Shown one piece after another: positions 1 through 64,000 of a stretch of DNA of 64,000 nucleotides. This stretch comes from Pseudomonas sp. S31 (lineage in GTDB: Bacteria; Pseudomonadota; Gammaproteobacteria; Pseudomonadales; Pseudomonadaceae). Within the stretch, counting starts at the first letter, position 1. Each line of letters starts with the position of its first letter. Under the pieces are notes generated by a model that searched no databases, was not told the origin of the DNA, and saw only the letters and a program-made list of their open reading frames with translations. The position numbers were made by a program, and so were the translations under genes. Location: the NCBI RefSeq assembly GCF_016648105.1, contig NZ_JACVVE010000005.1, positions 62,001 through 126,000 of the forward strand. Reading direction: 5' to 3'.

Positions 1-2071
1 AGATCTTCGAGGGCGATACGAAGTAATAGACGGCAGGGCTTCGAAGTGACTGGAAGACGCCGATTTTCTGTCCAATGTACTGTGGTTGGTCAGGGTGCTC
101 GGATTGGTTTCCGGACATCTGAGCGATGTCGTTATCCACCCTGATCCGAACAACGGCTGCATTGGCTGGAACGGGAGGTAAACCGTTGTCTGGGCTGTCC
201 TTGAGCCCCCGGTAGAATGTGCGCAAGTTGCTATCCAAGCAGACGATCAGCGGGGTATCCGCTTCGTCCGTGGCCACCAGCATTGACCACGTCACCAGCT
301 TGTTGATGGCCTCGGGATTAATCAGCGAAGGCGTGGCATGAATCGCGGCCACACCTTCAGTGAAGGCGTACCACTGACCGCGGCTAGGGTCGTTATTAAC
401 GAACCAGTAGACCTCGCACTTTTGACTGCCCGCTACCGTCCTGGTGATGATCGGCAGGTAGATCATGTCACCCCTTTCTGTAATGCGATCCAGGCGAACA
501 GACAAAATGGTCGTGCCTGCTGGGATAGTCTTAGCCTTGATGAAAGCGGTAGGGAAGTATCCCGTTAGGCGGATCGCTTCGGTGACAGTGTTAAGCGCCT
601 TGAAGTCCCGTGACTCTTTTTTGGGCTTCGGTTTGGACGGGTCTGGTACATCATGCATGATGAACTGAGTCACGATGCCATGCTCGGCCAGTACCCTGCG
701 GATGTAATGCTTTGGGTCTCTGTCTGAATCGAGTGCTGCAGCGACGGTGCTGGTTTCAACGATCAGGATTGATGTGCTGAGTTTCTTGATCTCGGGGACG
801 ACGCTTTTTCTAAGCCACTCATCTAGCTCAATGGTAGAAGCGCTACCCTCCAGCATGGAAGCGGCGCCTTCGACAGCCAGGCGCGTCAGTTGGATTTCTG
901 GCGGGGCGTTCTTTTTGAAGAACGGCATGGTCGTGCCCAAGGTCTCGCTGGCTTTGACCAGTCGCAGCATGATCTCGGAGTGTGCTGCCAATACCGCAGC
1001 ATACACCTTCACAGGCGTTGAACTCGTCACAACTTTTGCCACGCGAATACTGGAAACGGCCTTACGAGCCAAAAGTGGCTGCGAGCCCCGGAGACTGCGC
1101 AGCAGGTGGAAGCACGTTTGGTCGAGGAAGAGGGGGCCCGGGCCAGAGCCGATGGCGGGCATGAGTGGTGGTGTGACGTAGATTGGCTTCACAAGACTGT
1201 CGACAGGTATATCGCCTTCAATCAGATCGGGAAGGGGTTGAACACCCATGAAGGCGAGCAGCTTGTTGGTCGGGAAGTCGTAAACAGTCTGCCAACCCGT
1301 GTCGGTCTTTTTGCTTCGAATACCTGCTTTCACAATCGATTTGCCAGTATGCACCCAAGCGTGCCGCTTACGCCCGACCGAGTTGGGCATGATCTGGCTG
1401 AGCTTCACGCGCAGTTGGATGAAGGGCTCTGTGCAGTCGCGAAGTAGTTTCAGGCTGGGTTCGATGACATGCAGGGCGCTGGCATTACGATCGCCTGAGG
1501 GCATTATCGGATCGTTCCAGGCAATCAGCGAACCATCGGAGGCTTGCTGCAAGGGAATGAGTTTTGGTAGGGGATCGGGATTACCGTTCTGGGTCGACTC
1601 AAGAGGTGTCGAGCACATTGCTTGGCCAACCAGCCACGGAACAACGTGGTAGGCCAAAGGTGAGACTCCGTCGGGGTTGATCAGGTCGCCTGGAAGCAGG
1701 GGGAGGAGTTCTATGACCGCGAGCTTGGTTTCCAGTCCCTCTACCTGCTCGTCCCACATGCGCATCACTTCGAGTGACCAGAGATACAGAATCTGATTGA
1801 TCGTATCGACGGGCAGAGGCTTGAGCATGAGGATTGCTGAGGCGCCTTTGTCTCTGTAGGGGTACAGGTTGATTTCAACGGGCCCACCCGAGACCGCAGC
1901 TAGCATTTCTTTCAGCGCATTCGTGGGCAGTCCAGGGTGATGCTTTTTCCCCAGGTTCTGCAGGACTTGCCAGGCCGCCAGATAGTGTTCGCCGATCTGG
2001 GCGCGATAGGCATGCGCGAGTGCTTGCGGGTCGAAACTGAAGAGGCTGGTGCGCAGGTCAAGGTTCTTCAT
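1..2071 (-). CDS. pPIWI-RE family protein (partial, C-terminus beyond left edge)
   Basis: An open frame runs without a stop from an ATG at 2071 down to base 1 (about 690 codons), so the gene is cut by the window edge. Its ATG overlaps the TGA of the upstream helicase gene (ATGA), indicating translational coupling. I recognise it mainly from context: the gene order (PD-(D/E)xK nuclease, DinG-like helicase, large protein) is the conserved three-gene pPIWI-RE island. The large product of such islands has an N-terminal X/MID-like module and a C-terminal RNase H/PIWI domain with conserved Arg and Glu. Near the end of the visible part there is a VVRIRVDN strand followed by a predicted beta-rich segment, fitting entry into the PIWI domain. 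Members are proposed to use nucleic-acid guides against invading DNA or to remodel R-loops. The missing end should hold the diagnostic Arg/Glu and catalytic residues, so activity cannot be judged here. Confidence 0.75.
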   Translation of the reverse strand, partial: MKNLDLRTSLFSFDPQALAHAYRAQIGEHYLAAWQVLQNLGKKHHPGLPTNALKEMLAAVSGGPVEINLYPYRDKGASAILMLKPLPVDTINQILYLWSLEVMRMWDEQVEGLETKLAVIELLPLLPGDLINPDGVSPLAYHVVPWLVGQAMCSTPLESTQNGNPDPLPKLIPLQQASDGSLIAWNDPIMPSGDRNASALHVIEPSLKLLRDCTEPFIQLRVKLSQIMPNSVGRKRHAWVHTGKSIVKAGIRSKKTDTGWQTVYDFPTNKLLAFMGVQPLPDLIEGDIPVDSLVKPIYVTPPLMPAIGSGPGPLFLDQTCFHLLRSLRGSQPLLARKAVSSIRVAKVVTSSTPVKVYAAVLAAHSEIMLRLVKASETLGTTMPFFKKNAPPEIQLTRLAVEGAASMLEGSASTIELDEWLRKSVVPEIKKLSTSILIVETSTVAAALDSDRDPKHYIRRVLAEHGIVTQFIMHDVPDPSKPKPKKESRDFKALNTVTEAIRLTGYFPTAFIKAKTIPAGTTILSVRLDRITERGDMIYLPIITRTVAGSQKCEVYWFVNNDPSRGQWYAFTEGVAAIHATPSLINPEAINKLVTWSMLVATDEADTPLIVCLDSNLRTFYRGLKDSPDNGLPPVPANAAVVRIRVDNDIAQMSGNQSEHPDQPQYIGQKIGVFQSLRSPAVYYFVSPSKI

Positions 2072-5000
2072 CGAGCTTCCTTAGCTGATCGATCAATGTA
2101 GTGCGTGATAGCACTCGCGATGCCGTTGTGGTGCAGGAAAAATTGATTCCAGCTGCCTTCATTTTTTAGTCTTTGGACGGACTCCGAGAGCAGTTTTGCC
2201 CACGGCGTCCGGCCATTGGTGAACGCTGCATCTGCGAAATAGCAGGTCACCGGGGTGCCGCCGCGCCGACCACGCCCGATCAATTGCGTGAGGGTCACCA
2301 GTATGTTCATCACGGTGTAATGGCGTATGTTGGCGGGCTGCTGGCCAAAAGCTGGCGGAGCGGTGCGAATGTCATTGAGGATTGAGTTCGCAATACCACG
2401 TTCTTTGTGCAACACATGCTGGAGGCTGGGCTCGGGACGCATCCGGTGCCAGGTTTCGTAGCTGATGTGCGCAAGGTTGTTTTCGGGGCTATCAGAGGCC
2501 GGTAATGGGCGCACGCAGATCACCACGCCACCGATCGCTGAGAGGCCATCTTTGTTTACGATATTGTGGCCCCGAGCCATGGGGTGGAGGGCGCTGACCA
2601 GAATCGTTTTGTCCCGGTGCGCACCCTCAATGAACTGCGCTAGATCGTCGTACACCAGCGTGTGTTCAGCGTTTAGCAATGTGGGCTTGTACTCGCTAGC
2701 TCGACCTCGCACCCAGCCAACGGTTGGGCTTGGAGATAAGCCAGCAAGCGTGATTGCCAGTAGCTCAGCATCGGCGTCGCTGCTGGCGACCAGGAGCAAT
2801 CGAGCACGATCCGCGGTGACCGGATCCTTGGCCAATGCTTTCAGCCGCTTTTCAATCCAAGGCCATAGCTCCGCGGCAAGTTGCTTGATCCGATCCTTTC
2901 GCTCGAAGAAAGGTGCACCTGAAACCGTCGTGGTGAGTCCTACATTCTCGAATGCAACCTGGCCAGCTGCGTCGGGCACATCAATGAAGTCCTTGGCCTT
3001 GAGGTCGTATGCACTGGCACCAGGGAAGTAAGCAGTGGCCGAGAAACCCATGAACATGCGCCTGACGCCGGCATACCCAAGCGACGCGAGCTCGGGAAGA
3101 GCCAGAAGGGTGCCGTGGGGATCACCTCGCATTGCCACGACGTTCAGTGATGATGTCGCCTCGCTGGCCGGCTTGCGTTTGAATCCAAAGACGGTGCGAT
3201 GCAGTGGGCCGATGGGACTGAACGAGAGTGGCTCGCGACCCTTCAGATTTCTGTAGACCTCTTGGGCATAAGGGACTTCAGCATTGGCAAAGCTGGGCAG
3301 TTCGATCTGCAGATTCCGTAAGGCGACTTCAAGGTTGTCCAGGATGCCGCGCAGAATCAGTGCTGCTTTAAGGCGCTGCAGGTCTTTCGAGTTCAGTTTT
3401 GCCTTCAGGTGGCCGCTACCGGCGAGCGTTGTGAGCAATCGCCCCAGCTCCATCGCCTGATTCTCCGGCCTGCTGGCCATCTCATTCGTTTGCCAGTAGA
3501 TCAGGTTTTCTCGCAAGCTACGCAGGTGTTCCGGAACGCTGGCATTGCCGCTGCTGTAGAGCGCCTTAAGTGTTTCGAAGTCAATCTCCAGCTTGGTCAT
3601 GATGTAGCCGTCTTCTGCTTCTGCCCAGGTTGTCTCCTTCTTGGGCCAGTCGAAGTACTTGCGTTGTTGAAGGTTCATCAACTGATCGACGTTGGTACAG
3701 CAGAAGCCGAGGGCTAGGGACAAGCGAATTCGGCTGCTTTCTTCGATGCCTGGAATATTCAGTCGGCTGAAAATCGCAGTGAAGAGCTGAACGAGCGGGC
3801 TTGCCTCGCCCGTGTTACCCAACTGGAGGCTGAAGGCGCTTGTGTCGATCGCGGTTTTGAGCAGCCCGTCGATCTCATCGATCAAGAACACAGGCGAGAT
3901 ACGTAGCAAAAGCTCGATGAAGCTACGAGGGCCCGGGAACTGTTCTGAATCATTGAGCGGTATGCGCGATGTGCCGGACAGCAAGGCATGGTGATTGATG
4001 ACGATCACGTCAGCATCCAGCGCTTGCGACAGCATCTTTGTTCGACCGCAAGAGAAGAGGAAAGGGCAATGACTTAAGCGCTTTGTCTCTTCCTTCGCAT
4101 TGCCTTTGGAGGACACGACGTGAAGCTTGAAGCAAGGCTCCGAACCTGCCGGCATAGCTTCCAGCTCGCTCGAGTAGGCGTTTAGCAAGCAAGCGTAATC
4201 GTAGGGGTGATCCTCATTGCGCTGCTTGAAATGCACGCCCGCGCGCTCATGGGTTCGAGAAAGTGAATGTAACGGCGCAACCCTCAGATTTGACGCTACG
4301 ACTGATGCTGCCAGTCGCATGATCCTCACGGTATTGTCCAGCTCCACATAGCCAGGCACTGCGATAACGACTTTGCGGCCGCGGCTAGCTGCGTCGAGTG
4401 CCATCAATGACATGACCACCGTCTTGCCAGTACCGGTGGCGGCATTCACACGATAGAAGTTGCCCGAGTTTGCCGATCGCTGGCTGCTGTTGCCCCAAAT
4501 GTTGTTAAGGGACGCGCAGTGTTGCGTATGGGGTGTATCGGCGGCATCGAGTCGCTCGGCGAGCGAGCGGAGATTTTCGTAGTCCCAACTAATGTCAGGG
4601 ATCGCTGGCGTATCGGAAATCTCTAGACATTGACCAGAGGAAGGTAATCGCTTCCTCTCGCTCGCCGGGATGCTGAAGATACGGGTGCGTTCCGCGGTGA
4701 TGTACTTGAAGACCAGGTTGCCTGATTCAGGCAGCTTTGCGATGGCTGGGGGCTGATGCCAACGCTTCAACGCATCCAGGCTTTCCTGGATAACTTGGTC
4801 GACGTCCAAAATCACTTTGATGCGGTAGTGATCACCCTCGGCCAGCTTAGGGCGCAAGGTTTCCGGTTCACTCAGTTCAAAAGGGCATAGCTCGTCTGCA
4901 AGAACGATCGCTGCAACCTCGACGAACCGCGCCGGCTGCGCGAGCGATGAGGGTCTGAGCCGGAGCCCCATCGCGATCGTGATCTGCTGTGCATCAGTGA

Positions 5001-5136
5001 GGCTGTCCCACGTGCTCCATTTGTGGGTGCGGCCTGCAATGAGCGCTGCTGCATCTGCCAAACAAGGCGTGCCTTCAGTGTGGCGTGCCGCCAGAGCCAT
5101 GAACAGCGTGGTTGCGACGTCAGAAAGGGTTCGCAC
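2068..5136 (-). CDS. DinG/XPD-like superfamily 2 helicase of the pPIWI-RE island
   Basis: Protein of 1022 aa starting at GTG 5136 with AAGGAG about 10 nt upstream. The first 220 residues are a family-specific N-terminal region. Walker A NAATGTGKT lies at 231-239 and Walker B DEID at 420-423. Four cysteines at about 316, 335, 357 and 363 sit between them, where XPD/DinG helicases bind an iron-sulphur cluster. An INHHALL segment at 380-386 matches the DinG-type motif after that cluster. A C-terminal TQLIGRGRRGG matches motif VI. Such proteins unwind DNA 5' to 3' or displace R-loops. The start overlaps the end of the nuclease gene by 17 nt and the stop overlaps the start of the pPIWI-RE gene, so the three form one tight operon. 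The helicase presumably feeds or clears substrates for the pPIWI-RE protein; this is inferred from co-conservation. Confidence 0.85.
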   Translation of the reverse strand: MRTLSDVATTLFMALAARHTEGTPCLADAAALIAGRTHKWSTWDSLTDAQQITIAMGLRLRPSSLAQPARFVEVAAIVLADELCPFELSEPETLRPKLAEGDHYRIKVILDVDQVIQESLDALKRWHQPPAIAKLPESGNLVFKYITAERTRIFSIPASERKRLPSSGQCLEISDTPAIPDISWDYENLRSLAERLDAADTPHTQHCASLNNIWGNSSQRSANSGNFYRVNAATGTGKTVVMSLMALDAASRGRKVVIAVPGYVELDNTVRIMRLAASVVASNLRVAPLHSLSRTHERAGVHFKQRNEDHPYDYACLLNAYSSELEAMPAGSEPCFKLHVVSSKGNAKEETKRLSHCPFLFSCGRTKMLSQALDADVIVINHHALLSGTSRIPLNDSEQFPGPRSFIELLLRISPVFLIDEIDGLLKTAIDTSAFSLQLGNTGEASPLVQLFTAIFSRLNIPGIEESSRIRLSLALGFCCTNVDQLMNLQQRKYFDWPKKETTWAEAEDGYIMTKLEIDFETLKALYSSGNASVPEHLRSLRENLIYWQTNEMASRPENQAMELGRLLTTLAGSGHLKAKLNSKDLQRLKAALILRGILDNLEVALRNLQIELPSFANAEVPYAQEVYRNLKGREPLSFSPIGPLHRTVFGFKRKPASEATSSLNVVAMRGDPHGTLLALPELASLGYAGVRRMFMGFSATAYFPGASAYDLKAKDFIDVPDAAGQVAFENVGLTTTVSGAPFFERKDRIKQLAAELWPWIEKRLKALAKDPVTADRARLLLVASSDADAELLAITLAGLSPSPTVGWVRGRASEYKPTLLNAEHTLVYDDLAQFIEGAHRDKTILVSALHPMARGHNIVNKDGLSAIGGVVICVRPLPASDSPENNLAHISYETWHRMRPEPSLQHVLHKERGIANSILNDIRTAPPAFGQQPANIRHYTVMNILVTLTQLIGRGRRGGTPVTCYFADAAFTNGRTPWAKLLSESVQRLKNEGSWNQFFLHHNGIASAITHYIDRSAKEAR

Positions 5137-6154
5137 GAGTGGTCAGCTCCTTGATGCATTCGCTTTGGGTGAATATCTGGGAGCCCTGGCATTCGCTTCT
5201 GAGCCATGGGATATGCGCCTGCTGGTAATCTGGAATGACGAACCAGCGCATGGTTGATGGCCGCATTGATTCCAGGTAGGCCCCCAGTGCGCGCGGCGAT
5301 ACCCAGACTTTCGCATCGATATCGAGCGTCATGCCGCCGTATTTGATTCGCAGATCTGAGCGGTCAACGTTAGGCCATAAGGTGACATCGAGCCCATGCT
5401 TGGTGAGCTTCTCGGCCAGTTGAAGCTCCAGCAGTCCGGGCAGCAATGTGTACTTCCAAAGTGCGCTCTTAAGCATGTGGCGCTTGCCAGCGGTTTCGCC
5501 TTCCAGCTCTTGGTCGGTGACCACATTGACCAGTCGTCCATGCATCCACCGGTACAAGCTGCTTTTTTCTCTGCACCATGCAGAGTCGCACTGAACCTCT
5601 CGTCTCTGTGGGTTCAGGGGCCATCGACATTCTGGGCATTGATAGAGCTTTCCGTTGTGAGCGAGATGCTCCGGGATAGGCTCATAAAACTCATCGAGAT
5701 CCCTGCCAAGTGGAATGAAAACGCTCGCCGCTCGGACAGGGTCGATCACGGCGTTCTCGATCAGGAACCGCCTGAAACGCCTGTAGATTTCATCCCCTTT
5801 GGAAATCACCTGGCACAGGTCACGTACCTCTCGGACGATCGACTGAATTTCTTCCCAGAGCTGATGAACGTCCAGTTCGAGGAGCATCTCGTTGCAGATC
5901 TGAGTGGAAAGACCTGAGGCGAGGAGGGGGCCGGTGTAATCAAGCCGTACGGATTCTGGCAGCCACGACTCTAAAGGAAGGGACAGCTGACGCTCCAGCT
6001 GCAGCGCTGAACTGACGGGGTCGGTGGGAGAGAGCCGCCATAGATGTGCCTGAGCTTCTCGGAGTAACGCTAGAGCGGCGCCTCGATCTGACTCACACAA
6101 GGACGCTGCCTTTGACAGCAGTCTCAGAAGGTACTCTGATCGTTGGGTATCCAC
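5120..6154 (-). CDS. PD-(D/E)xK nuclease of the pPIWI-RE island
   Basis: Protein of 344 aa from GTG 6154, preceded by GGGAG. The N-terminal half is helical. A zinc-ribbon-like set of four cysteines follows (C173, C176, C189, C194). The C-terminal domain has the restriction-endonuclease pattern: a helix with E243, an acidic strand SDLRI (D267), then DIDAKV with D278, D280 and K282 as the (D/E)xK signature. This is the layout of the REase-fold partner of pPIWI-RE islands. It is the first gene of the operon and overlaps the helicase start by 17 nt. The likely role is cleavage of DNA exposed by the helicase or the pPIWI-RE protein; substrate and target are unknown. The key nuclease residues appear intact. 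Confidence 0.8.
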   Translation of the reverse strand: MDTQRSEYLLRLLSKAASLCESDRGAALALLREAQAHLWRLSPTDPVSSALQLERQLSLPLESWLPESVRLDYTGPLLASGLSTQICNEMLLELDVHQLWEEIQSIVREVRDLCQVISKGDEIYRRFRRFLIENAVIDPVRAASVFIPLGRDLDEFYEPIPEHLAHNGKLYQCPECRWPLNPQRREVQCDSAWCREKSSLYRWMHGRLVNVVTDQELEGETAGKRHMLKSALWKYTLLPGLLELQLAEKLTKHGLDVTLWPNVDRSDLRIKYGGMTLDIDAKVWVSPRALGAYLESMRPSTMRWFVIPDYQQAHIPWLRSECQGSQIFTQSECIKELTTRANPF

Positions 6155-6569
6155 GTGTACGCTCCCTGCGCCTGATGCCGTTCAGAACCAGAAGGCCAGG
6201 CTGTTGTGCAATCGAGCGAAGCCTGGCATTGGCAAACACCAAATGAACGAGGATGAGCTCTGCACGTGGCAGGTTTACGACATCCCGGGCCTTGGCTTGC
6301 TTAAGCCGATGATCAATCAATTGATTTTAGATTGCCACTACTCAATCTGTGACGTTTTGTGTGGGATTGGGGAGCTTGCGCAGATCCAACTCAGTTAGAT
6401 GGCTGTCGTTGTGATGATCTATTCGAGGGGGTGGTGCTTTAGAGCTATATGTGGAGTGAAGTAGGAGCACTTGCCAACAGCCCGACGTGGTCAAGCGGGG
6501 AGAGCTTGCACATCGGGCTGCGGAACAAATACCAGATGGGGCGGGCGCAGAGCTGCTAGACGATGCGCT
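6155..6569. other. Intergenic region upstream of the pPIWI-RE operon
   Basis: About 415 bases between the nuclease start and the end of rpmE2. It should carry the pPIWI-RE operon promoter. Short open frames exist on both strands, but none has a convincing ribosome site or recognisable product. Confidence 0.4.
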
Positions 6570-6824
6570 TTACTTACTGGTGAAGGCTGCGAACCGCTTA
6601 TTGAAGCCGGCCACACGGCCTTCGGTCTTCGCTTTGCGTTCTTGGCCGGTGTAGACCGGGTGCGAGGCGCTGGAAACGTCGAGGGTCACATAGGGATAGG
6701 TTTTCCCGTCGGTGTGCTCGTAGGTTTTCTCCGTGTCAATGGTGGAACCAATCAGCCAGAACGCATTGGCAGATACGTCGTGAAAAAGGACGGGGCGGTA
6801 GTCGGGATGAATGCCGGGCTTCAT
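6570..6824 (-). CDS. rpmE2: 50S ribosomal protein L31 type B (zinc-independent)
   Basis: The 84-aa product starts [16 protein letters not shown] and contains [11 protein letters not shown]-like and [11 protein letters not shown] segments followed by [10 protein letters not shown], the typical type B L31 sequence. It has no cysteines, unlike the CxxC-containing zinc-binding L31. Type B L31 replaces the zinc form on ribosomes when zinc is scarce, which frees zinc. The frame is open 17 codons further upstream, but ATG 6824 matches the family start. A Zur-like palindrome (6841-6858) lies 17 bases upstream. The gene is divergent from the zinc-type ABC importer beginning at 7235, so both probably respond to Zur. 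Confidence 0.93.
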
Positions 6825-6840
6825 AATGGATCCTGCGTAA

Positions 6841-6858
6841 TGATATAAAATAACATTG
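6841..6858 (-). promoter_or_regulatory. Probable Zur box upstream of rpmE2
   Basis: On the minus strand this reads CAATGTTATTTTATATCA, containing a TGTTAT/ATAtCA inverted repeat. It is a weaker match than the other boxes in the window (about two thirds of positions of GATAyGTTATAACrTATC). Its position directly in front of rpmE2, a known Zur target in many bacteria, supports it. Confidence 0.55.
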
Positions 6859-7189
6859 CAGATAATGACTTTCATTTCGCAGCTTGTCTAGGTCTGGGTC
6901 AGGCGTTGATGTTGATCACTGAGGACTTTTTCACCCACAGAATCACGCTAACAGGGCCCTCAGTACCCTTATTCCTTCTAGCCGCGCAGCGTCGCTACTG
7001 GCGGTAAGCAGCATGCAGGCTGGCTTGAGGTGCTGAAACCTTATCTTTCTGAGGTGAGTCGTCGAGTGGGCCCTGTCTATCATTTTGCTAACCCCAAGCA
7101 ACCTATTGTTCCGTATCGGTTTTCTCTTCCGTTCTGGGCACGATGTTTCATCTAAGCAAAAATCCAAGATGCACTGAGAATCGGCAAGT

Positions 7190-7207
7190 GGTACGTTATA
7201 ACGTATC
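7190..7207 (+). promoter_or_regulatory. Probable Zur box upstream of the zinc ABC importer
   Basis: GGTACGTTATAACGTATC is an almost perfect palindrome around GTTATAAC, ending 27 bases before the 39-aa ORF that heads the importer operon. The GTTATAAC core is shared with the boxes at 17316 and 27674, and the 58254 site is a close variant. This form matches gammaproteobacterial Zur operators. Confidence 0.75.
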
Positions 7208-7234
7208 AATAAAATCCGAGGATGCCTTCTGATT

Positions 7235-7354
7235 ATGCGAAAAACCTCGTTCAACTCGCTGCTAGCCATGCCGGCGTGGCACCGCCTGGTAGGGGTGGCT
7301 GCAGCCTTGGTTCCACTGTGGCTTGCGATAAGCTGGGCGGTGGCTTTGCCATGA
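7235..7354 (+). CDS. 39-aa single-pass membrane peptide coupled to the zinc ABC importer
   Basis: ATG 7235 opens a 39-codon frame whose TGA overlaps the ATG of the ATPase gene (ATGA at 7351-7354). The product begins MRKTSFNSLLAMPAWHRLVG and continues with a hydrophobic stretch (VAAALVPLWLAISWAVAL) that could span the membrane once. A CGAGGA sequence lies about 12 nt upstream. The stop-start overlap, the downstream position relative to the Zur box and the membrane-peptide character argue that it is real and not just leader sequence. Function unknown; it may stabilise the permease or act as a translational coupler. Confidence 0.6.
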   Translation: MRKTSFNSLLAMPAWHRLVGVAAALVPLWLAISWAVALP

Positions 7355-8091
7355 ATAGAGCAGCGATTCGCGTCGATAAGCTCTCGGTTTCGTACGGAAC
7401 TGCACCTGCTATTCGCGAGGTCACTGGGGTGTTTGAGCCCGGTAGCCTGACTGCGATTGCGGGCCCGAATGGAGCTGGTAAGTCAACGCTATTGAAGGCA
7501 TTGATGGGCGAGATTGCTACCACAGGCTCCGTTGATCTCGGTGTTGTGCGGGCGCCTGACATTGGCTATCTACCCCAGGCATCTGCAATCGATCGAAGCT
7601 TCCCAATCACGGTCGCAGATGCGGTCTGTTTGGGTGCCTGGAAACACATCGGCGTGTTCGGCGGGCTCTCAATGAAGGGCACCGTTGCCATGCGTCAGGC
7701 ACTCCAGGATGTCGGACTGGCTGGTATGGAAAGCCGGCCAATCAGTGATCTATCAGTGGGGCAGTTTCAGCGCGTTTTGTTTGCTCGATTACTGGTTCAG
7801 GATGCGCGCGTTATCGTGCTTGATGAGCCGTTCACTGCGGTCGATTCGCGCACCATTCATGACCTGACGCAGATAATTTTAAGATGGAAGCAGGATGGCA
7901 GAACCGTCATAGCGGTATTGCATGACTTTGATCAGATCAGATCGACCTTCCCACAAACGCTACTGCTATCCCACAGGGTTGTCGCGTGGGGGAGCACTGA
8001 GGATGTGCTCACAGAAAACAACTTGAGCAAGGCTCGAGCCCTGGCCGAAGGCTGGGATGTTTCCACTGATCAAGAGCGGCGGGTAGCATGA
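7351..8091 (+). CDS. znuC: Zinc/manganese-type ABC transporter, ATP-binding protein
   Basis: The 246-aa ATPase has Walker A GPNGAGKST, signature LSVGQFQRVLFAR, Walker B VIVLDEPF and an H-loop VLHDF. Similarity is to the ZnuC/AztA class that powers uptake of zinc or manganese. I choose ATG 7351 because the preceding 39-codon ORF ends in an overlapping TGA and the earlier in-frame ATG at 7222 adds a non-homologous leader. The permease gene overlaps its end by 4 nt. The nearby Zur-like box suggests induction when zinc is low. The name znuC is by class; the system is closer to AztABC-like importers than to the canonical Pseudomonas znuA-zur-znuCB locus. Confidence 0.88.
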   Translation: MNRAAIRVDKLSVSYGTAPAIREVTGVFEPGSLTAIAGPNGAGKSTLLKALMGEIATTGSVDLGVVRAPDIGYLPQASAIDRSFPITVADAVCLGAWKHIGVFGGLSMKGTVAMRQALQDVGLAGMESRPISDLSVGQFQRVLFARLLVQDARVIVLDEPFTAVDSRTIHDLTQIILRWKQDGRTVIAVLHDFDQIRSTFPQTLLLSHRVVAWGSTEDVLTENNLSKARALAEGWDVSTDQERRVA

Positions 8092-8960
8092 CGGTTATCT
8101 CTTTGCTCATATCGCCATTCACTGAATACGGCTTTATGCGACGCGCGTTAGTAGCAACCCTCGCTATCGGTTTGAGCTCGGGCCCTGTGGGCGTCTTGTT
8201 AATGCTCAGGCGTATGAGTCTCGTAGGGGATGCCATGAGCCACGCCGTGCTACCTGGCGCTGCAATTGGCTTCATGATTGCTGGCGGACTTTCGCTACCG
8301 GCAATGGGGCTGGGCGGCTTGATAGCAGGGTTGAGCGTCGCTCTGCTCTCGGGACTGGTAAGCCGGATTACCTCTCTTCGAGAGGATGCAAGCTTTGCCA
8401 GTTTCTACCTCACATCCTTGGCCCTGGGCGTCATGATTGTGTCCTTGCGTGGGTCAAATATTGATCTACTGCATGTCTTGTTTGGCACTATTTTGGCCAT
8501 TGATAGTCAGGCGCTGTTTCTAGTGGGAGGGATTACATCATGTACATTGCTTGTGCTCGCTCTCGTATACAGACCACTGATTGTAGAATGCATTGATCCT
8601 GGATTTTTGCGAGCTGTTGGAGGGCGAGGTGCCCTGTATCACTTCATCTTCCTGCTTCTCGTAGTACTCAATTTGGTTGCTGGCTTTCAGACCCTGGGTA
8701 CATTGATGGCGGTTGGGATGATGATGCTTCCAGCTGCCACAGCTCAACTGTTGTCTCAACGCTTGCCGTCAATGTTGATGATCGCGGCGGCGAGCGCGGC
8801 CATTTCCGGCTACGTGGGGTTACTGATTTCTTACTATTTGAGCGTTGCATCAGGGCCTACCATAATTTTAGTGAATAGCCTGATCTACGTGCTGGCACTC
8901 CTATTCGGCCCTCATGGTTTCATATGGCGAATTGTCCGCCCTATTTCGCGTACCCGGTAA
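8088..8960 (+). CDS. znuB: Zinc/manganese-type ABC transporter, permease
   Basis: A 290-aa ABC-3 family inner-membrane protein with about eight hydrophobic segments. The family-typical region GLSSGPVGVLLMLRRMSLVGDAMSHAVLPG lies near the N-terminus (about residues 30-60), where family members contact the ATPase and line the pore. ATG 8088 overlaps the TGA of the ATPase gene. The product forms the membrane channel with the ATPase and the binding protein encoded 15 bases downstream. Confidence 0.88.
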   Translation: MTVISLLISPFTEYGFMRRALVATLAIGLSSGPVGVLLMLRRMSLVGDAMSHAVLPGAAIGFMIAGGLSLPAMGLGGLIAGLSVALLSGLVSRITSLREDASFASFYLTSLALGVMIVSLRGSNIDLLHVLFGTILAIDSQALFLVGGITSCTLLVLALVYRPLIVECIDPGFLRAVGGRGALYHFIFLLLVVLNLVAGFQTLGTLMAVGMMMLPAATAQLLSQRLPSMLMIAAASAAISGYVGLLISYYLSVASGPTIILVNSLIYVLALLFGPHGFIWRIVRPISRTR

Positions 8961-8975
8961 TAATAAGGAGACAAA

Positions 8976-9869
8976 ATGCGATTTTCCCGGTCTTTGTTGG
9001 CGTTGATCAGCTCTATTGGGCTGCTGGCTGTCACGTTACCAGCCTCCGCCAAAACACTGAACGTTGTTGCCAGTTTCACCGTATTGGCCGATGTCGTGAA
9101 GAATGTGGGTGGCGGTGGTGTGAATGTCACAAGCCTGGTGCCGCCCAATGGGGATCCTCATGATTTCGAGCCATCGCCGAGGGATGCCAGGGCTCTCAAA
9201 GAGGCTGATGTCACTTTCCTCAGTGGCTTAGGTTTGGAGAGCTGGTTCGAGAGACTGGCTCGCGCATCAGGTAGCCAGAAGAGCCCGGTAGTGGTTTCGG
9301 ATGGGATTGAAACTCTCACATTTGTTGAGGATGAGAAAACGATCACTGATCCACATGTCTGGAACAGTGCTTCGAACGTAAAGGTGTGGGTAGCTCGCAT
9401 TGAGTCCGAGCTGAGTAAAGCTGACCCGTCGCAGGCAGAGGTGTTTCATGCCAATGCGCAGCGCTACGTGGGGAAGCTCAATGCTCTGAATCAGCGTATC
9501 AGCATGCACCTTGCTGAGGTTCCTTTGGATCAGCGTAAGGTACTCACCAGTCATGATGCCTTCGGATACTATGCCAAAGAGTATGGTGTGACGTTCTTGT
9601 CCCCACTCGGCTTGTCGACAGAAACTGAAGCTTCTGCAGCAGACGTAGCACAGCTCATCGATCAGATCAAAAGTGAAGATATCAAGGTTTACTTCTTCGA
9701 AAATTCGAATGACTCCCGGCTAGTTAAGCAGATTGCTAGCGCAACGGGCGCTGTTGCCGGCGGAGAGCTCTACCCTGAGTCGCTTTCTGATGATAAAGGG
9801 CCGGTACCTACTTATCTGAAAATGATGGAGTACAACACGCAGCAAATGGTGAAAGCTTTCAAAAAGTGA
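8976..9869 (+). CDS. znuA: Periplasmic zinc/manganese-binding protein of the ABC importer
   Basis: A 297-aa cluster A-I binding protein with a signal peptide ending around ASA-K (residue 25). Metal ligands are recognisable as H62 in DPHDFEPS, H127 in DPHVWN, H193 in SHDAFGYYA and an acidic residue in YPESLSDD near 272. The His-rich loop of classical ZnuA is absent, as in AztC/PsaA-like proteins. A strong AAGGAG site precedes ATG 8976. It delivers metal to the permease just upstream. A close paralogue is encoded at 29774. Confidence 0.88.
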   Translation: MRFSRSLLALISSIGLLAVTLPASAKTLNVVASFTVLADVVKNVGGGGVNVTSLVPPNGDPHDFEPSPRDARALKEADVTFLSGLGLESWFERLARASGSQKSPVVVSDGIETLTFVEDEKTITDPHVWNSASNVKVWVARIESELSKADPSQAEVFHANAQRYVGKLNALNQRISMHLAEVPLDQRKVLTSHDAFGYYAKEYGVTFLSPLGLSTETEASAADVAQLIDQIKSEDIKVYFFENSNDSRLVKQIASATGAVAGGELYPESLSDDKGPVPTYLKMMEYNTQQMVKAFKK

Positions 9870-9926
9870 GTAGCAGCTGATTAGCGTCCACCTAGGTGTG
9901 CGGTACGCGAAGCGTCGCTCAGATTA

Positions 9927-9946
9927 GGGGCTAGGGGGATAGCCCC
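9927..9946 (+). terminator. Possible terminator hairpin after the zinc importer operon
   Basis: GGGGCTA and TAGCCCC arms flank a six-base loop, about 60 bases after the binding-protein gene. No strong T-run follows, so termination efficiency is uncertain. Confidence 0.4.
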
Positions 9947-10041
9947 CGACTGTTTAGTTGGGAGGCGTGTCGTTTTCCTTCACTTGCTGCAGAGGTTGAA
10001 GTCACTCAAACGGGCAATGGATTTGCCCCTGCGCTTGGTAA

Positions 10042-10292
10042 AGCTATCGTCGCCTGACCCCGGGCGATCTTGTACTGCGCAACCTCGTTGCGCGCGAGTG
10101 GCTTGAGCAGGAGTTGAAAAAGCCGTTTCCAGGTAAAACAGTGGTCATTACTCATCACTGTCCTGTCAGCAAGGTCGCTGGTGACAAGCTTGTTAGCCAT
10201 CTGACGGCGGCATACACCAACGAATGGGGTGATTTAGTAGACATGGCAGACCTTTGGGTCTTCGGTCATAGGCATCGCCGGATCGATACGGT
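10042..10292 (+). pseudogene. Metallophosphoesterase remnant
   Basis: In one frame the translation reads SYRRLTPGDLVLRNLVARE, then KTVVITHHCP, then DLWVFGHRHRRIDT. THH and GHRH are the C-terminal metal-binding motifs of calcineurin-like phosphoesterases. The N-terminal half with the DxH and GD motifs is missing and the frame degenerates after RIDT. It is a fragment in a gene-poor stretch (9870-10786). A 49-codon frame at 10384-10533 (starting MEIVNGLALAEWEEE) may be another remnant, but I cannot identify it. Confidence 0.6.
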
Positions 10293-10786
10293 TGGTCGAG
10301 CTTCGTGGCGCAGATTGAGTTCGTCTGGCAAAACCCCACTCTGGTAAAAAAATGTTGGAAGGTGGCAGGCCCTCTGGTTTGAGATGGAGATCGTCAATGG
10401 CCTTGCATTGGCCGAGTGGGAGGAGGAAGGATCCCCTAAGCATTGGTCGCACCGTTGGTGTGAAGGGTATGAACAGGATGCGCGAGAGTTGGTTTCGGAA
10501 CTGCTGCTTATCTGCCCTGAGCCTTCGGCGTAATCCGGTGCAATCAACGGATGTTGGAATCCATCGGCGCGGCAGCCAGCCTGATCGCATCAATGCGGAT
10601 CATTGAGCGACAGCTCGAACAAATTCCTAGCAGTACCCAAGATCATAGGTCGGCCATTTCACCGTGACCTGCGTTACGTTTCCGTGAATGAGCTCATCCA
10701 AAGAGTCGCCGGCACCTGGCTGCGACTTGCTGTAGGAAAGGGCGCTCATACACGGCTTTTAGAAAGCCATCACCAGAGAGTCGTTA

Positions 10787-11812
10787 GTGCGTAAGAAGGT
10801 AACCATCGTTGAAATAGCAGCCGCTGCAGGCGTAAGCGTGAGCACGGCTGGTCGCGTGTTGAATGGCGCGTCCGGCGTGTCGCTGCAGAGACGGCGAAAG
10901 GTGCTTGAGGCCGTTCGTGAGCTGGGGGCAAGCCGGCTTCCTGTGCTGCCGGAAGGGCATAGTCTCAAGGTCTTGGTGATCCGCATGGGGCTGGACGATG
11001 ATCCGTACTTCAAGCGTATGGACATGGCGTTGGATCAAGCTGCAGAGTCGCTTCCCAGCCAGATTGAGCTGGTGCGCCTGACAAACCTCTCGCCATTTGA
11101 GCTAAGCGAGCGGCTTAGAAATTTAGATTTTCGTCCGCACGGCGCAATCGTCCTTGCCTTCGACACCCTGGAAGTACGCTACGCCCTTGAACGACTGGGT
11201 CGTCAAAAAATTCCTATCGTTACCTTAACCACGGACATCAGGCTCAAGACACCGAGAAGCTTCGTCGGCATTGATAACGAGGCGGCGGGGCGGACGGCTG
11301 CTTTGATGATCAGCCGCTTTGTGCACAATCGTGGGAGGGTTCTCATGATTACAGGCTCGCAGGATTATGAGGTTCACCGGCAAAGAACCAAGGGGTTTGA
11401 GGACGCTCTGGCGGAGTATGCACCTCACTTGCAGCTTGTGGGGCCGATCGATGTTGCAGACATGAATGATCGAGCTCTTACAGCCACGCGCCAGGCGTTT
11501 TCTCGCCAAGTGGCTACTGTGGCTATTTACAACAGCGGCGGTGCGAATGAGGGCATCCGACAGGCCTTAGAGACGATCGATAGGGTGAGCAATCCTATCT
11601 GGATTACGCATGAAGCGAGCCCACGGCATGTGAAGCTGCTTCGCAGCGGACAAGTTGCGCTGTTGATCGATCAGGATCCTTCTGCCCAAGCGCTAACTGG
11701 TCTCCAGCTGATACTGCATGCACACGGTGAGATTGCCGCGGCTCCTCGAGCTCGAGTGCCGTTTCGCCTTGTTAGCGCAGAAAACTGGAGCGATCTGCCC
11801 TTGGTCGACTAA
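10787..11812 (+). CDS. LacI family transcriptional regulator
   Basis: A 341-aa protein from GTG 10787. The N-terminal LacI helix-turn-helix and hinge are clear: TIVEIAAAAGVSVSTAGRVLNG at about 5-27. A periplasmic-binding-protein-like sensor follows (FVGIDNEAAGRTAALMISRF, VLMITGSQDYEVHRQRTKGFEDAL). The sensor is of the sugar-binding type. The next gene is a PQQ glucose dehydrogenase and an OprB porin lies beyond it, so a role in controlling glucose oxidation is plausible. A 26-base palindrome lies between them at 11976. Confidence 0.85.
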   Translation: MRKKVTIVEIAAAAGVSVSTAGRVLNGASGVSLQRRRKVLEAVRELGASRLPVLPEGHSLKVLVIRMGLDDDPYFKRMDMALDQAAESLPSQIELVRLTNLSPFELSERLRNLDFRPHGAIVLAFDTLEVRYALERLGRQKIPIVTLTTDIRLKTPRSFVGIDNEAAGRTAALMISRFVHNRGRVLMITGSQDYEVHRQRTKGFEDALAEYAPHLQLVGPIDVADMNDRALTATRQAFSRQVATVAIYNSGGANEGIRQALETIDRVSNPIWITHEASPRHVKLLRSGQVALLIDQDPSAQALTGLQLILHAHGEIAAAPRARVPFRLVSAENWSDLPLVD

Positions 11813-11975
11813 GTGACTAGGCCTTTCCCCAGTAAACGCCAGCGCGCTTGCCCCCGCGCCTTTTATCTGCAGCGTTCGCCCCTTCTGTCTGTGATCACGT
11901 AATTCACGTGCGGGTAGTCCATGCCGGAGCTGACAAGGCCAGTACTTCAGTAAATTTTTTTTACAATGCCGCTTG

Positions 11976-12001
11976 GTTTTTGACCGAAATCGGTCAAAAA
12001 C
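11976..12001. promoter_or_regulatory. Operator-like palindrome between lacI-type gene and gcd
   Basis: Two perfect 12-base arms (GTTTTTGACCGA and TCGGTCAAAAAC) are separated by AA. The core TGACCGAAATCGGTCA resembles LacI-family operators in symmetry. No T-run follows the stem on the plus strand, which argues against an ordinary terminator of the upstream gene. It lies about 220 bases before gcd. Confidence 0.45.
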
Positions 12002-12219
12002 GCCTTGTCTTTGGGCTGTCTTCTGAAGCGACAGGCTTACCATCTGCATCGCGCCTGCTTCAACTTGTCGCACTCTCGCGATGGGTTTAGCGCGACCCTA
12101 ATTTAGGAGCTTGATATCGCTAATTCTCTGCTTTTTGCGGCGGATAGCGTCTGCTCGAGCTCTAATCGGCGCTAATACCTTACACCGGATGTACTGCCGG
12201 TTTGTGGATAGGAAAAGAA

Positions 12220-14622
12220 ATGCAGAAATGGTTGATACTGCTGATCCGAGTGGTCGGCGTTTTGCTAGGGCTGGCGGGAGCTGCTTTGGCGGGAGGAGGC
12301 TTTTATCTCATCACACTGGGAGGTTCGTGGTTCTACCTTCCTATTGGTCTGCTCATGCTATGCATAGGGTGGCTGACATTGAAGCGTCGGCCGGGAGCAT
12401 TCTGGCTCGCTTGGCTCATGTTCGTGATCGTTGCTATTTGGGCTTACTGGGAAGTGGGTAGCGATTTCTGGCAGCTTGTTTCTCGCGTCATGATTTTCGG
12501 TGTGATTTGCTTGGTGTTGACCGCTCTGGCGCCTCAGCTCAATGCAAGCGAGCGAGGTGGCATCAAGCGTGCGCCGGCCACTATTTTGAGCGTAATAGTT
12601 GCCGTTGGTTTGATCTCGACCTTCGCATCCATGTTCCGCCCACACGCACAGGTAGAAGCTCAAGCTGACGCCAAATTCCCGATTGTTCATCCTGAAGCAG
12701 GTGACGCAGAGGGTAAAGACTGGCCGGCGTGGGGTCGGAACTTGGCAGGCGATAAGTTTGCCCAGTTCGATCAGGTAAACAAGCAGAACGTGAAGGATCT
12801 GAAGGTCGCCTGGACGTACAGAACAGGCGATCTGTCGGTCGACGGTTCTGAATACCAGGTAACTCCAATCAAAATCGATGACACCTTGTACCTATGCACT
12901 CCCTTGAACAAGGTGATTGCTCTTGATCCGGTGACCGGTGCTGAGCGTTGGCGCTTCGATCCGAAGATGGAAGTCACTCGTGGCAATAAGGGTTGGAAAC
13001 GATGCCGTGGTGTCAGCTACATCGACCTGGCCCCATCTGCAGCTGCCGACGGCAATTCTCAGCCCACCACTCCACAGCCTGCGGCTTGTGAGAAGCGCGT
13101 CGTTAGCACAACGAACGATGCTCGACTCTTCGAAGTGGACGCCAAGAGTGGTAAGGCGTGCACCGATTTTGGTGACAACGGGTTCGTGAATTTGCTGGAC
13201 GGTCTGGGTGACACTGCAGCCGGCTCTTACTACCTCACCTCTGCGCCGCTGGTTGCTGATGGAGTGATCATGGTGGGGGGCAAGCTCAACGACAACATGA
13301 CCGTTGGTGAGGCTTCGGGTGTAGTCCGTGGTTACGACGCGGTCACTGGCAAGCTGTTGTGGGCGTGGGATCCTTCCCGCGGTGCCGAGGACAGCAGCCC
13401 GCTGCCAGCGGGTGAGGTTTATGCCAAGGAGTCGCCGAACTTCTGGGGTACCGCTTCGTACGATCCGAAGCTGGGCCTGGCATACTTCCCGACCGGCAAC
13501 CAGACTCCGGACTTCTGGACTGGCAACCGTCACAGCTACTCGGATGAATACAACGACTCGATCGTTGCCATTGAGCTGAAAACAGGCAAAGAACGCTGGC
13601 ATTTCCGTACGGCTAACACCGACCAGTTTGACTACGATGTATCGTCGCAACCGATCCTGTATGACCTCCCGCTGCCAGATGGCACCGTGCGTCCAGTGGT
13701 CATTCAGCTGACCAAGCGTGGTCAGATCTTCGTCTTGGATCGCGCAACAGGCGAGCCAGTTGTACCCGTTACGTACAAGAAAGTACCTACGGATGCTATG
13801 CCAGGCATGAAGGTGGCTGACCACCAGCCATACTCCGCACTTTCAGTGGGCGTTGAGCCACTGAAGGAAAAGGACATGTGGGGTGCAACACTGTTCGATC
13901 AGATGCTCTGCCGTATCGATTTCCTGAAGATGCGCTGGGAAGGTGAATGGACTCCGCTTTCCGACCAGAAACGAACGCTCATCTGGCCAGGCTACTACGG
14001 TGGCTTTAACTGGGGTGGCGGTGCTCTGGATGCACGTACTGGTACCTTGATCGTCAACGATATTCGTATGGCGATGTGGGGCAAATTCATCAAGCGTGAA
14101 GAGGCCAACAAAGCCGGCCTGGTGCCGTCAACCGAAGGTGAATACTCCGAGCAGTTGGGCACTCCGTGGGGTGTTGAGCGCTCGATGTTCCTATCGCCTC
14201 TGGGAACGCCGTGCTTCAAGCCTCCGTTTGGCTCGATGACTGCCATCGATCTCGCGACCCAGAAGGTCAAGTGGCAGGTGCCGATGGGTAGCATTCAAGA
14301 TGCGCCTATAAAGGGCATCGCCCCGGGCGTGTATCTGCCGATCGGCATGCCAACCCTGGGTGGCCCACTCGTCACGAAAGGTGGCCTGACGTTCTTCCAC
14401 GGTTCGCTCGACTACTATGTGCGTGCACTGGACAACGATACTGGTGAAGAGCTGTGGCGTGACCGTCTGCCGGTTGGCGGCCAGGGTGTCCCGATGACCT
14501 ACGTAGGCAATGACGACCAGCAGTATGTCGTGGTTGTTGCTGGGGGGGCCACTCGTACTGGTACCAACAAGAATCGCGGCGACTACGTGATTGCTTACTC
14601 CCTGAAGTCGAAAGCTAAATAA
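12220..14622 (+). CDS. gcd: Membrane-bound PQQ-dependent glucose dehydrogenase
   Basis: An 800-aa quinoprotein. The first 140 residues contain five hydrophobic segments; the rest is a periplasmic beta-propeller (for example DWPAWGRNLAGDKFAQFDQVN, VTPIKIDDTLYLCTPLNKVIALD, YFPTGNQTPDFW, AVSQPILYD-like and GGALDARTG segments). It oxidises glucose to glucono-1,5-lactone outside the cytoplasm and passes electrons to ubiquinone. I choose ATG 12220, which has AGGAAA about 8 nt upstream and gives the family N-terminus MQKWLILL; the frame opens slightly earlier. Length matches the family. The LacI-type regulator upstream and the OprB porin downstream form a sensible glucose-use group. Gluconate production also acidifies the medium and can solubilise metal salts. 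Confidence 0.93.
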   Translation: MQKWLILLIRVVGVLLGLAGAALAGGGFYLITLGGSWFYLPIGLLMLCIGWLTLKRRPGAFWLAWLMFVIVAIWAYWEVGSDFWQLVSRVMIFGVICLVLTALAPQLNASERGGIKRAPATILSVIVAVGLISTFASMFRPHAQVEAQADAKFPIVHPEAGDAEGKDWPAWGRNLAGDKFAQFDQVNKQNVKDLKVAWTYRTGDLSVDGSEYQVTPIKIDDTLYLCTPLNKVIALDPVTGAERWRFDPKMEVTRGNKGWKRCRGVSYIDLAPSAAADGNSQPTTPQPAACEKRVVSTTNDARLFEVDAKSGKACTDFGDNGFVNLLDGLGDTAAGSYYLTSAPLVADGVIMVGGKLNDNMTVGEASGVVRGYDAVTGKLLWAWDPSRGAEDSSPLPAGEVYAKESPNFWGTASYDPKLGLAYFPTGNQTPDFWTGNRHSYSDEYNDSIVAIELKTGKERWHFRTANTDQFDYDVSSQPILYDLPLPDGTVRPVVIQLTKRGQIFVLDRATGEPVVPVTYKKVPTDAMPGMKVADHQPYSALSVGVEPLKEKDMWGATLFDQMLCRIDFLKMRWEGEWTPLSDQKRTLIWPGYYGGFNWGGGALDARTGTLIVNDIRMAMWGKFIKREEANKAGLVPSTEGEYSEQLGTPWGVERSMFLSPLGTPCFKPPFGSMTAIDLATQKVKWQVPMGSIQDAPIKGIAPGVYLPIGMPTLGGPLVTKGGLTFFHGSLDYYVRALDNDTGEELWRDRLPVGGQGVPMTYVGNDDQQYVVVVAGGATRTGTNKNRGDYVIAYSLKSKAK

Positions 14623-14759
14623 GCCCCCAAATACCAAGGTGTTGCAGTCTTTGCACTGTGATGCCTTGGTTACTTTCCGCAGCTCCATGAATGCCACCCC
14701 TAGGTTCGAAGATGAACCAGGGCTTGTGGCTGTCTTTGCCAATCACGGGGGAGACATTT

Positions 14760-15056
14760 GTGCAGTTTCAGGTTTTGGATTTGAATGTCGATCTTGATAA
14801 GCGAGAGATTAGCTGTGGGGGCGGCCGTGTGAGGCTCTCCTCCAGACCGTTCGGTGTATTGGTTTTGCTAGCAAAGAATTGTGAAAGCATCGTGTCTAGA
14901 GAAAAACTTCTGGATGAGGTCTGGGGACTTAAATTTGACCCTGGAACAAAAGTAGTAGATGTCCAATTGACTAGGTTGAGGCGGGAGCTCAAGGATATCG
15001 GATGCAGTGCAAAAATTATGAACTTGAGGAGCGCGGGTTTCAAGCTCTGCACATGA
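14760..15056 (+). CDS. Orphan OmpR/PhoB-type winged-helix DNA-binding protein
   Basis: Only the C-terminal effector domain of an OmpR-type response regulator is present: VRLSSRPFGVLVLLAKN, REKLLDEVWGLKFDPGTKVVDVQLTRLRREL, then a wing ending RSAGFKLCT. No receiver domain is encoded upstream. I favour GTG 14760 (about 98 aa), preceded by GGGGGAG, because the domain begins there; an ATG at 14691 would add a leader without recognisable homology. It may be a stand-alone regulator or the surviving end of a larger gene. It lies just after gcd on the same strand. Confidence 0.65.
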   Translation: MQFQVLDLNVDLDKREISCGGGRVRLSSRPFGVLVLLAKNCESIVSREKLLDEVWGLKFDPGTKVVDVQLTRLRRELKDIGCSAKIMNLRSAGFKLCT

Positions 15057-15080
15057 GTAGACAAATTCTGCTATCGAGGC

Positions 15081-15107
15081 TCGCTGCGCGAGCGACTCGC
15101 GCAGCGA
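15081..15107. terminator. Hairpin between convergent genes
   Basis: Two perfect 12-base arms (TCGCTGCGCGAG and CTCGCGCAGCGA) with a 3-base loop lie between the ends of the winged-helix gene and the oprB-type gene. No T-run follows on either strand. It probably serves as a bidirectional transcription barrier or 3' stabiliser. Confidence 0.55.
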
Positions 15108-15126
15108 AGGGAAGCTGGGAGGAAAG

Positions 15127-16464
15127 TTAGAAGCTTGATCCTACCTGTAGGCCGATCACTACCGCGTTTTCTACTTTCCTGACGTTTCCAGGGTTACGGA
15201 TGTACTGGATGTTAGGCATCAAGTGAAACCAGTTAGTAGCTTGGATTCGATAGTTTAGCTCGGCTTGGTAACTGGTATGCTGCTCTGGGATGAACGAAGG
15301 GCTGTCAAAATACACACCGTTGGCCTGGTTCTTGAATTGGGCGTTTTCCAGGTATCGATCGCTAGCGTGTACGCGCGACAGACCAAGCCCTAGCTGATCA
15401 AGCGGGCGGAAATCAAAAGGCCCTTTATACACCAAGCTGATATGCATATAGCTATCGACGGGAGTAGTTGCTTGGTCTTGAAAACTAAGGCTTGCTGCAA
15501 GCACTAGACCTCGGCTTTGATCGTTGTTCTTGCTGCTGATCTGTTGCTTTGCATTAAGCCACCAGCCGCTGCGACCATCATGGACTCTGTGCTGATTCTG
15601 AGTGAGCGCTGCTGGTTGACCGTTGACGTCATTGAGTACGTCAGGACGGTTGACCGTATTCTTGAAATATCCAACACGGTACTCACCAGGTAATTTCCCG
15701 ATACGTGGCGTCCAGACAAGCTCCACCGGCAGCATGGTGCCACTTGTTCCGTGTGTTCGAAGCTTTAAGCCGTTGTCGTTGTCCAGACTCGAGGGATCAA
15801 CGTTGTAGGCAGCGATTTTGGCGACAAGGTCATCTGCCAATGCATACTGAAGACGAACTGCCCACGAACTGATAGGGCTGTTGTAGATGTCATTGACGTA
15901 GTTGCCAGGCTGCGAACCACAAAACGATAAATTTTGGAATGCGCAATCTGCAGTGGCGAACTCATCGCCTACTGTGAAACGCCCGATCTTTACGTTCAGT
16001 TTGTTGTCGATCCAGCCTTTCGACAGCCAGAATTGGCTTAGCCGTGTAACACTTCCTCTGCCGTGGATTTCTTGAGTCGCTCCGAAACCACCGACGCGAG
16101 GGTCGTTAAGAGCATCCTCATCCAGGCCACGACCATTGCGATTTGATAGACGGATTTCCGCTTCCGCATTTTTCCAGGACAGCAATTCCGAAAGATCTAG
16201 CTTTGCACCTGCTGACCACTGATCTGCATAACGGGCGGTATGGTGGGAGGCGCCCCCATGGACATTCGCTGCAATTTCACTCAGGTAGCTGAATTCTAGA
16301 TCAACACCCTGATCAGCAAGTTCTCCCCGGGAGCCGTTCCAGTCACCGAGCATCCAAGGCGAAGAGGGCGAGAGTGGTTCATGCGCAAGCGCCTGAGGAG
16401 TGTAAAGATTTATTAGGGCAAGAATGCTTAAGGTGGAGGTGGTGAAGGTATGGCGGAGGTACAT
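15127..16464 (-). CDS. oprB: OprB family carbohydrate-selective porin
   Basis: A 445-aa outer-membrane protein with a signal peptide cleaved near ALA-H (residue 27). The mature start PSSPWMLGDWNGSRGELADQGVDLEFSYLSE is typical of OprB porins, and the chain ends in F as beta-barrels do. Alternating aromatic and polar strands run throughout. OprB forms the glucose/carbohydrate channel of pseudomonads and is commonly linked to Gcd, encoded nearby at 12220. It may be a second, accessory copy. Confidence 0.85.
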   Translation of the reverse strand: MYLRHTFTTSTLSILALINLYTPQALAHEPLSPSSPWMLGDWNGSRGELADQGVDLEFSYLSEIAANVHGGASHHTARYADQWSAGAKLDLSELLSWKNAEAEIRLSNRNGRGLDEDALNDPRVGGFGATQEIHGRGSVTRLSQFWLSKGWIDNKLNVKIGRFTVGDEFATADCAFQNLSFCGSQPGNYVNDIYNSPISSWAVRLQYALADDLVAKIAAYNVDPSSLDNDNGLKLRTHGTSGTMLPVELVWTPRIGKLPGEYRVGYFKNTVNRPDVLNDVNGQPAALTQNQHRVHDGRSGWWLNAKQQISSKNNDQSRGLVLAASLSFQDQATTPVDSYMHISLVYKGPFDFRPLDQLGLGLSRVHASDRYLENAQFKNQANGVYFDSPSFIPEQHTSYQAELNYRIQATNWFHLMPNIQYIRNPGNVRKVENAVVIGLQVGSSF

Positions 16465-16793
16465 CCATAGTTCCTATGTTTGGTTTCTGTACGTACACCT
16501 AAAGCTTAGAGGACTGCCATGGTGTTCTGCGATTTTACCAACTGGCGTACTGGAGAAAGGTTAATTTTCTCTGGTTCGTCCTGCGAGAACGTCGGCTAAC
16601 AAAAAATTTCGAGTAAATTGTTATTGCAAATAAATTTGGTACGGGTAACGCTATTCAGGCGTTGCCCCCAAAATCTATTAGTCGGGAGCCTCTGTTTCCC
16701 GCTGGTTAAGCTGGTGAAATGCTCGATAAAATTATTGATTGCAATAGCCTCCGCGATACAGGCTAAGGTCGCTGGGGAAGTTAAAAAGCTTGG
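16465..16793. other. Intergenic region upstream of oprB
   Basis: About 330 AT-rich bases. It must contain the oprB promoter. I see no convincing gene, hairpin or operator. Confidence 0.3.
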
Positions 16794-17090
16794 TCAGTGT
16801 TGGAGTGCTTTCGGCGTAGCAATCACTGATGCCAAGACGTATGCATCCTGCATTGGGTGCAGGCTCTTAATCGTTTTGGAGTAAGGCGCTGCTGGATTCG
16901 AACACGTACCGAATCGGACGCCTTGCTGCTGTAATAGCTTCACCACTAGCAGTTCGTCCTCGTAAACCTCCATTTCATCAATCTTGACACGTAGTGCTGA
17001 TTCGATCTCGGCTAGGCGATCAGGCTCGATGCTGATGCGAAATAAATCTGCTGCGCGCTTGAGGTCAAGCTTGCGAGTCATAATGTTCAC
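16794..17090 (-). pseudogene. HAD-like hydrolase fragment
   Basis: The translation (about 98 aa) includes KLDLKRAADLF, VYEDELLVVKLLQQQGVRFGTCSNPAAPY and a DAYVLASV stretch. GVRFGTCSN matches the second motif (a strand ending in Ser/Thr-Asn) of haloacid-dehalogenase phosphatases. The N-terminal catalytic DxD region and the C-terminal Lys/Asp motifs are absent, so this is a remnant. The frame ends abruptly at 16794. Confidence 0.5.
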
Positions 17091-17215
17091 GAGTCATCTG
17101 GCCTGGGACGTCGTCTTTGCAGAGCACCTTTCTTCAGCAGTTGGCGAAAAGGATGCGTGCGAGAGATCACCCACATGAGGGAGCGAACGGCGTCGAATAG
17201 GATTGAAACGGCCAT
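17087..17215 (-). CDS. Possible 42-aa small protein, unknown function
   Basis: ATG 17215 opens a 42-codon frame ending TGA at 17087. The product starts MAVSILFDAVRSLMWVISRT and ends in an Arg-rich tail (RRRPRPDDS). It overlaps the start of the HAD fragment by 4 nt in another frame. It could be a genuine basic small protein or the shifted 5' part of the broken neighbour. I do not recognise a family. Confidence 0.35.
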   Translation of the reverse strand: MAVSILFDAVRSLMWVISRTHPFRQLLKKGALQRRRPRPDDS

Positions 17216-17315
17216 TAATGATTCCGGTTTAAGGAGGCTTGCGAAGAGCCTTTGAGCTTCTTTCAGTCCAGCGTGGAGGAGGGCTCAAGCGGTGATCGCC
17301 CGCATTTCGATTAAG

Positions 17316-17333
17316 GATATGTTATAACGTGTC
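17316..17333 (+). promoter_or_regulatory. Probable Zur box upstream of TonB receptor/ABC operon
   Basis: GATATGTTATAACGTGTC has the same core and spacing as the boxes at 7190 and 27674. It lies 46-63 bases before the receptor start, a normal promoter position. It predicts induction of the 17.4-22.3 kb operon in zinc-poor medium. Confidence 0.75.
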
Positions 17334-17378
17334 TTTTAGGCCTGTGCGTTCTGACGCTCGGGTTAACCATGAACTCGA

Positions 17379-19535
17379 ATGACATCCATGAACTCCTTAG
17401 CATCCACTCCGTTTCTCGTATCTGCGCTATGGCTTGCAATTGCTGACTCAAGCGCTTGCGCCGCAGAACCAACCTCAATTTCCCTACCCGCTAGCACCAT
17501 TGCTGCTGACCTCATTGCTGATGAGACGAGGCTCGGGCTTGATGTGCCTACCACTGCCGGAAGCCGCTTGGGGCTAAGCGCGTTGGAGACGCCCGCGAGC
17601 ACAACAGTTCTGACGGGAGAGAGCATTAGAGGCCACGGCGACACCACGGTGCAGGATGCTGTCGCGCGTAGTCCTGGCATTACGAATATTGGTGCTCCTG
17701 GTGATGGGGGGACTGCGCTGTCTGCTCGTGGGTTTACCGGGCAGGGCTCAGTGATGCAGCTTTTCGACGGTACTCGTCTCTATTCGGGCATGGGCTCGTC
17801 GACGTTTCCCGTGGATACCTGGTCAGTTGATCGTATTGACGTGCTTCGAGGCCCAGCCTCGGTGCTTTATGGAGAAGGCGCGACAGGGGCAGTGGTGAAT
17901 GTCATCCCGAAAAAGCCATTTGAGGGAGAAATCCGCAATCGGCTCCGCCTGGGTTACGGTTCGAACGACAGCAAGCAGAGGGCTTTAGACAGTGGCGGCT
18001 CACTGAGCGATGCATTTACATATCGATTGAACCTGAATCAGCTGCGTAGCAATGGATGGGTCGATCACGGCGATTCTCAAGGCAAATTCATTAGTGGCTC
18101 GCTTCGCTGGCAGGTAAACGAGGCGTTATCGCTTCAGCTGTCGCATGACTCCGGTGACCATACCCCGATGAATTACTTCGGTGTGCCACTCATTGATGGT
18201 CACTACAAGAGCAGTTTGCGGTACAAGAACTACAACATTGGTGGGGCTAAGCAGCATTACGATGACCAGTGGACGCGGCTTACCGCTAACTGGCAGATTT
18301 CCGATGCGGTCAGTTCAACCAACGAGCTGTATTACCTGAAGTCAAGGCGTCGATGGGCTAACGCGGAAAACTACAATTGGGACGCCGATGACCAAAAGCT
18401 ACTGCGTAGCGGATTCTATGGTATCAAGCATAATCAGGAGCAGGTGGGCGACCGACAGACTTTCACGATCCAACACTCCTTATTCGGGCTGAACAGTCAG
18501 AGTCTTGTAGGGTTTGATGTCAATCGTATTCGCTTCAAACTGACCAATAACTCACCTTACGACGATGTGGTGACGGCTGGCGAGCCGATCGATCTGCACC
18601 ACCCGAACCGGAACGGATTTCAAAGCGCTTCTGAATACCTACCGCTGTCTAAAAGCGTTACCCGTCAAGCTTCGTTCTTTGCAGAAAACAGGACTGAGCT
18701 TAGCGATCGCCTCTCAGTTATCACTGGCGTGCGCCGAGATTACGTAGACATTGATCGCGACGACCTAAGGGATGGATCAAGCTCCGGAAAGGATCTCATC
18801 GGAAACAACTGGAAGGTCGGCGTCGTCTATGAGTTAACGCCTGAGATGTCCATCTATGGTCAGCAGTCGACCAGCACGGACGGGGTAGGGGGGCTAATAA
18901 GCCTGAGCCCGAGTCAGCAGCAGTTTGACCTCGCCACCGCCCGGCAGACTGAAGTAGGCTTCAAGCAGATGTTTTGGGATCAAAAGGGCTCCTGGACACT
19001 GGCGGCCTATCACATTGTCAAAAAGAAACTCCTGACTGCAGATCCTCAATCGCCCGGGTCGTCTTTGCAGGTTGGGCAGCAATCCTCGAACGGGATCGAA
19101 GCCAGTCTGGATCTCCAATTGCCCTATGACTGGAAGCTCCAGGCAAATGCCGCTTTGGTCAAGGCGAAGTACGATGACTTTGATCAGGCGGTGTATGGCG
19201 TTGCGGTGTCACGCAGCGGCAACCGACCGGTGAACGTACCGCGCCGCACCGCCAATGTCTGGCTGGATAAGGCGTTTTCGCAGGATTTGAATGCTGGGGC
19301 GGGCCTGCGCTATGTCGATGCTCGCTATGCCGACATCGCGAACACGAACAAGCTTCCATCGTACACCGTCGTCGATGCTGCCGTTTCCTGGAAAGCCATG
19401 AAGAATACAACATTGGGCCTGCAGCTTAGGAATGTCTTCGACCGAGAGTATGCGAGCACGCAATACAACCAAGGGCAGCAGTGGATTCTGGGCGAACCTC
19501 GCTCCTTCTACCTGACTGGCGACATCGATTTCTGA
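17379..19535 (+). CDS. TonB-dependent metallophore receptor
   Basis: A 718-aa outer-membrane receptor with a signal peptide (cleavage near ACA-A, about residue 28). The plug domain includes VLTGESIRGHGDTTVQDAVARSPGITN and the sequence VDRIDVLRGPASVLYGEGATGAVVNVI typical of siderophore receptors. The barrel ends LGEPRSFYLTGDIDF with terminal F. There is no N-terminal signalling (STN) domain, so it is probably not a cell-surface-signalling receptor. ATGs at 17369 (other frame), 17379 and 17388 make the exact start uncertain. The next gene starts 3 bases after its stop. Receptor-ATPase-binding protein-permease is also the order of the zinc-responsive PA2911-PA2914 locus of P. aeruginosa. The substrate is unknown; a zinc-metallophore complex is the best guess because of the Zur-like box. 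Confidence 0.85.
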   Translation: MTSMNSLASTPFLVSALWLAIADSSACAAEPTSISLPASTIAADLIADETRLGLDVPTTAGSRLGLSALETPASTTVLTGESIRGHGDTTVQDAVARSPGITNIGAPGDGGTALSARGFTGQGSVMQLFDGTRLYSGMGSSTFPVDTWSVDRIDVLRGPASVLYGEGATGAVVNVIPKKPFEGEIRNRLRLGYGSNDSKQRALDSGGSLSDAFTYRLNLNQLRSNGWVDHGDSQGKFISGSLRWQVNEALSLQLSHDSGDHTPMNYFGVPLIDGHYKSSLRYKNYNIGGAKQHYDDQWTRLTANWQISDAVSSTNELYYLKSRRRWANAENYNWDADDQKLLRSGFYGIKHNQEQVGDRQTFTIQHSLFGLNSQSLVGFDVNRIRFKLTNNSPYDDVVTAGEPIDLHHPNRNGFQSASEYLPLSKSVTRQASFFAENRTELSDRLSVITGVRRDYVDIDRDDLRDGSSSGKDLIGNNWKVGVVYELTPEMSIYGQQSTSTDGVGGLISLSPSQQQFDLATARQTEVGFKQMFWDQKGSWTLAAYHIVKKKLLTADPQSPGSSLQVGQQSSNGIEASLDLQLPYDWKLQANAALVKAKYDDFDQAVYGVAVSRSGNRPVNVPRRTANVWLDKAFSQDLNAGAGLRYVDARYADIANTNKLPSYTVVDAAVSWKAMKNTTLGLQLRNVFDREYASTQYNQGQQWILGEPRSFYLTGDIDF

Positions 19536-19537
19536 AT

Positions 19538-20329
19538 ATGACAGGCGCCCTATTAACCATCAGAGACGTGGGCTGGACTTCGCCGAGGAGTGGTTCTGGC
19601 GTAGAGCCATTCATGCTCAAGAGCATCTACATGCGCATCGAGTCAGGCGAGTTCGTGGGGCTCATAGGGCCTAATGGAGGTGGAAAGACCAGCCTACTGC
19701 GCTGCGCCATGCGCTACAGCAAGCCTGAAAGTGGGCTGGTAGGTCTGGCAGGAAATGACCTGTGGGCGCAGTCGGCGCGATGGAGTGCCCAGCGAATTGC
19801 TGTCGTTGGGCAGGAGTTTCCTTCGGCGTTCGGCTTGAGCGTGCGGGAGCTGGTGGCAATGGGGCGCATTCCGTACCAACGGGGATTTCAGAGCGAAAGC
19901 GTCAAAGATCGGCAAAGGATTGATGATGCACTCGAAACCATGGACATCGTCCACCTTCAGCATCACGAGTTTGGGCTGCTCTCTGGTGGAGAAAAGCAGC
20001 GGACGTTGCTCGCCCGGGCGGTGACGCAAGATCCACAGGTACTCATCCTGGATGAACCTACCAACCACCTGGATCCGAAGCATCAGGTTGAGTTGCTGGC
20101 TCACGTCAAGAAGCTAGGCGTGGCGGTGATCGCGAGCCTTCACGACCTCAATCTAGCCGCAGTGTTTTGCGACCGACTGTACGTTATTAAGGATGGGCGG
20201 ATCGCTGCCCAAGGACGCCCGTGGGATGTCCTCACGCCGGATAATTTGCTCGAGATCTACGGCGTTGAAGCTTTAGTCGATGCGCACCCTCAAACCGGGA
20301 CGCCCCGTATTACTTGGAAAATCGCGTGA
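19538..20329 (+). CDS. FecE-type ABC transporter ATP-binding protein
   Basis: A 263-aa ATPase from ATG 19538, 2 bases after the receptor stop. Walker A is GPNGGGKTS (unusual Gly in place of the common Ala/Cys), the signature is LLSGGEKQRTLLARA, Walker B VLILDEPTNHLDP, and the H-loop SLHDLN. It is of the FepC/BtuD class that drives import of metal chelates through FecCD-type permeases. Its end overlaps the binding-protein start (GTGA). Confidence 0.88.
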   Translation: MTGALLTIRDVGWTSPRSGSGVEPFMLKSIYMRIESGEFVGLIGPNGGGKTSLLRCAMRYSKPESGLVGLAGNDLWAQSARWSAQRIAVVGQEFPSAFGLSVRELVAMGRIPYQRGFQSESVKDRQRIDDALETMDIVHLQHHEFGLLSGGEKQRTLLARAVTQDPQVLILDEPTNHLDPKHQVELLAHVKKLGVAVIASLHDLNLAAVFCDRLYVIKDGRIAAQGRPWDVLTPDNLLEIYGVEALVDAHPQTGTPRITWKIA

Positions 20330-21279
20330 AACCTATCTTTAGGCTGGCAGTTTTGATGGTCAGCTTGTCGGCTTCGATCAATGGCCAGGCGAGTTCATAT
20401 CCAGTCACCGTGAAAAGCTGCAACCGCAGTGTCGTTTTCACTCACCCACCTATGCGCGCGGTTAGCCAGGACGTGAATCTGACAGAGATGATGGTCGCCC
20501 TAGGGCTGCAGCCGCAGATGGTCGGCTATAGCGGCGTCACGGGCTGGAATAAACCCACCGCGGGATTGATGACAGCCCTCAAGGGATTGCCGGAGGTAGC
20601 CACGCATTATCCAACCGTCGAAACACTGCTGAACGTGAACGCAGATTTCTTCTTCGCTGGCTGGAACTACGGCATGAAGGTCGGAGGTGATGTCACGCCT
20701 CAGGCGCTGCAGCCTTTAGGTATCCAGGTTTATGAGCTGACTGAGTCTTGCTCGCTCATTGGGTCAAGTGCTGCGGCTAGCTTGGAGCAGGTCTACATCG
20801 ACGTGGCTAACCTCGGCAAAATCTTTGATGTCGAAGATCGGGCGCAACTGCTGATCACTGGCCTACGCAAGCGTCAGCAGGAGGTTGTTAATCGGGTGGC
20901 CGGAAAGAAGAAGCCTCGGGTGTTTGTATATGACAGTGGGGAGGATCGTGCCTTCACCGCGGGCCGACAGGCTATTCCTCAAGCTTTGATTGAGACCGCT
21001 GGAGGGCAGAACGTTATGGAAGACCTCAGTGCCAGTTGGACGCAGGTCGGATGGGAGAGCGTGGTGGAAGCAGACCCGCAGTACATCGTCATTGTCGACT
21101 ACGGTGAGCGAAGCTCGGCGGAGAAGATCCAATTCCTAAGCGAGAACCTCGCGTTGCAGTCTGTTGAGGCGATTCGAAACAAGCGATTCGCGGTGCTTCC
21201 CTACAGTGCCATGACGCCGGGAATTCAGAACGTCGATGCAATCGAAGCCTTGGCAACCGCGTTTGATGAGGTGCGATGA
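20326..21279 (+). CDS. Periplasmic chelate-binding protein (FepB/BtuF type)
   Basis: A 317-aa protein from GTG 20326, which overlaps the TGA of the ATPase gene. It has a signal peptide (cleavage near GQA-S, about residue 24) and a type III binding-protein fold: VKSCNRSVVFTHPPMRAVSQDVNLTEMMVALGL, then VETLLNVNADFFFAGWNYG, and a C-terminal VEADPQYIVIVDYG. It captures the metal-ligand complex delivered by the receptor. Ligand cannot be read from sequence. Confidence 0.82.
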   Translation: MKPIFRLAVLMVSLSASINGQASSYPVTVKSCNRSVVFTHPPMRAVSQDVNLTEMMVALGLQPQMVGYSGVTGWNKPTAGLMTALKGLPEVATHYPTVETLLNVNADFFFAGWNYGMKVGGDVTPQALQPLGIQVYELTESCSLIGSSAAASLEQVYIDVANLGKIFDVEDRAQLLITGLRKRQQEVVNRVAGKKKPRVFVYDSGEDRAFTAGRQAIPQALIETAGGQNVMEDLSASWTQVGWESVVEADPQYIVIVDYGERSSAEKIQFLSENLALQSVEAIRNKRFAVLPYSAMTPGIQNVDAIEALATAFDEVR

Positions 21280-22316
21280 TCATGACGCCGATCAAGACCC
21301 CGACTGCTTACGCTTGCCTCCTTGTGTTGCTCGCAAGCCTAATTGCGTTTGCTTGCTTATCTGCGCTCGCTATCGGAGCAGCACCGGTACCGCTCAAGGT
21401 CGCGTGGCAGGTCGTTCAAAGTCACCTATTTGGGGCTGAGCTGCTGGATGCCACATCTGGGCAGGATCACATCATCTGGTTGATCCGAGCGCCGAGAGTT
21501 GTCCTCGCTGTTCTCGTCGGAGCGGGACTCGCAATAGTTGGCGCTGCTCTCCAAGCTGTTACACGAAACCACTTGGCGGATCCGCATCTCTTGGGAGCGA
21601 CTTCCGGTGCAACTCTTGGAGCCGTCGTTGTTGTTATGTATGTGGGGGAGCTGTTGGGCCAATTCACTTTGCCGCTCGCCGCTTTTTTGGGGGCTTCAGC
21701 TTCTCTATTGCTTGTAATGGCAATCGCTCGGAAGCATGGCACTTTCACGAGTAATCGGCTGCTGCTGAGCGGTGTAGCGGTGTCGTTTGTGTTGATGGCT
21801 GCGGCTAATCTCGTGTTGTTTCTTGGCGATCATCGTGCGAGTTCATCAATTTTGTTCTGGATGATGGGTGGGCTTGGCGCGGCTCGCTGGGAGCTACTGT
21901 GGCTGCCGCTCTGTGTGATTGTGCTGGGAGGTCTCGCGCTTTGGGCGTGTGGGCGTTCACTGAATGCGCTTATGACGGGCGAACAGACGGCTGTCAGCTT
22001 AGGCGTGGACGTGCATAGTATGCGGGTCGGCGCATTTGTCATGACGTCGTGCATGACGGGTGTGATGGTCGCGCTAAGCGGGTCGATCGGCTTTGTGGGA
22101 CTCATGGTTCCCCACATGGCACGCCGGCTGGTGGGTGCCGAGCATCGTCGTCTAATACCCGTTTGCGGATTGCTCGGTGCTTTACTTGTGGTGTGTCTGG
22201 ATATGGCCGCCAGGACTTTGATTGCGCCTCAGGATCTGCCCATCGGTGTCGTCTCTGCAGCTATAGGGGGGGCCTTCTTCATTGTCATGATCTATCAGAG
22301 TAGAGCTGAAGCCTGA
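21276..22316 (+). CDS. FecCD-type ABC transporter permease
   Basis: A 346-aa protein with about nine or ten hydrophobic segments. Family motifs are present: IRAPRVVLAVLVGAGLAIVGAALQAVTRNHLADPHLLGATSGA at about residues 70-112 and GSIGFVGLMVPHMARRLVG near 270. ATG 21276 overlaps the TGA of the binding-protein gene. It completes the four-gene import operon; no dedicated terminator is obvious in the 150 bases that follow. Confidence 0.88.
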   Translation: MIMTPIKTPTAYACLLVLLASLIAFACLSALAIGAAPVPLKVAWQVVQSHLFGAELLDATSGQDHIIWLIRAPRVVLAVLVGAGLAIVGAALQAVTRNHLADPHLLGATSGATLGAVVVVMYVGELLGQFTLPLAAFLGASASLLLVMAIARKHGTFTSNRLLLSGVAVSFVLMAAANLVLFLGDHRASSSILFWMMGGLGAARWELLWLPLCVIVLGGLALWACGRSLNALMTGEQTAVSLGVDVHSMRVGAFVMTSCMTGVMVALSGSIGFVGLMVPHMARRLVGAEHRRLIPVCGLLGALLVVCLDMAARTLIAPQDLPIGVVSAAIGGAFFIVMIYQSRAEA

Positions 22317-22464
22317 TTTCCTAGGCAGGTGCGTAATAACGCTCGCAACGGTAGCTAAGAAATCGCCTTGTCTTGAACTCGTCTCCAATCGGAGCAATCG
22401 AATAGCGAAAAATTGGCGCTTTGGCCTACCTCTTGGCCATTCGCCCTGCTAGCTGACGTTCGTA

Positions 22465-23202
22465 TCATACACCGGTGCGATCTCGCCGCATCTGTGTGAC
22501 GAGGATGAAACGGTCATCTGGGTGCACAGTCTCAGAAACTGTCATCAATTGTCCATCACTGTCCCGGTACTGGCGAAGGATTTTGAGACCTGGAGATCCG
22601 GCATCTGCATCAAGTGATTGAGCCATCTCAGGAGAAAGTAAAACTGCCCGGACTTGCTGATCCACGACCGCAATCGCACGACCATAATGCTGCTCAATTA
22701 GGCTTGCGATTAGCTGCTCCGGATGCTCTCGGGCCAACTCGATTACGGTGGAGTAATCACGCTGTGCATACACGTCCGTCCAGCACATTGGGGCAGCGCC
22801 ATGCAGACGGTCAACCCGAATACTGGACACGCAAAAATAATGCTCGCCCGGCACCAAGCCCAATCGAGCAGCTTCACTAATGTCCGCGACAAAATGGCGG
22901 ACATTCTGTATTTCGCGCTGCTGCGTTTCAGCCAAGTAGGCTAGATCTGCTACGGACGCCAGCGAATGCGAGTATCCACCTTGTGGGCTGCTGGCCTCAA
23001 CACGGGTACCCACACGCTTTCTGCGAGACACCAATCCTTGACTTAACAACTGATTGATAGCCGCTCGCACGGTGTGTCGGCTGACCTCATACATGTCACA
23101 GAGCTCGAACTCCGTGGGAAGCAAGCTGCCCACCGGGTAGCGGCCCTTCGCGATCCCATCCATGAGATCCCTCGCTACTGCAGCGTAACGCGTTTCGTTC
23201 AT
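22465..23202 (-). CDS. GntR family regulator, HutC subfamily (UTRA domain)
   Basis: A 245-aa protein with an N-terminal winged helix (LLPTEFELCDMYEVSRHTVRAAINQLLSQGLVSRRKRVGTRV at about 27-68) and a C-terminal UTRA effector domain (VERLHGA-like region, VIELAREHPEQLIASLIEQHYG, LKILRQYRDSDGQLMTVSETVHP). It is divergent from the lyase gene at 23313, with 110 bases between them, so it very probably controls the lyase-dctA pair in response to their substrate. Confidence 0.85.
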   Translation of the reverse strand: MNETRYAAVARDLMDGIAKGRYPVGSLLPTEFELCDMYEVSRHTVRAAINQLLSQGLVSRRKRVGTRVEASSPQGGYSHSLASVADLAYLAETQQREIQNVRHFVADISEAARLGLVPGEHYFCVSSIRVDRLHGAAPMCWTDVYAQRDYSTVIELAREHPEQLIASLIEQHYGRAIAVVDQQVRAVLLSPEMAQSLDADAGSPGLKILRQYRDSDGQLMTVSETVHPDDRFILVTQMRRDRTGV

Positions 23203-23260
23203 ACCCTTCGTCAGCCTTCACGATTTCTGCGGTTGACAGTGTACCAGCATGGGCGCAAGA

Positions 23261-23290
23261 ATTATGTCCGTACATAAACATTATGTTCGT
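23261..23290. promoter_or_regulatory. Possible operator: repeated ATTATGTyCGT in the GntR/lyase intergenic region
   Basis: ATTATGTCCGT (23261-23271) and ATTATGTTCGT (23280-23290) are direct repeats 19 bases apart, lying 22-52 bases before the lyase start. A TTGACA at 23233-23238 could be a -35 element. The arrangement fits a regulator site for the divergent GntR protein. Confidence 0.4.
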
Positions 23291-23312
23291 CCAATAACAA
23301 CAGGATCCTCCC

Positions 23313-24668
23313 ATGTCCACCACCGTCTTCGATTCCACCCTTTTCCGTGACATGTTCGGTACTGCCGAGATGCGAGAAGTCTTCTCCGACAAGGCACTCA
23401 TCGAGCGATACATCGAGGTTGAAGTTGCTTTGGCAAAAGCTGAAGCACGTTGTGGGGTGATCCCCGTAGATGCGGCTGCGCAGATCGCGGAGCTGTCACG
23501 CTACGAATCCCTGGATCTGACTCTTATGCAGCATGAAACTGAGATCGTTGGCTATCCGATCCTGCCGCTTGTCGAGCAGCTGTCCAAGCTCTGTGGGGAG
23601 GCCGGGCGCTACGTCCATTGGGGAGCCACTACCCAAGACATCATGGACACTGCAGTTGTCCTACAGGTACGCGCTGCATTAGCCATCGTTGAGCGTGACG
23701 TAAAAGCGGTGCGAGGCTTGTTGGCGGATCTTGCCCAGCGCTACCGTGATACCCCGATGGCAGGTCGTACACATCTGCAGCACGCATTGCCAATCACATT
23801 CGGCTACAAATGCGCCGTCTGGCTCAGCATGTTCGATCGCCACGCGGAACGCTTAGTTGAATTGCGTCCACGCGTCGAAGTTGGCCAGTTCGCCGGCGCT
23901 GCCGGTACCTTGGCCTCTCTTGGCGAAAAGGGCTTGGAAGTGCAATCCGCACTGATGGCCGAGCTGAATTTGGGTGTGCCGCAGGCTACTTGGCATGTCG
24001 CTCGTGATGGTTTGGCTGAGACGCTCAACTTCTTAGGCTTGGTGACTGCATCGCTTGGTAAGGTGGCGCTGGACATCATGATGATGATGACTAGCGAGCT
24101 GGGCGAAGCCTACGAGCCCTTCGTTAAGGGCCGGGGTGCCAGCAGTACGATGCCGCAGAAGCGCAATCCCATCTCTTGTGAGCTGATGTATGCGGCTGCT
24201 AAAGGCGTTCGTCAACAAGCGGGGCTCATGCTTGATGCAATGATCCAGGACTTTGAGCGCTCGACTGGGCCATGGCAAGCCGAGTGGATCGCTATTCCAG
24301 AAGCATTCGCTCTGACAGCGGCGTCTCTTGGGCAGGCGCGATTCATGCTGGCAGGCCTGGATGTTCGCACCGAGCGTATGCGTAGAAATCTCGATATGAC
24401 TCAAGGTTTAATCGTCGCGGAAGCCGTCATGATGGGGCTCGCACCAGCGCTTGGTCGTCAGGTAGCTCACGATGTTGTCTACACGGCTTGCCGCATGGCC
24501 AATGATCAAGGGATCAGCCTCCTTGAAGCACTGAAGGCTCAAGGGGAAGCTACTGCGGAGCTCGACGTCAACACCCTCGAGCGTCTTTGCGACCCTGCCA
24601 ACTACTTGGGTCAAGCTCCCCAAATGGTTGACCGTGCGCTGTCGCAACCAGGATCAGTTTCTCGCTGA
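23313..24668 (+). CDS. Fumarase/aspartase superfamily lyase (PcaB/adenylosuccinate-lyase-like)
   Basis: A 451-aa enzyme with the three conserved superfamily regions: VHWGATTQDIMDT at about 101-113, GRTHLQHALPITFG at 151-164, and the flexible signature loop GASSTMPQKRNP at 275-286 that carries the catalytic Ser. Length and the loop sequence are closest to 3-carboxy-cis,cis-muconate cycloisomerase (PcaB) and its relatives, but no protocatechuate genes are nearby. Superfamily members usually eliminate fumarate from a succinyl adduct. The following gene is the C4-dicarboxylate carrier DctA and the regulator is divergent, so a dedicated catabolic route yielding or using a C4 dicarboxylate is likely. 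Exact substrate unknown. Confidence 0.75.
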   Translation: MSTTVFDSTLFRDMFGTAEMREVFSDKALIERYIEVEVALAKAEARCGVIPVDAAAQIAELSRYESLDLTLMQHETEIVGYPILPLVEQLSKLCGEAGRYVHWGATTQDIMDTAVVLQVRAALAIVERDVKAVRGLLADLAQRYRDTPMAGRTHLQHALPITFGYKCAVWLSMFDRHAERLVELRPRVEVGQFAGAAGTLASLGEKGLEVQSALMAELNLGVPQATWHVARDGLAETLNFLGLVTASLGKVALDIMMMMTSELGEAYEPFVKGRGASSTMPQKRNPISCELMYAAAKGVRQQAGLMLDAMIQDFERSTGPWQAEWIAIPEAFALTAASLGQARFMLAGLDVRTERMRRNLDMTQGLIVAEAVMMGLAPALGRQVAHDVVYTACRMANDQGISLLEALKAQGEATAELDVNTLERLCDPANYLGQAPQMVDRALSQPGSVSR

Positions 24669-24737
24669 CTTGCCTAGGGTCGGGCACCGCCCGGCCATCG
24701 CATTTGCTTTCTTTACAATAAAAATGAGAACGCAGCC

Positions 24738-26039
24738 ATGTCCCCAACATTGAAAAAGCCGCTGTATAAAGATCTCACCTTCCAGGTGGTAGCAGCGATG
24801 CTGATAGGCATTGCATTCGGCTTCATCGCTCCAGAACTTGCTGCTAAGTTCAAGATTCTAGGTGATATTTTTCTAAAACTCATCAAGACTGCCGTCGCGC
24901 CATTGGTGTTCTTCACCGTAGTGCATGGCATAGCCTCGGCTGGCGATATCAAACGGGTCGGGAAGGTGGGCTGGCGCGCCTTGGTCTATTTCGAAGTACT
25001 GTCCACGTTAGCGTTGGCGATTGGGCTCGTGTGGGGCAACCTGATTGGTATCGGTTCCGGCATGCATGGCGCTCATGCGAGTGGCGCAACCGCCGCTGCT
25101 GCGGACGCTGCAGTTGCGAAAGGCCACGCACCAACGTCGACCATGGACTTTATCTACGGCATATTCCCAGACAATTTTGTCGGTGCGTTCGCAGGTGGAC
25201 AGCTGCTTCAGGTGCTGGTGATCGCTGTGCTGTTTGGTTTCGCCTTGTTAGCACTCAAGCATGAGCGTCGCGAGGTGATTGAGGACGGCCTGAACCGTGT
25301 TTCGGAATGTTTCTTCGAGTTTATCAATCTGATCATGAAATTTGCACCCTTGGGAGCATTTGGATCAGTTGCCTATGCAGTAGGAAGTAACGGTGCGGCT
25401 GTTCTAATGTCGCTGGCTAACCTGGTAATCATGTTCTACTTGGCGGTTGCTTTTTTCCTTTTCGTTGTTTTAGGCGCAGTCTGCCGTCTCGCTGGTTTTA
25501 GTTTTTGGCGTTTCTTGATCTACATTAAAGATGAGATTTTCATCGTGCTGGGTACCGCGTCGTCGGAAAGTGCTCTACCGCGCCTACTTCAGAAGCTCGA
25601 GCGATTCGGGTGCTCTAAGCAAAGTGTAGGGCTGGTGCTGCCTACTGGCTACGCCTTCAACCTTGACGGAACATCAATCTACATGTCTTTGTGTGTTTTG
25701 TTCATTGCTAACGCTTACGGGGTGCCTTTGGGGTGGGAGCAGCAACTAGGTATCCTGGCCATCATGCTGGTGACTTCTAAAGGTGCGGCTGCAGTTTCAG
25801 GAGGAAGCTTTGTAGTATTTGCAGCTACAGTGACTGCCATAGGATCTTTGCCGGTGGAGGGCCTTGCATTGCTGTTCGGTGTGTATAGGTTTATGTCCAT
25901 GGCAATCGCGACTTGTAACACTATTGGTAATAGCGTAGCTACTGTGGTGGTAGCAAAGTGGGCAGGCGAGTTCCGCGAAGAGCAAGCCCGAGGTGAGTAT
26001 GCTCGCGTGCTGGGTCGCAATCCCAGTGCTGCGCTGTAG
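24738..26039 (+). CDS. dctA: C4-dicarboxylate:cation symporter DctA family
   Basis: A 433-aa member of the dicarboxylate/amino acid:cation symporter (DAACS) family. Conserved segments include FLKLIKTAVAPLVFFTVVHGIAS, TASSESALPRLLQKLERFG (serine-rich re-entrant loop), LPTGYAFNLDGTSIYMSLCVLFIANAYG and SKGAAAVSGGSFVVFAAT. It imports succinate, fumarate or malate, or possibly an aspartate-like compound. It lies 69 bases after the lyase gene on the same strand, presumably the same operon. It is likely an accessory paralogue of the core dctA. Confidence 0.88.
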   Translation: MSPTLKKPLYKDLTFQVVAAMLIGIAFGFIAPELAAKFKILGDIFLKLIKTAVAPLVFFTVVHGIASAGDIKRVGKVGWRALVYFEVLSTLALAIGLVWGNLIGIGSGMHGAHASGATAAAADAAVAKGHAPTSTMDFIYGIFPDNFVGAFAGGQLLQVLVIAVLFGFALLALKHERREVIEDGLNRVSECFFEFINLIMKFAPLGAFGSVAYAVGSNGAAVLMSLANLVIMFYLAVAFFLFVVLGAVCRLAGFSFWRFLIYIKDEIFIVLGTASSESALPRLLQKLERFGCSKQSVGLVLPTGYAFNLDGTSIYMSLCVLFIANAYGVPLGWEQQLGILAIMLVTSKGAAAVSGGSFVVFAATVTAIGSLPVEGLALLFGVYRFMSMAIATCNTIGNSVATVVVAKWAGEFREEQARGEYARVLGRNPSAAL

Positions 26040-26571
26040 TTCAACGTATTAGGGCTGAAAACTGTTGTTGGTTTTATTGTGTCGCGGCTACCTTGGATCA
26101 GTTCTAGAACGAACTATTTAAGGAGGGTCGCGGCACAATCGTTGGTTTCGAGATTTGCTGAGTACTAGTCCAGTATATAGAACAGCTGGCCGGAAAACTA
26201 ATGTGGGTGTTCAATCGCGACTTTATCGGCGAGTAGATATTGAAGATTGAGAGTTAGGCCAAGTCAGTTTTTATTTTTAACTAGAACAAGAAAAGTCCGG
26301 CTGAGAAAATTTACAACTCCTGGATCCGGCGCTTTTCCTTTGCTGAGTTATGTGCCGGATTTCATTCTGGCTGCCGTTTTTATTGGAAGCTGCTTGCGCT
26401 GTCGTTGGACGAGATTTTCCCCTTGATATTTTGTTACTGGATCGAACTGCTGTTTTTCAGCTAACTGACCAGAGAGCAGAAGTCAGCTAGCTGGGCCTTG
26501 GACTTGAGCGGCGGATTACGCCCTGATGTATTGGGCGCGTATGCTGTCCTAGCATTATTTTATATGACGAC
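26040..26571. other. Gene-free stretch between dctA and a convergent GlxA-type gene
   Basis: About 530 AT-rich bases with no plausible coding frame. Imperfect inverted arms (ATTGTGTCGCG near 26077 and CGCGGCACAAT near 26131) could form a long hairpin of 10 matches in 11. A second pair (ATCCGGC and GCCGGAT near 26324-26360) is also present. These may be terminators or remnants of a lost element. Confidence 0.3.
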
Positions 26572-27573
26572 CTAACTAGGCCTATAGTGCGCTTCGTACT
26601 GATTGCGATATGCCTTAGGTGTGACCCCTAGGTGACGTTGAAATACTCTTCTCATGTGTTCTTCTGAACCGAAGCCACATTGTGCGGCGATACGCTTCAA
26701 AGCTACGTCTTCATCAGCTAGCAAACGTCGTGCGCGCTCGAGCCTCGCGCGCTCTATGAATTCAGAGGGTGAGCTTTCGGTTTGACGTTGAAAGACCCGC
26801 CGCAGGTTGCGAGTGCTCATGTTCGCCTGGGAAGCAAGTGTTTCTAGAGTAAGATCCCGGCTAAGGTTTTGAAGAATCCAGATCTGTAATTCTCTTATTC
26901 CGGAATGCGGAGTCATCTGGCTACCGAGATGCTGGCTAAACTGAGACTGCCCGCCGGGACGCTTTAGATAGACGACTAGCTCTCGCGCTATGGTTAATGC
27001 CAGATCCTGTCCGAGATCCTGCTCTACTAAAGCTAGGCTCAAATCTATAGCCGCCGATACGCCGGCACACGTCCAAATCCGTCCGTTTTGAATGAAAATG
27101 GCATCAGCGTTGACATTGATTTCCGGAAATTCGGTAGCGAGTCGGGTAGCAACGCTCCAGTGAGTGGTTGCGTCAAGGCCATCCAGGACACCCGCTTGCG
27201 CGAGAAAAAAAGCCCCAGAGCAGACGCCCACGAGCCGATCAATCCGGGATGCTGCGTGTCTGCACCAATCTACGATAGGGCGATGCTGATGTACTGCTGT
27301 TGTAATGTCACGGGCGCCAACAATCAGCGCGGTGTTAGGCAGGATTCTGCTCCGCAGAGATTCCGCATCGAGTCTGGCTAACGTGTCGGATTGAATCGAG
27401 CCCGCCTTTGGCGCGACTAAATGGAGGTCGTAAAGCGGAGGCTCGCCGCTCGCTGTCAGATGCGCATTGGCGTAGTCAAACACCGTGAGCGCACCTACAG
27501 CTTCGAGGGACTTGAAGCCGGGATAAATGACAATGTGTACGGTGTGGAGGGCCGGTGCATCGGTTAGCCTCAT
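26572..27573 (-). CDS. GlxA family transcriptional regulator (DJ-1/PfpI plus AraC domain)
   Basis: A 333-aa protein. Residues 10-190 form a DJ-1/PfpI-like sensor (VHIVIYPGFKSLEAVGALTVFDYAN, then GVCSGAFFLAQAGVLDG with the nucleophile-elbow Cys). The C-terminal AraC domain has two helix-turn-helix motifs (LTLETLASQANMSTRNLRRVFQRQTESSP and AAQCGFGSEEHMRRVFQRHLGVTPKAYR). It is divergent from the structural-zinc-less dehydrogenase at 27703. A close relative (30754) is likewise divergent from the ordinary dehydrogenase, suggesting a duplicated regulator-enzyme module responding to formaldehyde or a thiol adduct; the ligand is not known. Confidence 0.85.
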   Translation of the reverse strand: MRLTDAPALHTVHIVIYPGFKSLEAVGALTVFDYANAHLTASGEPPLYDLHLVAPKAGSIQSDTLARLDAESLRSRILPNTALIVGARDITTAVHQHRPIVDWCRHAASRIDRLVGVCSGAFFLAQAGVLDGLDATTHWSVATRLATEFPEINVNADAIFIQNGRIWTCAGVSAAIDLSLALVEQDLGQDLALTIARELVVYLKRPGGQSQFSQHLGSQMTPHSGIRELQIWILQNLSRDLTLETLASQANMSTRNLRRVFQRQTESSPSEFIERARLERARRLLADEDVALKRIAAQCGFGSEEHMRRVFQRHLGVTPKAYRNQYEAHYRPS

Positions 27574-27673
27574 TGGATAGGTTCCTTGGCTGTGGCAATC
27601 GGACAGACTTCAAGCGAATGTGGCCAACCTGAGGCGGGTGGTCTTGCAGACGCAATCAGCTGTTGTATCTTTT

Positions 27674-27691
27674 GATACGTTATAACCTAAC
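27674..27691 (+). promoter_or_regulatory. Probable Zur box directly before the frmA paralogue
   Basis: GATACGTTATAACCTAAC; the first 13 bases are identical to the ideal GATACGTTATAAC half and core, with the right arm weaker. It ends 11 bases before ATG 27703, so bound repressor would block the promoter or the ribosome region. It places this dehydrogenase in the zinc-starvation group. Confidence 0.7.
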
Positions 27692-27702
27692 GGAGTACAA
27701 CA

Positions 27703-28908
27703 ATGAAAACACGTGCCGCTATCGCTTGGGGGCCTAATCAGCCACTAGAATTTGAAGAAGTTGACCTTGAGGGCCCAAAAGACGGGGAAGTGCTTGTCCG
27801 GATCGTCACGACCAGCCTTTGTCACACGGACGTCTTCACTTTGTCCGGGCGAGATCCTGAAGGGAAATTTCCTTGCATCCTCGGTCACGAGGGGGTGGGT
27901 ATCGTTGAGGACGTAGGCCGCGGCGTTACGTCCGTGAAGCCAGGCGATCATGTCATTCCGCTGTATACGCCAGAAGATCCAAACTGCCCCTTCATCAAAT
28001 CTGGTAAGACCAACCTTAGCCAGTCTATTCGAAAGACCCAGGGCGAAGGACTAATGCCTGATGGCACAAGTCGTTTTTCCTATAAGGGACGGACAATTTT
28101 CCACTACATGGGTACATCCACATTCAGTGAGTACACCGTTTTGCCCGAAATTGCCGTTGCTAAAATCGATCCTGCAGCCCCGCTGGCCAAGGCTTCGATT
28201 ATGGGTTGTGCGATTCCGACGGGCATTGGTGCTGTCCGGAACACTGCCAAGGTTCGTACGGGTGATACCGTTGCTGTATTCGGCCTGGGCGCTGTCGGAA
28301 TGGCAGTTATCCAAGGAGCTGTTCTCCAAGGGGCGAAACGTATCATCGGCATTGACGTCAACCCCAACAAGTTCCCATTAGCCATGTCCCTTGGAGCGAC
28401 TGAGTGCGTAAATCCTAGGGACTACAACGAGCCACTTCAAAACGTCATCATTGACATGACGAATGGTGGTGTAGATTTCTCGTTTGAATGCGTGGGTAAT
28501 GTCGAACTCATGCGAGCCGCGCTTGAATGCTGCCACAAAGGATGGGGAGAAAGTATCATCATCGGCGTGGCCGGCGCTGGAGAAGAAATCGCTACCCGAC
28601 CGTTCCAGTTAGTGACTGGTCGAGTGTGGAAGGGGAGCGCTTTTGGCGGGGTATTGGGTCGGTCTGAGCTTCCAGGCATGGTTGATGAATGGCTTCGTGG
28701 TGAGATTAACGTTGATCCATACATCACTCACAATATGGATCATGAAACACTGAACCATGCATTTGACCTTCTGAAGCGTGGGGAGGCGATTCGTTCGGTA
28801 ATCCATTACCAAGAGCGTGAGACACTTAGCCATGATTTGCCTGGAGTGATTATTGATCGTAACGGGCGCGTGATTCCAAAGCCGGAACTGAAGCATACAC
28901 CTGCTTGA
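27703..28908 (+). CDS. Class III alcohol dehydrogenase paralogue lacking the structural zinc site
   Basis: A 401-aa paralogue of glutathione-dependent formaldehyde dehydrogenase. The catalytic zinc ligands are kept: C40 in LCHTD, H62-E63 in GHEG, C169 in [10 protein letters not shown]. The NAD-binding GLGAVG region is also intact. The structural-zinc lobe is changed: the four cysteines present at 93, 96, 99 and 107 in the ordinary copy (31871) correspond here to D92, C95, I98 and S106 ([20 protein letters not shown]). Three of four ligands are gone, so this site cannot bind zinc in the usual way. The enzyme would need one zinc per subunit, not two. The C-terminus is about 28 residues longer than the ordinary copy. 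A Zur-like box 11 bases upstream suggests expression when zinc is scarce. It probably oxidises S-(hydroxymethyl)glutathione, though a changed substrate is possible. Confidence 0.85.
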
Positions 28909-28916
28909 ATATAGAG

Positions 28917-28941
28917 CGGCCCTGTCGAAGGCAGGGCCGTT
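28917..28941 (+). terminator. Terminator-like hairpin after the frmA paralogue
   Basis: CGGCCCTG and CAGGGCCG arms flank a seven-base loop about 10 bases after the stop codon. The following TTCTCGTT is only weakly T-rich. Confidence 0.6.
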
Positions 28942-29773
28942 CTCGTTGGGTTAGAGTCGCTTGTTGTGATGTCTTAATTCTATATATATTAATAATAATG
29001 TAAGTCTACCGTATGGACTGAGTCGGTGAGGGTAATGCAATGAAGGAAATAACAAAAGAGAAGTGTAGCTTGAGACTGACCTCCTTGAATAATCGCCAGT
29101 TAGTGGGCGCGGGAATTTTTTTGGGAGGGTGGTTTCTTATCATAGGCTATCTAGTTATCCACCAATCGGGTTAAAAAGCGACCGCCACCGAGTCAGTGAA
29201 AGAAAAGGGATTGAAGCGGCGCGTAAAAACTTTAGTAGCCCGCCGCCGCTACCTCTAACCCGCAAGGGTGTTCACACTAGAGGTGCGGCAGGAAGGCTGA
29301 AGGGCAGCGCCATCTCCAAGGTGAATACGCTCATCTCGAACACTCATAAAAAATAAAGGGGTGATGTTTTTTCTATTTGTCCCTGTGTGAGTATGTTGTA
29401 CATACAATTTGAATTTCAGGTCATTCCATTGATACGATATGTTGTCTGGCAATATGTCGTCATATGAAAATAAGCTGGAGCTTGCTGTGGGTAGACGCTG
29501 GTTTATATAGCTTCTATCTCGGCGCTTTAGTCTGATGTTTAACGATTGCGTGCGTGCTTTAATACAATATTGTTTTGCTTCGTCTTCTCTCAAGTGATTG
29601 TGGTGGCTGATAATGGCGGGAAGTTTTGGGTTTTTTGTCGTTGGTTCTGCTCAAAGTTAAGGAGTGTAACGGCGTGTAAGCGTGCTTGCATGAAATGTAT
29701 ATTGATGGGTATGTGTGGGGATGTGGTTGGTAAGTAAATCTCTACTAGCATGATGTGGATAGAAGGAAATGAA
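28942..29773. other. Long AT-rich gene-free stretch before the orphan binding-protein gene
   Basis: About 830 bases without a supported gene. Short frames on both strands lack ribosome sites and family resemblance. No good Zur-like palindrome was found here, although the downstream gene is a zinc-binding-protein paralogue. Confidence 0.3.
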
Positions 29774-30667
29774 ATGAGACTGTCTAGTGCTGTGGTTGCG
29801 CTAATGAGCTCAATTAGTTGGTTGTTCGGTGGTTCAGTGGCATGCGCGAATACGCTTAACGTTGTATCAAGCTTTACAGTACTTGCCGATGTTATCAAAA
29901 ACGTAGGTGGTGATGGTGTCAAGGTGAGGAGTATTGTCCCTCCAAATGGCGATCCCCACAAATTTGAGCCCTCACCAGCTGACGCAAAATCGCTGAAGGA
30001 GGCTGATATCACATTCATTAGCGGCTTGGGATTAGAAAGTTGGTTTGAACGGCTAGCTCTGGCCTCAGGAAATGAAAATCCACCGGTCGTTGTGTCTGAG
30101 GGAATTAAGCCAATCACTTTTTCTGAAGGCAGAAAAACGAAAATAGATCCTCATGTATGGAACAGTGTGGCAAATGTTAAACTCTGGGTGACTAAGATTG
30201 AGGCGGAGTTAACCAAGGCAGATCCTAATCAAGCGAAGAATTTTAGTGATAATGCGGACTCTTACATAGCTAAGCTTGATGCTTTAAATCAGCTCATTAT
30301 CATACAGCTCGCTGAGGTACCACTTGCGCAACGAAGAGTGTTAACGAGTCATGATGCGTTTGGATATTATGCAATGGAATACGGAGTGAGTTTCCTCTCA
30401 CCACTGGGCCTTTCCACTGAGATAGAAGCATCCGCGGCTGATATAGCTACGTTAATTGACCAAATTCGACGAGAGGGGGTTAGGGTATATTTCACTGAGA
30501 ACTCAAATGACTCTCGGCTTGTGTCTCAGATTGCGAATGCCACTGGAGCTAAGACAGGTGGTGTTCTTTACCCGGAATCTCTTTCAGATGAGAATGGCCC
30601 CGCATCAAACTATATTAAGCTGATGGAATACAATACGCGACAAATAGTGCGGGCGACTATGCTGTGA
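29774..30667 (+). CDS. Orphan zinc/manganese-binding protein (ZnuA-like paralogue)
   Basis: A 297-aa paralogue of the binding protein at 8976, nearly colinear along its length: FTVLADVIKNVGGDGVKV, NGDPHKFEPS, DPHVWNSV, TSHDAFGYYAMEYGVSFLSPLG, YPESLSDENGP. All metal-ligand positions are kept. I use ATG 29774, preceded by AGAAGGAAA, giving a signal peptide cleaved near ACA-N; the frame is open slightly earlier. There is no permease or ATPase next to it, so it may serve the importer at 7351-8960 or act as a periplasmic zinc store. Codon use is AT-richer than in its paralogue, suggesting independent acquisition. Confidence 0.82.
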   Translation: MRLSSAVVALMSSISWLFGGSVACANTLNVVSSFTVLADVIKNVGGDGVKVRSIVPPNGDPHKFEPSPADAKSLKEADITFISGLGLESWFERLALASGNENPPVVVSEGIKPITFSEGRKTKIDPHVWNSVANVKLWVTKIEAELTKADPNQAKNFSDNADSYIAKLDALNQLIIIQLAEVPLAQRRVLTSHDAFGYYAMEYGVSFLSPLGLSTEIEASAADIATLIDQIRREGVRVYFTENSNDSRLVSQIANATGAKTGGVLYPESLSDENGPASNYIKLMEYNTRQIVRATML

Positions 30668-30672
30668 TTTAG

Positions 30673-30710
30673 GCACACGGAGTTCTCTCGGCTAATGAGA
30701 TCTCCGCGTG
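30673..30710. terminator. Hairpin between convergent orphan znuA-like and glxA-type genes
   Basis: GCACACGGAG and CTCCGCGTGC can pair with one G-U, with inner TTCTC/GAGAT pairing. It sits between two convergent genes and probably acts as a bidirectional terminator. Confidence 0.45.
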
Positions 30711-30753
30711 CGACACAGCGAGCGTTTCTGATGTAAATGGCGCACTGCTTAGG

Positions 30754-31743
30754 TCACGTTTTTGTAAACCGGTCGCGGTATTCTTTGGGCGTTACTGATA
30801 GAAACTTTTTAAAAGCAAGACGCATATGGTCAGCGCTAGTAAAGCCGCTCATGAACGATACTGTTTTGATGGGCAGGCTTCCACCGCTTAGCAACCGCCT
30901 GGCATGATCAATTCTGGCTTGGTCTAGGAACTGGGATGGGCACATGCCCACTTCTTTGCTGAATGTTCTGGTGAAATGTCTTGTGCTCATAGCCGAGCGC
31001 TCAGCCATAGAGGCTACGGACATTTTGCTATTGAGATTCTCAATTACCCAATTTTGGATTTCACGCATGCTTGTGTTCTGCGTTCTTTGTGAAACTAAAT
31101 TTGCACTGAACTGTGATTGTCCACCAGGCCGCTTAAGGAAGATTACTAGATCCTGAGCCACTTCAAGTGCTAGCCGATGACCATGATCCTCCTCTACAAA
31201 CGCTAACGCTAAATCAATCGATGCACTGACCCCTGCAGATGTCCAGAAGTTCGCGTCTCTGATATAGATGGAATCAATATCTAGCTTCACTTCCGGATAT
31301 TTCTTCGCAAAAGCATCATTCATCCTCCAGTGTGTGGTGGCTCGTCGACCATTCAATAATCCTGTAGCTGCAAGGAAAAATGCGCCAGAACATAGTGCGG
31401 CGAAGCGTGGAGTGCTGGGTGCGGCTCGATGGATCCACTCGATAATCGATGGATTTTCGATTACTGCATTCTCGATGTAGTGAGCACCCACGACGAGAAT
31501 TGAGTGGGCATCGGTAGACATTTCTAGGTCAATTGTCGCATCCAGGGTCATGATTGTATCTGATGGTACAGGGCCGATTTTGCTTGAACGGATAGCGACC
31601 CTATAGCCCGGCGGATAACCGTAAGACCCCAAAATCCTATTGGCATAGCTGAATACGGTCATTGGGCCGATTGCTTCAAAGGCTTTGAAACCTCGGTAGA
31701 TAACCAGCTCAATTGACCTGGTCTGGTAGTCGTCTAAGAGCAT
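30754..31743 (-). CDS. GlxA family transcriptional regulator (second copy)
   Basis: A 329-aa paralogue of the regulator at 26572. A DJ-1/PfpI-like domain (IELVIYRGFKAFEAIGPMTVFSYAN, AALCSGAFFLAATGLLNG) is followed by an AraC DNA-binding domain (SVASMAERSAMSTRHFTRTFSKEVGMCPSQ, FMSGFTSADHMRLAFKKFLSVTPKEYR). GGGAGAA precedes ATG 31743. It is divergent from the ordinary frmA at 31871, its likely target. Confidence 0.85.
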   Translation of the reverse strand: MLLDDYQTRSIELVIYRGFKAFEAIGPMTVFSYANRILGSYGYPPGYRVAIRSSKIGPVPSDTIMTLDATIDLEMSTDAHSILVVGAHYIENAVIENPSIIEWIHRAAPSTPRFAALCSGAFFLAATGLLNGRRATTHWRMNDAFAKKYPEVKLDIDSIYIRDANFWTSAGVSASIDLALAFVEEDHGHRLALEVAQDLVIFLKRPGGQSQFSANLVSQRTQNTSMREIQNWVIENLNSKMSVASMAERSAMSTRHFTRTFSKEVGMCPSQFLDQARIDHARRLLSGGSLPIKTVSFMSGFTSADHMRLAFKKFLSVTPKEYRDRFTKT

Positions 31744-31855
31744 TTCGTTTTTCTCCCATGTCCCAAATCGACGGCAGTTTGGCCGACATCGACGGAGCTT
31801 GTGGTCTCAAGATTGTGGGGGAGGGCGTAAGCTGCGATCACAACCTCCCCCGTAA

Positions 31856-32983
<1,128 letters not shown>

Positions 32984-33004
32984 ACAGCAATTTATGAGGT
33001 AAGT

Positions 33005-33388
33005 ATGAGCGTGTTTACACATGTGACCGTTGGCACTAACTCTCTTGATAAGGCTAGAGCTTTTTACGATGAGGTTCTGAGCGAGATTGGCCTCCACCGT
33101 TTGGCTGATCTCGGAGACAATGGGTCGATTTGGGGCGTAGATAATCCTTCGTTTTTTGTGCTTAAACCCGCGAATGGTCAGCCGGCGACTGTTGGCAACG
33201 GAGTGACTATAAGCTTCGAAGCTCCAAGTCGAGCGGCGATCGATGCCTTCCATGCTAGAGCTCTAGAGTTAGGTGGCAAGGATGAAGGCAAGCCAGGTGA
33301 GCGCGGTTGGGCTGAAAATGCTTATGCCGCTTACGTACGCGACCTAGACGGCAATAAACTGGCTGTGTACTCATTTAAGAAGCCTTAA
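33005..33388 (+). CDS. VOC superfamily (glyoxalase-like) protein
   Basis: A 127-aa protein with the two beta-alpha-beta-beta-beta units of the vicinal oxygen chelate fold: FTHVTVGTNSLDKARAFYDEVLSEIGL and a C-terminal AAYVRDLDGNKLAVYSF. H6 and the E/Y positions resemble metal-binding VOC enzymes. It follows frmA by 21 bases on the same strand and is followed by a strong terminator, so it is co-transcribed with frmA. A glutathione-adduct-related activity fits the context, but the substrate is unknown. Confidence 0.75.
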   Translation: MSVFTHVTVGTNSLDKARAFYDEVLSEIGLHRLADLGDNGSIWGVDNPSFFVLKPANGQPATVGNGVTISFEAPSRAAIDAFHARALELGGKDEGKPGERGWAENAYAAYVRDLDGNKLAVYSFKKP

Positions 33389-33410
33389 AGATTTGGACGT
33401 AGCGAGTTTT

Positions 33411-33438
33411 ACGGCCTCTTAGGAGGCCGTCTTTTTTT
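33411..33438 (+). terminator. Rho-independent terminator of the frmA-VOC operon
   Basis: ACGGCCTC and GAGGCCGT form a perfect 8-base stem with a TTAG loop, followed by CTTTTTTT. It is a textbook intrinsic terminator 22 bases after the VOC stop. Confidence 0.9.
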
Positions 33439-33442
33439 GCAA

Positions 33443-33475
33443 AAAATAAGGTGGCGCTATGCGCCACCTTATTTT
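33443..33475. terminator. Second, bidirectional terminator (serves ndmA)
   Basis: Arms AAAATAAGGTGGCGC and GCGCCACCTTATTTT pair perfectly over 15 bases with a TAT loop. A-tract and T-tract on either side make it work in both directions. It ends 7 bases beyond the ndmA stop codon, so it terminates ndmA on the minus strand and backs up the preceding terminator. Confidence 0.85.
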
Positions 33476-33481
33476 AGCCAG

Positions 33482-34537
33482 CTATGTGTAACTACGATCA
33501 CTTTCGATTACTGGATCTAGAAGAGCGTTTCGGAAGGCTTGAGCCCCTTCCTTGTGAGCTTCCTTCAGCTCGCGAAGCCATTTCCTGTATTGGATAGACA
33601 CCTTATCAGCTACTACTGAGACTTCGTCAGCAGGAGCATCCTTGGGCCATTGAGACTCAATCACTGGTTTGTCTTCGGCGAAGACCAGGTCATTAAAGGC
33701 AATGTGCAGATAATCAGAATCGTCAGCTTGCTCCCTCGCAAATAACAGGAAGTTCTTGGTCGTAGTATCGTCTATAGGACACGAAACGTTAAACAGGACA
33801 TGCAGTGATTTACTTGAGTATTTCGCTACTTCCAGGTTGATAGCGAATGGCATGCTGCAGGTATAGGAAAACGAGCCGATGGGCGCCTGGTTTGGGACGG
33901 CCATGTCCTCAGGTGTATCATAAATGAAGCGGAACTGACCGTTGAATCTGTCCATTGGGACGATTGGAGGCTCGGCATTATTTGGGTCAAACAGCGTGCC
34001 TGGATGAATAAAAGCGAAGTGTGAGAAGTCAGTGAAATTTTCCCAGCGGCGCTCCGCTGTTGCGTTCCACCAATAAGGTTCTTGGATAACGATTCGCAAC
34101 CTGGGATCACTTGCAGCACTGAAATAAGGAATTTCAGTGCATGCGTAGCTTGAGTCTAATCTGACCCAAATCAGACCATAGCGCTCTTCACAATCGAATC
34201 GCTGCACTTTTGCTCGGTTTGGAATTGGGCTATTGGGACAAGCCGGCACCAGTTTGCAAGCGCCCTCGCTGTCGTACTGCCATCCATGATACGGGCATTG
34301 AAGGCGGTCGTTCGCGATTGTACCCAACGAGAGCTTCGCGGATCGATGCGCACACCGATCGTGCATAGCAACATACTCACCACCTAGCTTTGCCACTACC
34401 AACTGTTCACTGAGAAGCGTAACGGCCATTGGCCCAAGACTCGAGGGGTGAGCTTTCTCCAGTTCCGTTACGGTACAAACGGGATGCCAAAAGTGGCGGA
34501 GATATTCACGGTCATTATTAATGATTGCCTGTTCCAT
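33482..34537 (-). CDS. ndmA: Methylxanthine N1-demethylase NdmA (Rieske oxygenase)
   Basis: A 351-aa Rieske non-haem iron monooxygenase matching what I know of NdmA from P. putida CBB5 in length and sequence. The Rieske centre is C62-x-H64 and C81-x2-H84 (RCAHRS, CPYHGW). The mononuclear iron site lies in NFTDFSHFAFIH (D170, H173, H178). NdmA removes the N1 methyl of caffeine to give theobromine, releasing formaldehyde, with electrons from NdmD. I choose ATG 34537, giving MEQAIINNDREYLRHFWHPV; the frame is open 20 codons upstream but without resemblance. It is on the opposite strand to ndmB, with its own CTGGTACACCAG site 148 bases upstream. Substrate is inferred from homology. Confidence 0.92.
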   Translation of the reverse strand: MEQAIINNDREYLRHFWHPVCTVTELEKAHPSSLGPMAVTLLSEQLVVAKLGGEYVAMHDRCAHRSAKLSLGTIANDRLQCPYHGWQYDSEGACKLVPACPNSPIPNRAKVQRFDCEERYGLIWVRLDSSYACTEIPYFSAASDPRLRIVIQEPYWWNATAERRWENFTDFSHFAFIHPGTLFDPNNAEPPIVPMDRFNGQFRFIYDTPEDMAVPNQAPIGSFSYTCSMPFAINLEVAKYSSKSLHVLFNVSCPIDDTTTKNFLLFAREQADDSDYLHIAFNDLVFAEDKPVIESQWPKDAPADEVSVVADKVSIQYRKWLRELKEAHKEGAQAFRNALLDPVIESDRSYT

Positions 34538-35199
34538 GTATGTAGCCTTTGTGGATGACGTTATTTTGTTAGCAGCTCCCCACGATCGGGTTGCCATGTC
34601 TCCTACTTCTACTCACAGAAAGGTTAAACACACTCTATTTATGTGTTGACACCATTCGTATAGCTGGTACGTCAGATTTAAAATCTGGTACACCAGAAAA
34701 GGTAGAGCATTTTTTGGAATGCTGTCAACTCCCAGCAGTGCTGGCGGGGAGAATGCTCTTGATAAGCAGATCTGAATTAGAGCTTTAACTAAGTATTTGC
34801 CTCGACTAGTAGTAATCTGGAGCTCATAAAAGGTAGGGGAAGGAAACATTGAGACGTTTACGTTGCACCAATACGTTACGTTTAGTACGAAGCGTGCACA
34901 TTTTTCGGGCATTCATAGCCCCTTATTAAAAAGCATTGTGGAATATAAAGTTCCAAAGCCATCCTTTTTAATGACTTTTCTGTAGGTGTAATTGATCAAA
35001 TAGCGCCGTAAGTAACGACGCTAAGTATCAAAATTCAAATTTTATTCGCTAATGCAGGGAATTGTGTTCCCCTGAGTAACAGAATTAAGATGTATACAAT
35101 TTTAGATGTATAGCTAACAAATCTGGACGAAAGCGTTTGGCGTAATTTTTGCTCTCAGCTGAACCTGACTCGTAGGTCAGGTGATGAGGAGTTCGTCGA
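34538..35199. other. Divergent promoter region between ndmA and the Tsx-like gene
   Basis: About 660 AT-rich bases holding the promoters of both flanking genes. It contains the CTGGTACACCAG operator candidate (34685-34696), a CTGGTAC half-site at 34674 and an ATGTATACAA stretch near 35088. I see no supported gene. Confidence 0.5.
34685..34696. promoter_or_regulatory. Shared ndm operator candidate upstream of ndmA
   Basis: CTGGTACACCAG differs by one base from the perfect palindrome CTGGTATACCAG found upstream of ndmB and ndmC. GGT-n4-ACC symmetry is typical of sites for FadR-type GntR regulators; one is encoded at 36018. Confidence 0.6.
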
Positions 35200-35988
35200 G
35201 TGAAATCAACAAAAAAATGTTTTGGAATTTTAGCTGCGACCGTGTTGACACCCTCAGCTTACGCTGGAGATATGCTGCTTTGGCATCAAGAGAGCGTGAG
35301 CTATCAGTATGGGAAGGATTTCAAGGTAGATCCGAGGCGAATGCAAATCATTACATTCGAGCATACCAGTGGCTGGGCGTGGGGGGACTTCTTTTTCTTC
35401 ATTGATAATTACTGGTATCCCGGCTCACAAACTGACTATGACGGTCATCACGGAATTTATTCCGAATACTCTCCCCGGTTCTCTCTATCCAAAATGACGG
35501 GCAACTCATTTAGTTGGGGTATTGTGAAGGATGTCTTAATTGCGACGACGATTGAATGGGATAATAATCGAAGCAAAGGTCGTGATGATCAAGTTAACTA
35601 TCTTATAGGGCCAGGCTTCGACTTATCTATCCCTGGGTTTGATTATTTCATGCTGAATTTCTACTACCGGAAGCCGGAAGGCGGGGAGGGGATGGGCGGT
35701 TGGCAGGTCACACCCGTTTGGTCGTATACGATACCTGTAGGAAGAAGCGATATTTTAGTCGATGGTTATATTGACTGGGTGATGGGTGATAAGTACGGGC
35801 TTAAGCACAACTTTCACTTCAATCCTCAAGTCAAATACGATATCGGGAAGTTGCTGTGGGGGGCGCCGAAGAAGCTCTACGTCGGAGTGGAGTATGACTA
35901 CTGGTCTAACAAGTATGGGATAGAGAACACGGCGCAGTATGAAACTGACCAGAGCGTCACCAGCGCAATGATCAAGTATCACTTTTAA
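35200..35988 (+). CDS. Tsx-like nucleoside-channel outer-membrane protein
   Basis: A 262-aa protein from GTG 35200 with GAGGAG upstream. It has a signal peptide (cleavage near AYA-G, residue 22) and an aromatic-rich barrel. The segment FKVDPRRMQIITFEHTSGWAWGDFFFFIDNYW is characteristic of the nucleoside-specific channel family, and the chain ends in F. It probably admits methylxanthines or related purines across the outer membrane. It is convergent with the GntR gene and separated from it by a hairpin. Confidence 0.8.
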   Translation: MKSTKKCFGILAATVLTPSAYAGDMLLWHQESVSYQYGKDFKVDPRRMQIITFEHTSGWAWGDFFFFIDNYWYPGSQTDYDGHHGIYSEYSPRFSLSKMTGNSFSWGIVKDVLIATTIEWDNNRSKGRDDQVNYLIGPGFDLSIPGFDYFMLNFYYRKPEGGEGMGGWQVTPVWSYTIPVGRSDILVDGYIDWVMGDKYGLKHNFHFNPQVKYDIGKLLWGAPKKLYVGVEYDYWSNKYGIENTAQYETDQSVTSAMIKYHF

Positions 35989-35995
35989 TGTGCTT

Positions 35996-36018
35996 ATGCG
36001 GGGGCGTAGCCCCCGCAT
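35996..36018. terminator. Bidirectional hairpin between tsx-like and gntR genes
   Basis: ATGCGGGGGC and GCCCCCGCAT pair perfectly over 10 bases with a GTA loop, right between the two convergent stop codons. There is no strong T-run. Confidence 0.65.
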
Positions 36019-36680
36019 TAGATCTGAAGTGCAAACTTAAGATTTACGTCAGGCGAGCGCGCGGCGTCGAACTTATACCCTTTGATTACAAGGTTATAAT
36101 GAGATGCTAGTAGTTCTTTAGCCGCAACAGCATCTTTACGCTCTAAACAGCCAACAAGCTCGGCATGCTCATTACGCAGTTTGCAGTAGTCAAAACCTAC
36201 CCGGTATAGAGCATTGATCAATGCTTCCCGCCGGCGCAGCTGCGCATGAATCTGATCGATTGTGTTATTACCCAGAAAGGAAATCAGCAACGAGTGAAAT
36301 CCTCGGCCTAGCTTGTCTCCTTCATCAGCAAGCCCGCATTGGTGCGCGGTGTGCTCTTTATGCGTATGGACACGCAGCTCGTCGAGCTGCTGACTTGTAA
36401 TGCATTGGATGAGCTGATCGATGACACCACTCTCTAGCACAAGCAGCATTTGATAAAGCTCAAAGGCATCATCGAAGGTTGGGCACCAAACGCTGGTCGA
36501 GCGCTTAGGCGAAATTTCGACAAGCTTGTCCTGGGATAGGCGGATCAACGCTTGGCGCACAACGGTGCGGCTTACGTTAAAAAGCTCAGCGATCTCACGC
36601 TCGTTCAGCTTTGTCCCTGGGGGCAGTCGGCGGTGATAAATGGCGTCTGAAATAGCGGCGACAATTGTCTGGGTCAGCAT
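36018..36680 (-). CDS. GntR family regulator, FadR/FCD subfamily
   Basis: A 220-aa protein with an N-terminal winged helix (LPPGTKLNEREIAELFNVSRTVVRQALIRLSQDKLVEISPKRSTSV) and a C-terminal all-helical FCD effector domain. Histidines that usually bind a metal in FCD domains are visible in FHSLLISF, RNEHAELV and LASHYNLV. It lies between ndmA and ndmB within the demethylase locus and is divergent from ndmB. The CTGGTATACCAG palindromes upstream of ndmA, ndmB and ndmC fit its DNA-binding class, so it is the best candidate local regulator. The effector may be caffeine or another methylxanthine. Confidence 0.85.
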   Translation of the reverse strand: MLTQTIVAAISDAIYHRRLPPGTKLNEREIAELFNVSRTVVRQALIRLSQDKLVEISPKRSTSVWCPTFDDAFELYQMLLVLESGVIDQLIQCITSQQLDELRVHTHKEHTAHQCGLADEGDKLGRGFHSLLISFLGNNTIDQIHAQLRRREALINALYRVGFDYCKLRNEHAELVGCLERKDAVAAKELLASHYNLVIKGYKFDAARSPDVNLKFALQI

Positions 36681-36801
36681 GATCTACCTTAGCCCTCTCG
36701 TTCGTTGGGCGTGCACGGGTTGCGAACATAGCACCAAAATGTAACACGACACCAACTGTGTCACCGTTTGAAACACGCACCGTACACAAAAATAGAGCGA
36801 A

Positions 36802-36811
36802 CTGTATACAG
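36802..36811. promoter_or_regulatory. Related GTATAC palindrome upstream of the gntR gene
   Basis: CTGTATACAG is a perfect 10-base palindrome related to CTGGTATACCAG, about 120 bases upstream of the gntR start. It may be a weak autoregulatory site. Confidence 0.35.
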
Positions 36812-36987
36812 ATTGGTGAGTGATTTCTGACCTTTAGGTCAGAAAAATGCATGATTAAACAATAGGATAACAGAGTAAGCACACCTCCGATGGATCGATC
36901 TGGCACGGAAACTGCTCTGTTTTTGGCTCAACCACGTACCTGCAAGCGGATACAAAAAAAACTATCCGTCGTGAAAAACTGGCTAAA

Positions 36988-36999
36988 CTGGTATACCAG
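36988..36999. promoter_or_regulatory. Shared ndm operator candidate upstream of ndmB
   Basis: CTGGTATACCAG, a perfect 12-base palindrome 81 bases before ndmB. It is identical to the site upstream of ndmC and one base different from the ndmA site. Confidence 0.7.
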
Positions 37000-37079
37000 A
37001 TAGGCGATCTGGGAAGCCTGACAGGTTTTTTGGCACACAAAAATAACATTGGCAATCGCTAGCCCTGAGGACTCCACAC

Positions 37080-38147
37080 GTGAACCAACAACTCAAGCCT
37101 CTCTTGGACGACAAAACCTACCTCCGTCACTTCTGGCATCCCGTATGCACCCTGAACGAGTTCGAGCGTGCTAACCCTAGCGGGCATGGCCCTATGGGCG
37201 TTACCTTGCTGGGAGAACGGTTGGTGATCGCCAGGCTGAACTCGAATATTGTTGCTGCGGCTGACCGATGTGCACATAGATCGGCCCAGCTATCTATAGG
37301 GCGAGTCTGTAGCCATGCTGGGACAGATTATTTGGAGTGCCCTTATCACGGCTGGCGTTATGATCAAGAGGGCGCTTGTAAGCTCATTCCTGCTTGCCCA
37401 GATAAGAGTATTTCTCCTCGTGCCAAAATATCTTCCTACGATTGTGAAGTAAGATACGGCATTGTCTGGGTTCGACTAGACAATAGCTTTGACTGTACTC
37501 AGATTCCCTATCTGAGTGACTACGAAAACCCTGATATGCAAGTGATAGTTGCTGATTCTTACATTTGGAATACTGTTGCTGAGCGACGTTGGGAGAACTT
37601 TACAGACTTTTCCCATTTTGCGTTTGTTCATCCAGGTACTCTGTACGATCCATTTTTCGCTAGTCATCCTACGGTATATGTAAACCGGGTTGGTGGGGAA
37701 ATGCAGTTCAATCTCGCGCCACCCCGAGAAATGAAAGGTATTCCCCCTGAAGCGCCTATGGGGGATTTCACCTACCGCTGCACCATGCCTTATTCCGTAA
37801 ATCTCGAAATCAAATTGTGGAAAGACGACTCGCGTTTCATCTTGTGGACTACCGCCAGCCCGGTTGATGCCACAACCTGCCGCAATTTCATGATCATAGT
37901 TCGTGAGAAAGACAATCAGCCAGATCACATGCACCTGGCTTTCCAGAAGCGGGTGCTGGATGAGGATCAGCCGGTAATTGAGTCTCAATGGCCGCTGGAG
38001 ATTCAAACGTCTGAGGTCTCTGTGGCTACTGATAAGGTTTCTATCCAGTTCCGCAAATGGCATAAGGAATTGTCTGTTGCTGCAGTTGAAGGGCGTGAAG
38101 CGTTTCGCAGCTCGGTTTTGACAACGGTGATTGAAGAAGAGCAGTAA
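37080..38147 (+). CDS. ndmB: Methylxanthine N3-demethylase NdmB (Rieske oxygenase)
   Basis: A 355-aa Rieske oxygenase, the length of NdmB of P. putida CBB5. Rieske ligands are C64-x-H66 (RCAHRS) and C87-x2-H90 (CPYHGW). The non-haem iron motif is NFTDFSHFAFVH. NdmB removes the N3 methyl of theobromine to give 7-methylxanthine plus formaldehyde. It starts at GTG 37080 after a GAGGA site. Overall sequence is clearly homologous to NdmA (33482), and the two are encoded on opposite strands around the porin and regulator genes. The CTGGTATACCAG site lies 81 bases upstream. N3 specificity is assigned by similarity to the CBB5 enzyme as I remember it. Confidence 0.92.
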   Translation: MNQQLKPLLDDKTYLRHFWHPVCTLNEFERANPSGHGPMGVTLLGERLVIARLNSNIVAAADRCAHRSAQLSIGRVCSHAGTDYLECPYHGWRYDQEGACKLIPACPDKSISPRAKISSYDCEVRYGIVWVRLDNSFDCTQIPYLSDYENPDMQVIVADSYIWNTVAERRWENFTDFSHFAFVHPGTLYDPFFASHPTVYVNRVGGEMQFNLAPPREMKGIPPEAPMGDFTYRCTMPYSVNLEIKLWKDDSRFILWTTASPVDATTCRNFMIIVREKDNQPDHMHLAFQKRVLDEDQPVIESQWPLEIQTSEVSVATDKVSIQFRKWHKELSVAAVEGREAFRSSVLTTVIEEEQ

Positions 38148-38160
38148 TACAAAGTCTTAC

Positions 38161-38183
38161 GTGTCGCGCCTATGGTGCGACAC
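38161..38183 (+). terminator. Weak terminator-like hairpin after ndmB
   Basis: GTGTCGC and GCGACAC arms flank a nine-base loop 13 bases after ndmB, followed by TTTCCTC. It may attenuate read-through into the permease gene. Confidence 0.45.
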
Positions 38184-38238
38184 TTTCCTCGTGCATAGGC
38201 AGAAGCCAGAACGCGAGACATTATAATTACTAGCTTGG

Positions 38239-39591
38239 GTGATGCTCATGCAATCTCTTGCCCTGCGGAAAAAAACAAACGTTTATAAGGTCATGTTCAT
38301 GGGGTGGCAACATGTGCTTGTGATGTATGCAGGTGCTGTCGCTGTACCGCTGATTTTGGGCGCGGCACTTAAGTTGCCTAAAGACCAAGTGGCCTTCTTG
38401 ATTAATGCTGATCTATTCGCGTGCGGTATTGCAACGCTGATTCAGTGCATCGGGTTTGGGAATGTTGGCATCCGACTACCTGTAATGATGGGTGTTACCT
38501 TTACAGCTATCGGGCCCTTGGTTGCAATTGGTACCGATCCCCAGGCAGGTCTGCTGCAAATCTTTGGGGCGACCATAGCTGCCGGTCTATTTGGGTTCCT
38601 GGTAGCACCCTTTATTGGAAAATTAATCCGATTTTTTCCACCTGTTGTGACAGGAACGGAGATCTTAGCTGTAGGTTTGTCGCTGATGGTGGTGGCGGCC
38701 AGTTGGTCTGCGGGTGGATATGGGAATCCAGATTTCGGAAATCCTTTATACTTGTCGATAGCTGCTGCAGTCTTAGTAGCAATTTTAATCATTGTTAGAT
38801 TCGCTAGAGGGTTCTTATCCAACATTTCGATTCTACTTGGTATGATGTTCGGCTTTCTTTTGGCCCTAAGTGCTGGACAGATCGATTTTAGCGACGTAAG
38901 TCGGGCTCCATGGTTCGGGATCGTTGTGCCTTTCCACTTCGGTGTCCCGCAGTTTAGCCTGTGGCCTATTGTTGCAATGTGCATCGTTATGTTGGTCACA
39001 TTTATCGAATCTACCGGCATGTTCCTGGCGCTAGGAGAGGTCGTCGATAAGCCGGTAGGGGAAAAGGAACTCGTTAGGGGCTTCAGAGCAGATGGTGTTG
39101 GTACAATGCTGGGGGGTGTATTTAATACATTTCCCTACACCTCATATGCTCAGAACATTGGCTTAATCAGTATAACTGGCGTGAAAAGCAGGTGGGTGTG
39201 TGCCCTGGCTGGACTATTTTTAGTGCTTCTGGCGCTGTTTCCTAAGGTTGCGATGATAATTGCATCCATTCCGCCGTACGTACTCGGGGGTGCAGGTTTA
39301 GTAATGTTTGGCATGGTAGCTGCTAGTGGTATAAAGGTTCTTTCGCGGGTTAGCTTCGCTGATAATAAAAACCTATATGTTGTAGCAATCAGTGTGGCGA
39401 TAGGAATGATTCCTGTGGTTTCGCCCCAGTTCTTTGCCAAGCTGCCTAAAGATATGGCTCCCATTCTTGAAAGCCCAGTGCTTCTGACAGCCATCTGCGC
39501 TGTTGTTTTGAATGTCTTCTTCAATGGTTTCGGTAGTGCGGAGGAGACAAAGAACTCACTGTTAACTGCTGCGAAAGAAGCTGAAGTTTGA
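38239..39591 (+). CDS. Nucleobase:cation symporter-2 (xanthine/uric acid permease family)
   Basis: A 450-aa membrane protein with about 12-14 hydrophobic segments. The NCS2 signatures are present: a QH motif early (MGWQHVLVMYAG), GVTFTAIGPL, and ESTGMFLALGEVVDKP followed by RGFRADGVGTMLGGVFNTFPYTSYAQNIGL. The start is uncertain: GTG 38239, ATG 38242 and ATG 38248 are all in frame. It most probably imports methylxanthines or a demethylated purine. Caffeine-degrading P. putida strains carry a similar permease next to ndm genes. It is followed by a TIM-barrel gene 29 bases on. Confidence 0.88.
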   Translation: MMLMQSLALRKKTNVYKVMFMGWQHVLVMYAGAVAVPLILGAALKLPKDQVAFLINADLFACGIATLIQCIGFGNVGIRLPVMMGVTFTAIGPLVAIGTDPQAGLLQIFGATIAAGLFGFLVAPFIGKLIRFFPPVVTGTEILAVGLSLMVVAASWSAGGYGNPDFGNPLYLSIAAAVLVAILIIVRFARGFLSNISILLGMMFGFLLALSAGQIDFSDVSRAPWFGIVVPFHFGVPQFSLWPIVAMCIVMLVTFIESTGMFLALGEVVDKPVGEKELVRGFRADGVGTMLGGVFNTFPYTSYAQNIGLISITGVKSRWVCALAGLFLVLLALFPKVAMIIASIPPYVLGGAGLVMFGMVAASGIKVLSRVSFADNKNLYVVAISVAIGMIPVVSPQFFAKLPKDMAPILESPVLLTAICAVVLNVFFNGFGSAEETKNSLLTAAKEAEV

Positions 39592-39620
39592 TTTCACACC
39601 AACCCTAAGAGAGAAGAATA

Positions 39621-40706
39621 ATGAAAAAGATGTTCTTGCTTGGCTGTGCAGGTCGTGGGGTTCAACCTTCGTCCATTCATAAGCCTGTATCTGACAAAGA
39701 GCTTCCAATCATGGAGCAGTTCCGGCTCCAGAAGGAGTCGGGGCTCTGGGACTTCGTAGATCGGATTCCAGTGGGTACTTCTGAATTAGACGAGTATATT
39801 AAAGCAAGCCAGACTTACTCGCTGCCAGTCTACAGCGGTAGCTGGACGTATACCTTGGGTGCAGATGAGCAACGAATCCGCGAGAATATTGATCAGACAA
39901 TCGCAGTTGGAGCGAAATATCATAATTTGATGGTCTGGGCGAAACACGCAGATGGGCATTATATTACTGATGAAGAGGTAGCGATCTCTTATCTGAATGC
40001 GTATGAATACGCTGAAAAAAGAGGAGTAATCATTACTTTTGAGAATCATGTCGATATGTGGTCTGAAGACCCGCGGCGAGTCGCAAAAGTTGCGGACATG
40101 GTCGAGCGTCATGGAATACCATTCAATATCTGTATGGACTATAGCCATTGCATTTTTAAGGTTGAGAATGAGGTGGAGATCGCCGTTGCCCAGTTACGCG
40201 GTGATCAGGAGGGTACCCGTAGACTTGATCCATTTAATGACGACAGCTACGCGGACGAATGGCTTGCTCGTAATACTGTGCATTGGGCACAAGTGCGGCC
40301 AGCAGCGCCAAATGGGCCACGTAACTGGTGGGCAGGTGAAACTGGCCCATGGGATGGCCTAGGCTATGATCGACCAGGTCGCTCAATCCAATACCCGTTC
40401 AGCAATCCAAAATCAGGCGAATGGCACACAGATTTTTGGCACGCTCATAAACTTGCTCCAACCAAAGAGTTGATTCGGAAAGTCATAGATAGCTATATTG
40501 CCGAGGAAAACTCTAGTCTCCGTTTGATGACTGTCGACAATATCAACCTTGCGGCTTACGGCACTGGCTGGAAGTACGATATGTATGCTGACAGCTGCTT
40601 AGTCGCTCAGTTTGTTCGAGAGCTCTATGCGGAGCGCATGGCTATCCACCTTGCCAAAAACGAACAGGGTAACGATTTCGTAAACCAATATCGGAGTCAG
40701 GTTTGA
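39621..40706 (+). CDS. Xylose-isomerase-like TIM-barrel protein (sugar phosphate isomerase/epimerase family)
   Basis: A 361-aa protein of the AP-endonuclease-2/sugar isomerase superfamily. Candidate metal ligands include E and H in GVIITFENHVDMW and D-x-S-H in ICMDYSHCIF, with a later HKLAPTKELI and VDNINL stretch. The reaction cannot be read off. It directly follows the purine permease on the same strand and precedes ndmC by 150 bases, so it is part of the methylxanthine locus. It may act on a downstream purine or sugar-like product, or be a passenger. Confidence 0.7.
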   Translation: MKKMFLLGCAGRGVQPSSIHKPVSDKELPIMEQFRLQKESGLWDFVDRIPVGTSELDEYIKASQTYSLPVYSGSWTYTLGADEQRIRENIDQTIAVGAKYHNLMVWAKHADGHYITDEEVAISYLNAYEYAEKRGVIITFENHVDMWSEDPRRVAKVADMVERHGIPFNICMDYSHCIFKVENEVEIAVAQLRGDQEGTRRLDPFNDDSYADEWLARNTVHWAQVRPAAPNGPRNWWAGETGPWDGLGYDRPGRSIQYPFSNPKSGEWHTDFWHAHKLAPTKELIRKVIDSYIAEENSSLRLMTVDNINLAAYGTGWKYDMYADSCLVAQFVRELYAERMAIHLAKNEQGNDFVNQYRSQV

Positions 40707-40813
40707 TAACCCCCTTGTATTTTGCCAAGGGCGAAATCATCACTGTTTAGTCTACTTGCTCGGGAATTGTAGAGATCCTGGATCTCGTTTCCAGTCAATT
40801 CTCGAGCTATAAC

Positions 40814-40825
40814 CTGGTATACCAG
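40814..40825. promoter_or_regulatory. Shared ndm operator candidate upstream of ndmC
   Basis: CTGGTATACCAG, identical to the ndmB site, ending 31 bases before ndmC. The close spacing fits a repressor site over the promoter of the ndmCDE operon. Confidence 0.7.
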
Positions 40826-40856
40826 ATGAGCAATGTGAAAAACCAAAGGTGCCAAA

Positions 40857-41711
40857 ATGTCTTCCGATGAAGTAATCTTTAATGATTGGCATCCAGTCGC
40901 TGCTTTGGATGATGTGGCACTGGAAAAGCGCTACCGTTGCCGATTGCTCGGGCGAACTGTCAGCTACGTAAAAAGCGTTGAGGGTGTGAACGCCTTATGG
41001 GAGCAAAGTGCAGAATCCGTGTCCCGCATCCACGCCAGGGAAATTTATGGAGTTCTCTGGTTGTCATTTGCCGAGCAGCCCACGGAAATGTTTGACATTC
41101 CGGAATTCAACGAGGCGGATCGCCGTATTGTTAGTGCGGGTTCTGTACGTGTCAATGTTTCCGGTCTGCGTGCCATCGAGAATTTTCTGGATATGGCGCA
41201 CTTCCCATTTGTGCATACCGATATTCTGGGAGCTGAGCCGTTGACCGAGGTTGAACCTTACAAGGTTCACCACGATGAAGAGAAAGATGAGATATTCGCG
41301 ACAGAATGTCGATTTCCTCAGCCCAAGGGTTCTGCTACAGCGGTAGAGCCTATTGACATGCAGTACATTTACAGAGTTACTCGGCCATATTCAGCAATTC
41401 TCTATAAAACTTGTCCCCCACAGCCGGATCGTTGGGATGCTTTGGGGCTCTTTATCCAGCCTGTCGATGAAGATTGGTGCATAGCTCACACCATCATGTG
41501 TTACGTCGATGAGGTTAACTCGGATCAGCAGCTTCGACACTTCCAACAAACGATTTTTGGCCAAGACCTGATGATCCTGATTAACCAGGTACCCAAGCGT
41601 CTCCCTTTGGCTGCTAGTCGGGAAAGTCCAGTTCGCGCTGACGTTTTAGCGACCGCTTATCGTCGATGGATGCGTGAGAAAGGCGTGCAGTACGGAACCC
41701 TGCGGGACTGA
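40857..41711 (+). CDS. ndmC: Methylxanthine N7-demethylase catalytic subunit NdmC (no Rieske domain)
   Basis: A 284-aa protein equivalent to the catalytic half of a Rieske oxygenase. The non-haem iron motif is kept (ENFLDMAHFPFVH: D112, H115, H120), but no CxH...CxxH Rieske centre is present; the N-terminal domain is vestigial. This is the feature of NdmC in P. putida CBB5, which forms a complex with NdmD and NdmE and takes electrons from the Rieske centre of NdmD. It converts 7-methylxanthine to xanthine plus formaldehyde. AAAGGTG precedes ATG 40857. It heads the tight ndmCDE operon. Confidence 0.92.
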   Translation: MSSDEVIFNDWHPVAALDDVALEKRYRCRLLGRTVSYVKSVEGVNALWEQSAESVSRIHAREIYGVLWLSFAEQPTEMFDIPEFNEADRRIVSAGSVRVNVSGLRAIENFLDMAHFPFVHTDILGAEPLTEVEPYKVHHDEEKDEIFATECRFPQPKGSATAVEPIDMQYIYRVTRPYSAILYKTCPPQPDRWDALGLFIQPVDEDWCIAHTIMCYVDEVNSDQQLRHFQQTIFGQDLMILINQVPKRLPLAASRESPVRADVLATAYRRWMREKGVQYGTLRD

Positions 41712-41741
41712 ATAACAAGAATCAATAAAGAGGTAAGCGCC

Positions 41742-43508
41742 GTGAATAAAATTGACTTGAACCAGTGGTTCCCCATCGCTACTCCTGAAGATCTACCCAT
41801 GCGTCACGTGTATCATGCGACACTCTTGGGACAAGAGATGGCGGTTTGGCGAGACGACAACGGAAATATCAACGTTTGGGAAAACCGTTGTCCTCACCGG
41901 GGCCTTCGACTGACTTTGGGAGCAAATACTGGCACCGAAGTCCGCTGCCAGTATCACGGTTGGACTTATGAAACTGGTACAGGTGGGTGTACATTTGTTC
42001 CAGCTCATCGAGATGCCACTGAGCCAAGCAAAGCTCGTGTGAATACATTTCCTGCGCGCGAGAAGCATGGGCTGGTTTGGACGTCATTAGGCCAGCCTGA
42101 GGGAGAGCCAATCTCCATCCTCGATGATGCGCAATTGGTCAATGCTGTAAAAACTAATCTTCACACTACCGTTATTGGCTCCGACAGTGATTATCTGATC
42201 AGTGTCTTGCGAGCTAACTTGTCAGCATTCGCTGATGTTTTTGGTGTGACTGATGTCGATGATTTGCATCTCAAAACCATGCATCACGACCGAGCGATAA
42301 TCGTCACGAAGGTTGGCGCGCTTGCAATCCACCTCTATCTGCAACGGGCAACCGTCACCAAGACTCTCGTTCATGCTCAAGCATTAACAGCAGGTCGTTC
42401 AGGTTATGAGCTCCAGAAGAATTTCGCATTCGCTATGAGCGCGATCCGTCGACTATCAGAGGCGACGACTTCGGATTTGATTCACATCAATGATATTAGT
42501 GATCAGACTGTCGACAACGTTGAGTTAGTGACAGAAAATCTTACTAAAGCACCACCTGCCGAATATATTTGCGAAGTCGTAACCCGATCGCAGGAAACGA
42601 GTGACATCTGCTCGTATTGGCTCAAACCTATTGGGCATCCGTTACCCACGTTCACTGCTGGTATGCACATCAGCATCACCACGCCTGAAGGATGTATCCG
42701 GCAGTACTCATTGGTGAATGCACCTTGGGAGCAAGAATCTTTCATCATTGGCATTAAAAAAGAACTACAGTCGCGTGGTGGTTCGAAGTCGATGCATGAA
42801 CAGGTAAAGGTCGGTACCCAGTTGAAGGTAACGCTGCCTCGTAATGGCTTCCCTTTCGTAGAGACGGGTAAGCGTCCTATCCTTGTGGCGGGCGGCATTG
42901 GTATTACTCCAATCCTCTGTATGGCTCAAGCGCTCGATGAGCAAGGTACGCCATTTGAGATCCATTATTTCGCCCGAGGTGAAGAGTACGTACCTTTCCT
43001 GGAGCGACTGAACGCATTGGGCGAGAATTTGAACCTGCACTTTGGTCTTGGGCCTGAGGAGACCAAAGAAAAACTTGCTGATATCATGTGGGAGCATGAG
43101 CCTCATAGCATTGATATCTACACTTGTGGCCCGCAACCTATGATAGAAACTGTGTCGTCGGTGGCAATTGCCCATGGTGTAAGTGAAGAATCAATTAGAT
43201 TCGAGTTCTTCAGTAAGAAGAATGACGCTCCTGTTTCAGGCGAAGAGTACGAAGTTGAGTTGAGTAAGTCTGGTCAAAGTTTCATTGTGCCTGCTGGCTC
43301 GACGCTGCTACAGGCGTGCTTGGAAAATAACGTGCAGATTGAGGCTTCTTGCGAGCAGGGTGTCTGCGGCACCTGCATAACTGCGGTTCTTTCTGGCGAT
43401 CTCGAACACCACGATACCTATCTTTCCAAAAAAGAAAGGGAAAGTGGCAAGTGGATAATGCCGTGTGTTTCGCGCTGCAAATCCAAGAAAATTGTTCTCG
43501 ACCTGTGA
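41742..43508 (+). CDS. ndmD: Rieske-type reductase NdmD for the N-demethylases
   Basis: A 588-aa multidomain reductase. Residues 1-105 form a Rieske domain (C50-x-H52 and C69-x2-H72). Residues 110-265 are a linker region without clear function. Next come an FAD-binding ferredoxin-reductase domain (RQYSLVNAP) and a NAD-binding domain (VAGGIGITPIL, YTCGPQPM). The C-terminus is a plant-type [2Fe-2S] ferredoxin (ASCEQGVCGTC and a final Cys in MPCVSRC). This architecture and length match NdmD, which passes electrons from NADH to NdmA, NdmB and NdmC. The extra N-terminal Rieske centre supplies the one that NdmC lacks. Confidence 0.94.
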   Translation: MNKIDLNQWFPIATPEDLPMRHVYHATLLGQEMAVWRDDNGNINVWENRCPHRGLRLTLGANTGTEVRCQYHGWTYETGTGGCTFVPAHRDATEPSKARVNTFPAREKHGLVWTSLGQPEGEPISILDDAQLVNAVKTNLHTTVIGSDSDYLISVLRANLSAFADVFGVTDVDDLHLKTMHHDRAIIVTKVGALAIHLYLQRATVTKTLVHAQALTAGRSGYELQKNFAFAMSAIRRLSEATTSDLIHINDISDQTVDNVELVTENLTKAPPAEYICEVVTRSQETSDICSYWLKPIGHPLPTFTAGMHISITTPEGCIRQYSLVNAPWEQESFIIGIKKELQSRGGSKSMHEQVKVGTQLKVTLPRNGFPFVETGKRPILVAGGIGITPILCMAQALDEQGTPFEIHYFARGEEYVPFLERLNALGENLNLHFGLGPEETKEKLADIMWEHEPHSIDIYTCGPQPMIETVSSVAIAHGVSEESIRFEFFSKKNDAPVSGEEYEVELSKSGQSFIVPAGSTLLQACLENNVQIEASCEQGVCGTCITAVLSGDLEHHDTYLSKKERESGKWIMPCVSRCKSKKIVLDL

Positions 43509-43518
43509 GGCCTCAATC

Positions 43519-44187
43519 GTGATCACACTCTATGACTATGAGCTTTCCGGAAACTGCTACAAGGTGAGACTTTTTTTGTCGATCCTCAAGCTGGAGTACA
43601 AGATTGAACCGGTGGAATTTTATCCTTCCCGTGAGCATAAGTCGGAGAAATTTCTCAAAATAAATCCACTTGGCCAACTTCCGGCGCTTACTGACGGTGA
43701 TTTAGTCCTGCGTGATGCCCAAGCTATCTTGGTTTATTTAGCTACTCAATATGACAAGACTGGATACTGGTACCCGATCGCTCGCTCTGATCTCATGGCC
43801 GAGGTGCAAATGTGGATCGCCTTTGCTGACAGTCTAACCAGCACTATTTCAGCAGCTCGACTTCATGATCTTTTTTTCTTCGAGTTCGATGTTCAGTCCT
43901 GCCGCGATCGCGCTCATCAACTGCTCAAAATTTTAGATGAACATCTCTGGTTCCGCGATCTGAAGGGGCTACAGTACATCTGCAGTTCGTTGCATCCGAC
44001 GATTGCCGATATCGCATGCTTTCCTTATATCGTATTGGCTGATGAGGGGGGGGTATCACTTGAGGACTACCCGGCGATCCGTCGCTGGGTAGATCGTGTC
44101 AAGCGTCTTCCAGGGTTCACTGTTATGTCAGGTGTCTTCCCCACCTCGTCAGCATCTGAAAGCTCAGAGAAGCGAGTCAGCGCTTAG
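43519..44187 (+). CDS. ndmE: Glutathione S-transferase-like protein NdmE
   Basis: A 222-aa protein from GTG 43519 (preceded by GAGG), 10 bases after ndmD. The N-terminal thioredoxin-like GST domain (ITLYDYELSGNCYKVRLFLSIL, INPLGQLPALTDGDLVLRDAQAILVYL) is followed by the helical C-terminal domain (LHPTIADIACFPYIVLA). In P. putida CBB5, NdmE is needed as a structural partner of the NdmC-NdmD complex for N7-demethylation. The operon order C-D-E supports the same role here. A terminator-like hairpin follows. Confidence 0.9.
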   Translation: MITLYDYELSGNCYKVRLFLSILKLEYKIEPVEFYPSREHKSEKFLKINPLGQLPALTDGDLVLRDAQAILVYLATQYDKTGYWYPIARSDLMAEVQMWIAFADSLTSTISAARLHDLFFFEFDVQSCRDRAHQLLKILDEHLWFRDLKGLQYICSSLHPTIADIACFPYIVLADEGGVSLEDYPAIRRWVDRVKRLPGFTVMSGVFPTSSASESSEKRVSA

Positions 44188-44195
44188 CCTAAAGG

Positions 44196-44222
44196 GTGTT
44201 TGAGAATTCTACTCAGACACCC
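44196..44222 (+). terminator. Terminator-like hairpin after ndmE
   Basis: GGGTGTTTGAG and CTCAGACACCC pair over 11 bases with one mismatch/G-U and a loop of about 5-6 bases. No long T-run follows. Confidence 0.55.
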
Positions 44223-44254
44223 GACTTTACTCATTAACTACTAATAGGACTACG

Positions 44255-45106
44255 ATGATGAGCATTACCAAGATTTCGTCACAGAGAAGTTTTGATGGTT
44301 CGTATAACCGGTTCAAGCATCAATCCCAAGTGCTTGGTTGCGAAATGACCTTTGGTATTTACCTGCCCCCCAATATGGAATCGAGGCCAAGCGTTCCGGT
44401 ACTTTATTGGCTTTCCGGCCTGACGTGCACTGACGAGAATTTCATGCAAAAAGCTGGCGCACATCGACTGGCGGCTGAGTTAGGCATGGCTATTGTTGCA
44501 CCGGATACCAGCCCTCGGGGAGAGCATGTACCCGATGATGTAGATAAGTCTTGGGATTTTGGGCATGGTGCCGGTTTTTACATCAATGCTACTGAAGAGC
44601 CTTGGGCAAAAAACTATCAGATGCATGACTATATTGTAGAGGAGCTACCTGCGCTTATCGAAGCCAATTTCCTTGTGTCAGATAAGCGGGGCATCAGCGG
44701 ACATTCCATGGGCGGTCACGGCGCTCTGATTTGCGCGCTGCGAAATCCTGGTCGTTATCTTTCGGTTTCCGCATTTTCGCCCATAACTAATCCTGTTAAA
44801 ACGTCCTGGGGGCATAAGGCTTTTAGTCAGATGTTGGGTGACAATATCCAGAAGTGGCGGGAATGGGATACCTGCGAACTGATATCAAGTGCTCAAGAAC
44901 GGTTGCCTTTGTTGATAGATCAGGGAGCTGAGGACGAGTTTTTGCATAGCCAGCTTAAACCCGGATCGTTATCTTCTATAGCGTCGCGTTCTGGCCATGT
45001 GGCTAATATTCGTATCCATCATGGCTATGATCACAGTTATTATTTCGTCGCGTCGTTTATTGAGGATCATCTGCGCCATCACGCCAGCGCGTTGATTGAA
45101 GGCTAA
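44255..45106 (+). CDS. frmB: S-formylglutathione hydrolase
   Basis: A 283-aa alpha/beta hydrolase of the esterase D family. The nucleophile elbow is GHSMGGHGA, with the catalytic Asp in DQGAEDEFL and the His in HGYDHSYYF. It hydrolyses S-formylglutathione to formate and glutathione, completing oxidation of the formaldehyde released by the Ndm enzymes. ATG 44255 or 44258 may be the start. It follows ndmE by 67 bases and is distant from frmA (31871), with the whole ndm set between them. Confidence 0.92.
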   Translation: MMSITKISSQRSFDGSYNRFKHQSQVLGCEMTFGIYLPPNMESRPSVPVLYWLSGLTCTDENFMQKAGAHRLAAELGMAIVAPDTSPRGEHVPDDVDKSWDFGHGAGFYINATEEPWAKNYQMHDYIVEELPALIEANFLVSDKRGISGHSMGGHGALICALRNPGRYLSVSAFSPITNPVKTSWGHKAFSQMLGDNIQKWREWDTCELISSAQERLPLLIDQGAEDEFLHSQLKPGSLSSIASRSGHVANIRIHHGYDHSYYFVASFIEDHLRHHASALIEG

Positions 45107-45160
45107 ATATTAAAGTTCATAATTAATTTCTATATGGAACCTTGTAGCACGGAGGGGGGT

Positions 45161-45877
45161 ATGAATAGTTTCGAGTGTCAAATATTTCCGGGGGATGCCT
45201 TTAGAAATCTCAGGAGTTCCTCTTTATTACAGGGTAAGAAATTGCTGGGTAGTGGAAGCTTCAGTCTCGTTTTTGAGGGCAGTGAAGCAGATACCGTATT
45301 CCATCTTTCCATAGACAATGCAGGACATGATTTTTCGGTTAAAGCGAAGCAGCACTCAATAGATGGAGTGGCTAAAATACATAGGGATTTCGGTGCTGTT
45401 GCGCTGTATCAAGATGACGCTTTTTATCCTGACTACCTTTGGCTGGCTGAGTTGGAACTATTGCATCCGCTTTCGACTTCCCCTGCAGCCTTTCGTGAAG
45501 TTCAAGATCTACTGCGTATTCTCACTGGCGTTACAGAAGGGGTGATTTACTCTACCTTTAGCGAGAAATGTAAGTTGCTAGCGAGACTCAACCATGTTCC
45601 GATCTATCCTCGGACGATGCGATGCACCCAGGCGTTGAGAAAGCTTTTATTTAAGTATGTAACGACAACTTCTTGTGATGTTGATGTTCGGATATCTAAT
45701 TTTATGATTCGACCATACACTGGAGAGGTGGTTTTAAATGGCCCCGTAAATTGGCTGTGTGATATCTCACCGGAGCGCCAAGCTCAGTTAGCCCATTCGG
45801 AAATTATCCTTGACGGCACTCTTGCTCCGCAGGAATCAGCTCAGATCCTTCCATTTCAGCGTGTCGGGCAAGCCTAA
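45161..45877 (+). CDS. Kinase-fold-like protein, unknown function
   Basis: A 238-aa protein from ATG 45161, preceded by GGAGGGGGG; an upstream in-frame ATG at 45134 has no such site. A glycine-rich loop (LLGSGSFSLVFEG, residues 28-40) resembles that of protein kinases. A later DVDVRISNFMIRPYTGEVVLNGPV stretch resembles the catalytic-loop/metal region: D175 and N180 sit in D-x4-N spacing, and VLNGPV would replace the DFG-like VLTDPV, with Asp changed to Asn. If the alignment is right, it may be a pseudokinase. The family is not one I can name. It stands between frmB and pntAA and is followed by a 20-base perfect palindrome. Confidence 0.55.
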   Translation: MNSFECQIFPGDAFRNLRSSSLLQGKKLLGSGSFSLVFEGSEADTVFHLSIDNAGHDFSVKAKQHSIDGVAKIHRDFGAVALYQDDAFYPDYLWLAELELLHPLSTSPAAFREVQDLLRILTGVTEGVIYSTFSEKCKLLARLNHVPIYPRTMRCTQALRKLLFKYVTTTSCDVDVRISNFMIRPYTGEVVLNGPVNWLCDISPERQAQLAHSEIILDGTLAPQESAQILPFQRVGQA

Positions 45878-45880
45878 GCC

Positions 45881-45900
45881 TGAGACACTGCAGTGTCTCA
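45881..45900. terminator. Perfect 20-base palindrome between kinase-like gene and pntAA
   Basis: TGAGACACTGCAGTGTCTCA reads the same on both strands, 4 bases after the upstream stop codon. It may be a hairpin terminator without a T-run, or an operator for the pnt operon. Confidence 0.45.
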
Positions 45901-45981
45901 GCATACGCCTGAACTTCAAATATAAGAGTGCGCTATGATGTGAGATTGATACGTAGCGCCATCGAGTGTGAGGATATTGCC

Positions 45982-47103
45982 TTGCGAATTGGTATCCCGA
46001 AAGAAACCCTGGCGGGCGAAACCCGCGTTTCTGCAACTGTTGATACGATAAAAAAATATTTGCTCCAGGGGCATCAGGTAATTGTTGAGTCAGGAGCTGG
46101 GCTAAGTGCTGCAATTCCAGATTCAGCGTACAAGGAATGCGGGGCATCGATAGGCACTATGAGCGATGCATACGGCTGTGAAATCATACTAAAAGTACAT
46201 CCGCCAACGGATGAGGAGCAGAGTTTTATAAGTGAGGGAAGCTTACTCGTGGGTATGCTCAATCCTTTCAATGACCTCATGATCGGAAAAATGGCAGTAC
46301 GCGGCATCACCGCCTTCGCCCTGGAAGCCGCGCCGCGCACCTCGCGGGCGCAAAGCCTTGACGTACTGTCGTCGCAGGCCAACATCGCTGGCTACAAGGC
46401 TGTGTTGCTGGCCGCCCATCACTACCCACACTTCATGCCCATGCTGATGACCGCCGCCGGTACCGTTAAGGCCGCGCGCGTGTTGATCCTGGGTGCAGGC
46501 GTTGCCGGCCTGCAGGCGATTGCCACGGCCAAGCGCCTGGGCGCGGTGATCGAGGCGTCCGATGTACGCCCGGCGGTGAAGGAGCAGATCGAGTCGCTGG
46601 GCGCCAAGTTCATCGATGTGCCGTACGAGACCGATGAAGAGCGTGAATGCGCCCAAGGCGTAGGCGGCTATGCTCGGCCAATGCCGGCCAGCTGGATGCA
46701 GCGCCAAGCCCAAGCCGTACATGAGCGGGCCAAACAGGCCGATATCGTCATTACCACCGCTCTGATCCCCGGGCGCAAGGCGCCGACCCTGCTCAGCGCA
46801 GAAACCGTGGCACAGATGAAGCCCGGCTCGGTGGTCATCGACCTCGCCGCAGCCCAGGGCGGCAACTGCCCGCTGACGGTCGCCGACCAGGTGGTGCAGG
46901 CAAACGGCGTGACCATCGTCGGCCCGACCAACCTGCCGGCCCAGCTGGGCGCCGATGCCTCGGCGCTGTATGCACGCAACCTGCTGGACTTCATGAAGCT
47001 GCTGTTCGACAAGGACGGCGCACTGGTCATCAACCTCGAAGACGACATCGTCGCGGCCTGCCTGATGTGCCGCGACGGCCAGGTCGTCCGCAAGAACGGC
47101 TAA
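45982..47103 (+). CDS. pntAA: NAD(P) transhydrogenase alpha subunit part 1 (mosaic gene)
   Basis: A 373-aa NAD(H)-binding subunit of proton-translocating transhydrogenase: LGAGVAGLQAIATAKRLGAVIEASDVRP at about 165-193, GGYARPMPASWM and VVIDLAAAQGGNCPLT. I choose TTG 45982 (GAGG 8 nt upstream), which gives the family start MRIGIPKETLAGETRV; the upstream codons are not conserved. Composition changes sharply within the gene: the first 100 or so codons (to about 46290) use many A/T third bases, while the rest is strongly G/C-ending. This suggests recombination between a divergent 5' third and a P. putida-like 3' part, with the frame kept intact. The enzyme couples NADH/NADPH exchange to the proton gradient and could balance the NADH demand of NdmD. 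Confidence 0.88.
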   Translation: MRIGIPKETLAGETRVSATVDTIKKYLLQGHQVIVESGAGLSAAIPDSAYKECGASIGTMSDAYGCEIILKVHPPTDEEQSFISEGSLLVGMLNPFNDLMIGKMAVRGITAFALEAAPRTSRAQSLDVLSSQANIAGYKAVLLAAHHYPHFMPMLMTAAGTVKAARVLILGAGVAGLQAIATAKRLGAVIEASDVRPAVKEQIESLGAKFIDVPYETDEERECAQGVGGYARPMPASWMQRQAQAVHERAKQADIVITTALIPGRKAPTLLSAETVAQMKPGSVVIDLAAAQGGNCPLTVADQVVQANGVTIVGPTNLPAQLGADASALYARNLLDFMKLLFDKDGALVINLEDDIVAACLMCRDGQVVRKNG

Positions 47104-47114
47104 GGAGCACGACA

Positions 47115-47426
47115 ATGGAAGACATGCTGATTTCGCACGGCATCTACAACCTGATCATCTTCGTGCTGGCCATCTATGTGGGCTACCACGTGGTGTGGAA
47201 CGTCACCCCGGCACTGCACACGCCGCTGATGGCGGTGACCAACGCCATTTCGGCGATCGTCATCGTCGGCGCCATGCTGGCTGCGGCCCTGACCGTGACC
47301 ACCGCGGGCAAGCTGATGGGCACCCTGGCGGTGGCCCTGGCAGCGGTCAACGTGTTCGGCGGCTTCCTGGTCACACGCCGCATGCTTGAGATGTTCAAAA
47401 AGAAAACCAAGAGCGAGGCGCAATAA
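47115..47426 (+). CDS. pntAB: NAD(P) transhydrogenase alpha subunit part 2 (membrane)
   Basis: A 103-aa membrane subunit with three hydrophobic segments: LIIFVLAIYVGYHVVWNV, ISAIVIVGAMLAAAL and LMGTLAVALAAVNVFGGFLV, followed by a basic tail. AAGGAG precedes ATG 47115, 11 bases after pntAA. Codon use is strongly GC-ending, unlike most of the window. It forms part of the proton channel. Confidence 0.93.
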   Translation: MEDMLISHGIYNLIIFVLAIYVGYHVVWNVTPALHTPLMAVTNAISAIVIVGAMLAAALTVTTAGKLMGTLAVALAAVNVFGGFLVTRRMLEMFKKKTKSEAQ

Positions 47427-47431
47427 TTAGC

Positions 47432-48868
47432 ATGAGCATGAATCTGGTAACGCTCCTCTACCTCGTCGCCTCGATGTGTTTCATCCAGGCGCTCAAAGGC
47501 CTGTCGCACCCGACCACTTCGCGGCGCGGCAACCTGTTTGGCATGATCGGCATGGGGATCGCCATCCTCACCACGGTCGGCCTCATTTATAAGCTTGGCG
47601 CTGAGCTAGCCACCGCTGGCATCGGCTACGTGATCGTCGGCCTGCTGGTCGGCGGTACCGCCGGCTCGATCATGGCCAAGCGCGTCGAGATGACCAAGAT
47701 GCCGGAGCTGGTGGCGTTCATGCATAGCATGATCGGCCTGGCGGCGGTGTTCATCGCGATCGCCGCGGTGCTCGAACCGCAATCGATGGGCATCGTCGCC
47801 GCCATCAGCGACCCGATCCCCACCGGCAACCGCCTGGAACTGTTCCTTGGCGCGGCGATCGGTGCCATCACCTTCTCCGGTTCCGTGATCGCCTTCGGAA
47901 AACTGTCGAGCAAGTACAAGTTCCGCCTGTTCCAAGGCGCACCGGTACAGTTCGCCGGCCAGCACAAGCTGAACCTGATCCTGGGCCTGACCACCATTGC
48001 CTTGGGCCTGCTGTTCACCTTCACCGGCCATTACAGTGCCTTCACCTTGATGCTGGTTCTGGCCTTCATCATGGGCGTGCTGATAATTATCCCGATCGGC
48101 GGCGCTGACATGCCGGTGGTGGTATCGATGCTCAACAGCTACTCGGGCTGGGCCGCAGCCGGTATCGGCTTCTCGCTGAACAACTCGATGCTGATCATCG
48201 CCGGCTCGCTGGTGGGTTCGTCGGGTGCGATCCTCTCGTACATCATGTGCAAGGCCATGAACCGGTCGTTCTTCAACGTCATCCTTGGCGGTTTCGGCGG
48301 CGATACCGGTGCCGGCGCGGCGCAAGGCTCGCAAGAGCAGCGCTCGGTGAAGTCCGGCTCGGCAGATGACGCGACCTTCCTGCTGAGCAACGCAGACAGC
48401 GTGATCATAGTCCCGGGCTACGGCCTGGCAGTAGCTCGCGCCCAGCATGCGCTGAAGGAGCTGACCGAGAAGCTGACTCACAACGGTGTGACCGTTAAGT
48501 ACGCGATCCACCCGGTGGCGGGGCGTATGCCCGGGCACATGAACGTGCTGCTGGCCGAGGCCGAAGTACCGTACGACCAGGTGTTCGAGATGGAAGACAT
48601 CAACGCCGAATTCGGCCAGGCCGACGTGGTGCTGGTGCTGGGCGCCAACGACGTGGTCAACCCGGCGGCGAAGAATGATCCGAAGTCACCGATCGCCGGC
48701 ATGCCGATCCTCGAGGCGTTCAAGGCCAAGACCATCATCGTCAACAAACGCTCGATGGCCAGCGGTTATGCCGGTCTGGACAACGAGTTGTTCCACCTGG
48801 ATAAGACCATGATGGTGTTCGGTGATGCGAAGAAAGTTATCGAAGACATGGTGAAAGCGGTAGCTTGA
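47432..48868 (+). CDS. pntB: NAD(P) transhydrogenase beta subunit
   Basis: A 478-aa subunit with an N-terminal membrane region of about eight hydrophobic segments and a C-terminal NADP-binding domain (VIIVPGYGLAVARAQHALKEL, GRMPGHMNVLLAEAEVPYD, VVLVLGANDVVNPAA, IIVNKRSMASGYAGLDNELF). It is the last gene of the pnt operon. Third codon positions are mostly G/C, and composition falls again right after its stop, marking the end of the GC-rich tract that began inside pntAA. Confidence 0.94.
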   Translation: MSMNLVTLLYLVASMCFIQALKGLSHPTTSRRGNLFGMIGMGIAILTTVGLIYKLGAELATAGIGYVIVGLLVGGTAGSIMAKRVEMTKMPELVAFMHSMIGLAAVFIAIAAVLEPQSMGIVAAISDPIPTGNRLELFLGAAIGAITFSGSVIAFGKLSSKYKFRLFQGAPVQFAGQHKLNLILGLTTIALGLLFTFTGHYSAFTLMLVLAFIMGVLIIIPIGGADMPVVVSMLNSYSGWAAAGIGFSLNNSMLIIAGSLVGSSGAILSYIMCKAMNRSFFNVILGGFGGDTGAGAAQGSQEQRSVKSGSADDATFLLSNADSVIIVPGYGLAVARAQHALKELTEKLTHNGVTVKYAIHPVAGRMPGHMNVLLAEAEVPYDQVFEMEDINAEFGQADVVLVLGANDVVNPAAKNDPKSPIAGMPILEAFKAKTIIVNKRSMASGYAGLDNELFHLDKTMMVFGDAKKVIEDMVKAVA

Positions 48869-49034
48869 CCGAAATTGACTATCAACGGCGCTGGCTATCG
48901 CCCATGATTAGTTTTGTTGCGCAGTCATATTTTGCCAGTGATGCGGATTGGTTTTAGAGCGCTTAGTACTCTAGCAGAGATAATAAATAGAACAGTGTCT
49001 AAGCTGGTAACACTTGACGTAGTGAGGTACTAGT

Positions 49035-50120
49035 ATGTCATCCACTGGCTATCGAGAATATACGCATTCCGAACCTATGCAGTCCGTCGGTTTTCTCTTG
49101 CTTGATAATTTTACTCTGATATCTCTTGCGTCTGCTGTTGAGCCTCTGCGTATGGCGAATCAACTATCTGGTAGGGAATTGTATCGTTGGAGTACCCTTA
49201 GTGCCGATGGTGAACAAGTATGGGCCAGTGATGGACTTCAAATTACTCCAGACACTGGCGTCAGCAATGCGCCGATGATGGATACGGTGATAGTATGCGG
49301 GGGAGTTGGGATACAGAGTACTATTACGAGAGATCATATCATGTGGCTCCGTTCGCAAACTCGCAGATCCCAGCGTATCGGTGCGGTATGCACGGGTAGC
49401 TGGGCTTTAGCGTGTGCAGGGTTGCTGGATGGTTTTGATTGCAGCGTGCATTGGGAATGCTTAGCTGGTATGCAAGAAGCTTTTCCTCATGTTAATTTGA
49501 GTACCAAACTTTTTACCCTGGATCGAAATAGAATAACTTGCTCTGGTGGTACTGCACCTTTAGATGTGATGTTGCACTTAATAACCCGTGATCATGGTCG
49601 TGAACTTTCCGCTGCGATTTCCGAGATGTTCGTCTATGAGCGGATTCGGAATGAACATGATCATCAACGTGTTCCATTGAAGCATATACTTGATGCTAAT
49701 CAGCCTAAGCTGCAAGAAATAGTTGCGTTGATGGAGGCTAATACAGAGGAGCTAATTGATTTAGATGAGTTAGCTGAATATGTATCAGTGTCTCGCCGTC
49801 AGCTGTAGCGGATTTTTCAGAAATACTTGGGTTGCTCTCCATCTCGTTACTATCTAAGACTACGATTGATTCGTGCTCGCCAATTATTGAGGCAAACAAA
49901 TATATCAATAGTTGAGGTTGCTTCGGTTGTCGGTTTTGTCTCCACGCCACACTTTACAAAGTGTTATCGTGAGTGCTTCGGTTATCCTCCACGAAACGAG
50001 CGCGTCATCTCTGATAATAAACGTGTGGGGGAGGTCGTAGTGGGTGTGCCTTCCCGGAGAGACGTATATTTGAAGTTAGGTGAAGGTGGCGGTGAGTCAA
50101 CGCTTGGTAGTGTAAAGTAA
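49035..50120 (+). pseudogene. GlxA family regulator interrupted by an amber codon
   Basis: An ATG at 49035 (GAGG upstream) opens a DJ-1/PfpI-AraC regulator: MQSVGFLLLDNFTLISLASAVEPLRMAN, GAVCTGSWALACAGLLDGF and then LDELAEYVSVSRRQL. TAG at 49806-49808 is codon 258 and stops it inside the AraC domain. The same frame continues at once with RIFQKYLGCSPSRYYLRLRLIRARQLL and a second helix-turn-helix (VEVASVVGFVSTPHFTKCYRECFG) to TAA at 50120. The interrupted residue is normally Glu in such proteins, so a single GAG-to-TAG change explains it. The truncated product keeps the sensor but only part of the DNA-binding domain. A glxA-like gene is also associated with the caffeine cluster of P. putida CBB5. 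Confidence 0.85.
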
Positions 50121-50145
50121 TAAGCTGAGATATTCGTTGCGTTGA

Positions 50146-50475
50146 TTGATGTGCTTGCTTCAATATTTGCAGGAAATTCAAGGGGCAAAACGAATAACGA
50201 CTGCTAGAATTGATTTTAAAACTCAGCTTCTCATTGACGCAGGCGTTGCTGGCGGGATGCGTGTATTAGATACCGGCTGCGCGTCGGGTGACGTCGCCTT
50301 TCTCCTGAGTGGCATAGTTGGGATGACTGGTGAAGTCGTAGGGATCGACCATGATAAGGATGCGCTTGGTAGGGCGCGCAATCGCTCAAATATTGATCAC
50401 CTGCGGATTCCCAAATTCTTCGAATATGAGCTTCTCGACATGCCCGAATCGCTTGGGTCGTTCGAAGCCGCGTGA
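50146..50475 (+). pseudogene. Truncated SAM-dependent methyltransferase
   Basis: The 109-aa frame contains motif I VLDTGCASGDVAFLLSGIVG, followed by GEVVGIDHDKDALGRARNR and ELLDMPE, the N-terminal half of a class I methyltransferase. It ends at 50475, and nothing equivalent to the C-terminal half follows in any frame before the efflux operon. It is a degraded or deleted gene next to the broken GlxA gene. Confidence 0.65.
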
Positions 50476-50771
50476 CATGGCATACTCGGCAAAATGTCGA
50501 TAGAAACGCTGCTAAACACCAATGGCACCGGCAACTATCAGATTGCCCTTGGCAACGGTGCTCGCGTAATAACGGTACGCCGTGAGAGGATAGCCGTCGA
50601 GAACGCGCTCTTTCAATATTCGCAACCAATTGCTGCCCCAGCGCCAAAGCCTCTTACTCATCACTTTGAAGCTATCTTCCAGTGGACACGAAGATCTATT
50701 TGTACGGAGACTACTCGGCGGTTCGAAGCGTATAGGCAAAGAGGGAGGCGGGTTGCCACCTCCCTCGGTCA
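50476..50771. other. Gene-free stretch before the efflux operon end
   Basis: About 300 bases between the methyltransferase fragment and the end of the outer-membrane channel gene. Short frames show no recognisable product. Confidence 0.3.
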
Positions 50772-52226
50772 TTAATGGTTTGCAGCGACTCCAGATGCGA
50801 GCGGTGCGTCCCATTCACCGCCTAAGGCCTTAAACAAGGTCACCTGATTTTCGAATTTTTGCAGGCGCAGTGCGATCAGGCTTTGTTGAGCGGTGTACAG
50901 TGTTCGCTGTGTGTCGAGCACATCTAGATAGCGCGATATTCCGGTGTCGTAGCGCTGCTGAACCAGGGTAAAGGCGTTTTCTGCTGCTTGAAGTCGAACG
51001 GTCTGGGTTTCCAGACGATCATCAATATTGGCACGGATAGCTAACGCGTCTTTAACCTCTCTGAACGCTACCTGAATCGTTTTTTGATACTGCGCAACAG
51101 CCAACTCTCTATTAGTTTCTGCGACCTTCAGGGAGGCGTCGAGTGCACCCCCGGTGAATATCGGCACGTTGATTTGGGGTATGAACGACCACGATCGGTT
51201 GGAGCCCGAGAATAAAGTGCCTAAGGAATCGCTAGCTCTCCCCACGCCAGCTGTAAGGCTGATGCTTGGGAAGTAGGCAGCTCGAGCTGCTCCGATATTC
51301 GCATTCGCACCTTTAAGGGAGTGCTCCGCTGCGATTATGTCAGGACGATGCTGCAGTAGATCCGATGGTAAGCCCTCATTTATGAGGCTGCCCGCCATTA
51401 TTGATTCTATGTTAGTTGTTGGTAATAGGGATGCCGGCAGAGGATGGCCTAGCAACTGCTCCAGCATGTTCTCATCGGCGGAAATAGCGGTGTGCCAAGC
51501 TAGCTCGTCGTCGCGTGCGGTTTCGAGCTCTGCCAGGGCTTGGTGTGTTTCCAGCTGTGAGGAGGAGCCAGTCTGTTCGAGATCCGTTTGAAGTTGGTAT
51601 CCATCCTGACGACTGCGTACGGTATCTTGGGCTACCTGCAATTGCTCTAGATCTGCCGCAAGGCGGAGGTACGTATGAATGACCTCTGAGGTTAATGCGA
51701 GCTCCGCGCTTCGACGAGCGGCGACAGTTGACAAGTAATCCTGGATAGCCTGGTTTTCAAGGCTGCGAATTTTTCCGAAGAAGTCCAGCTCCCATGACGT
51801 AATCCCGACCCCGAGTTGGTACACGCGGCTAGTTTCTGCCTCGCCGGTGCTCGAAACAGATGCTGGGGTTCGGCCTGTCGTGCCATTGAAGCCCGCTCCC
51901 ATCGTAGGTACTAATTCAGAGCGTTGAATGCGGTATTGAGCTCTTGCTCGTTCTACATTTAAAGCGGCAATCACCAGATCTTGGTTGTTGTCGAGCGCAA
52001 TTTTAACGACGCGGCGAAGCTTCTGATCAGTTATTAAGTCTCTCCACTGAGTTACGGTTGCCATAGATTTTTGGTTTGGCTTATTCAGAGATTGTTCAAT
52101 ATTCCAGCTGTCACTGATCTTCGCGGATGGCTTTTCGTAATTCGGTGCAAGGGTTCCGGTACAACCGCCCACTATCAAGCTTGAGACCACCAAGCCCAAT
52201 CGGAAAATCGTATTAACGTTGCTCAT
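50772..52226 (-). CDS. Outer-membrane efflux channel (OprM/TtgC family lipoprotein)
   Basis: A 484-aa TolC-like protein. The signal peptide ends in a lipobox (SLIVGGC, Cys about residue 22), so it is a lipoprotein. Two repeats of the outer-membrane efflux domain follow (for example [37 protein letters not shown] and [23 protein letters not shown]). It forms the exit duct of the tripartite pump. Its ATG overlaps the stop of the RND gene by 4 nt. Confidence 0.9.
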
Positions 52227-55200
52227 TTAGCGTGCTCCTCATCCCGACTAGCCACTCGTTTTTTGTTTTTACTGAAGGCCGTTGAGACGACGACATAAAA
52301 CAATGGAATGAAGAAAATCGCGAGGAACGTAGCAGTTAACATGCCGCCGATCACACCGGTACCAATAGCATGCTTACTACCTGCGCTTGCTCCGTGCGAG
52401 ATTGCAAGCGGGATGACGCCCATTGTGAACGCCAACGATGTCATGACTATCGGGCGCAAACGTAGGCGTGATGCTTCGATCGCTGCCTCGCGGATGCTAC
52501 GACCGCCTTTCTCATAGAGCTCCTTGGCAAATTCAACGATAAGAATTGCGTTCTTCGCGCAAAGGCCAACTGTAGTGAGGAGCCCGATTTGGAAAAAGGC
52601 ATCATTTTCGAGCCCTCGAGCGAGCGTGGCAAGCACTGTCCCAATTACGCCTAGTGGTATGACAAGCATCACAGCAAACGGTACTGACCAGCTTTCATAC
52701 AGTGCTGCCAGACACAAGAATACAGCGATAACCGAGAGTACATAGAGAGCGACAGACTGAGAGCCTGATAGGCGCTCTTCGTATGACAAACCTGTCCATT
52801 CGATACTGAAGCTCTTAGGGAGCGTCGCTGCTACTTCTTCGATAGCTTTCATCGCCTCACCTGAGCTGTAACCAGGGGCAGGTTGGCCCATCATTTCGAT
52901 AGCGGGTGCCCCATTGTACCTTTCAAGCTTAGGTGATCCATAAGTCCAGTAGCCTTTCGCAAAAGAGGCAAACGAGACCATCTCTCCGGCCTTGTTTCGA
53001 ACGTACCATTTGGCAAAGTCGTCAGGAGTGATTCGTGACGTCGGTACCCCCTGAACATATACGCGTTTGACGCGTTCACGGTCGATGAAATCGTTGACGT
53101 AGGACGAACCCCACGCGGCACTCATGGTGGTGTTTACATCCGCGAGCGTAACTCCGAAAGCCCTGGCTTTTTGGTCGTCAATGGTTATCTGATACTGAGG
53201 CTCATCTCCTTTACCATTTGGCCTTACTAGTGCGAGTTCAGGCCGCTTTGAGGCCGCCTCCAATAGCGTTGCCCTGGCCTTCATCAAATGTTCATGGCCT
53301 TGCCCGCTAAAGTCTTGCAGAAAGAAGTTGAAACCGGTTGCATTGCCCAGCTCCATGATCGCGGGAGGCATGAATGCTAATGCAACGGCTGATTTCATTT
53401 GACTAAAGCGAGCCATTGAGCGCGCCTGGAGTTCGGCTGCGGTGGTTTTTCGTTGATCCCAAGGCTTGAGCATGACAAACGCCATACCTGAGTTTTGCCC
53501 ACGCCCAGCGAAATTCCAGCCATTTACGGCAAACACTGAATCAACAGTTTCGCCTTCTTCATTCAGAAGATAAGATGTTACCTCCTTCAGCGCGGCGTCT
53601 GTCTGATCTGCCGTACTGTTTGCTGGTAGCTCTACCTGAGCCAAGATGAAACCTTGGTCTTCATCCGGCAAAAACGAGGTAGGCAGTAGCGGGAACAGCA
53701 AGCCTAGGCCGGCAACGATTAGGATGAATGCGCTGAGTGACCGTTTTGGGCTTTTAAGGACACCAGAAATACCGCGCTCGTACTTATTGGCACTCTCTTC
53801 GAACATCCGGTTGAACCAACCGAAGAAACCTTTTTTCTCGTGATGTCCATGGGCAGGTTTCAATAGAGTTGCGCAAAGTGTCGGCGTGAATATCAACGCA
53901 ACGAATACGGATAGGGCCATTGCAGTGACGATAGTGAGGGAGAACTGTCGGTAAATCACTCCAGTTGATCCGCCAAAGAACGCCATCGGAATAAATACTG
54001 CTGACAATACTAATCCGATGCCCACCAATGCCCCTGAAATCTGCTCCATCGATTTGCGGGTAGCTTCTAATGGTGAAAGACCTTCTTCCTCCATAATGCG
54101 CTCTACGTTCTCAACAACCACAATTGCGTCGTCGACTAGTAGGCCAATCGCTAATACCAGACCAAACATGGTCAAGATGTTAATCGTGAACCCAAATGCT
54201 GCCATTACACCAAATGTGCCAAGAAGTACGACAGGCACTGCCAGCGTAGGAATTATCGTGGCGCGAATATTTTGAAGGAAGAGATACATGATCAAAAATA
54301 CGAGCACGATCGCTTCGATCAAGGTATGCACGACACCCTTGATAGATTCACTGACAACGGGAGCTGTATCATAGGGGTAGACGACTTTAACGCCGGCAGG
54401 GAGTGTAGGTGCGATCCGATCTAGGGTTTTTTTGACAGCAGCTACGGCGTCAAGCGTGTTACCCCCAGCTGCTAGTCTAAGGGCAATGCCTGCAGTAGGT
54501 TTGCCATTCGACATGGCGCTAATTGAGAAGTCATCAGCACCCAAGGCCACTTCGCCGACGTCTGCTAATGTTACCTGCGAGCCATCTGCATTCACCTTCA
54601 AAAGAATTTGTTTGAATTCTTCGGGAGTGCGCAGCAAGGATTTTCCAATGACTGTGGCGTTCAGCTGTACTTTACCCGCTAGTGGGCGGCTACCCAGTTG
54701 GCCGGAGGAAATTTGAACGTTTTGTTCTTGAATAGCCGCAATCACGTCGCCAGGCATCAAGTTATAGTTGTTGAGCTTAATAGGGTCGAGCCAAACGCGC
54801 ATTGCGTTCTGAGCGCCCAGCACCATGAAGTCCCCAACCCCGGGCGTACGAGTCAGAGGATCTTGGAGTTGAGATACTACCAGATCACCAAGCGCGTAAT
54901 TATCAAGGCGACCATCCTCGGACACCAAGGCTGCTACCATCATAAAGTTAAGCTTATACTTAACTACGCGCAAACCGATTTGCTGTACTGATGTTGGTAG
55001 CATCGGTGTAGCTAGCGCGAGCTTATTCTGCACTTGTACTTGAGCGGTATCCGGATTCACATTTTGCTCAAATGTGATTACGATAGTCGCGCTGCCATCC
55101 GTGTTGCTCTCCGAACGGATGTAGCGCAGCCCATCTAAGCCATTTAATTGCTGTTCAATGACTTGGGTAACAGTATCCTGAACGGTTTGTGCAGATGCTC

Positions 55201-55351
55201 CAGGGTAACTGGCAATAATCCCGATGGCAGGAGGGGCAACATCAGGATATTGATTGACGGGAAGCTTAAGAAGCGATAGCCCGCCGGCTAACATTACTAC
55301 GATTGCAATGACCCAGGCGAAAACTGGGCGTTCAATAAAAAACTTTGACAT
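52223..55351 (-). CDS. RND multidrug efflux transporter (MexB/TtgB family)
   Basis: A 1042-aa hydrophobe/amphiphile efflux-1 (HAE1) transporter with twelve predicted membrane helices and two large periplasmic loops. It starts [23 protein letters not shown]. The proton-relay acidic pair lies in helix 4 ([21 protein letters not shown]), and [29 protein letters not shown] and [19 protein letters not shown] are typical. It expels hydrophobic drugs, solvents or other toxicants using the proton gradient. It lies between the adaptor and channel genes. The specific substrates are not deducible. Confidence 0.94.
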
Positions 55352-55362
55352 GTAGTCCGCCG

Positions 55363-56505
55363 TTATTCACCGTATTGGGTGGTTGCCAGTTTACTTTCAA
55401 GGGCAGTATTCGAAACTTTCACTTTGATGCCGGGCTGAACGTGCTGGATCCCGTCGACCACCACTCTGGCGCCAGGGACTAGCCCACTAGATACAAGCCA
55501 TTGTCCGTCAATCGACCTTTCAGTCTTGATGCCGCTTAATTTCACAGTGTCGTCAGAGTTGAGTTCATATATTGAAGCCATGCCTTGGCTGTCACGGGAT
55601 ACTGCTCGCTGCGGCACCAGTACTGCGTTTTCAAGAGTACCCTCTTCAAGCTCGGCACGTACAAACATCCCAGGCAGCAGCGTTCCCTTTGGGTTTGGAA
55701 AAATAGCGCGTAATGTGACCGAGCCCGTACTTTCGTTGACGCTGACCTCTGAAAATTGGAGTTTTCCTGTGTATTCGTACTTGCGACCATTTTCCAAGAC
55801 GAGATGGATATTGGCTCGGTCTTCATCATCTGTTTTGAGAAGGCCGTCAGCAATGTCTTGCTTCAGTTGTAGAAGCGAAATCGATGGTTGAACGATGTCC
55901 ACATAGATGGGGTCGAGCTGCTGAACGGTCGCAAGCGCAGCTGACTGATTGGCAGTAACAAGCGCTCCTTTAGTGACGGTTGATCGACCGATACGCCCAG
56001 AGATCGGGGCAGTAATGTCTGTGTACCCCAAATCGATTCGCGCGCTCTCCAAAGCTGCTTGCGCTTGAAGGAACTGCGATCGCGCATCGTCATATTCCTG
56101 TTGGCTGATTGCTCGAGACTTCACCAATGTCTCGTAGCGTCTCAACAGCGCTTTGGCAGATTCAAAGCTTGCCTGAGCTCGCAGCATCGCTGCGCGGTAT
56201 GGAGCGGGATCAATTTTGTACAGCAGTTGACCTTGCTTTACTTCAGCGCCTTCTTGGAACGCTCGGTTCATCAGAACGCCACCAACCTGAGGACGGATTT
56301 CCGCAACAACGTTGGCGCGTGTTCGACCAGGGAGAGTCGTCGAGAGCTGGACTGGTCTTGCTTGGATGGTTATCGCATTGACCTCCGGCTCTGGTTGTCT
56401 AGCCGCCACGCTTTCGCCCTCACGACAAGCGGAGAGCATTACGCACGCTGCGATGCCGGTAATGCCGATGACCAGCGGTTTGTCGAATCTCATTTTATGT
56501 ATCAC
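55363..56505 (-). CDS. Periplasmic adaptor (membrane-fusion protein) of the RND pump
   Basis: A 380-aa lipoprotein with lipobox VMLSAC (Cys about residue 27). Two half-lipoyl segments are present ([41 protein letters not shown] and [26 protein letters not shown]), linked by an alpha-hairpin. It is the first gene of the efflux operon. A 20-base inverted-repeat site sits 6-25 bases before its start, positioned for repression by the divergent TetR-type protein. Confidence 0.92.
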
Positions 56506-56510
56506 CAGTC

Positions 56511-56530
56511 TAGGTGGCTTGACCCACCTA
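56511..56530. promoter_or_regulatory. Operator candidate 1 in the efflux/tetR divergent promoter
   Basis: TAGGTGGCTTGACCCACCTA has TAGGTGG/CCACCTA inverted arms. It matches site 2 (56610-56629) at most positions, including the shared GACCCACCTA end. It lies just before the adaptor start. Confidence 0.6.
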
Positions 56531-56609
56531 TAATTTTTCCCTACACCCCGCTGCCTTTGATGGCAGCTTCGAGCGCACTCATAGGAGGAGAGCGGTTTTC
56601 AAAAAAAAC

Positions 56610-56629
56610 TAGGTCGCCCGACCCACCTA
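56610..56629. promoter_or_regulatory. Operator candidate 2 in the efflux/tetR divergent promoter
   Basis: TAGGTCGCCCGACCCACCTA repeats the 20-base design of site 1 about 100 bases away, on the tetR side. Two similar sites between divergent genes are the usual arrangement for a TetR repressor controlling the pump and itself. Confidence 0.6.
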
Positions 56630-56707
56630 TTTTTAGTGTACACTGATCTGGTTGGTAGGAGGCAAGCTCAGAATCCGCTTGCAGGTCAATGACTGTTGGA
56701 GAGCTCA

Positions 56708-57298
56708 ATGGTTGGTAAGAAATCCGGCGATTCCGCAGTGGCGTTGCGCCGTAAAGAGCAGGTGCTGGCCGCGGCGGCAGAGTGCGTGCGCCGAGAGGGT
56801 TTTCATCGGACGAGCATGTCCCAAATTTCAGCTGCGGCGGGCATGAGCTCTGGTCACATCCATCATTTTTTTGGAGGGAAGGAGGGCATTATCGAGGGGG
56901 TCGTTGCCCGAGAGCATAGTGAGCTCGGTGATTTCGTCGATGAGGTGCGTGTAGCAAGTGATGGGAATGACCCGATCACGGCCCTGGTCAACCTTGTGCC
57001 GAAGTGCGCTGAGCGCTACATGGATAGTAGCAATGCAGCACTGGCGATTGAGATCCTCGCAGAATCTACTCGCAACCCCAAGGTTGCGTCGCTCCTCAAA
57101 GAGAACGATGTGAGCGTGAGTGCGTCTTTCAATGAACTATTTGGTGGTAGTTCTGCCGAGGTAAAATCTAGCTGCGAAATCGTTGCCGCACTTTTCGAGG
57201 GGCTATCAGCCCGAGCGCTTCGAAATCCTGAGTCGAAGAGGCGGATCGACATGTCCATGCTGCAGCGAGCGGTTGAGCAAATCATGAGGGTTAGCTGA
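56708..57298 (+). CDS. TetR family repressor of the efflux operon
   Basis: A 196-aa protein from ATG 56708 (GGAGAG upstream); an earlier in-frame start at 56696 is possible. The N-terminal helix-turn-helix is ALRRKEQVLAAAAECVRREGFHRTSMSQISAAAGMSSGHIHHFFGGKEGIIEGVV. The C-terminal ligand domain resembles the BetI-type (SNAALAIEILAESTRNPKVASLL). It is divergent from the efflux operon with two matching 20-base operator candidates between, so it very likely represses the pump until an inducer binds. Confidence 0.88.
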   Translation: MVGKKSGDSAVALRRKEQVLAAAAECVRREGFHRTSMSQISAAAGMSSGHIHHFFGGKEGIIEGVVAREHSELGDFVDEVRVASDGNDPITALVNLVPKCAERYMDSSNAALAIEILAESTRNPKVASLLKENDVSVSASFNELFGGSSAEVKSSCEIVAALFEGLSARALRNPESKRRIDMSMLQRAVEQIMRVS

Positions 57299-57403
57299 AT
57301 GTCTATTCCGAATTTGCGGCATGCCGTGTCTTGATTGCCGTTTAGGGAGGGGTGCGGCTCGGCTCACTCCGCCGTACCTGAGTACCACACCCCTTCGGTT
57401 CAA

Positions 57404-58126
57404 TCAGTGTTGGTGCGCTTCTCCAACGAACGTGAGGGTAGTGGACAAGCTCGTTTGTGAGACCTGATTTTCGCCCTCATTCGGTAGTTTGGCTTGTGCT
57501 GCTATCACATTAAGGCCGGCATTGCGAACAGTGACAGTCGCTCGACCTCTTGCATCTGTTTTTACTGGTGTAGCATCTGGCATGCCTCGATAGTCATCAA
57601 ACAGTGCTAAGTCTGCAATTGGCTTCCCATCAATGGTTACCTCGACGGGAAGGCTATGTCCTACGCCCACCTCGGTTGGGTCTCGCAAGGGGCGAATGAC
57701 CATCCTCAGACGCAGGTTGGCAGGGATATCGGCATGCGGCTGCAAAATTGCCAAGCTGTATTTGAAGCTGTGCGAGGTGCTGATCGCACCTGGAACCTCT
57801 GCTTTAGAGGCGTCAACGGACTTACCGTCTTTTGTTTGACTCCAGACGCCGTTGTCCAACGTGACTGTTAAAACCGCGGGCTTGCTGAGGGGGGACAAGC
57901 GCGCGTGATCGCTTTCGCGCTGTACAGTAACGGGGATAGTTTTGCCCTTCAGATCATATGCCCAGACTTCTTTGATTTTTTCCGCCGCGTACGGGTCATC
58001 TTCAGCACCATGGCCGTAAATCACTTCTAGCTGGCCGTAGCGTTTTTCAGTCCAGATGCCGTGGGCTTCCACTGCCTGGATGCTGAGCAAACTGATGGTG
58101 GTTGCGAGGGATAGGGGGAGTCTCAT
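57404..58126 (-). CDS. DUF4198-like periplasmic protein, possible metal-binding
   Basis: A 240-aa protein with a signal peptide (MRLPLSLATTISLLSIQAVEA) whose likely cleavage leaves His as the mature N-terminus (HGIWTEKRYG). A second His follows in YGHGAEDD, and the tail is HQH. The fold looks beta-rich and Ig-like (RGRATVTVRNAGLNVIAAQAK), as in DUF4198/NikM-type proteins, some of which bind nickel or copper through the N-terminus. It is divergent from the TonB receptor at 58286, and the Zur-like box lies between them. A periplasmic zinc-handling role is likely, but this is inference. Confidence 0.65.
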   Translation of the reverse strand: MRLPLSLATTISLLSIQAVEAHGIWTEKRYGQLEVIYGHGAEDDPYAAEKIKEVWAYDLKGKTIPVTVQRESDHARLSPLSKPAVLTVTLDNGVWSQTKDGKSVDASKAEVPGAISTSHSFKYSLAILQPHADIPANLRLRMVIRPLRDPTEVGVGHSLPVEVTIDGKPIADLALFDDYRGMPDATPVKTDARGRATVTVRNAGLNVIAAQAKLPNEGENQVSQTSLSTTLTFVGEAHQH

Positions 58127-58253
58127 GGAGCTACCTTGTCGTGGTTGGGGAAGGCGTTCTACCTATGAGCGACATCACGCCCCTAAGAAATCAGCCGCTT
58201 AGCTTGAAGCATGGATTCGATGGTGCTGCACACTGCAATGTTGTATGGTTAAA

Positions 58254-58271
58254 GATACACTATAACATAGC
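58254..58271 (+). promoter_or_regulatory. Probable Zur box between DUF4198 and TonB receptor genes
   Basis: GATACACTATAACATAGC matches the GATAyGTTATAACrTATC pattern at 13-14 positions. It ends 14 bases before the receptor ATG and 128 bases from the DUF4198 start, so it could control both divergent genes. Confidence 0.65.
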
Positions 58272-58285
58272 ATTTGGATGTCATT

Positions 58286-60397
58286 ATGTATCGTTCCAGA
58301 CGCCCCGCTTGGGCTTGGGCTTTTATCGGTGCCGCGTTGAGCACAGGTTTAGGCGTTTCCGAACCGATTTCGGCTGAAGAATTGGAAGCTGCAAGCGGGA
58401 TCACAGAGCTCGAGGCGATCCAGGTTACTGGTGAGGGAGGAAGCAGAAAGCACATCGAGCCGCTATCGCGCGGGAAGGTGAGCAATGCTGTTGAGAGTCT
58501 GCCAGCGGGGGTGACTTCAATCACGCAGGAGGACATACAAACGCTCAACGTTGACCGAGATATTTCCAATATTTACCGGCGTGTACCCGGAGTAGTGGCC
58601 AACAACATCGATCAGGGCGATACCGGTAATGGATTTCGCATGCGAGGCTTTGCTACCAATGGTACGCACGGTGCCGACGTCGCCGTTTACGTTGATGGTA
58701 TACCTCAGAACATTCCCTCCAGCCAAGGCGGAGCAGGTCATGGCCCCGTATTTCTGGAATGGTTGACTCCCCAAATGATCAGGAGCGCTAATGTCATTAA
58801 AGGGCCGGTGTCTGCTCTGTATGGTGATCAGAATCGGGCTGGAGCGGTGGAAATCGAGACACTGGATGGTGGCAGCGTGGCTTCCAGTATCGGTTTGGAC
58901 GTTGCCAGTTTCGATGGGCGTCGTACTAACCTGGTGTTGGGCGGTGAATATGAGGGCTTAGAATCGCTGTTCATCGTCGACATTTACAAAACTAACGGAT
59001 ACCGAAAGGCCGCTGAAACCAATCGGGACAATTACTTCTGGAAGTTGAGTAAGGTTATCGACGACGTTAAATATTCTGCGCGCTTCAGTCATTACGAATC
59101 GGACTTCAAAAATGACGGCTATCTCAACTTGCCCGCGCTTCGAGCAGGTACGATTGGTCGCCGAGATACCGATAATCTGTATGGCTTCGGCAACGCTAAT
59201 AGGAACACCTACGTATTCAATCGTGCTCCGGCTTATGACGAAGCGGGCCTGTACTACACAGCGTATTACGAGGATTTTAGACGGGTTCGAGCAATTTCTA
59301 ATGGTACCAATACTCATAATTACGGAAAAGATGATCGCGATATATATGGGGGTCGATTAGCTTATAACTTCGTTGCGAGTGAATCGGCATCATTGATGGT
59401 AGGAGCCGATGTCCGGCGCGACAAAGGAGTTGCGTTTCGCCAGCAGTATAGAAACTTTGAGCCTACACCAAATTTCTATTACGACTTCGATATGGATCTC
59501 ATCACATATGGGGTGTTTGCACAAGGTCAATACAAGCCGATCGATTCAGTTAAGTTGATGGCAGGGGTTCGGTATGATCGGTTCGACTATGATATCGAAA
59601 ATCTGAAATTCCGTGATGCTGACACGGGTTATAATAGTTCTGTTACGACACCTAAGTTTGGTTTGGCTTGGACACCCATTCGAGAACTGGAAATCTTTAC
59701 GAATGTAGCTCAAGGGTTCCGCTCACCTGCGGCTGAGTATATTAGCTCTGGCAGCAGCAGTGCCTTAGCGCCTAGTGAAACTGGAGGCCAAGTCAATAGC
59801 AGTGTTCGGCCAAGCAAGGTAAAGTCCTACGACATTGGATTCACTGTACGTCCTTCTGACCGTTTATCGAGCACCACAGAGTTTTACTACATCGAGAACG
59901 ACAATGAAACTGTTCAGACCTCAGCAGGTGTTTACGAGCAGGTCGGCAGTACTACCCGCAGGGGGGCAGAAACTAGCTTCAATTACCAAGCAACATCGAC
60001 AGTCAGTGCGTATGCCAGTTACGGGCGCATAATTGACGCGAAGATTAATAATCCTTCGCCGGGTACCGGTGCACTCCTTTCAGTCCCAGAGCACACCTAC
60101 AAGGCAGGGGTTCAGTACCGCAACAGATTCATGGCGGGTCAAGTCACTCTTAACGCCGACGTTTATCACCTGGATGGCATTCCCTACTACATAGGGACTG
60201 ACAAAAATGAGATGCCGCCTTATACCCGTTACGATTTAAGGGCCAGCTACGACTATAGCGATTACCAGTTTAGCGTATATGGTACCTTCCAGCCGCATCG
60301 CTACGGGACTGAAGTTGCCTATGGTACGAGCGGTGGACTTGTGATTGTTCCGCAGCCCTCTACAACGCTTGGTGCTTCGATCAGGTACTTTTTCTGA
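58286..60397 (+). CDS. TonB-dependent receptor, zinc-related
   Basis: A 703-aa receptor from ATG 58286; the upstream in-frame TTG has no ribosome site. The signal peptide is cleaved near ISA-E. The plug domain contains VESLPAGVTSITQEDIQTLNVDRDISNIYRRVPGVVANN and VIKGPVSALYGDQNRAGAVEIET. The barrel ends GASIRYFF with terminal F. The likely cargo is zinc or a zinc chelate, as suggested by the Zur-like box and the divergent periplasmic protein. No transporter genes follow, so it would need to work with the importers at 7-9 kb or 17-22 kb. Confidence 0.82.
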   Translation: MYRSRRPAWAWAFIGAALSTGLGVSEPISAEELEAASGITELEAIQVTGEGGSRKHIEPLSRGKVSNAVESLPAGVTSITQEDIQTLNVDRDISNIYRRVPGVVANNIDQGDTGNGFRMRGFATNGTHGADVAVYVDGIPQNIPSSQGGAGHGPVFLEWLTPQMIRSANVIKGPVSALYGDQNRAGAVEIETLDGGSVASSIGLDVASFDGRRTNLVLGGEYEGLESLFIVDIYKTNGYRKAAETNRDNYFWKLSKVIDDVKYSARFSHYESDFKNDGYLNLPALRAGTIGRRDTDNLYGFGNANRNTYVFNRAPAYDEAGLYYTAYYEDFRRVRAISNGTNTHNYGKDDRDIYGGRLAYNFVASESASLMVGADVRRDKGVAFRQQYRNFEPTPNFYYDFDMDLITYGVFAQGQYKPIDSVKLMAGVRYDRFDYDIENLKFRDADTGYNSSVTTPKFGLAWTPIRELEIFTNVAQGFRSPAAEYISSGSSSALAPSETGGQVNSSVRPSKVKSYDIGFTVRPSDRLSSTTEFYYIENDNETVQTSAGVYEQVGSTTRRGAETSFNYQATSTVSAYASYGRIIDAKINNPSPGTGALLSVPEHTYKAGVQYRNRFMAGQVTLNADVYHLDGIPYYIGTDKNEMPPYTRYDLRASYDYSDYQFSVYGTFQPHRYGTEVAYGTSGGLVIVPQPSTTLGASIRYFF

Positions 60398-60763
60398 TTT
60401 CTCAAGGATCTAAGGTGGTGTCGGGAGCGCAGGGTTGAGTATCGCCTCTGCCCATAGCGACGGTGGAATTCATCATTTGGGGGCTGCAAATTCGTGATGG
60501 GAGTAGAATAGGCGGCGTCTCAGTTGGGAGAGCTCTGGGCTGTACATCCCTAACGTAACAACATGTTTTGTCTAATGGCTTAGAACGCTTCGTTAGCTAT
60601 TAAGCTGTCTGAACTTGAAAAGGGGGGCTTCCAGTTGGATGTCCCTGCAAGGCAGGACTAAAAGGTAAGCGCGTCAGTTATGCCTAACCGGGCGTTGCCT
60701 GCAGAGCGAGAGAAAAAGTATTCAGCACGCTTATCACGATGCTTACGCTTTAGGAGGTTATGG
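60398..60763. other. Gene-free stretch after the TonB receptor
   Basis: About 365 bases. I see no supported gene, terminator or repeat; a short frame from 60680 only gains coding character at ATG 60764. Confidence 0.3.
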
Positions 60764-61033
60764 ATGACAATTTTTACTCTGAATTACCGCCTGAATGATG
60801 AACCTAAGGGCTATCAGGTGGTTCTCGAAGAAAAATTTCTTAGTGATCACGAGGCAGCAATTCATCTAATTGAGTTGCATTATGGTGATAGCGAAAGCTG
60901 GATAGTGATGCCTGATGCATCGCCAGAAGATATTCTCGCCCAGGCGGAGCTGCTTGGGCTGTGGGAGATCAATATTACTCTTGAGGCGGGGAACTCTCTC
61001 TCTCTCGATGAGAGTGCGGGAAGTTTCCCATGA
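60764..61033 (+). CDS. Small conserved Pseudomonas-type protein (about 89 aa), unknown function
   Basis: ATG 60764 has a near-perfect AGGAGGT site 6 nt upstream. The product MTIFTLNYRLNDEPKGYQVVLEE begins with an NYRLNDEP segment reminiscent of small DUF6555-type pseudomonad proteins, then SESWIVMPDASPEDILAQAELLGLWEI. It is acidic and has no signal peptide. An intrinsic terminator follows about 110 bases later. I cannot assign a function. Confidence 0.6.
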   Translation: MTIFTLNYRLNDEPKGYQVVLEEKFLSDHEAAIHLIELHYGDSESWIVMPDASPEDILAQAELLGLWEINITLEAGNSLSLDESAGSFP

Positions 61034-61141
61034 GGAATTAGAGTTCAGTCGTGTGATCAGTACTCTCCATCAAGATCTAAAGTGGCTTAGGGCGAATTGA
61101 TTAATGCTGATTTGTTAGGAGGTCAGTAGGTGTGTGTGAAG

Positions 61142-61173
61142 GCGCAGCTCAGTGGCTGAACTGCGCTTTTTTG
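61142..61173. terminator. Rho-independent terminator between the small gene and thrS2
   Basis: GCGCAGCTCAG and CTGAACTGCGC form a stem of 10 pairs in 11 with a TGG loop, followed by TTTTTTG. It serves the plus-strand small gene and may also serve thrS2 from the other side. Confidence 0.85.
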
Positions 61174-61191
61174 TAAAGCGGAAAACTACAA

Positions 61192-63204
61192 TCAAACGTC
61201 GCAGGTATTTAATGGAAGTCGGGACGCGATGCGGTTATGTATCTCTTCAACAATGTGATCAGACGAAAGCTCATCCGGCGAACTAGCTTCTTTTCGTAAC
61301 CATTCAATTGCGGAGTTTAAGTCCATCACGCCAAGGTCTTTGCCGTCCCTGGTGCGCAGTGCGATGGTTCCTTGCTCCTGCTCCTTAGTGCCTGCGACAA
61401 GGAGGAATGGAATCCGTTGAAGTGTCATTTCTCGGATTTTGTAGCCGATCTTCTCGTTGCGGGTGTCAGTTTCAACCCGCAGGCCCTTGCAGCGCAGCAG
61501 TGTGGCGACATCTCGAACATAGTCGGCATGCTGTTGCGAAATAGAGCAAACGACCACTTGGATGGGTGAAAGCCAAGTTGGAAGCTTGCCAGAGTGATGT
61601 TCTAGCATGATGCCCGTGAAACGCTCCAGAGAGCCGAAGAGGGCACGGTGCAGCATGACTGGTCGCTTGCGAAGGCCGTCTTCGTCGACGTACTCGATAC
61701 CGAATCGTTCAGGAAGGTTCATGTCGACTTGAAGTGTGCCGCACTGCCAGTCCCGGCTAATAGCGTCGCGCAGCACGAACTCAAGCTTGGGCCCGTAGAA
61801 CGCCCCCTCACCTGGATTGACTTGGTACTCGAGGTTCATTTCTTCGAGGGAGTGGATAAGCGCTCCTTCGAGTTGATCCCAGGTTGCGTCACTGCCGATT
61901 CGGTTGGCGGGTCGAGTAGACAGCTTGATGCGCACGTCCTCGAAGCCAAACTGGCGATAGATGTCCAGTACTAGACCCACGACGGATCGGCATTCTTCGT
62001 TCATTTGTTCGGGGGTGCAGAAGATGTGCGCGTCGTCTTGGGTGAAGTGACGCACCCGAAGCAACCCATGCAGAGAGCCTGAGGGCTCATACCGATGGAC
62101 TTTGCCGAATTCGCCCATGCGAATCGGCAAGTCGCGATAGCTCTTGAGGCCGTGTCGATAGAGGAGGGTGCCGCCGGGGCAATTCATCGGCTTAAGAGCT
62201 AGGGCTCGACCATCCTCGGTTTCGGTCGTGAACATGTGATCACGATAGTTATGCCAGTGTCCGGACGTTTCCCACAGGCTGCGATCCATGACGTCTGGCG
62301 TGTTCACTTCGACATAGCCCGCGTCATTCTGTCGGCGTCGCATGTAGGCGATGAGAGACTGAAACACCGTCCATCCCCGCGGGTGCCAGAAAACTGATCC
62401 TGGTGCGTCATCCTCGAAATGGAAAAGGTCGAGTTCTCTTCCGATCTTGCGATGGTCACGCTTCTCGGCTTCCTCAAGTCGAACGAGGTGGGCTGACAGC
62501 TGCTTTGCATCGGCCCAAGCCGTTCCGTAGATGCGCTGAAGCTGCTCGTTTTTTGCATCACCGCGCCAATAAGCGCCCGCTAGCTTGGTCAGTTTGAATG
62601 CCTTCAAGAAGCGAGTATTGGGTACGTGAGGGCCGCGGCACATGTCCACGTATTCTTCGTGGAAGTAGAGCCCCATCTCCTGGGTATCTGGCATGTCCTC
62701 GATTAGCCGAAGTTTGTAGTCTTCGTGTCGTGCCTTGAAGATCTGGATGGCCTCATCGCGCGGCGTCATGCGCTTGACGACATCGTACTCTTTGGCGATC
62801 AGCTCGCGCATGCGAGCTTCGATGGCTTCGAGGTCTGCCGGGGTGAATGGCCTTTCAAACGCTACATCGTAGTAAAAGCCCTCATTGATCACCGGGCCAA
62901 TGACCATCTTTGCGGTCGGGTAGAGTTGTTTGAGTGCATGGCCAACCAGGTGGGCGCATGAGTGACGGATGATGTCCAAGCCTTCATCATCTTTAGGGGT
63001 GATTACCTGCAATTTAGCATCGCGGTCAATCATCTCGCAGGCGTCCACCAAGCGGCCATCAACCCTTCCTGCCACCGTGCTACGTGCCAAACCGGCGCTG
63101 ATGGATGCTGCTACGTCGTGGACAGTGACGGGGTTATCGTAGGTACGAATTGATCCATCTGGCAGCGTGATGGAAACAGGGGAGGGGTGTGCGTTATCTG
63201 GCAT
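61192..63204 (-). CDS. thrS2: Threonyl-tRNA synthetase, accessory copy
   Basis: A full-length 670-aa ThrRS. The N-terminal TGS domain ([24 protein letters not shown]) is followed by the editing domain with [11 protein letters not shown] and MCRGPH. The catalytic core has the class II motifs and the zinc ligands: Cys in KPMNCPGG, His in QDDAHIFC and His in MLHRALFGS. The anticodon-binding domain is C-terminal. All zinc ligands are kept, so it is not zinc-free. Second ThrRS copies are known members of zinc-starvation loci in pseudomonads and cyanobacteria. I choose ATG 63204 over GTG 63210. It follows queD2 by 114 bases on the same strand, with a long perfect palindrome between. Confidence 0.9.
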
Positions 63205-63236
63205 CGTCACAGGCTTCTCGATCTTAAAATACTGTG

Positions 63237-63258
63237 GGTCGTCCGCTAGCGGACGACC
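63237..63258. repeat. Perfect 22-base palindrome between queD2 and thrS2
   Basis: GGTCGTCCGCT is followed immediately by its reverse complement AGCGGACGACC. It lies 33 bases upstream of the thrS2 start. It could be an RNA hairpin that uncouples queD2 and thrS2 expression, or a regulator site. It does not resemble the Zur-like boxes. Confidence 0.55.
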
Positions 63259-63318
63259 TGGTCATAAATTGGGTGGGCTGCAAGTTCTAGCTGCGAGCAC
63301 GGCTACTCGCGCAGGGCA

Positions 63319-63912
63319 TCAGCTACACAAACCTTCCAGCTCGGTCTGGATCATGGTGGGCTTCGACTTCACCCGTTCGTACAGCTTGGGGTCAGTCCAC
63401 TGGGCAGTGATCGCGGGAGAGAACTCAATGAGGTCGAGGTCAATCAAGCCCATACGGGGGTTCACAACATCCTCGCGAAAGCACTGCGCATACCCCGTCT
63501 CGGTTTCGTGCACGATCACTGAGTGGAGCTGAACGCCGGATTCACCGTTCTTCATTTCGGTGTTCTCCAAAGCGGCTTCCACCAAGCGGAAGATCAATCT
63601 GGAGAACTGCTCAGCACTCGGTGACACGGGGATGAGTACCCAGCGCTCTGAATGCCTGCGAATGGACGCAATGTAATCAGGATCATCCTGTGACCAGATC
63701 GCGACGGCGTGATCGAAGGCGTCGATCAATTCACGAACGTCCCCTTTAAGCAGCCCAAAGTCATACACCATCTGCCCGTGATCCAGGGCGTCAGCTTGCA
63801 AGAGCAGCTCCACTTTGTAGGAGTGCCCATGAATCGAGTGAGAGCAGCGACGGGTGCTGCAGCCTCGCACGATGTGCGCGTTCTCGAATTTGAATAGCTT
63901 ACGGATCAGCAT
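63319..63912 (-). CDS. queD2: 6-carboxytetrahydropterin synthase paralogue (QueD family)
   Basis: A 197-aa T-fold enzyme. Zinc ligands are H13 (FENAHIVRG), H28 and H30 (HGHSYKVE), with a Cys at 23 in the usual catalytic place. The FDHAV and VHETETG motifs supply the other active-site residues. It converts dihydroneopterin triphosphate to 6-carboxytetrahydropterin for queuosine synthesis, or makes related pterins. It is longer than typical QueD (about 120 aa), with extra sequence around residues 75-105. Its start overlaps the end of the upstream gene by 14 nt, so the two are coupled. QueD paralogues occur in zinc-responsive loci. Confidence 0.82.
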
Positions 63913-64000
63913 GAACCACCTTTTTCTTTGCTGCCTTTCGACGGTACAGGGTCAAATCCACCGGGATGCAGTGGGTGGCAACGCAAGAGCCGGCGTAGCG
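63899..64000 (-). CDS. C-terminal end of an unidentified gene cut by the right edge
   Basis: On the minus strand an open frame enters at 64000 and ends TAA at 63899-63901, inside the start of queD2. The last 33 residues include [22 protein letters not shown]. The start and most of the protein lie outside the window and the tail is too short to name. The overlap indicates an operon with queD2 and thrS2. Confidence 0.55.

Follow-up and report, generated by a model that had tools for sequence, protein, structure and literature searches.

Alcohol dehydrogenases (ADHs) without a structural zinc exist, the tetrameric bacterial secondary ADHs being an example, and the same medium-chain ADH fold works there without that metal. 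These are distant subfamilies; we know of none that is of class III or tied to Zur, and a search for literature on ADHs lacking the structural zinc returned nothing usable. The closest described enzymes are the class III ADHs FrmA/AdhC (TIGR02818; human ADH5/GSNOR, 1TEH and 3QJ5). The genes described here agree with them in fold, catalytic ligands, pocket residues, and family score, and differ from them in the replacement of C92, C98 and, repeatedly, C106, in a C-terminal tail, and in a Zur-like operator and a zinc-limitation neighborhood.

The closest described regulatory systems are the Zur-regulated, zinc-independent paralogues of zinc proteins (DksA2, HemB2, HisI2, PyrC2, gamma-CA, CysRS2, and AmiA; PMC2770081, available in part). 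Like our gene, these are second copies of a zinc enzyme with a Zur-like box and COG0523 neighbors, and some have likewise lost zinc ligands; here, by contrast, the structural site alone appears to be lost and the catalytic zinc kept. In the available portion of that work, Haas et al. describe nine Zur-regulated paralogue families (HisI, PyrC, gamma-CA, HemB, CysRS, ThrRS, amidase, QueD, and DksA); class III ADH is absent from the nine, and the word "dehydrogenase" is absent from that portion of the text. A Zur review, in the sections available (PMC6103462), includes alcohol dehydrogenase among zinc-free paralogues under Zur regulation and tabulates adhA of Corynebacterium, zinc-dependent according to the legend, together with adhP of Neisseria, the latter in a separate column. 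Both resemble the present case as Zur-linked alcohol dehydrogenase genes. The Corynebacterium glutamicum adhA product is, however, described as zinc-dependent, and the excerpt of PMC2823685 at hand reports no Zur binding to the adhA site in vitro, which sets it apart from the Zur control predicted here.

A preliminary description of this locus knew of no described example of such a replacement for FrmA. For FrmA that statement holds in the literature searched, since no report of a Zur-regulated or Zur-linked class III ADH was found in open-licence papers, subscription papers lying outside the search; for alcohol dehydrogenases at large it has to be narrowed, given the review just cited. The kind of system is known; a class III ADH with loss of the structural site alone looks new. 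We read the gene as a Zur-repressed, zinc-economizing stand-in for FrmA that would have given up the structural zinc site while keeping the catalytic zinc, and, judging from sequence, we put the probability of this reading at about three in four.

A class III ADH paralogue and its predicted activity

The paralogue gene occupies positions 27703..28908 (+) of the window (the whole 64,000-nucleotide stretch of Pseudomonas DNA analyzed) and encodes a protein of 401 aa. The protein matches TIGR02818 along the entire profile (positions 1-368 of 368) with 634.6 bits, against a curated cut-off of 543.95, falls within the clade defined below, and carries a C-terminal extension beyond residue ~370. The catalytic zinc ligands C40, H62, and C169 and the adjacent E63 are intact, as the preliminary description had stated, and this catalytic CHEC set is kept in 170/170 genes compared, clade and ordinary alike. 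D51, E53, E63, R110, and R364 are invariant in 36/36 aligned sequences, the paralogue included; we take these residues to form the glutathione-adduct pocket. For the human enzyme, the title of one reference mentions Glu67 and Arg368.

An AlphaFold model of the paralogue (mean pLDDT 78.1, falling to 66-71 over residues 91-110) supports the fold only, and at the structural-zinc lobe it is too weak for judging metal binding. Foldseek searches with this model placed the human GSNOR/formaldehyde dehydrogenase 3QJ5 on top (TMt 0.94, 59% identity); the top structural matches were human and plant GSNO reductases, relatives of formaldehyde dehydrogenase within a single enzyme family. By sequence, the PDB held no solved structure close to the clade, the best matches being ordinary class III enzymes at ~516 bits. 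Taken from sequence, the paralogue is probably a glutathione-dependent formaldehyde, and probably also S-nitrosoglutathione, dehydrogenase of the class III ADH type.

The enzyme could be under Zur control and yet serve mainly S-nitrosoglutathione/NO or another adduct, the loop of the catalytic cysteine and the C-terminal tail having shifted substrate use. The substitutions G170A and T172P, fixed in the clade, adjoin catalytic C169, the clade proteins have in common a conserved tail some 17-35 residues long, and the closest structures are those GSNO reductases; moreover, NO reductase genes are raised in zinc-limited Paracoccus denitrificans, according to the accessible part of PMC5387054. Against such a shift, the presumed glutathione-adduct pocket residues are unchanged and no substrate-specific neighbor gene was found. 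We regard this alternative as possible but unlikely. In the text searched, PMC5387054 reports no ADH in the zinc response of P. denitrificans, which would weigh against the zinc-economizing reading if that strain carries a clade gene.

A zinc-economizing stand-in presupposes an enzyme to stand in for, and the window holds an ordinary FrmA at 31871..32983 (+) with all four structural cysteines, a TIGR02818 score of 732.2 bits, and a best upstream Zur-like dyad that is poor (12/18). A further contig of the host genome (6.37 Mb, 114 contigs) carries a third class III ADH copy, which shares 68% identity with the paralogue. The chromosomal FrmA of the host groups in the tree with the FrmA of P. bananamidigenes. 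The zinc-requiring counterpart, with four structural cysteines, was also present in 9/9 whole genomes checked; for five plasmids the search covered the plasmid record alone. A lone gene for an AztC-like metal-binding protein (29750-30667; 267 bits, below the cut-off of 350) lies between the window's two ADH genes, with no adjoining transporter partner and no dyad of the 18-bp form described below.

Replacement of the structural-zinc cysteines

The former structural-zinc lobe spans codons 92-106 of the paralogue (27976..28020, +), where D92, C95, I98, and S106 stand in place of four cysteines. At the same positions FrmA (ATG 31871) has four cysteines, its numbering being one higher. Alignment thus bears out what the preliminary description had reported for these residues. 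A structural zinc held by four cysteines is therefore not a feature of the paralogue, and this feature lies outside the TIGR02818 curated cut-off.

Among 170 genes, a count that contains one duplicate entry in each of the two sets, the four positions occur in two states only, with no intermediate: DCIC (49 genes) and DCIS (5 genes) on the one hand, and CCCC (116 genes) on the other. We refer to the former 54 as the clade. The label is defined by D92 together with a non-cysteine at 98, so that the presence of D92 in every member is true by definition. I98 replaces one ligand in every clade member. Position 106 is cysteine in 116/116 ordinary genes and has changed at least four times within the clade, as expected if residue 106 no longer holds metal. 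C95 is kept in 54/54 clade genes, a retention that is unexplained if the site is dead.

The preliminary description had called the structural site "discarded." This is firm for the window copy, in which one cysteine is left and only D92 and C95 are retained, but softer for the 49/54 members that keep D92, C95, and C106; in these, to go by the residues, the three side chains plus a fourth ligand could still hold a metal. An acidic residue substitutes for one cysteine in at least one archaeal ADH. The paralogue might, on such grounds, be an extra copy rather than a zinc-sparing one, its altered lobe still binding a second metal and Zur simply raising the amount of enzyme in zinc shortage. The conservation of D92 and C95 throughout the clade and of C106 in most of it fits this idea, and the available part of PMC2770081 offers a precedent, in that Zur-regulated HisI, CysRS, ThrRS, QueD, and AmiA paralogues keep their zinc residues and may just raise copy number. 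It is opposed by the isoleucine at 98 in all members, by the repeated changes at position 106, and by the window copy itself with its two remaining residues, and we consider it improbable. Under the zinc-economizing reading, the paralogue is predicted from its residues to need, probably, one zinc per subunit.

Zur-like dyads in the host genome and among relatives

An imperfect 18-bp dyad, GATACGTTATAACCTAAC, lies at 27674..27691, ends 11 bp before the ATG, and abuts the GGAG ribosome-binding site. It matches GWTAYGTWATWACRTAWC at 17/18 positions, a score reached by 0/300 mononucleotide shuffles. The preliminary description had placed a palindrome 11 bases before the ATG. The 13-mer GATACGTTATAAC (27674-27686) is not a palindrome; it is the left part of the 18-bp dyad, and 16 bases separate its end from the ATG at 27703. 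The dyad as a whole does end at the distance given. A promoter scan around the paralogue gave a single match, which lay within the coding sequence, and the count was no higher than in shuffles.

Two further dyads of this form precede transport genes in the window. The dyad GGTACGTTATAACGTATC (7190..7207) lies ahead of an aztABC-like operon (7222..9869, +) of zinc ABC transporter genes whose best matches are AztA, AztB, and AztC, and GATATGTTATAACGTGTC (17316..17333) lies ahead of an operon encoding a TonB-dependent receptor and a siderophore/corrinoid-type ABC importer (17379..22316, +). A weaker dyad with two mismatches (58254-58271) has a minus-strand ORF (57404-58126) on one side and a TonB-receptor ORF (at 58274) on the other. 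Allowing up to three mismatches, the pattern GNTAYGTTATAACRTANC occurs 5 times in the window; dinucleotide shuffles average 0.29 sites, and none of them reached 5. Allowing up to two, it has 8 sites in the 6.37-Mb genome against 2 for a reversed control pattern, and 7/8 of these are on the contig of the window (C70). Neither count is a blind test, as the pattern was drawn up from the sites at 7190, 17316, and 27674; comparison with relatives is the better test. A 13-bp GTTATA-n-TATAAC box considered as the main motif was dropped in favor of the 18-bp dyad, since the genome had 24 forward matches to this box and 30 to its control.

Outside the window, GNTAYGTTATAACRTANC sites stand ahead of a zur-like/amidase gene pair (C70:131374), hisI2 (C70:134356), an ORF at C70:184779, and a dksA paralogue with two cysteines (C76:2217); the dksA box falls within the longest ORF listed there, upstream of a later ATG. 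Curated cut-offs are not reached by the zur-like, amidase, and Azt matches but are exceeded by those of hisI, dksA, FolE2, ZigA, HemB, PyrC, and CysS. With a Zur-type dyad upstream, as at the other zinc genes of the host, the paralogue is a predicted member of the Zur regulon.

Most of these sites share one genomic setting. From about 38,000 to 206,000, contig C70 has a GC content of ~53% against 61-66% in the flanks, and the entire window is inside this stretch. The low-GC stretch of ~168 kb is a large genomic island that carries most of the Zur-like sites of the host genome. About 36 kb from the paralogue, it holds a full zinc-limitation cluster (C70:126,157-136,153; 157-10153 of stretch L068) with two Zur-like dyads and genes for CysS, COG0523, FolE2, ZigA, zur-like, amidase, HemB, HisI, and PyrC paralogues. 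Near the right end of the island, three successive long ORFs look tyrosine-recombinase-like by eye (10963-17640 of stretch L071, -). A tRNA search of the stretches holding the island ends found none.

Among the relatives, a match to GWTAYGTWATWACRTAWC of at least 15/18 within 300 bp upstream is present at 30/54 clade genes versus 0/116 ordinary ones. A second, 13-bp form, GTTAYANTRTAAC, which was drawn up post hoc from Rhodobacterales upstream regions, adds nine clade and two ordinary genes (L111 and L112), for 39/54 versus 2/116. Neither form occurs within 300 bp upstream of the other 15/54 clade genes; three of these have a dyad farther out, at about -580 to -805, and the upstream region of one is masked by N. 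Also among these 15, the three Gluconobacter genes have their dyad at -2439, where a gene row begins with folE, and for three more genes (L225, L227, and L230) no dyad was found within the region examined, which extended up to 6 kb. The preliminary description had asked whether the altered genes co-occur with Zur boxes; within up to 6 kb, dyads of at least 15/18 accompany 43/50 clade genes and 0/75 ordinary genes. This 6-kb comparison leaves out four clade genes (L073, L255, L267, and L232) and 41/116 ordinary ones, which have less than 8 kb of sequence or are the FrmA of the window. Low GC as an artefact of the motif scan was rejected, the median GC being 0.615 in clade regions and 0.600 in the control.

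The gene neighborhoods, over the same distance of up to 6 kb and the same 50 clade and 75 ordinary genes, show a parallel contrast. At least one of seven core zinc-limitation genes is near 35/50 clade genes versus 4/75 ordinary ones. Individually, the figures are 25 versus 1 for COG0523, 11 versus 0 for HisI, 14 versus 0 for DUF1826, 6 versus 0 for DUF1007, 8 versus 0 for Zur/Fur, 14 versus 1 for Azt/Znu, and 5 versus 0 for both gamma-carbonic anhydrase and CysS. FolE gives no contrast (3/50 versus 3/75). According to annotation, a clade gene is near aztABCD and COG0523 genes on a Paracoccus versutus plasmid and near znuABC and a repressor gene on a Sagittula plasmid; on Gluconobacter plasmids it is part of a folE-hisI-zigA-ADH-carbonic anhydrase row.

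The dyad could instead serve another regulator, such as Fur or the GlxA/AraC-family protein encoded divergently from the paralogue at 26572..27573 (-), whose best NCBIfam match is FtrA (225.4 bits, below the cut-off of 425); the dyad sits in the intergenic stretch between the two genes. A GlxA regulator is found within up to 6 kb of 19/50 clade genes versus 2/75 ordinary ones, and sites of the Fur family resemble one another. However, dyads of the same form precede the aztABC-like genes, hisI2, dksA, and the zur-like gene, all without a GlxA partner, and many dyad-bearing clade regions have no GlxA gene. The clade gene of Paracoccus sp. MA, furthermore, has a 15-mer 36 bp before its ATG that is identical to the one assigned, in Table 7 of PMC5387054 (available in part), to the zinc-responsive promoter of pden1338 in P. 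denitrificans. We hold control by a regulator other than Zur to be very unlikely. The FrmA at 31871 likewise has its own divergent GlxA/AraC-family regulator gene, at 30754-31743. The presence of such a regulator beside each ADH gene of the window suggests a paired duplication or a common signal; a search for literature on AraC regulators of glutathione-dependent formaldehyde genes yielded nothing usable.

Descent, selection, and proposed role of the clade

The preliminary description had also asked if there is a class III ADH clade without the structural cysteines, and the answer is yes. In a tree built with a quick method, a branch of length 0.52 with SH-aLRT support of 100 separates 51 clade rows from the others, making the group monophyletic. 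This split is independent of the labelling by D92 and non-cysteine 98, and the tree therefore shows the clade to be a real group. The tree has 92 rows, including 41/116 ordinary rows, with one identical clade row left out; the ordinary set consists of the best hits to the query and is not a random sample. Clade proteins are 387-405 aa long, two broken copies aside, versus 369-376 aa in the ordinary set. The broken copies, at least two in number (L266 and L241), are counted in the 54 and absent from the trees and from the 52-row column comparison. L266 has a stop after 8 codons, with a 16-of-18 dyad still upstream, and L241 (344 aa) comes from a Gluconobacter oxydans plasmid, where it has no annotated gene.

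The genome sets searched for members overlap one another. The clade gene occurs in 3 of 298 genomes of the host's family (the host and two others, with 96% and 89%), in 2 of 398 genomes of a phylum sample, host included, in 11 of 394 genomes of the family of Pseudooceanicola endophyticus, in 2 of 385 of that species' class sample, P. endophyticus included, and in 26 of 250 genomes of a further family (that of genome G342), across 6/24 genera. Plasmids of Paracoccus, Sagittula, Tritonibacter, and Gluconobacter supplied more members, among the matches listed (25 of 1681 plasmid records), as did named genomes, among the best 80 of at least 588 stretches.

Purifying selection acts on the clade, with dN 0.070, dS 1.26, and dN/dS 0.055 for the pair L075/L073; pairs with the window gene are saturated in dS and give no ratio. 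One common set of substitutions runs through 52 clade proteins. Neutral drift of a redundant FrmA copy, with dyad and zinc genes carried along by chance on a mobile island, would be in keeping with the low-GC island, the second and third frmA of the host, and the two broken relatives, but we reject it as already contradicted by the dN/dS ratio and the common substitutions, and the dyad adjoins the gene in several unrelated gene arrangements.

At the protein level the association is one evolutionary event. Because the residue change is a single event on the tree, the strength of the case comes from the repeated genomic association in differing arrangements, not from repeated loss. We find it reasonably probable that this is a horizontally spread enzyme family in which the structural zinc was lost once and the catalytic zinc kept, a zinc-economy FrmA passed along in zinc-limitation islands of gamma- and alphaproteobacteria, on chromosomes and plasmids. 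Clade, dyads, and recognized zinc-limitation neighbor genes together lend support to the zinc-sparing interpretation first put forward in the preliminary description, as far as sequence can speak to it.

We propose that, when zinc is plentiful, zinc-loaded Zur would occupy the dyad at 27674-27691, over the presumed promoter or leader, and keep the paralogue off, while FrmA, with two zincs per subunit, would carry out detoxification. When zinc is short, Zur would be released, and the paralogue would be made along with zinc importers, COG0523 metallochaperones, and other zinc-sparing paralogues. If each subunit takes one zinc rather than two, the same zinc supply would support about twice as many active subunits; as the catalytic zinc stays, the saving would be only partial. 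In some species, a further signal may come from the divergent GlxA/AraC-type regulator.

If this reading is correct, formaldehyde/S-nitrosoglutathione detoxification would be a protected function of the Zur response, joining the few functions that bacteria safeguard by exchanging zinc proteins, and zinc sparing would be partial and take place inside one enzyme, with the structural zinc dropped and the catalytic zinc kept. The paralogue gene would serve as a marker for zinc-limitation islands and as a clean target for tests of Zur in non-pathogenic hosts. In mammalian ADHs, the structural zinc is described as essential to both structure and dimer formation (PMC4960878, in the part available), and some 50 natural variants lacking the complete site, with a common rebuilt loop and tail, would therefore provide a ready set for learning how a protein replaces a structural metal.
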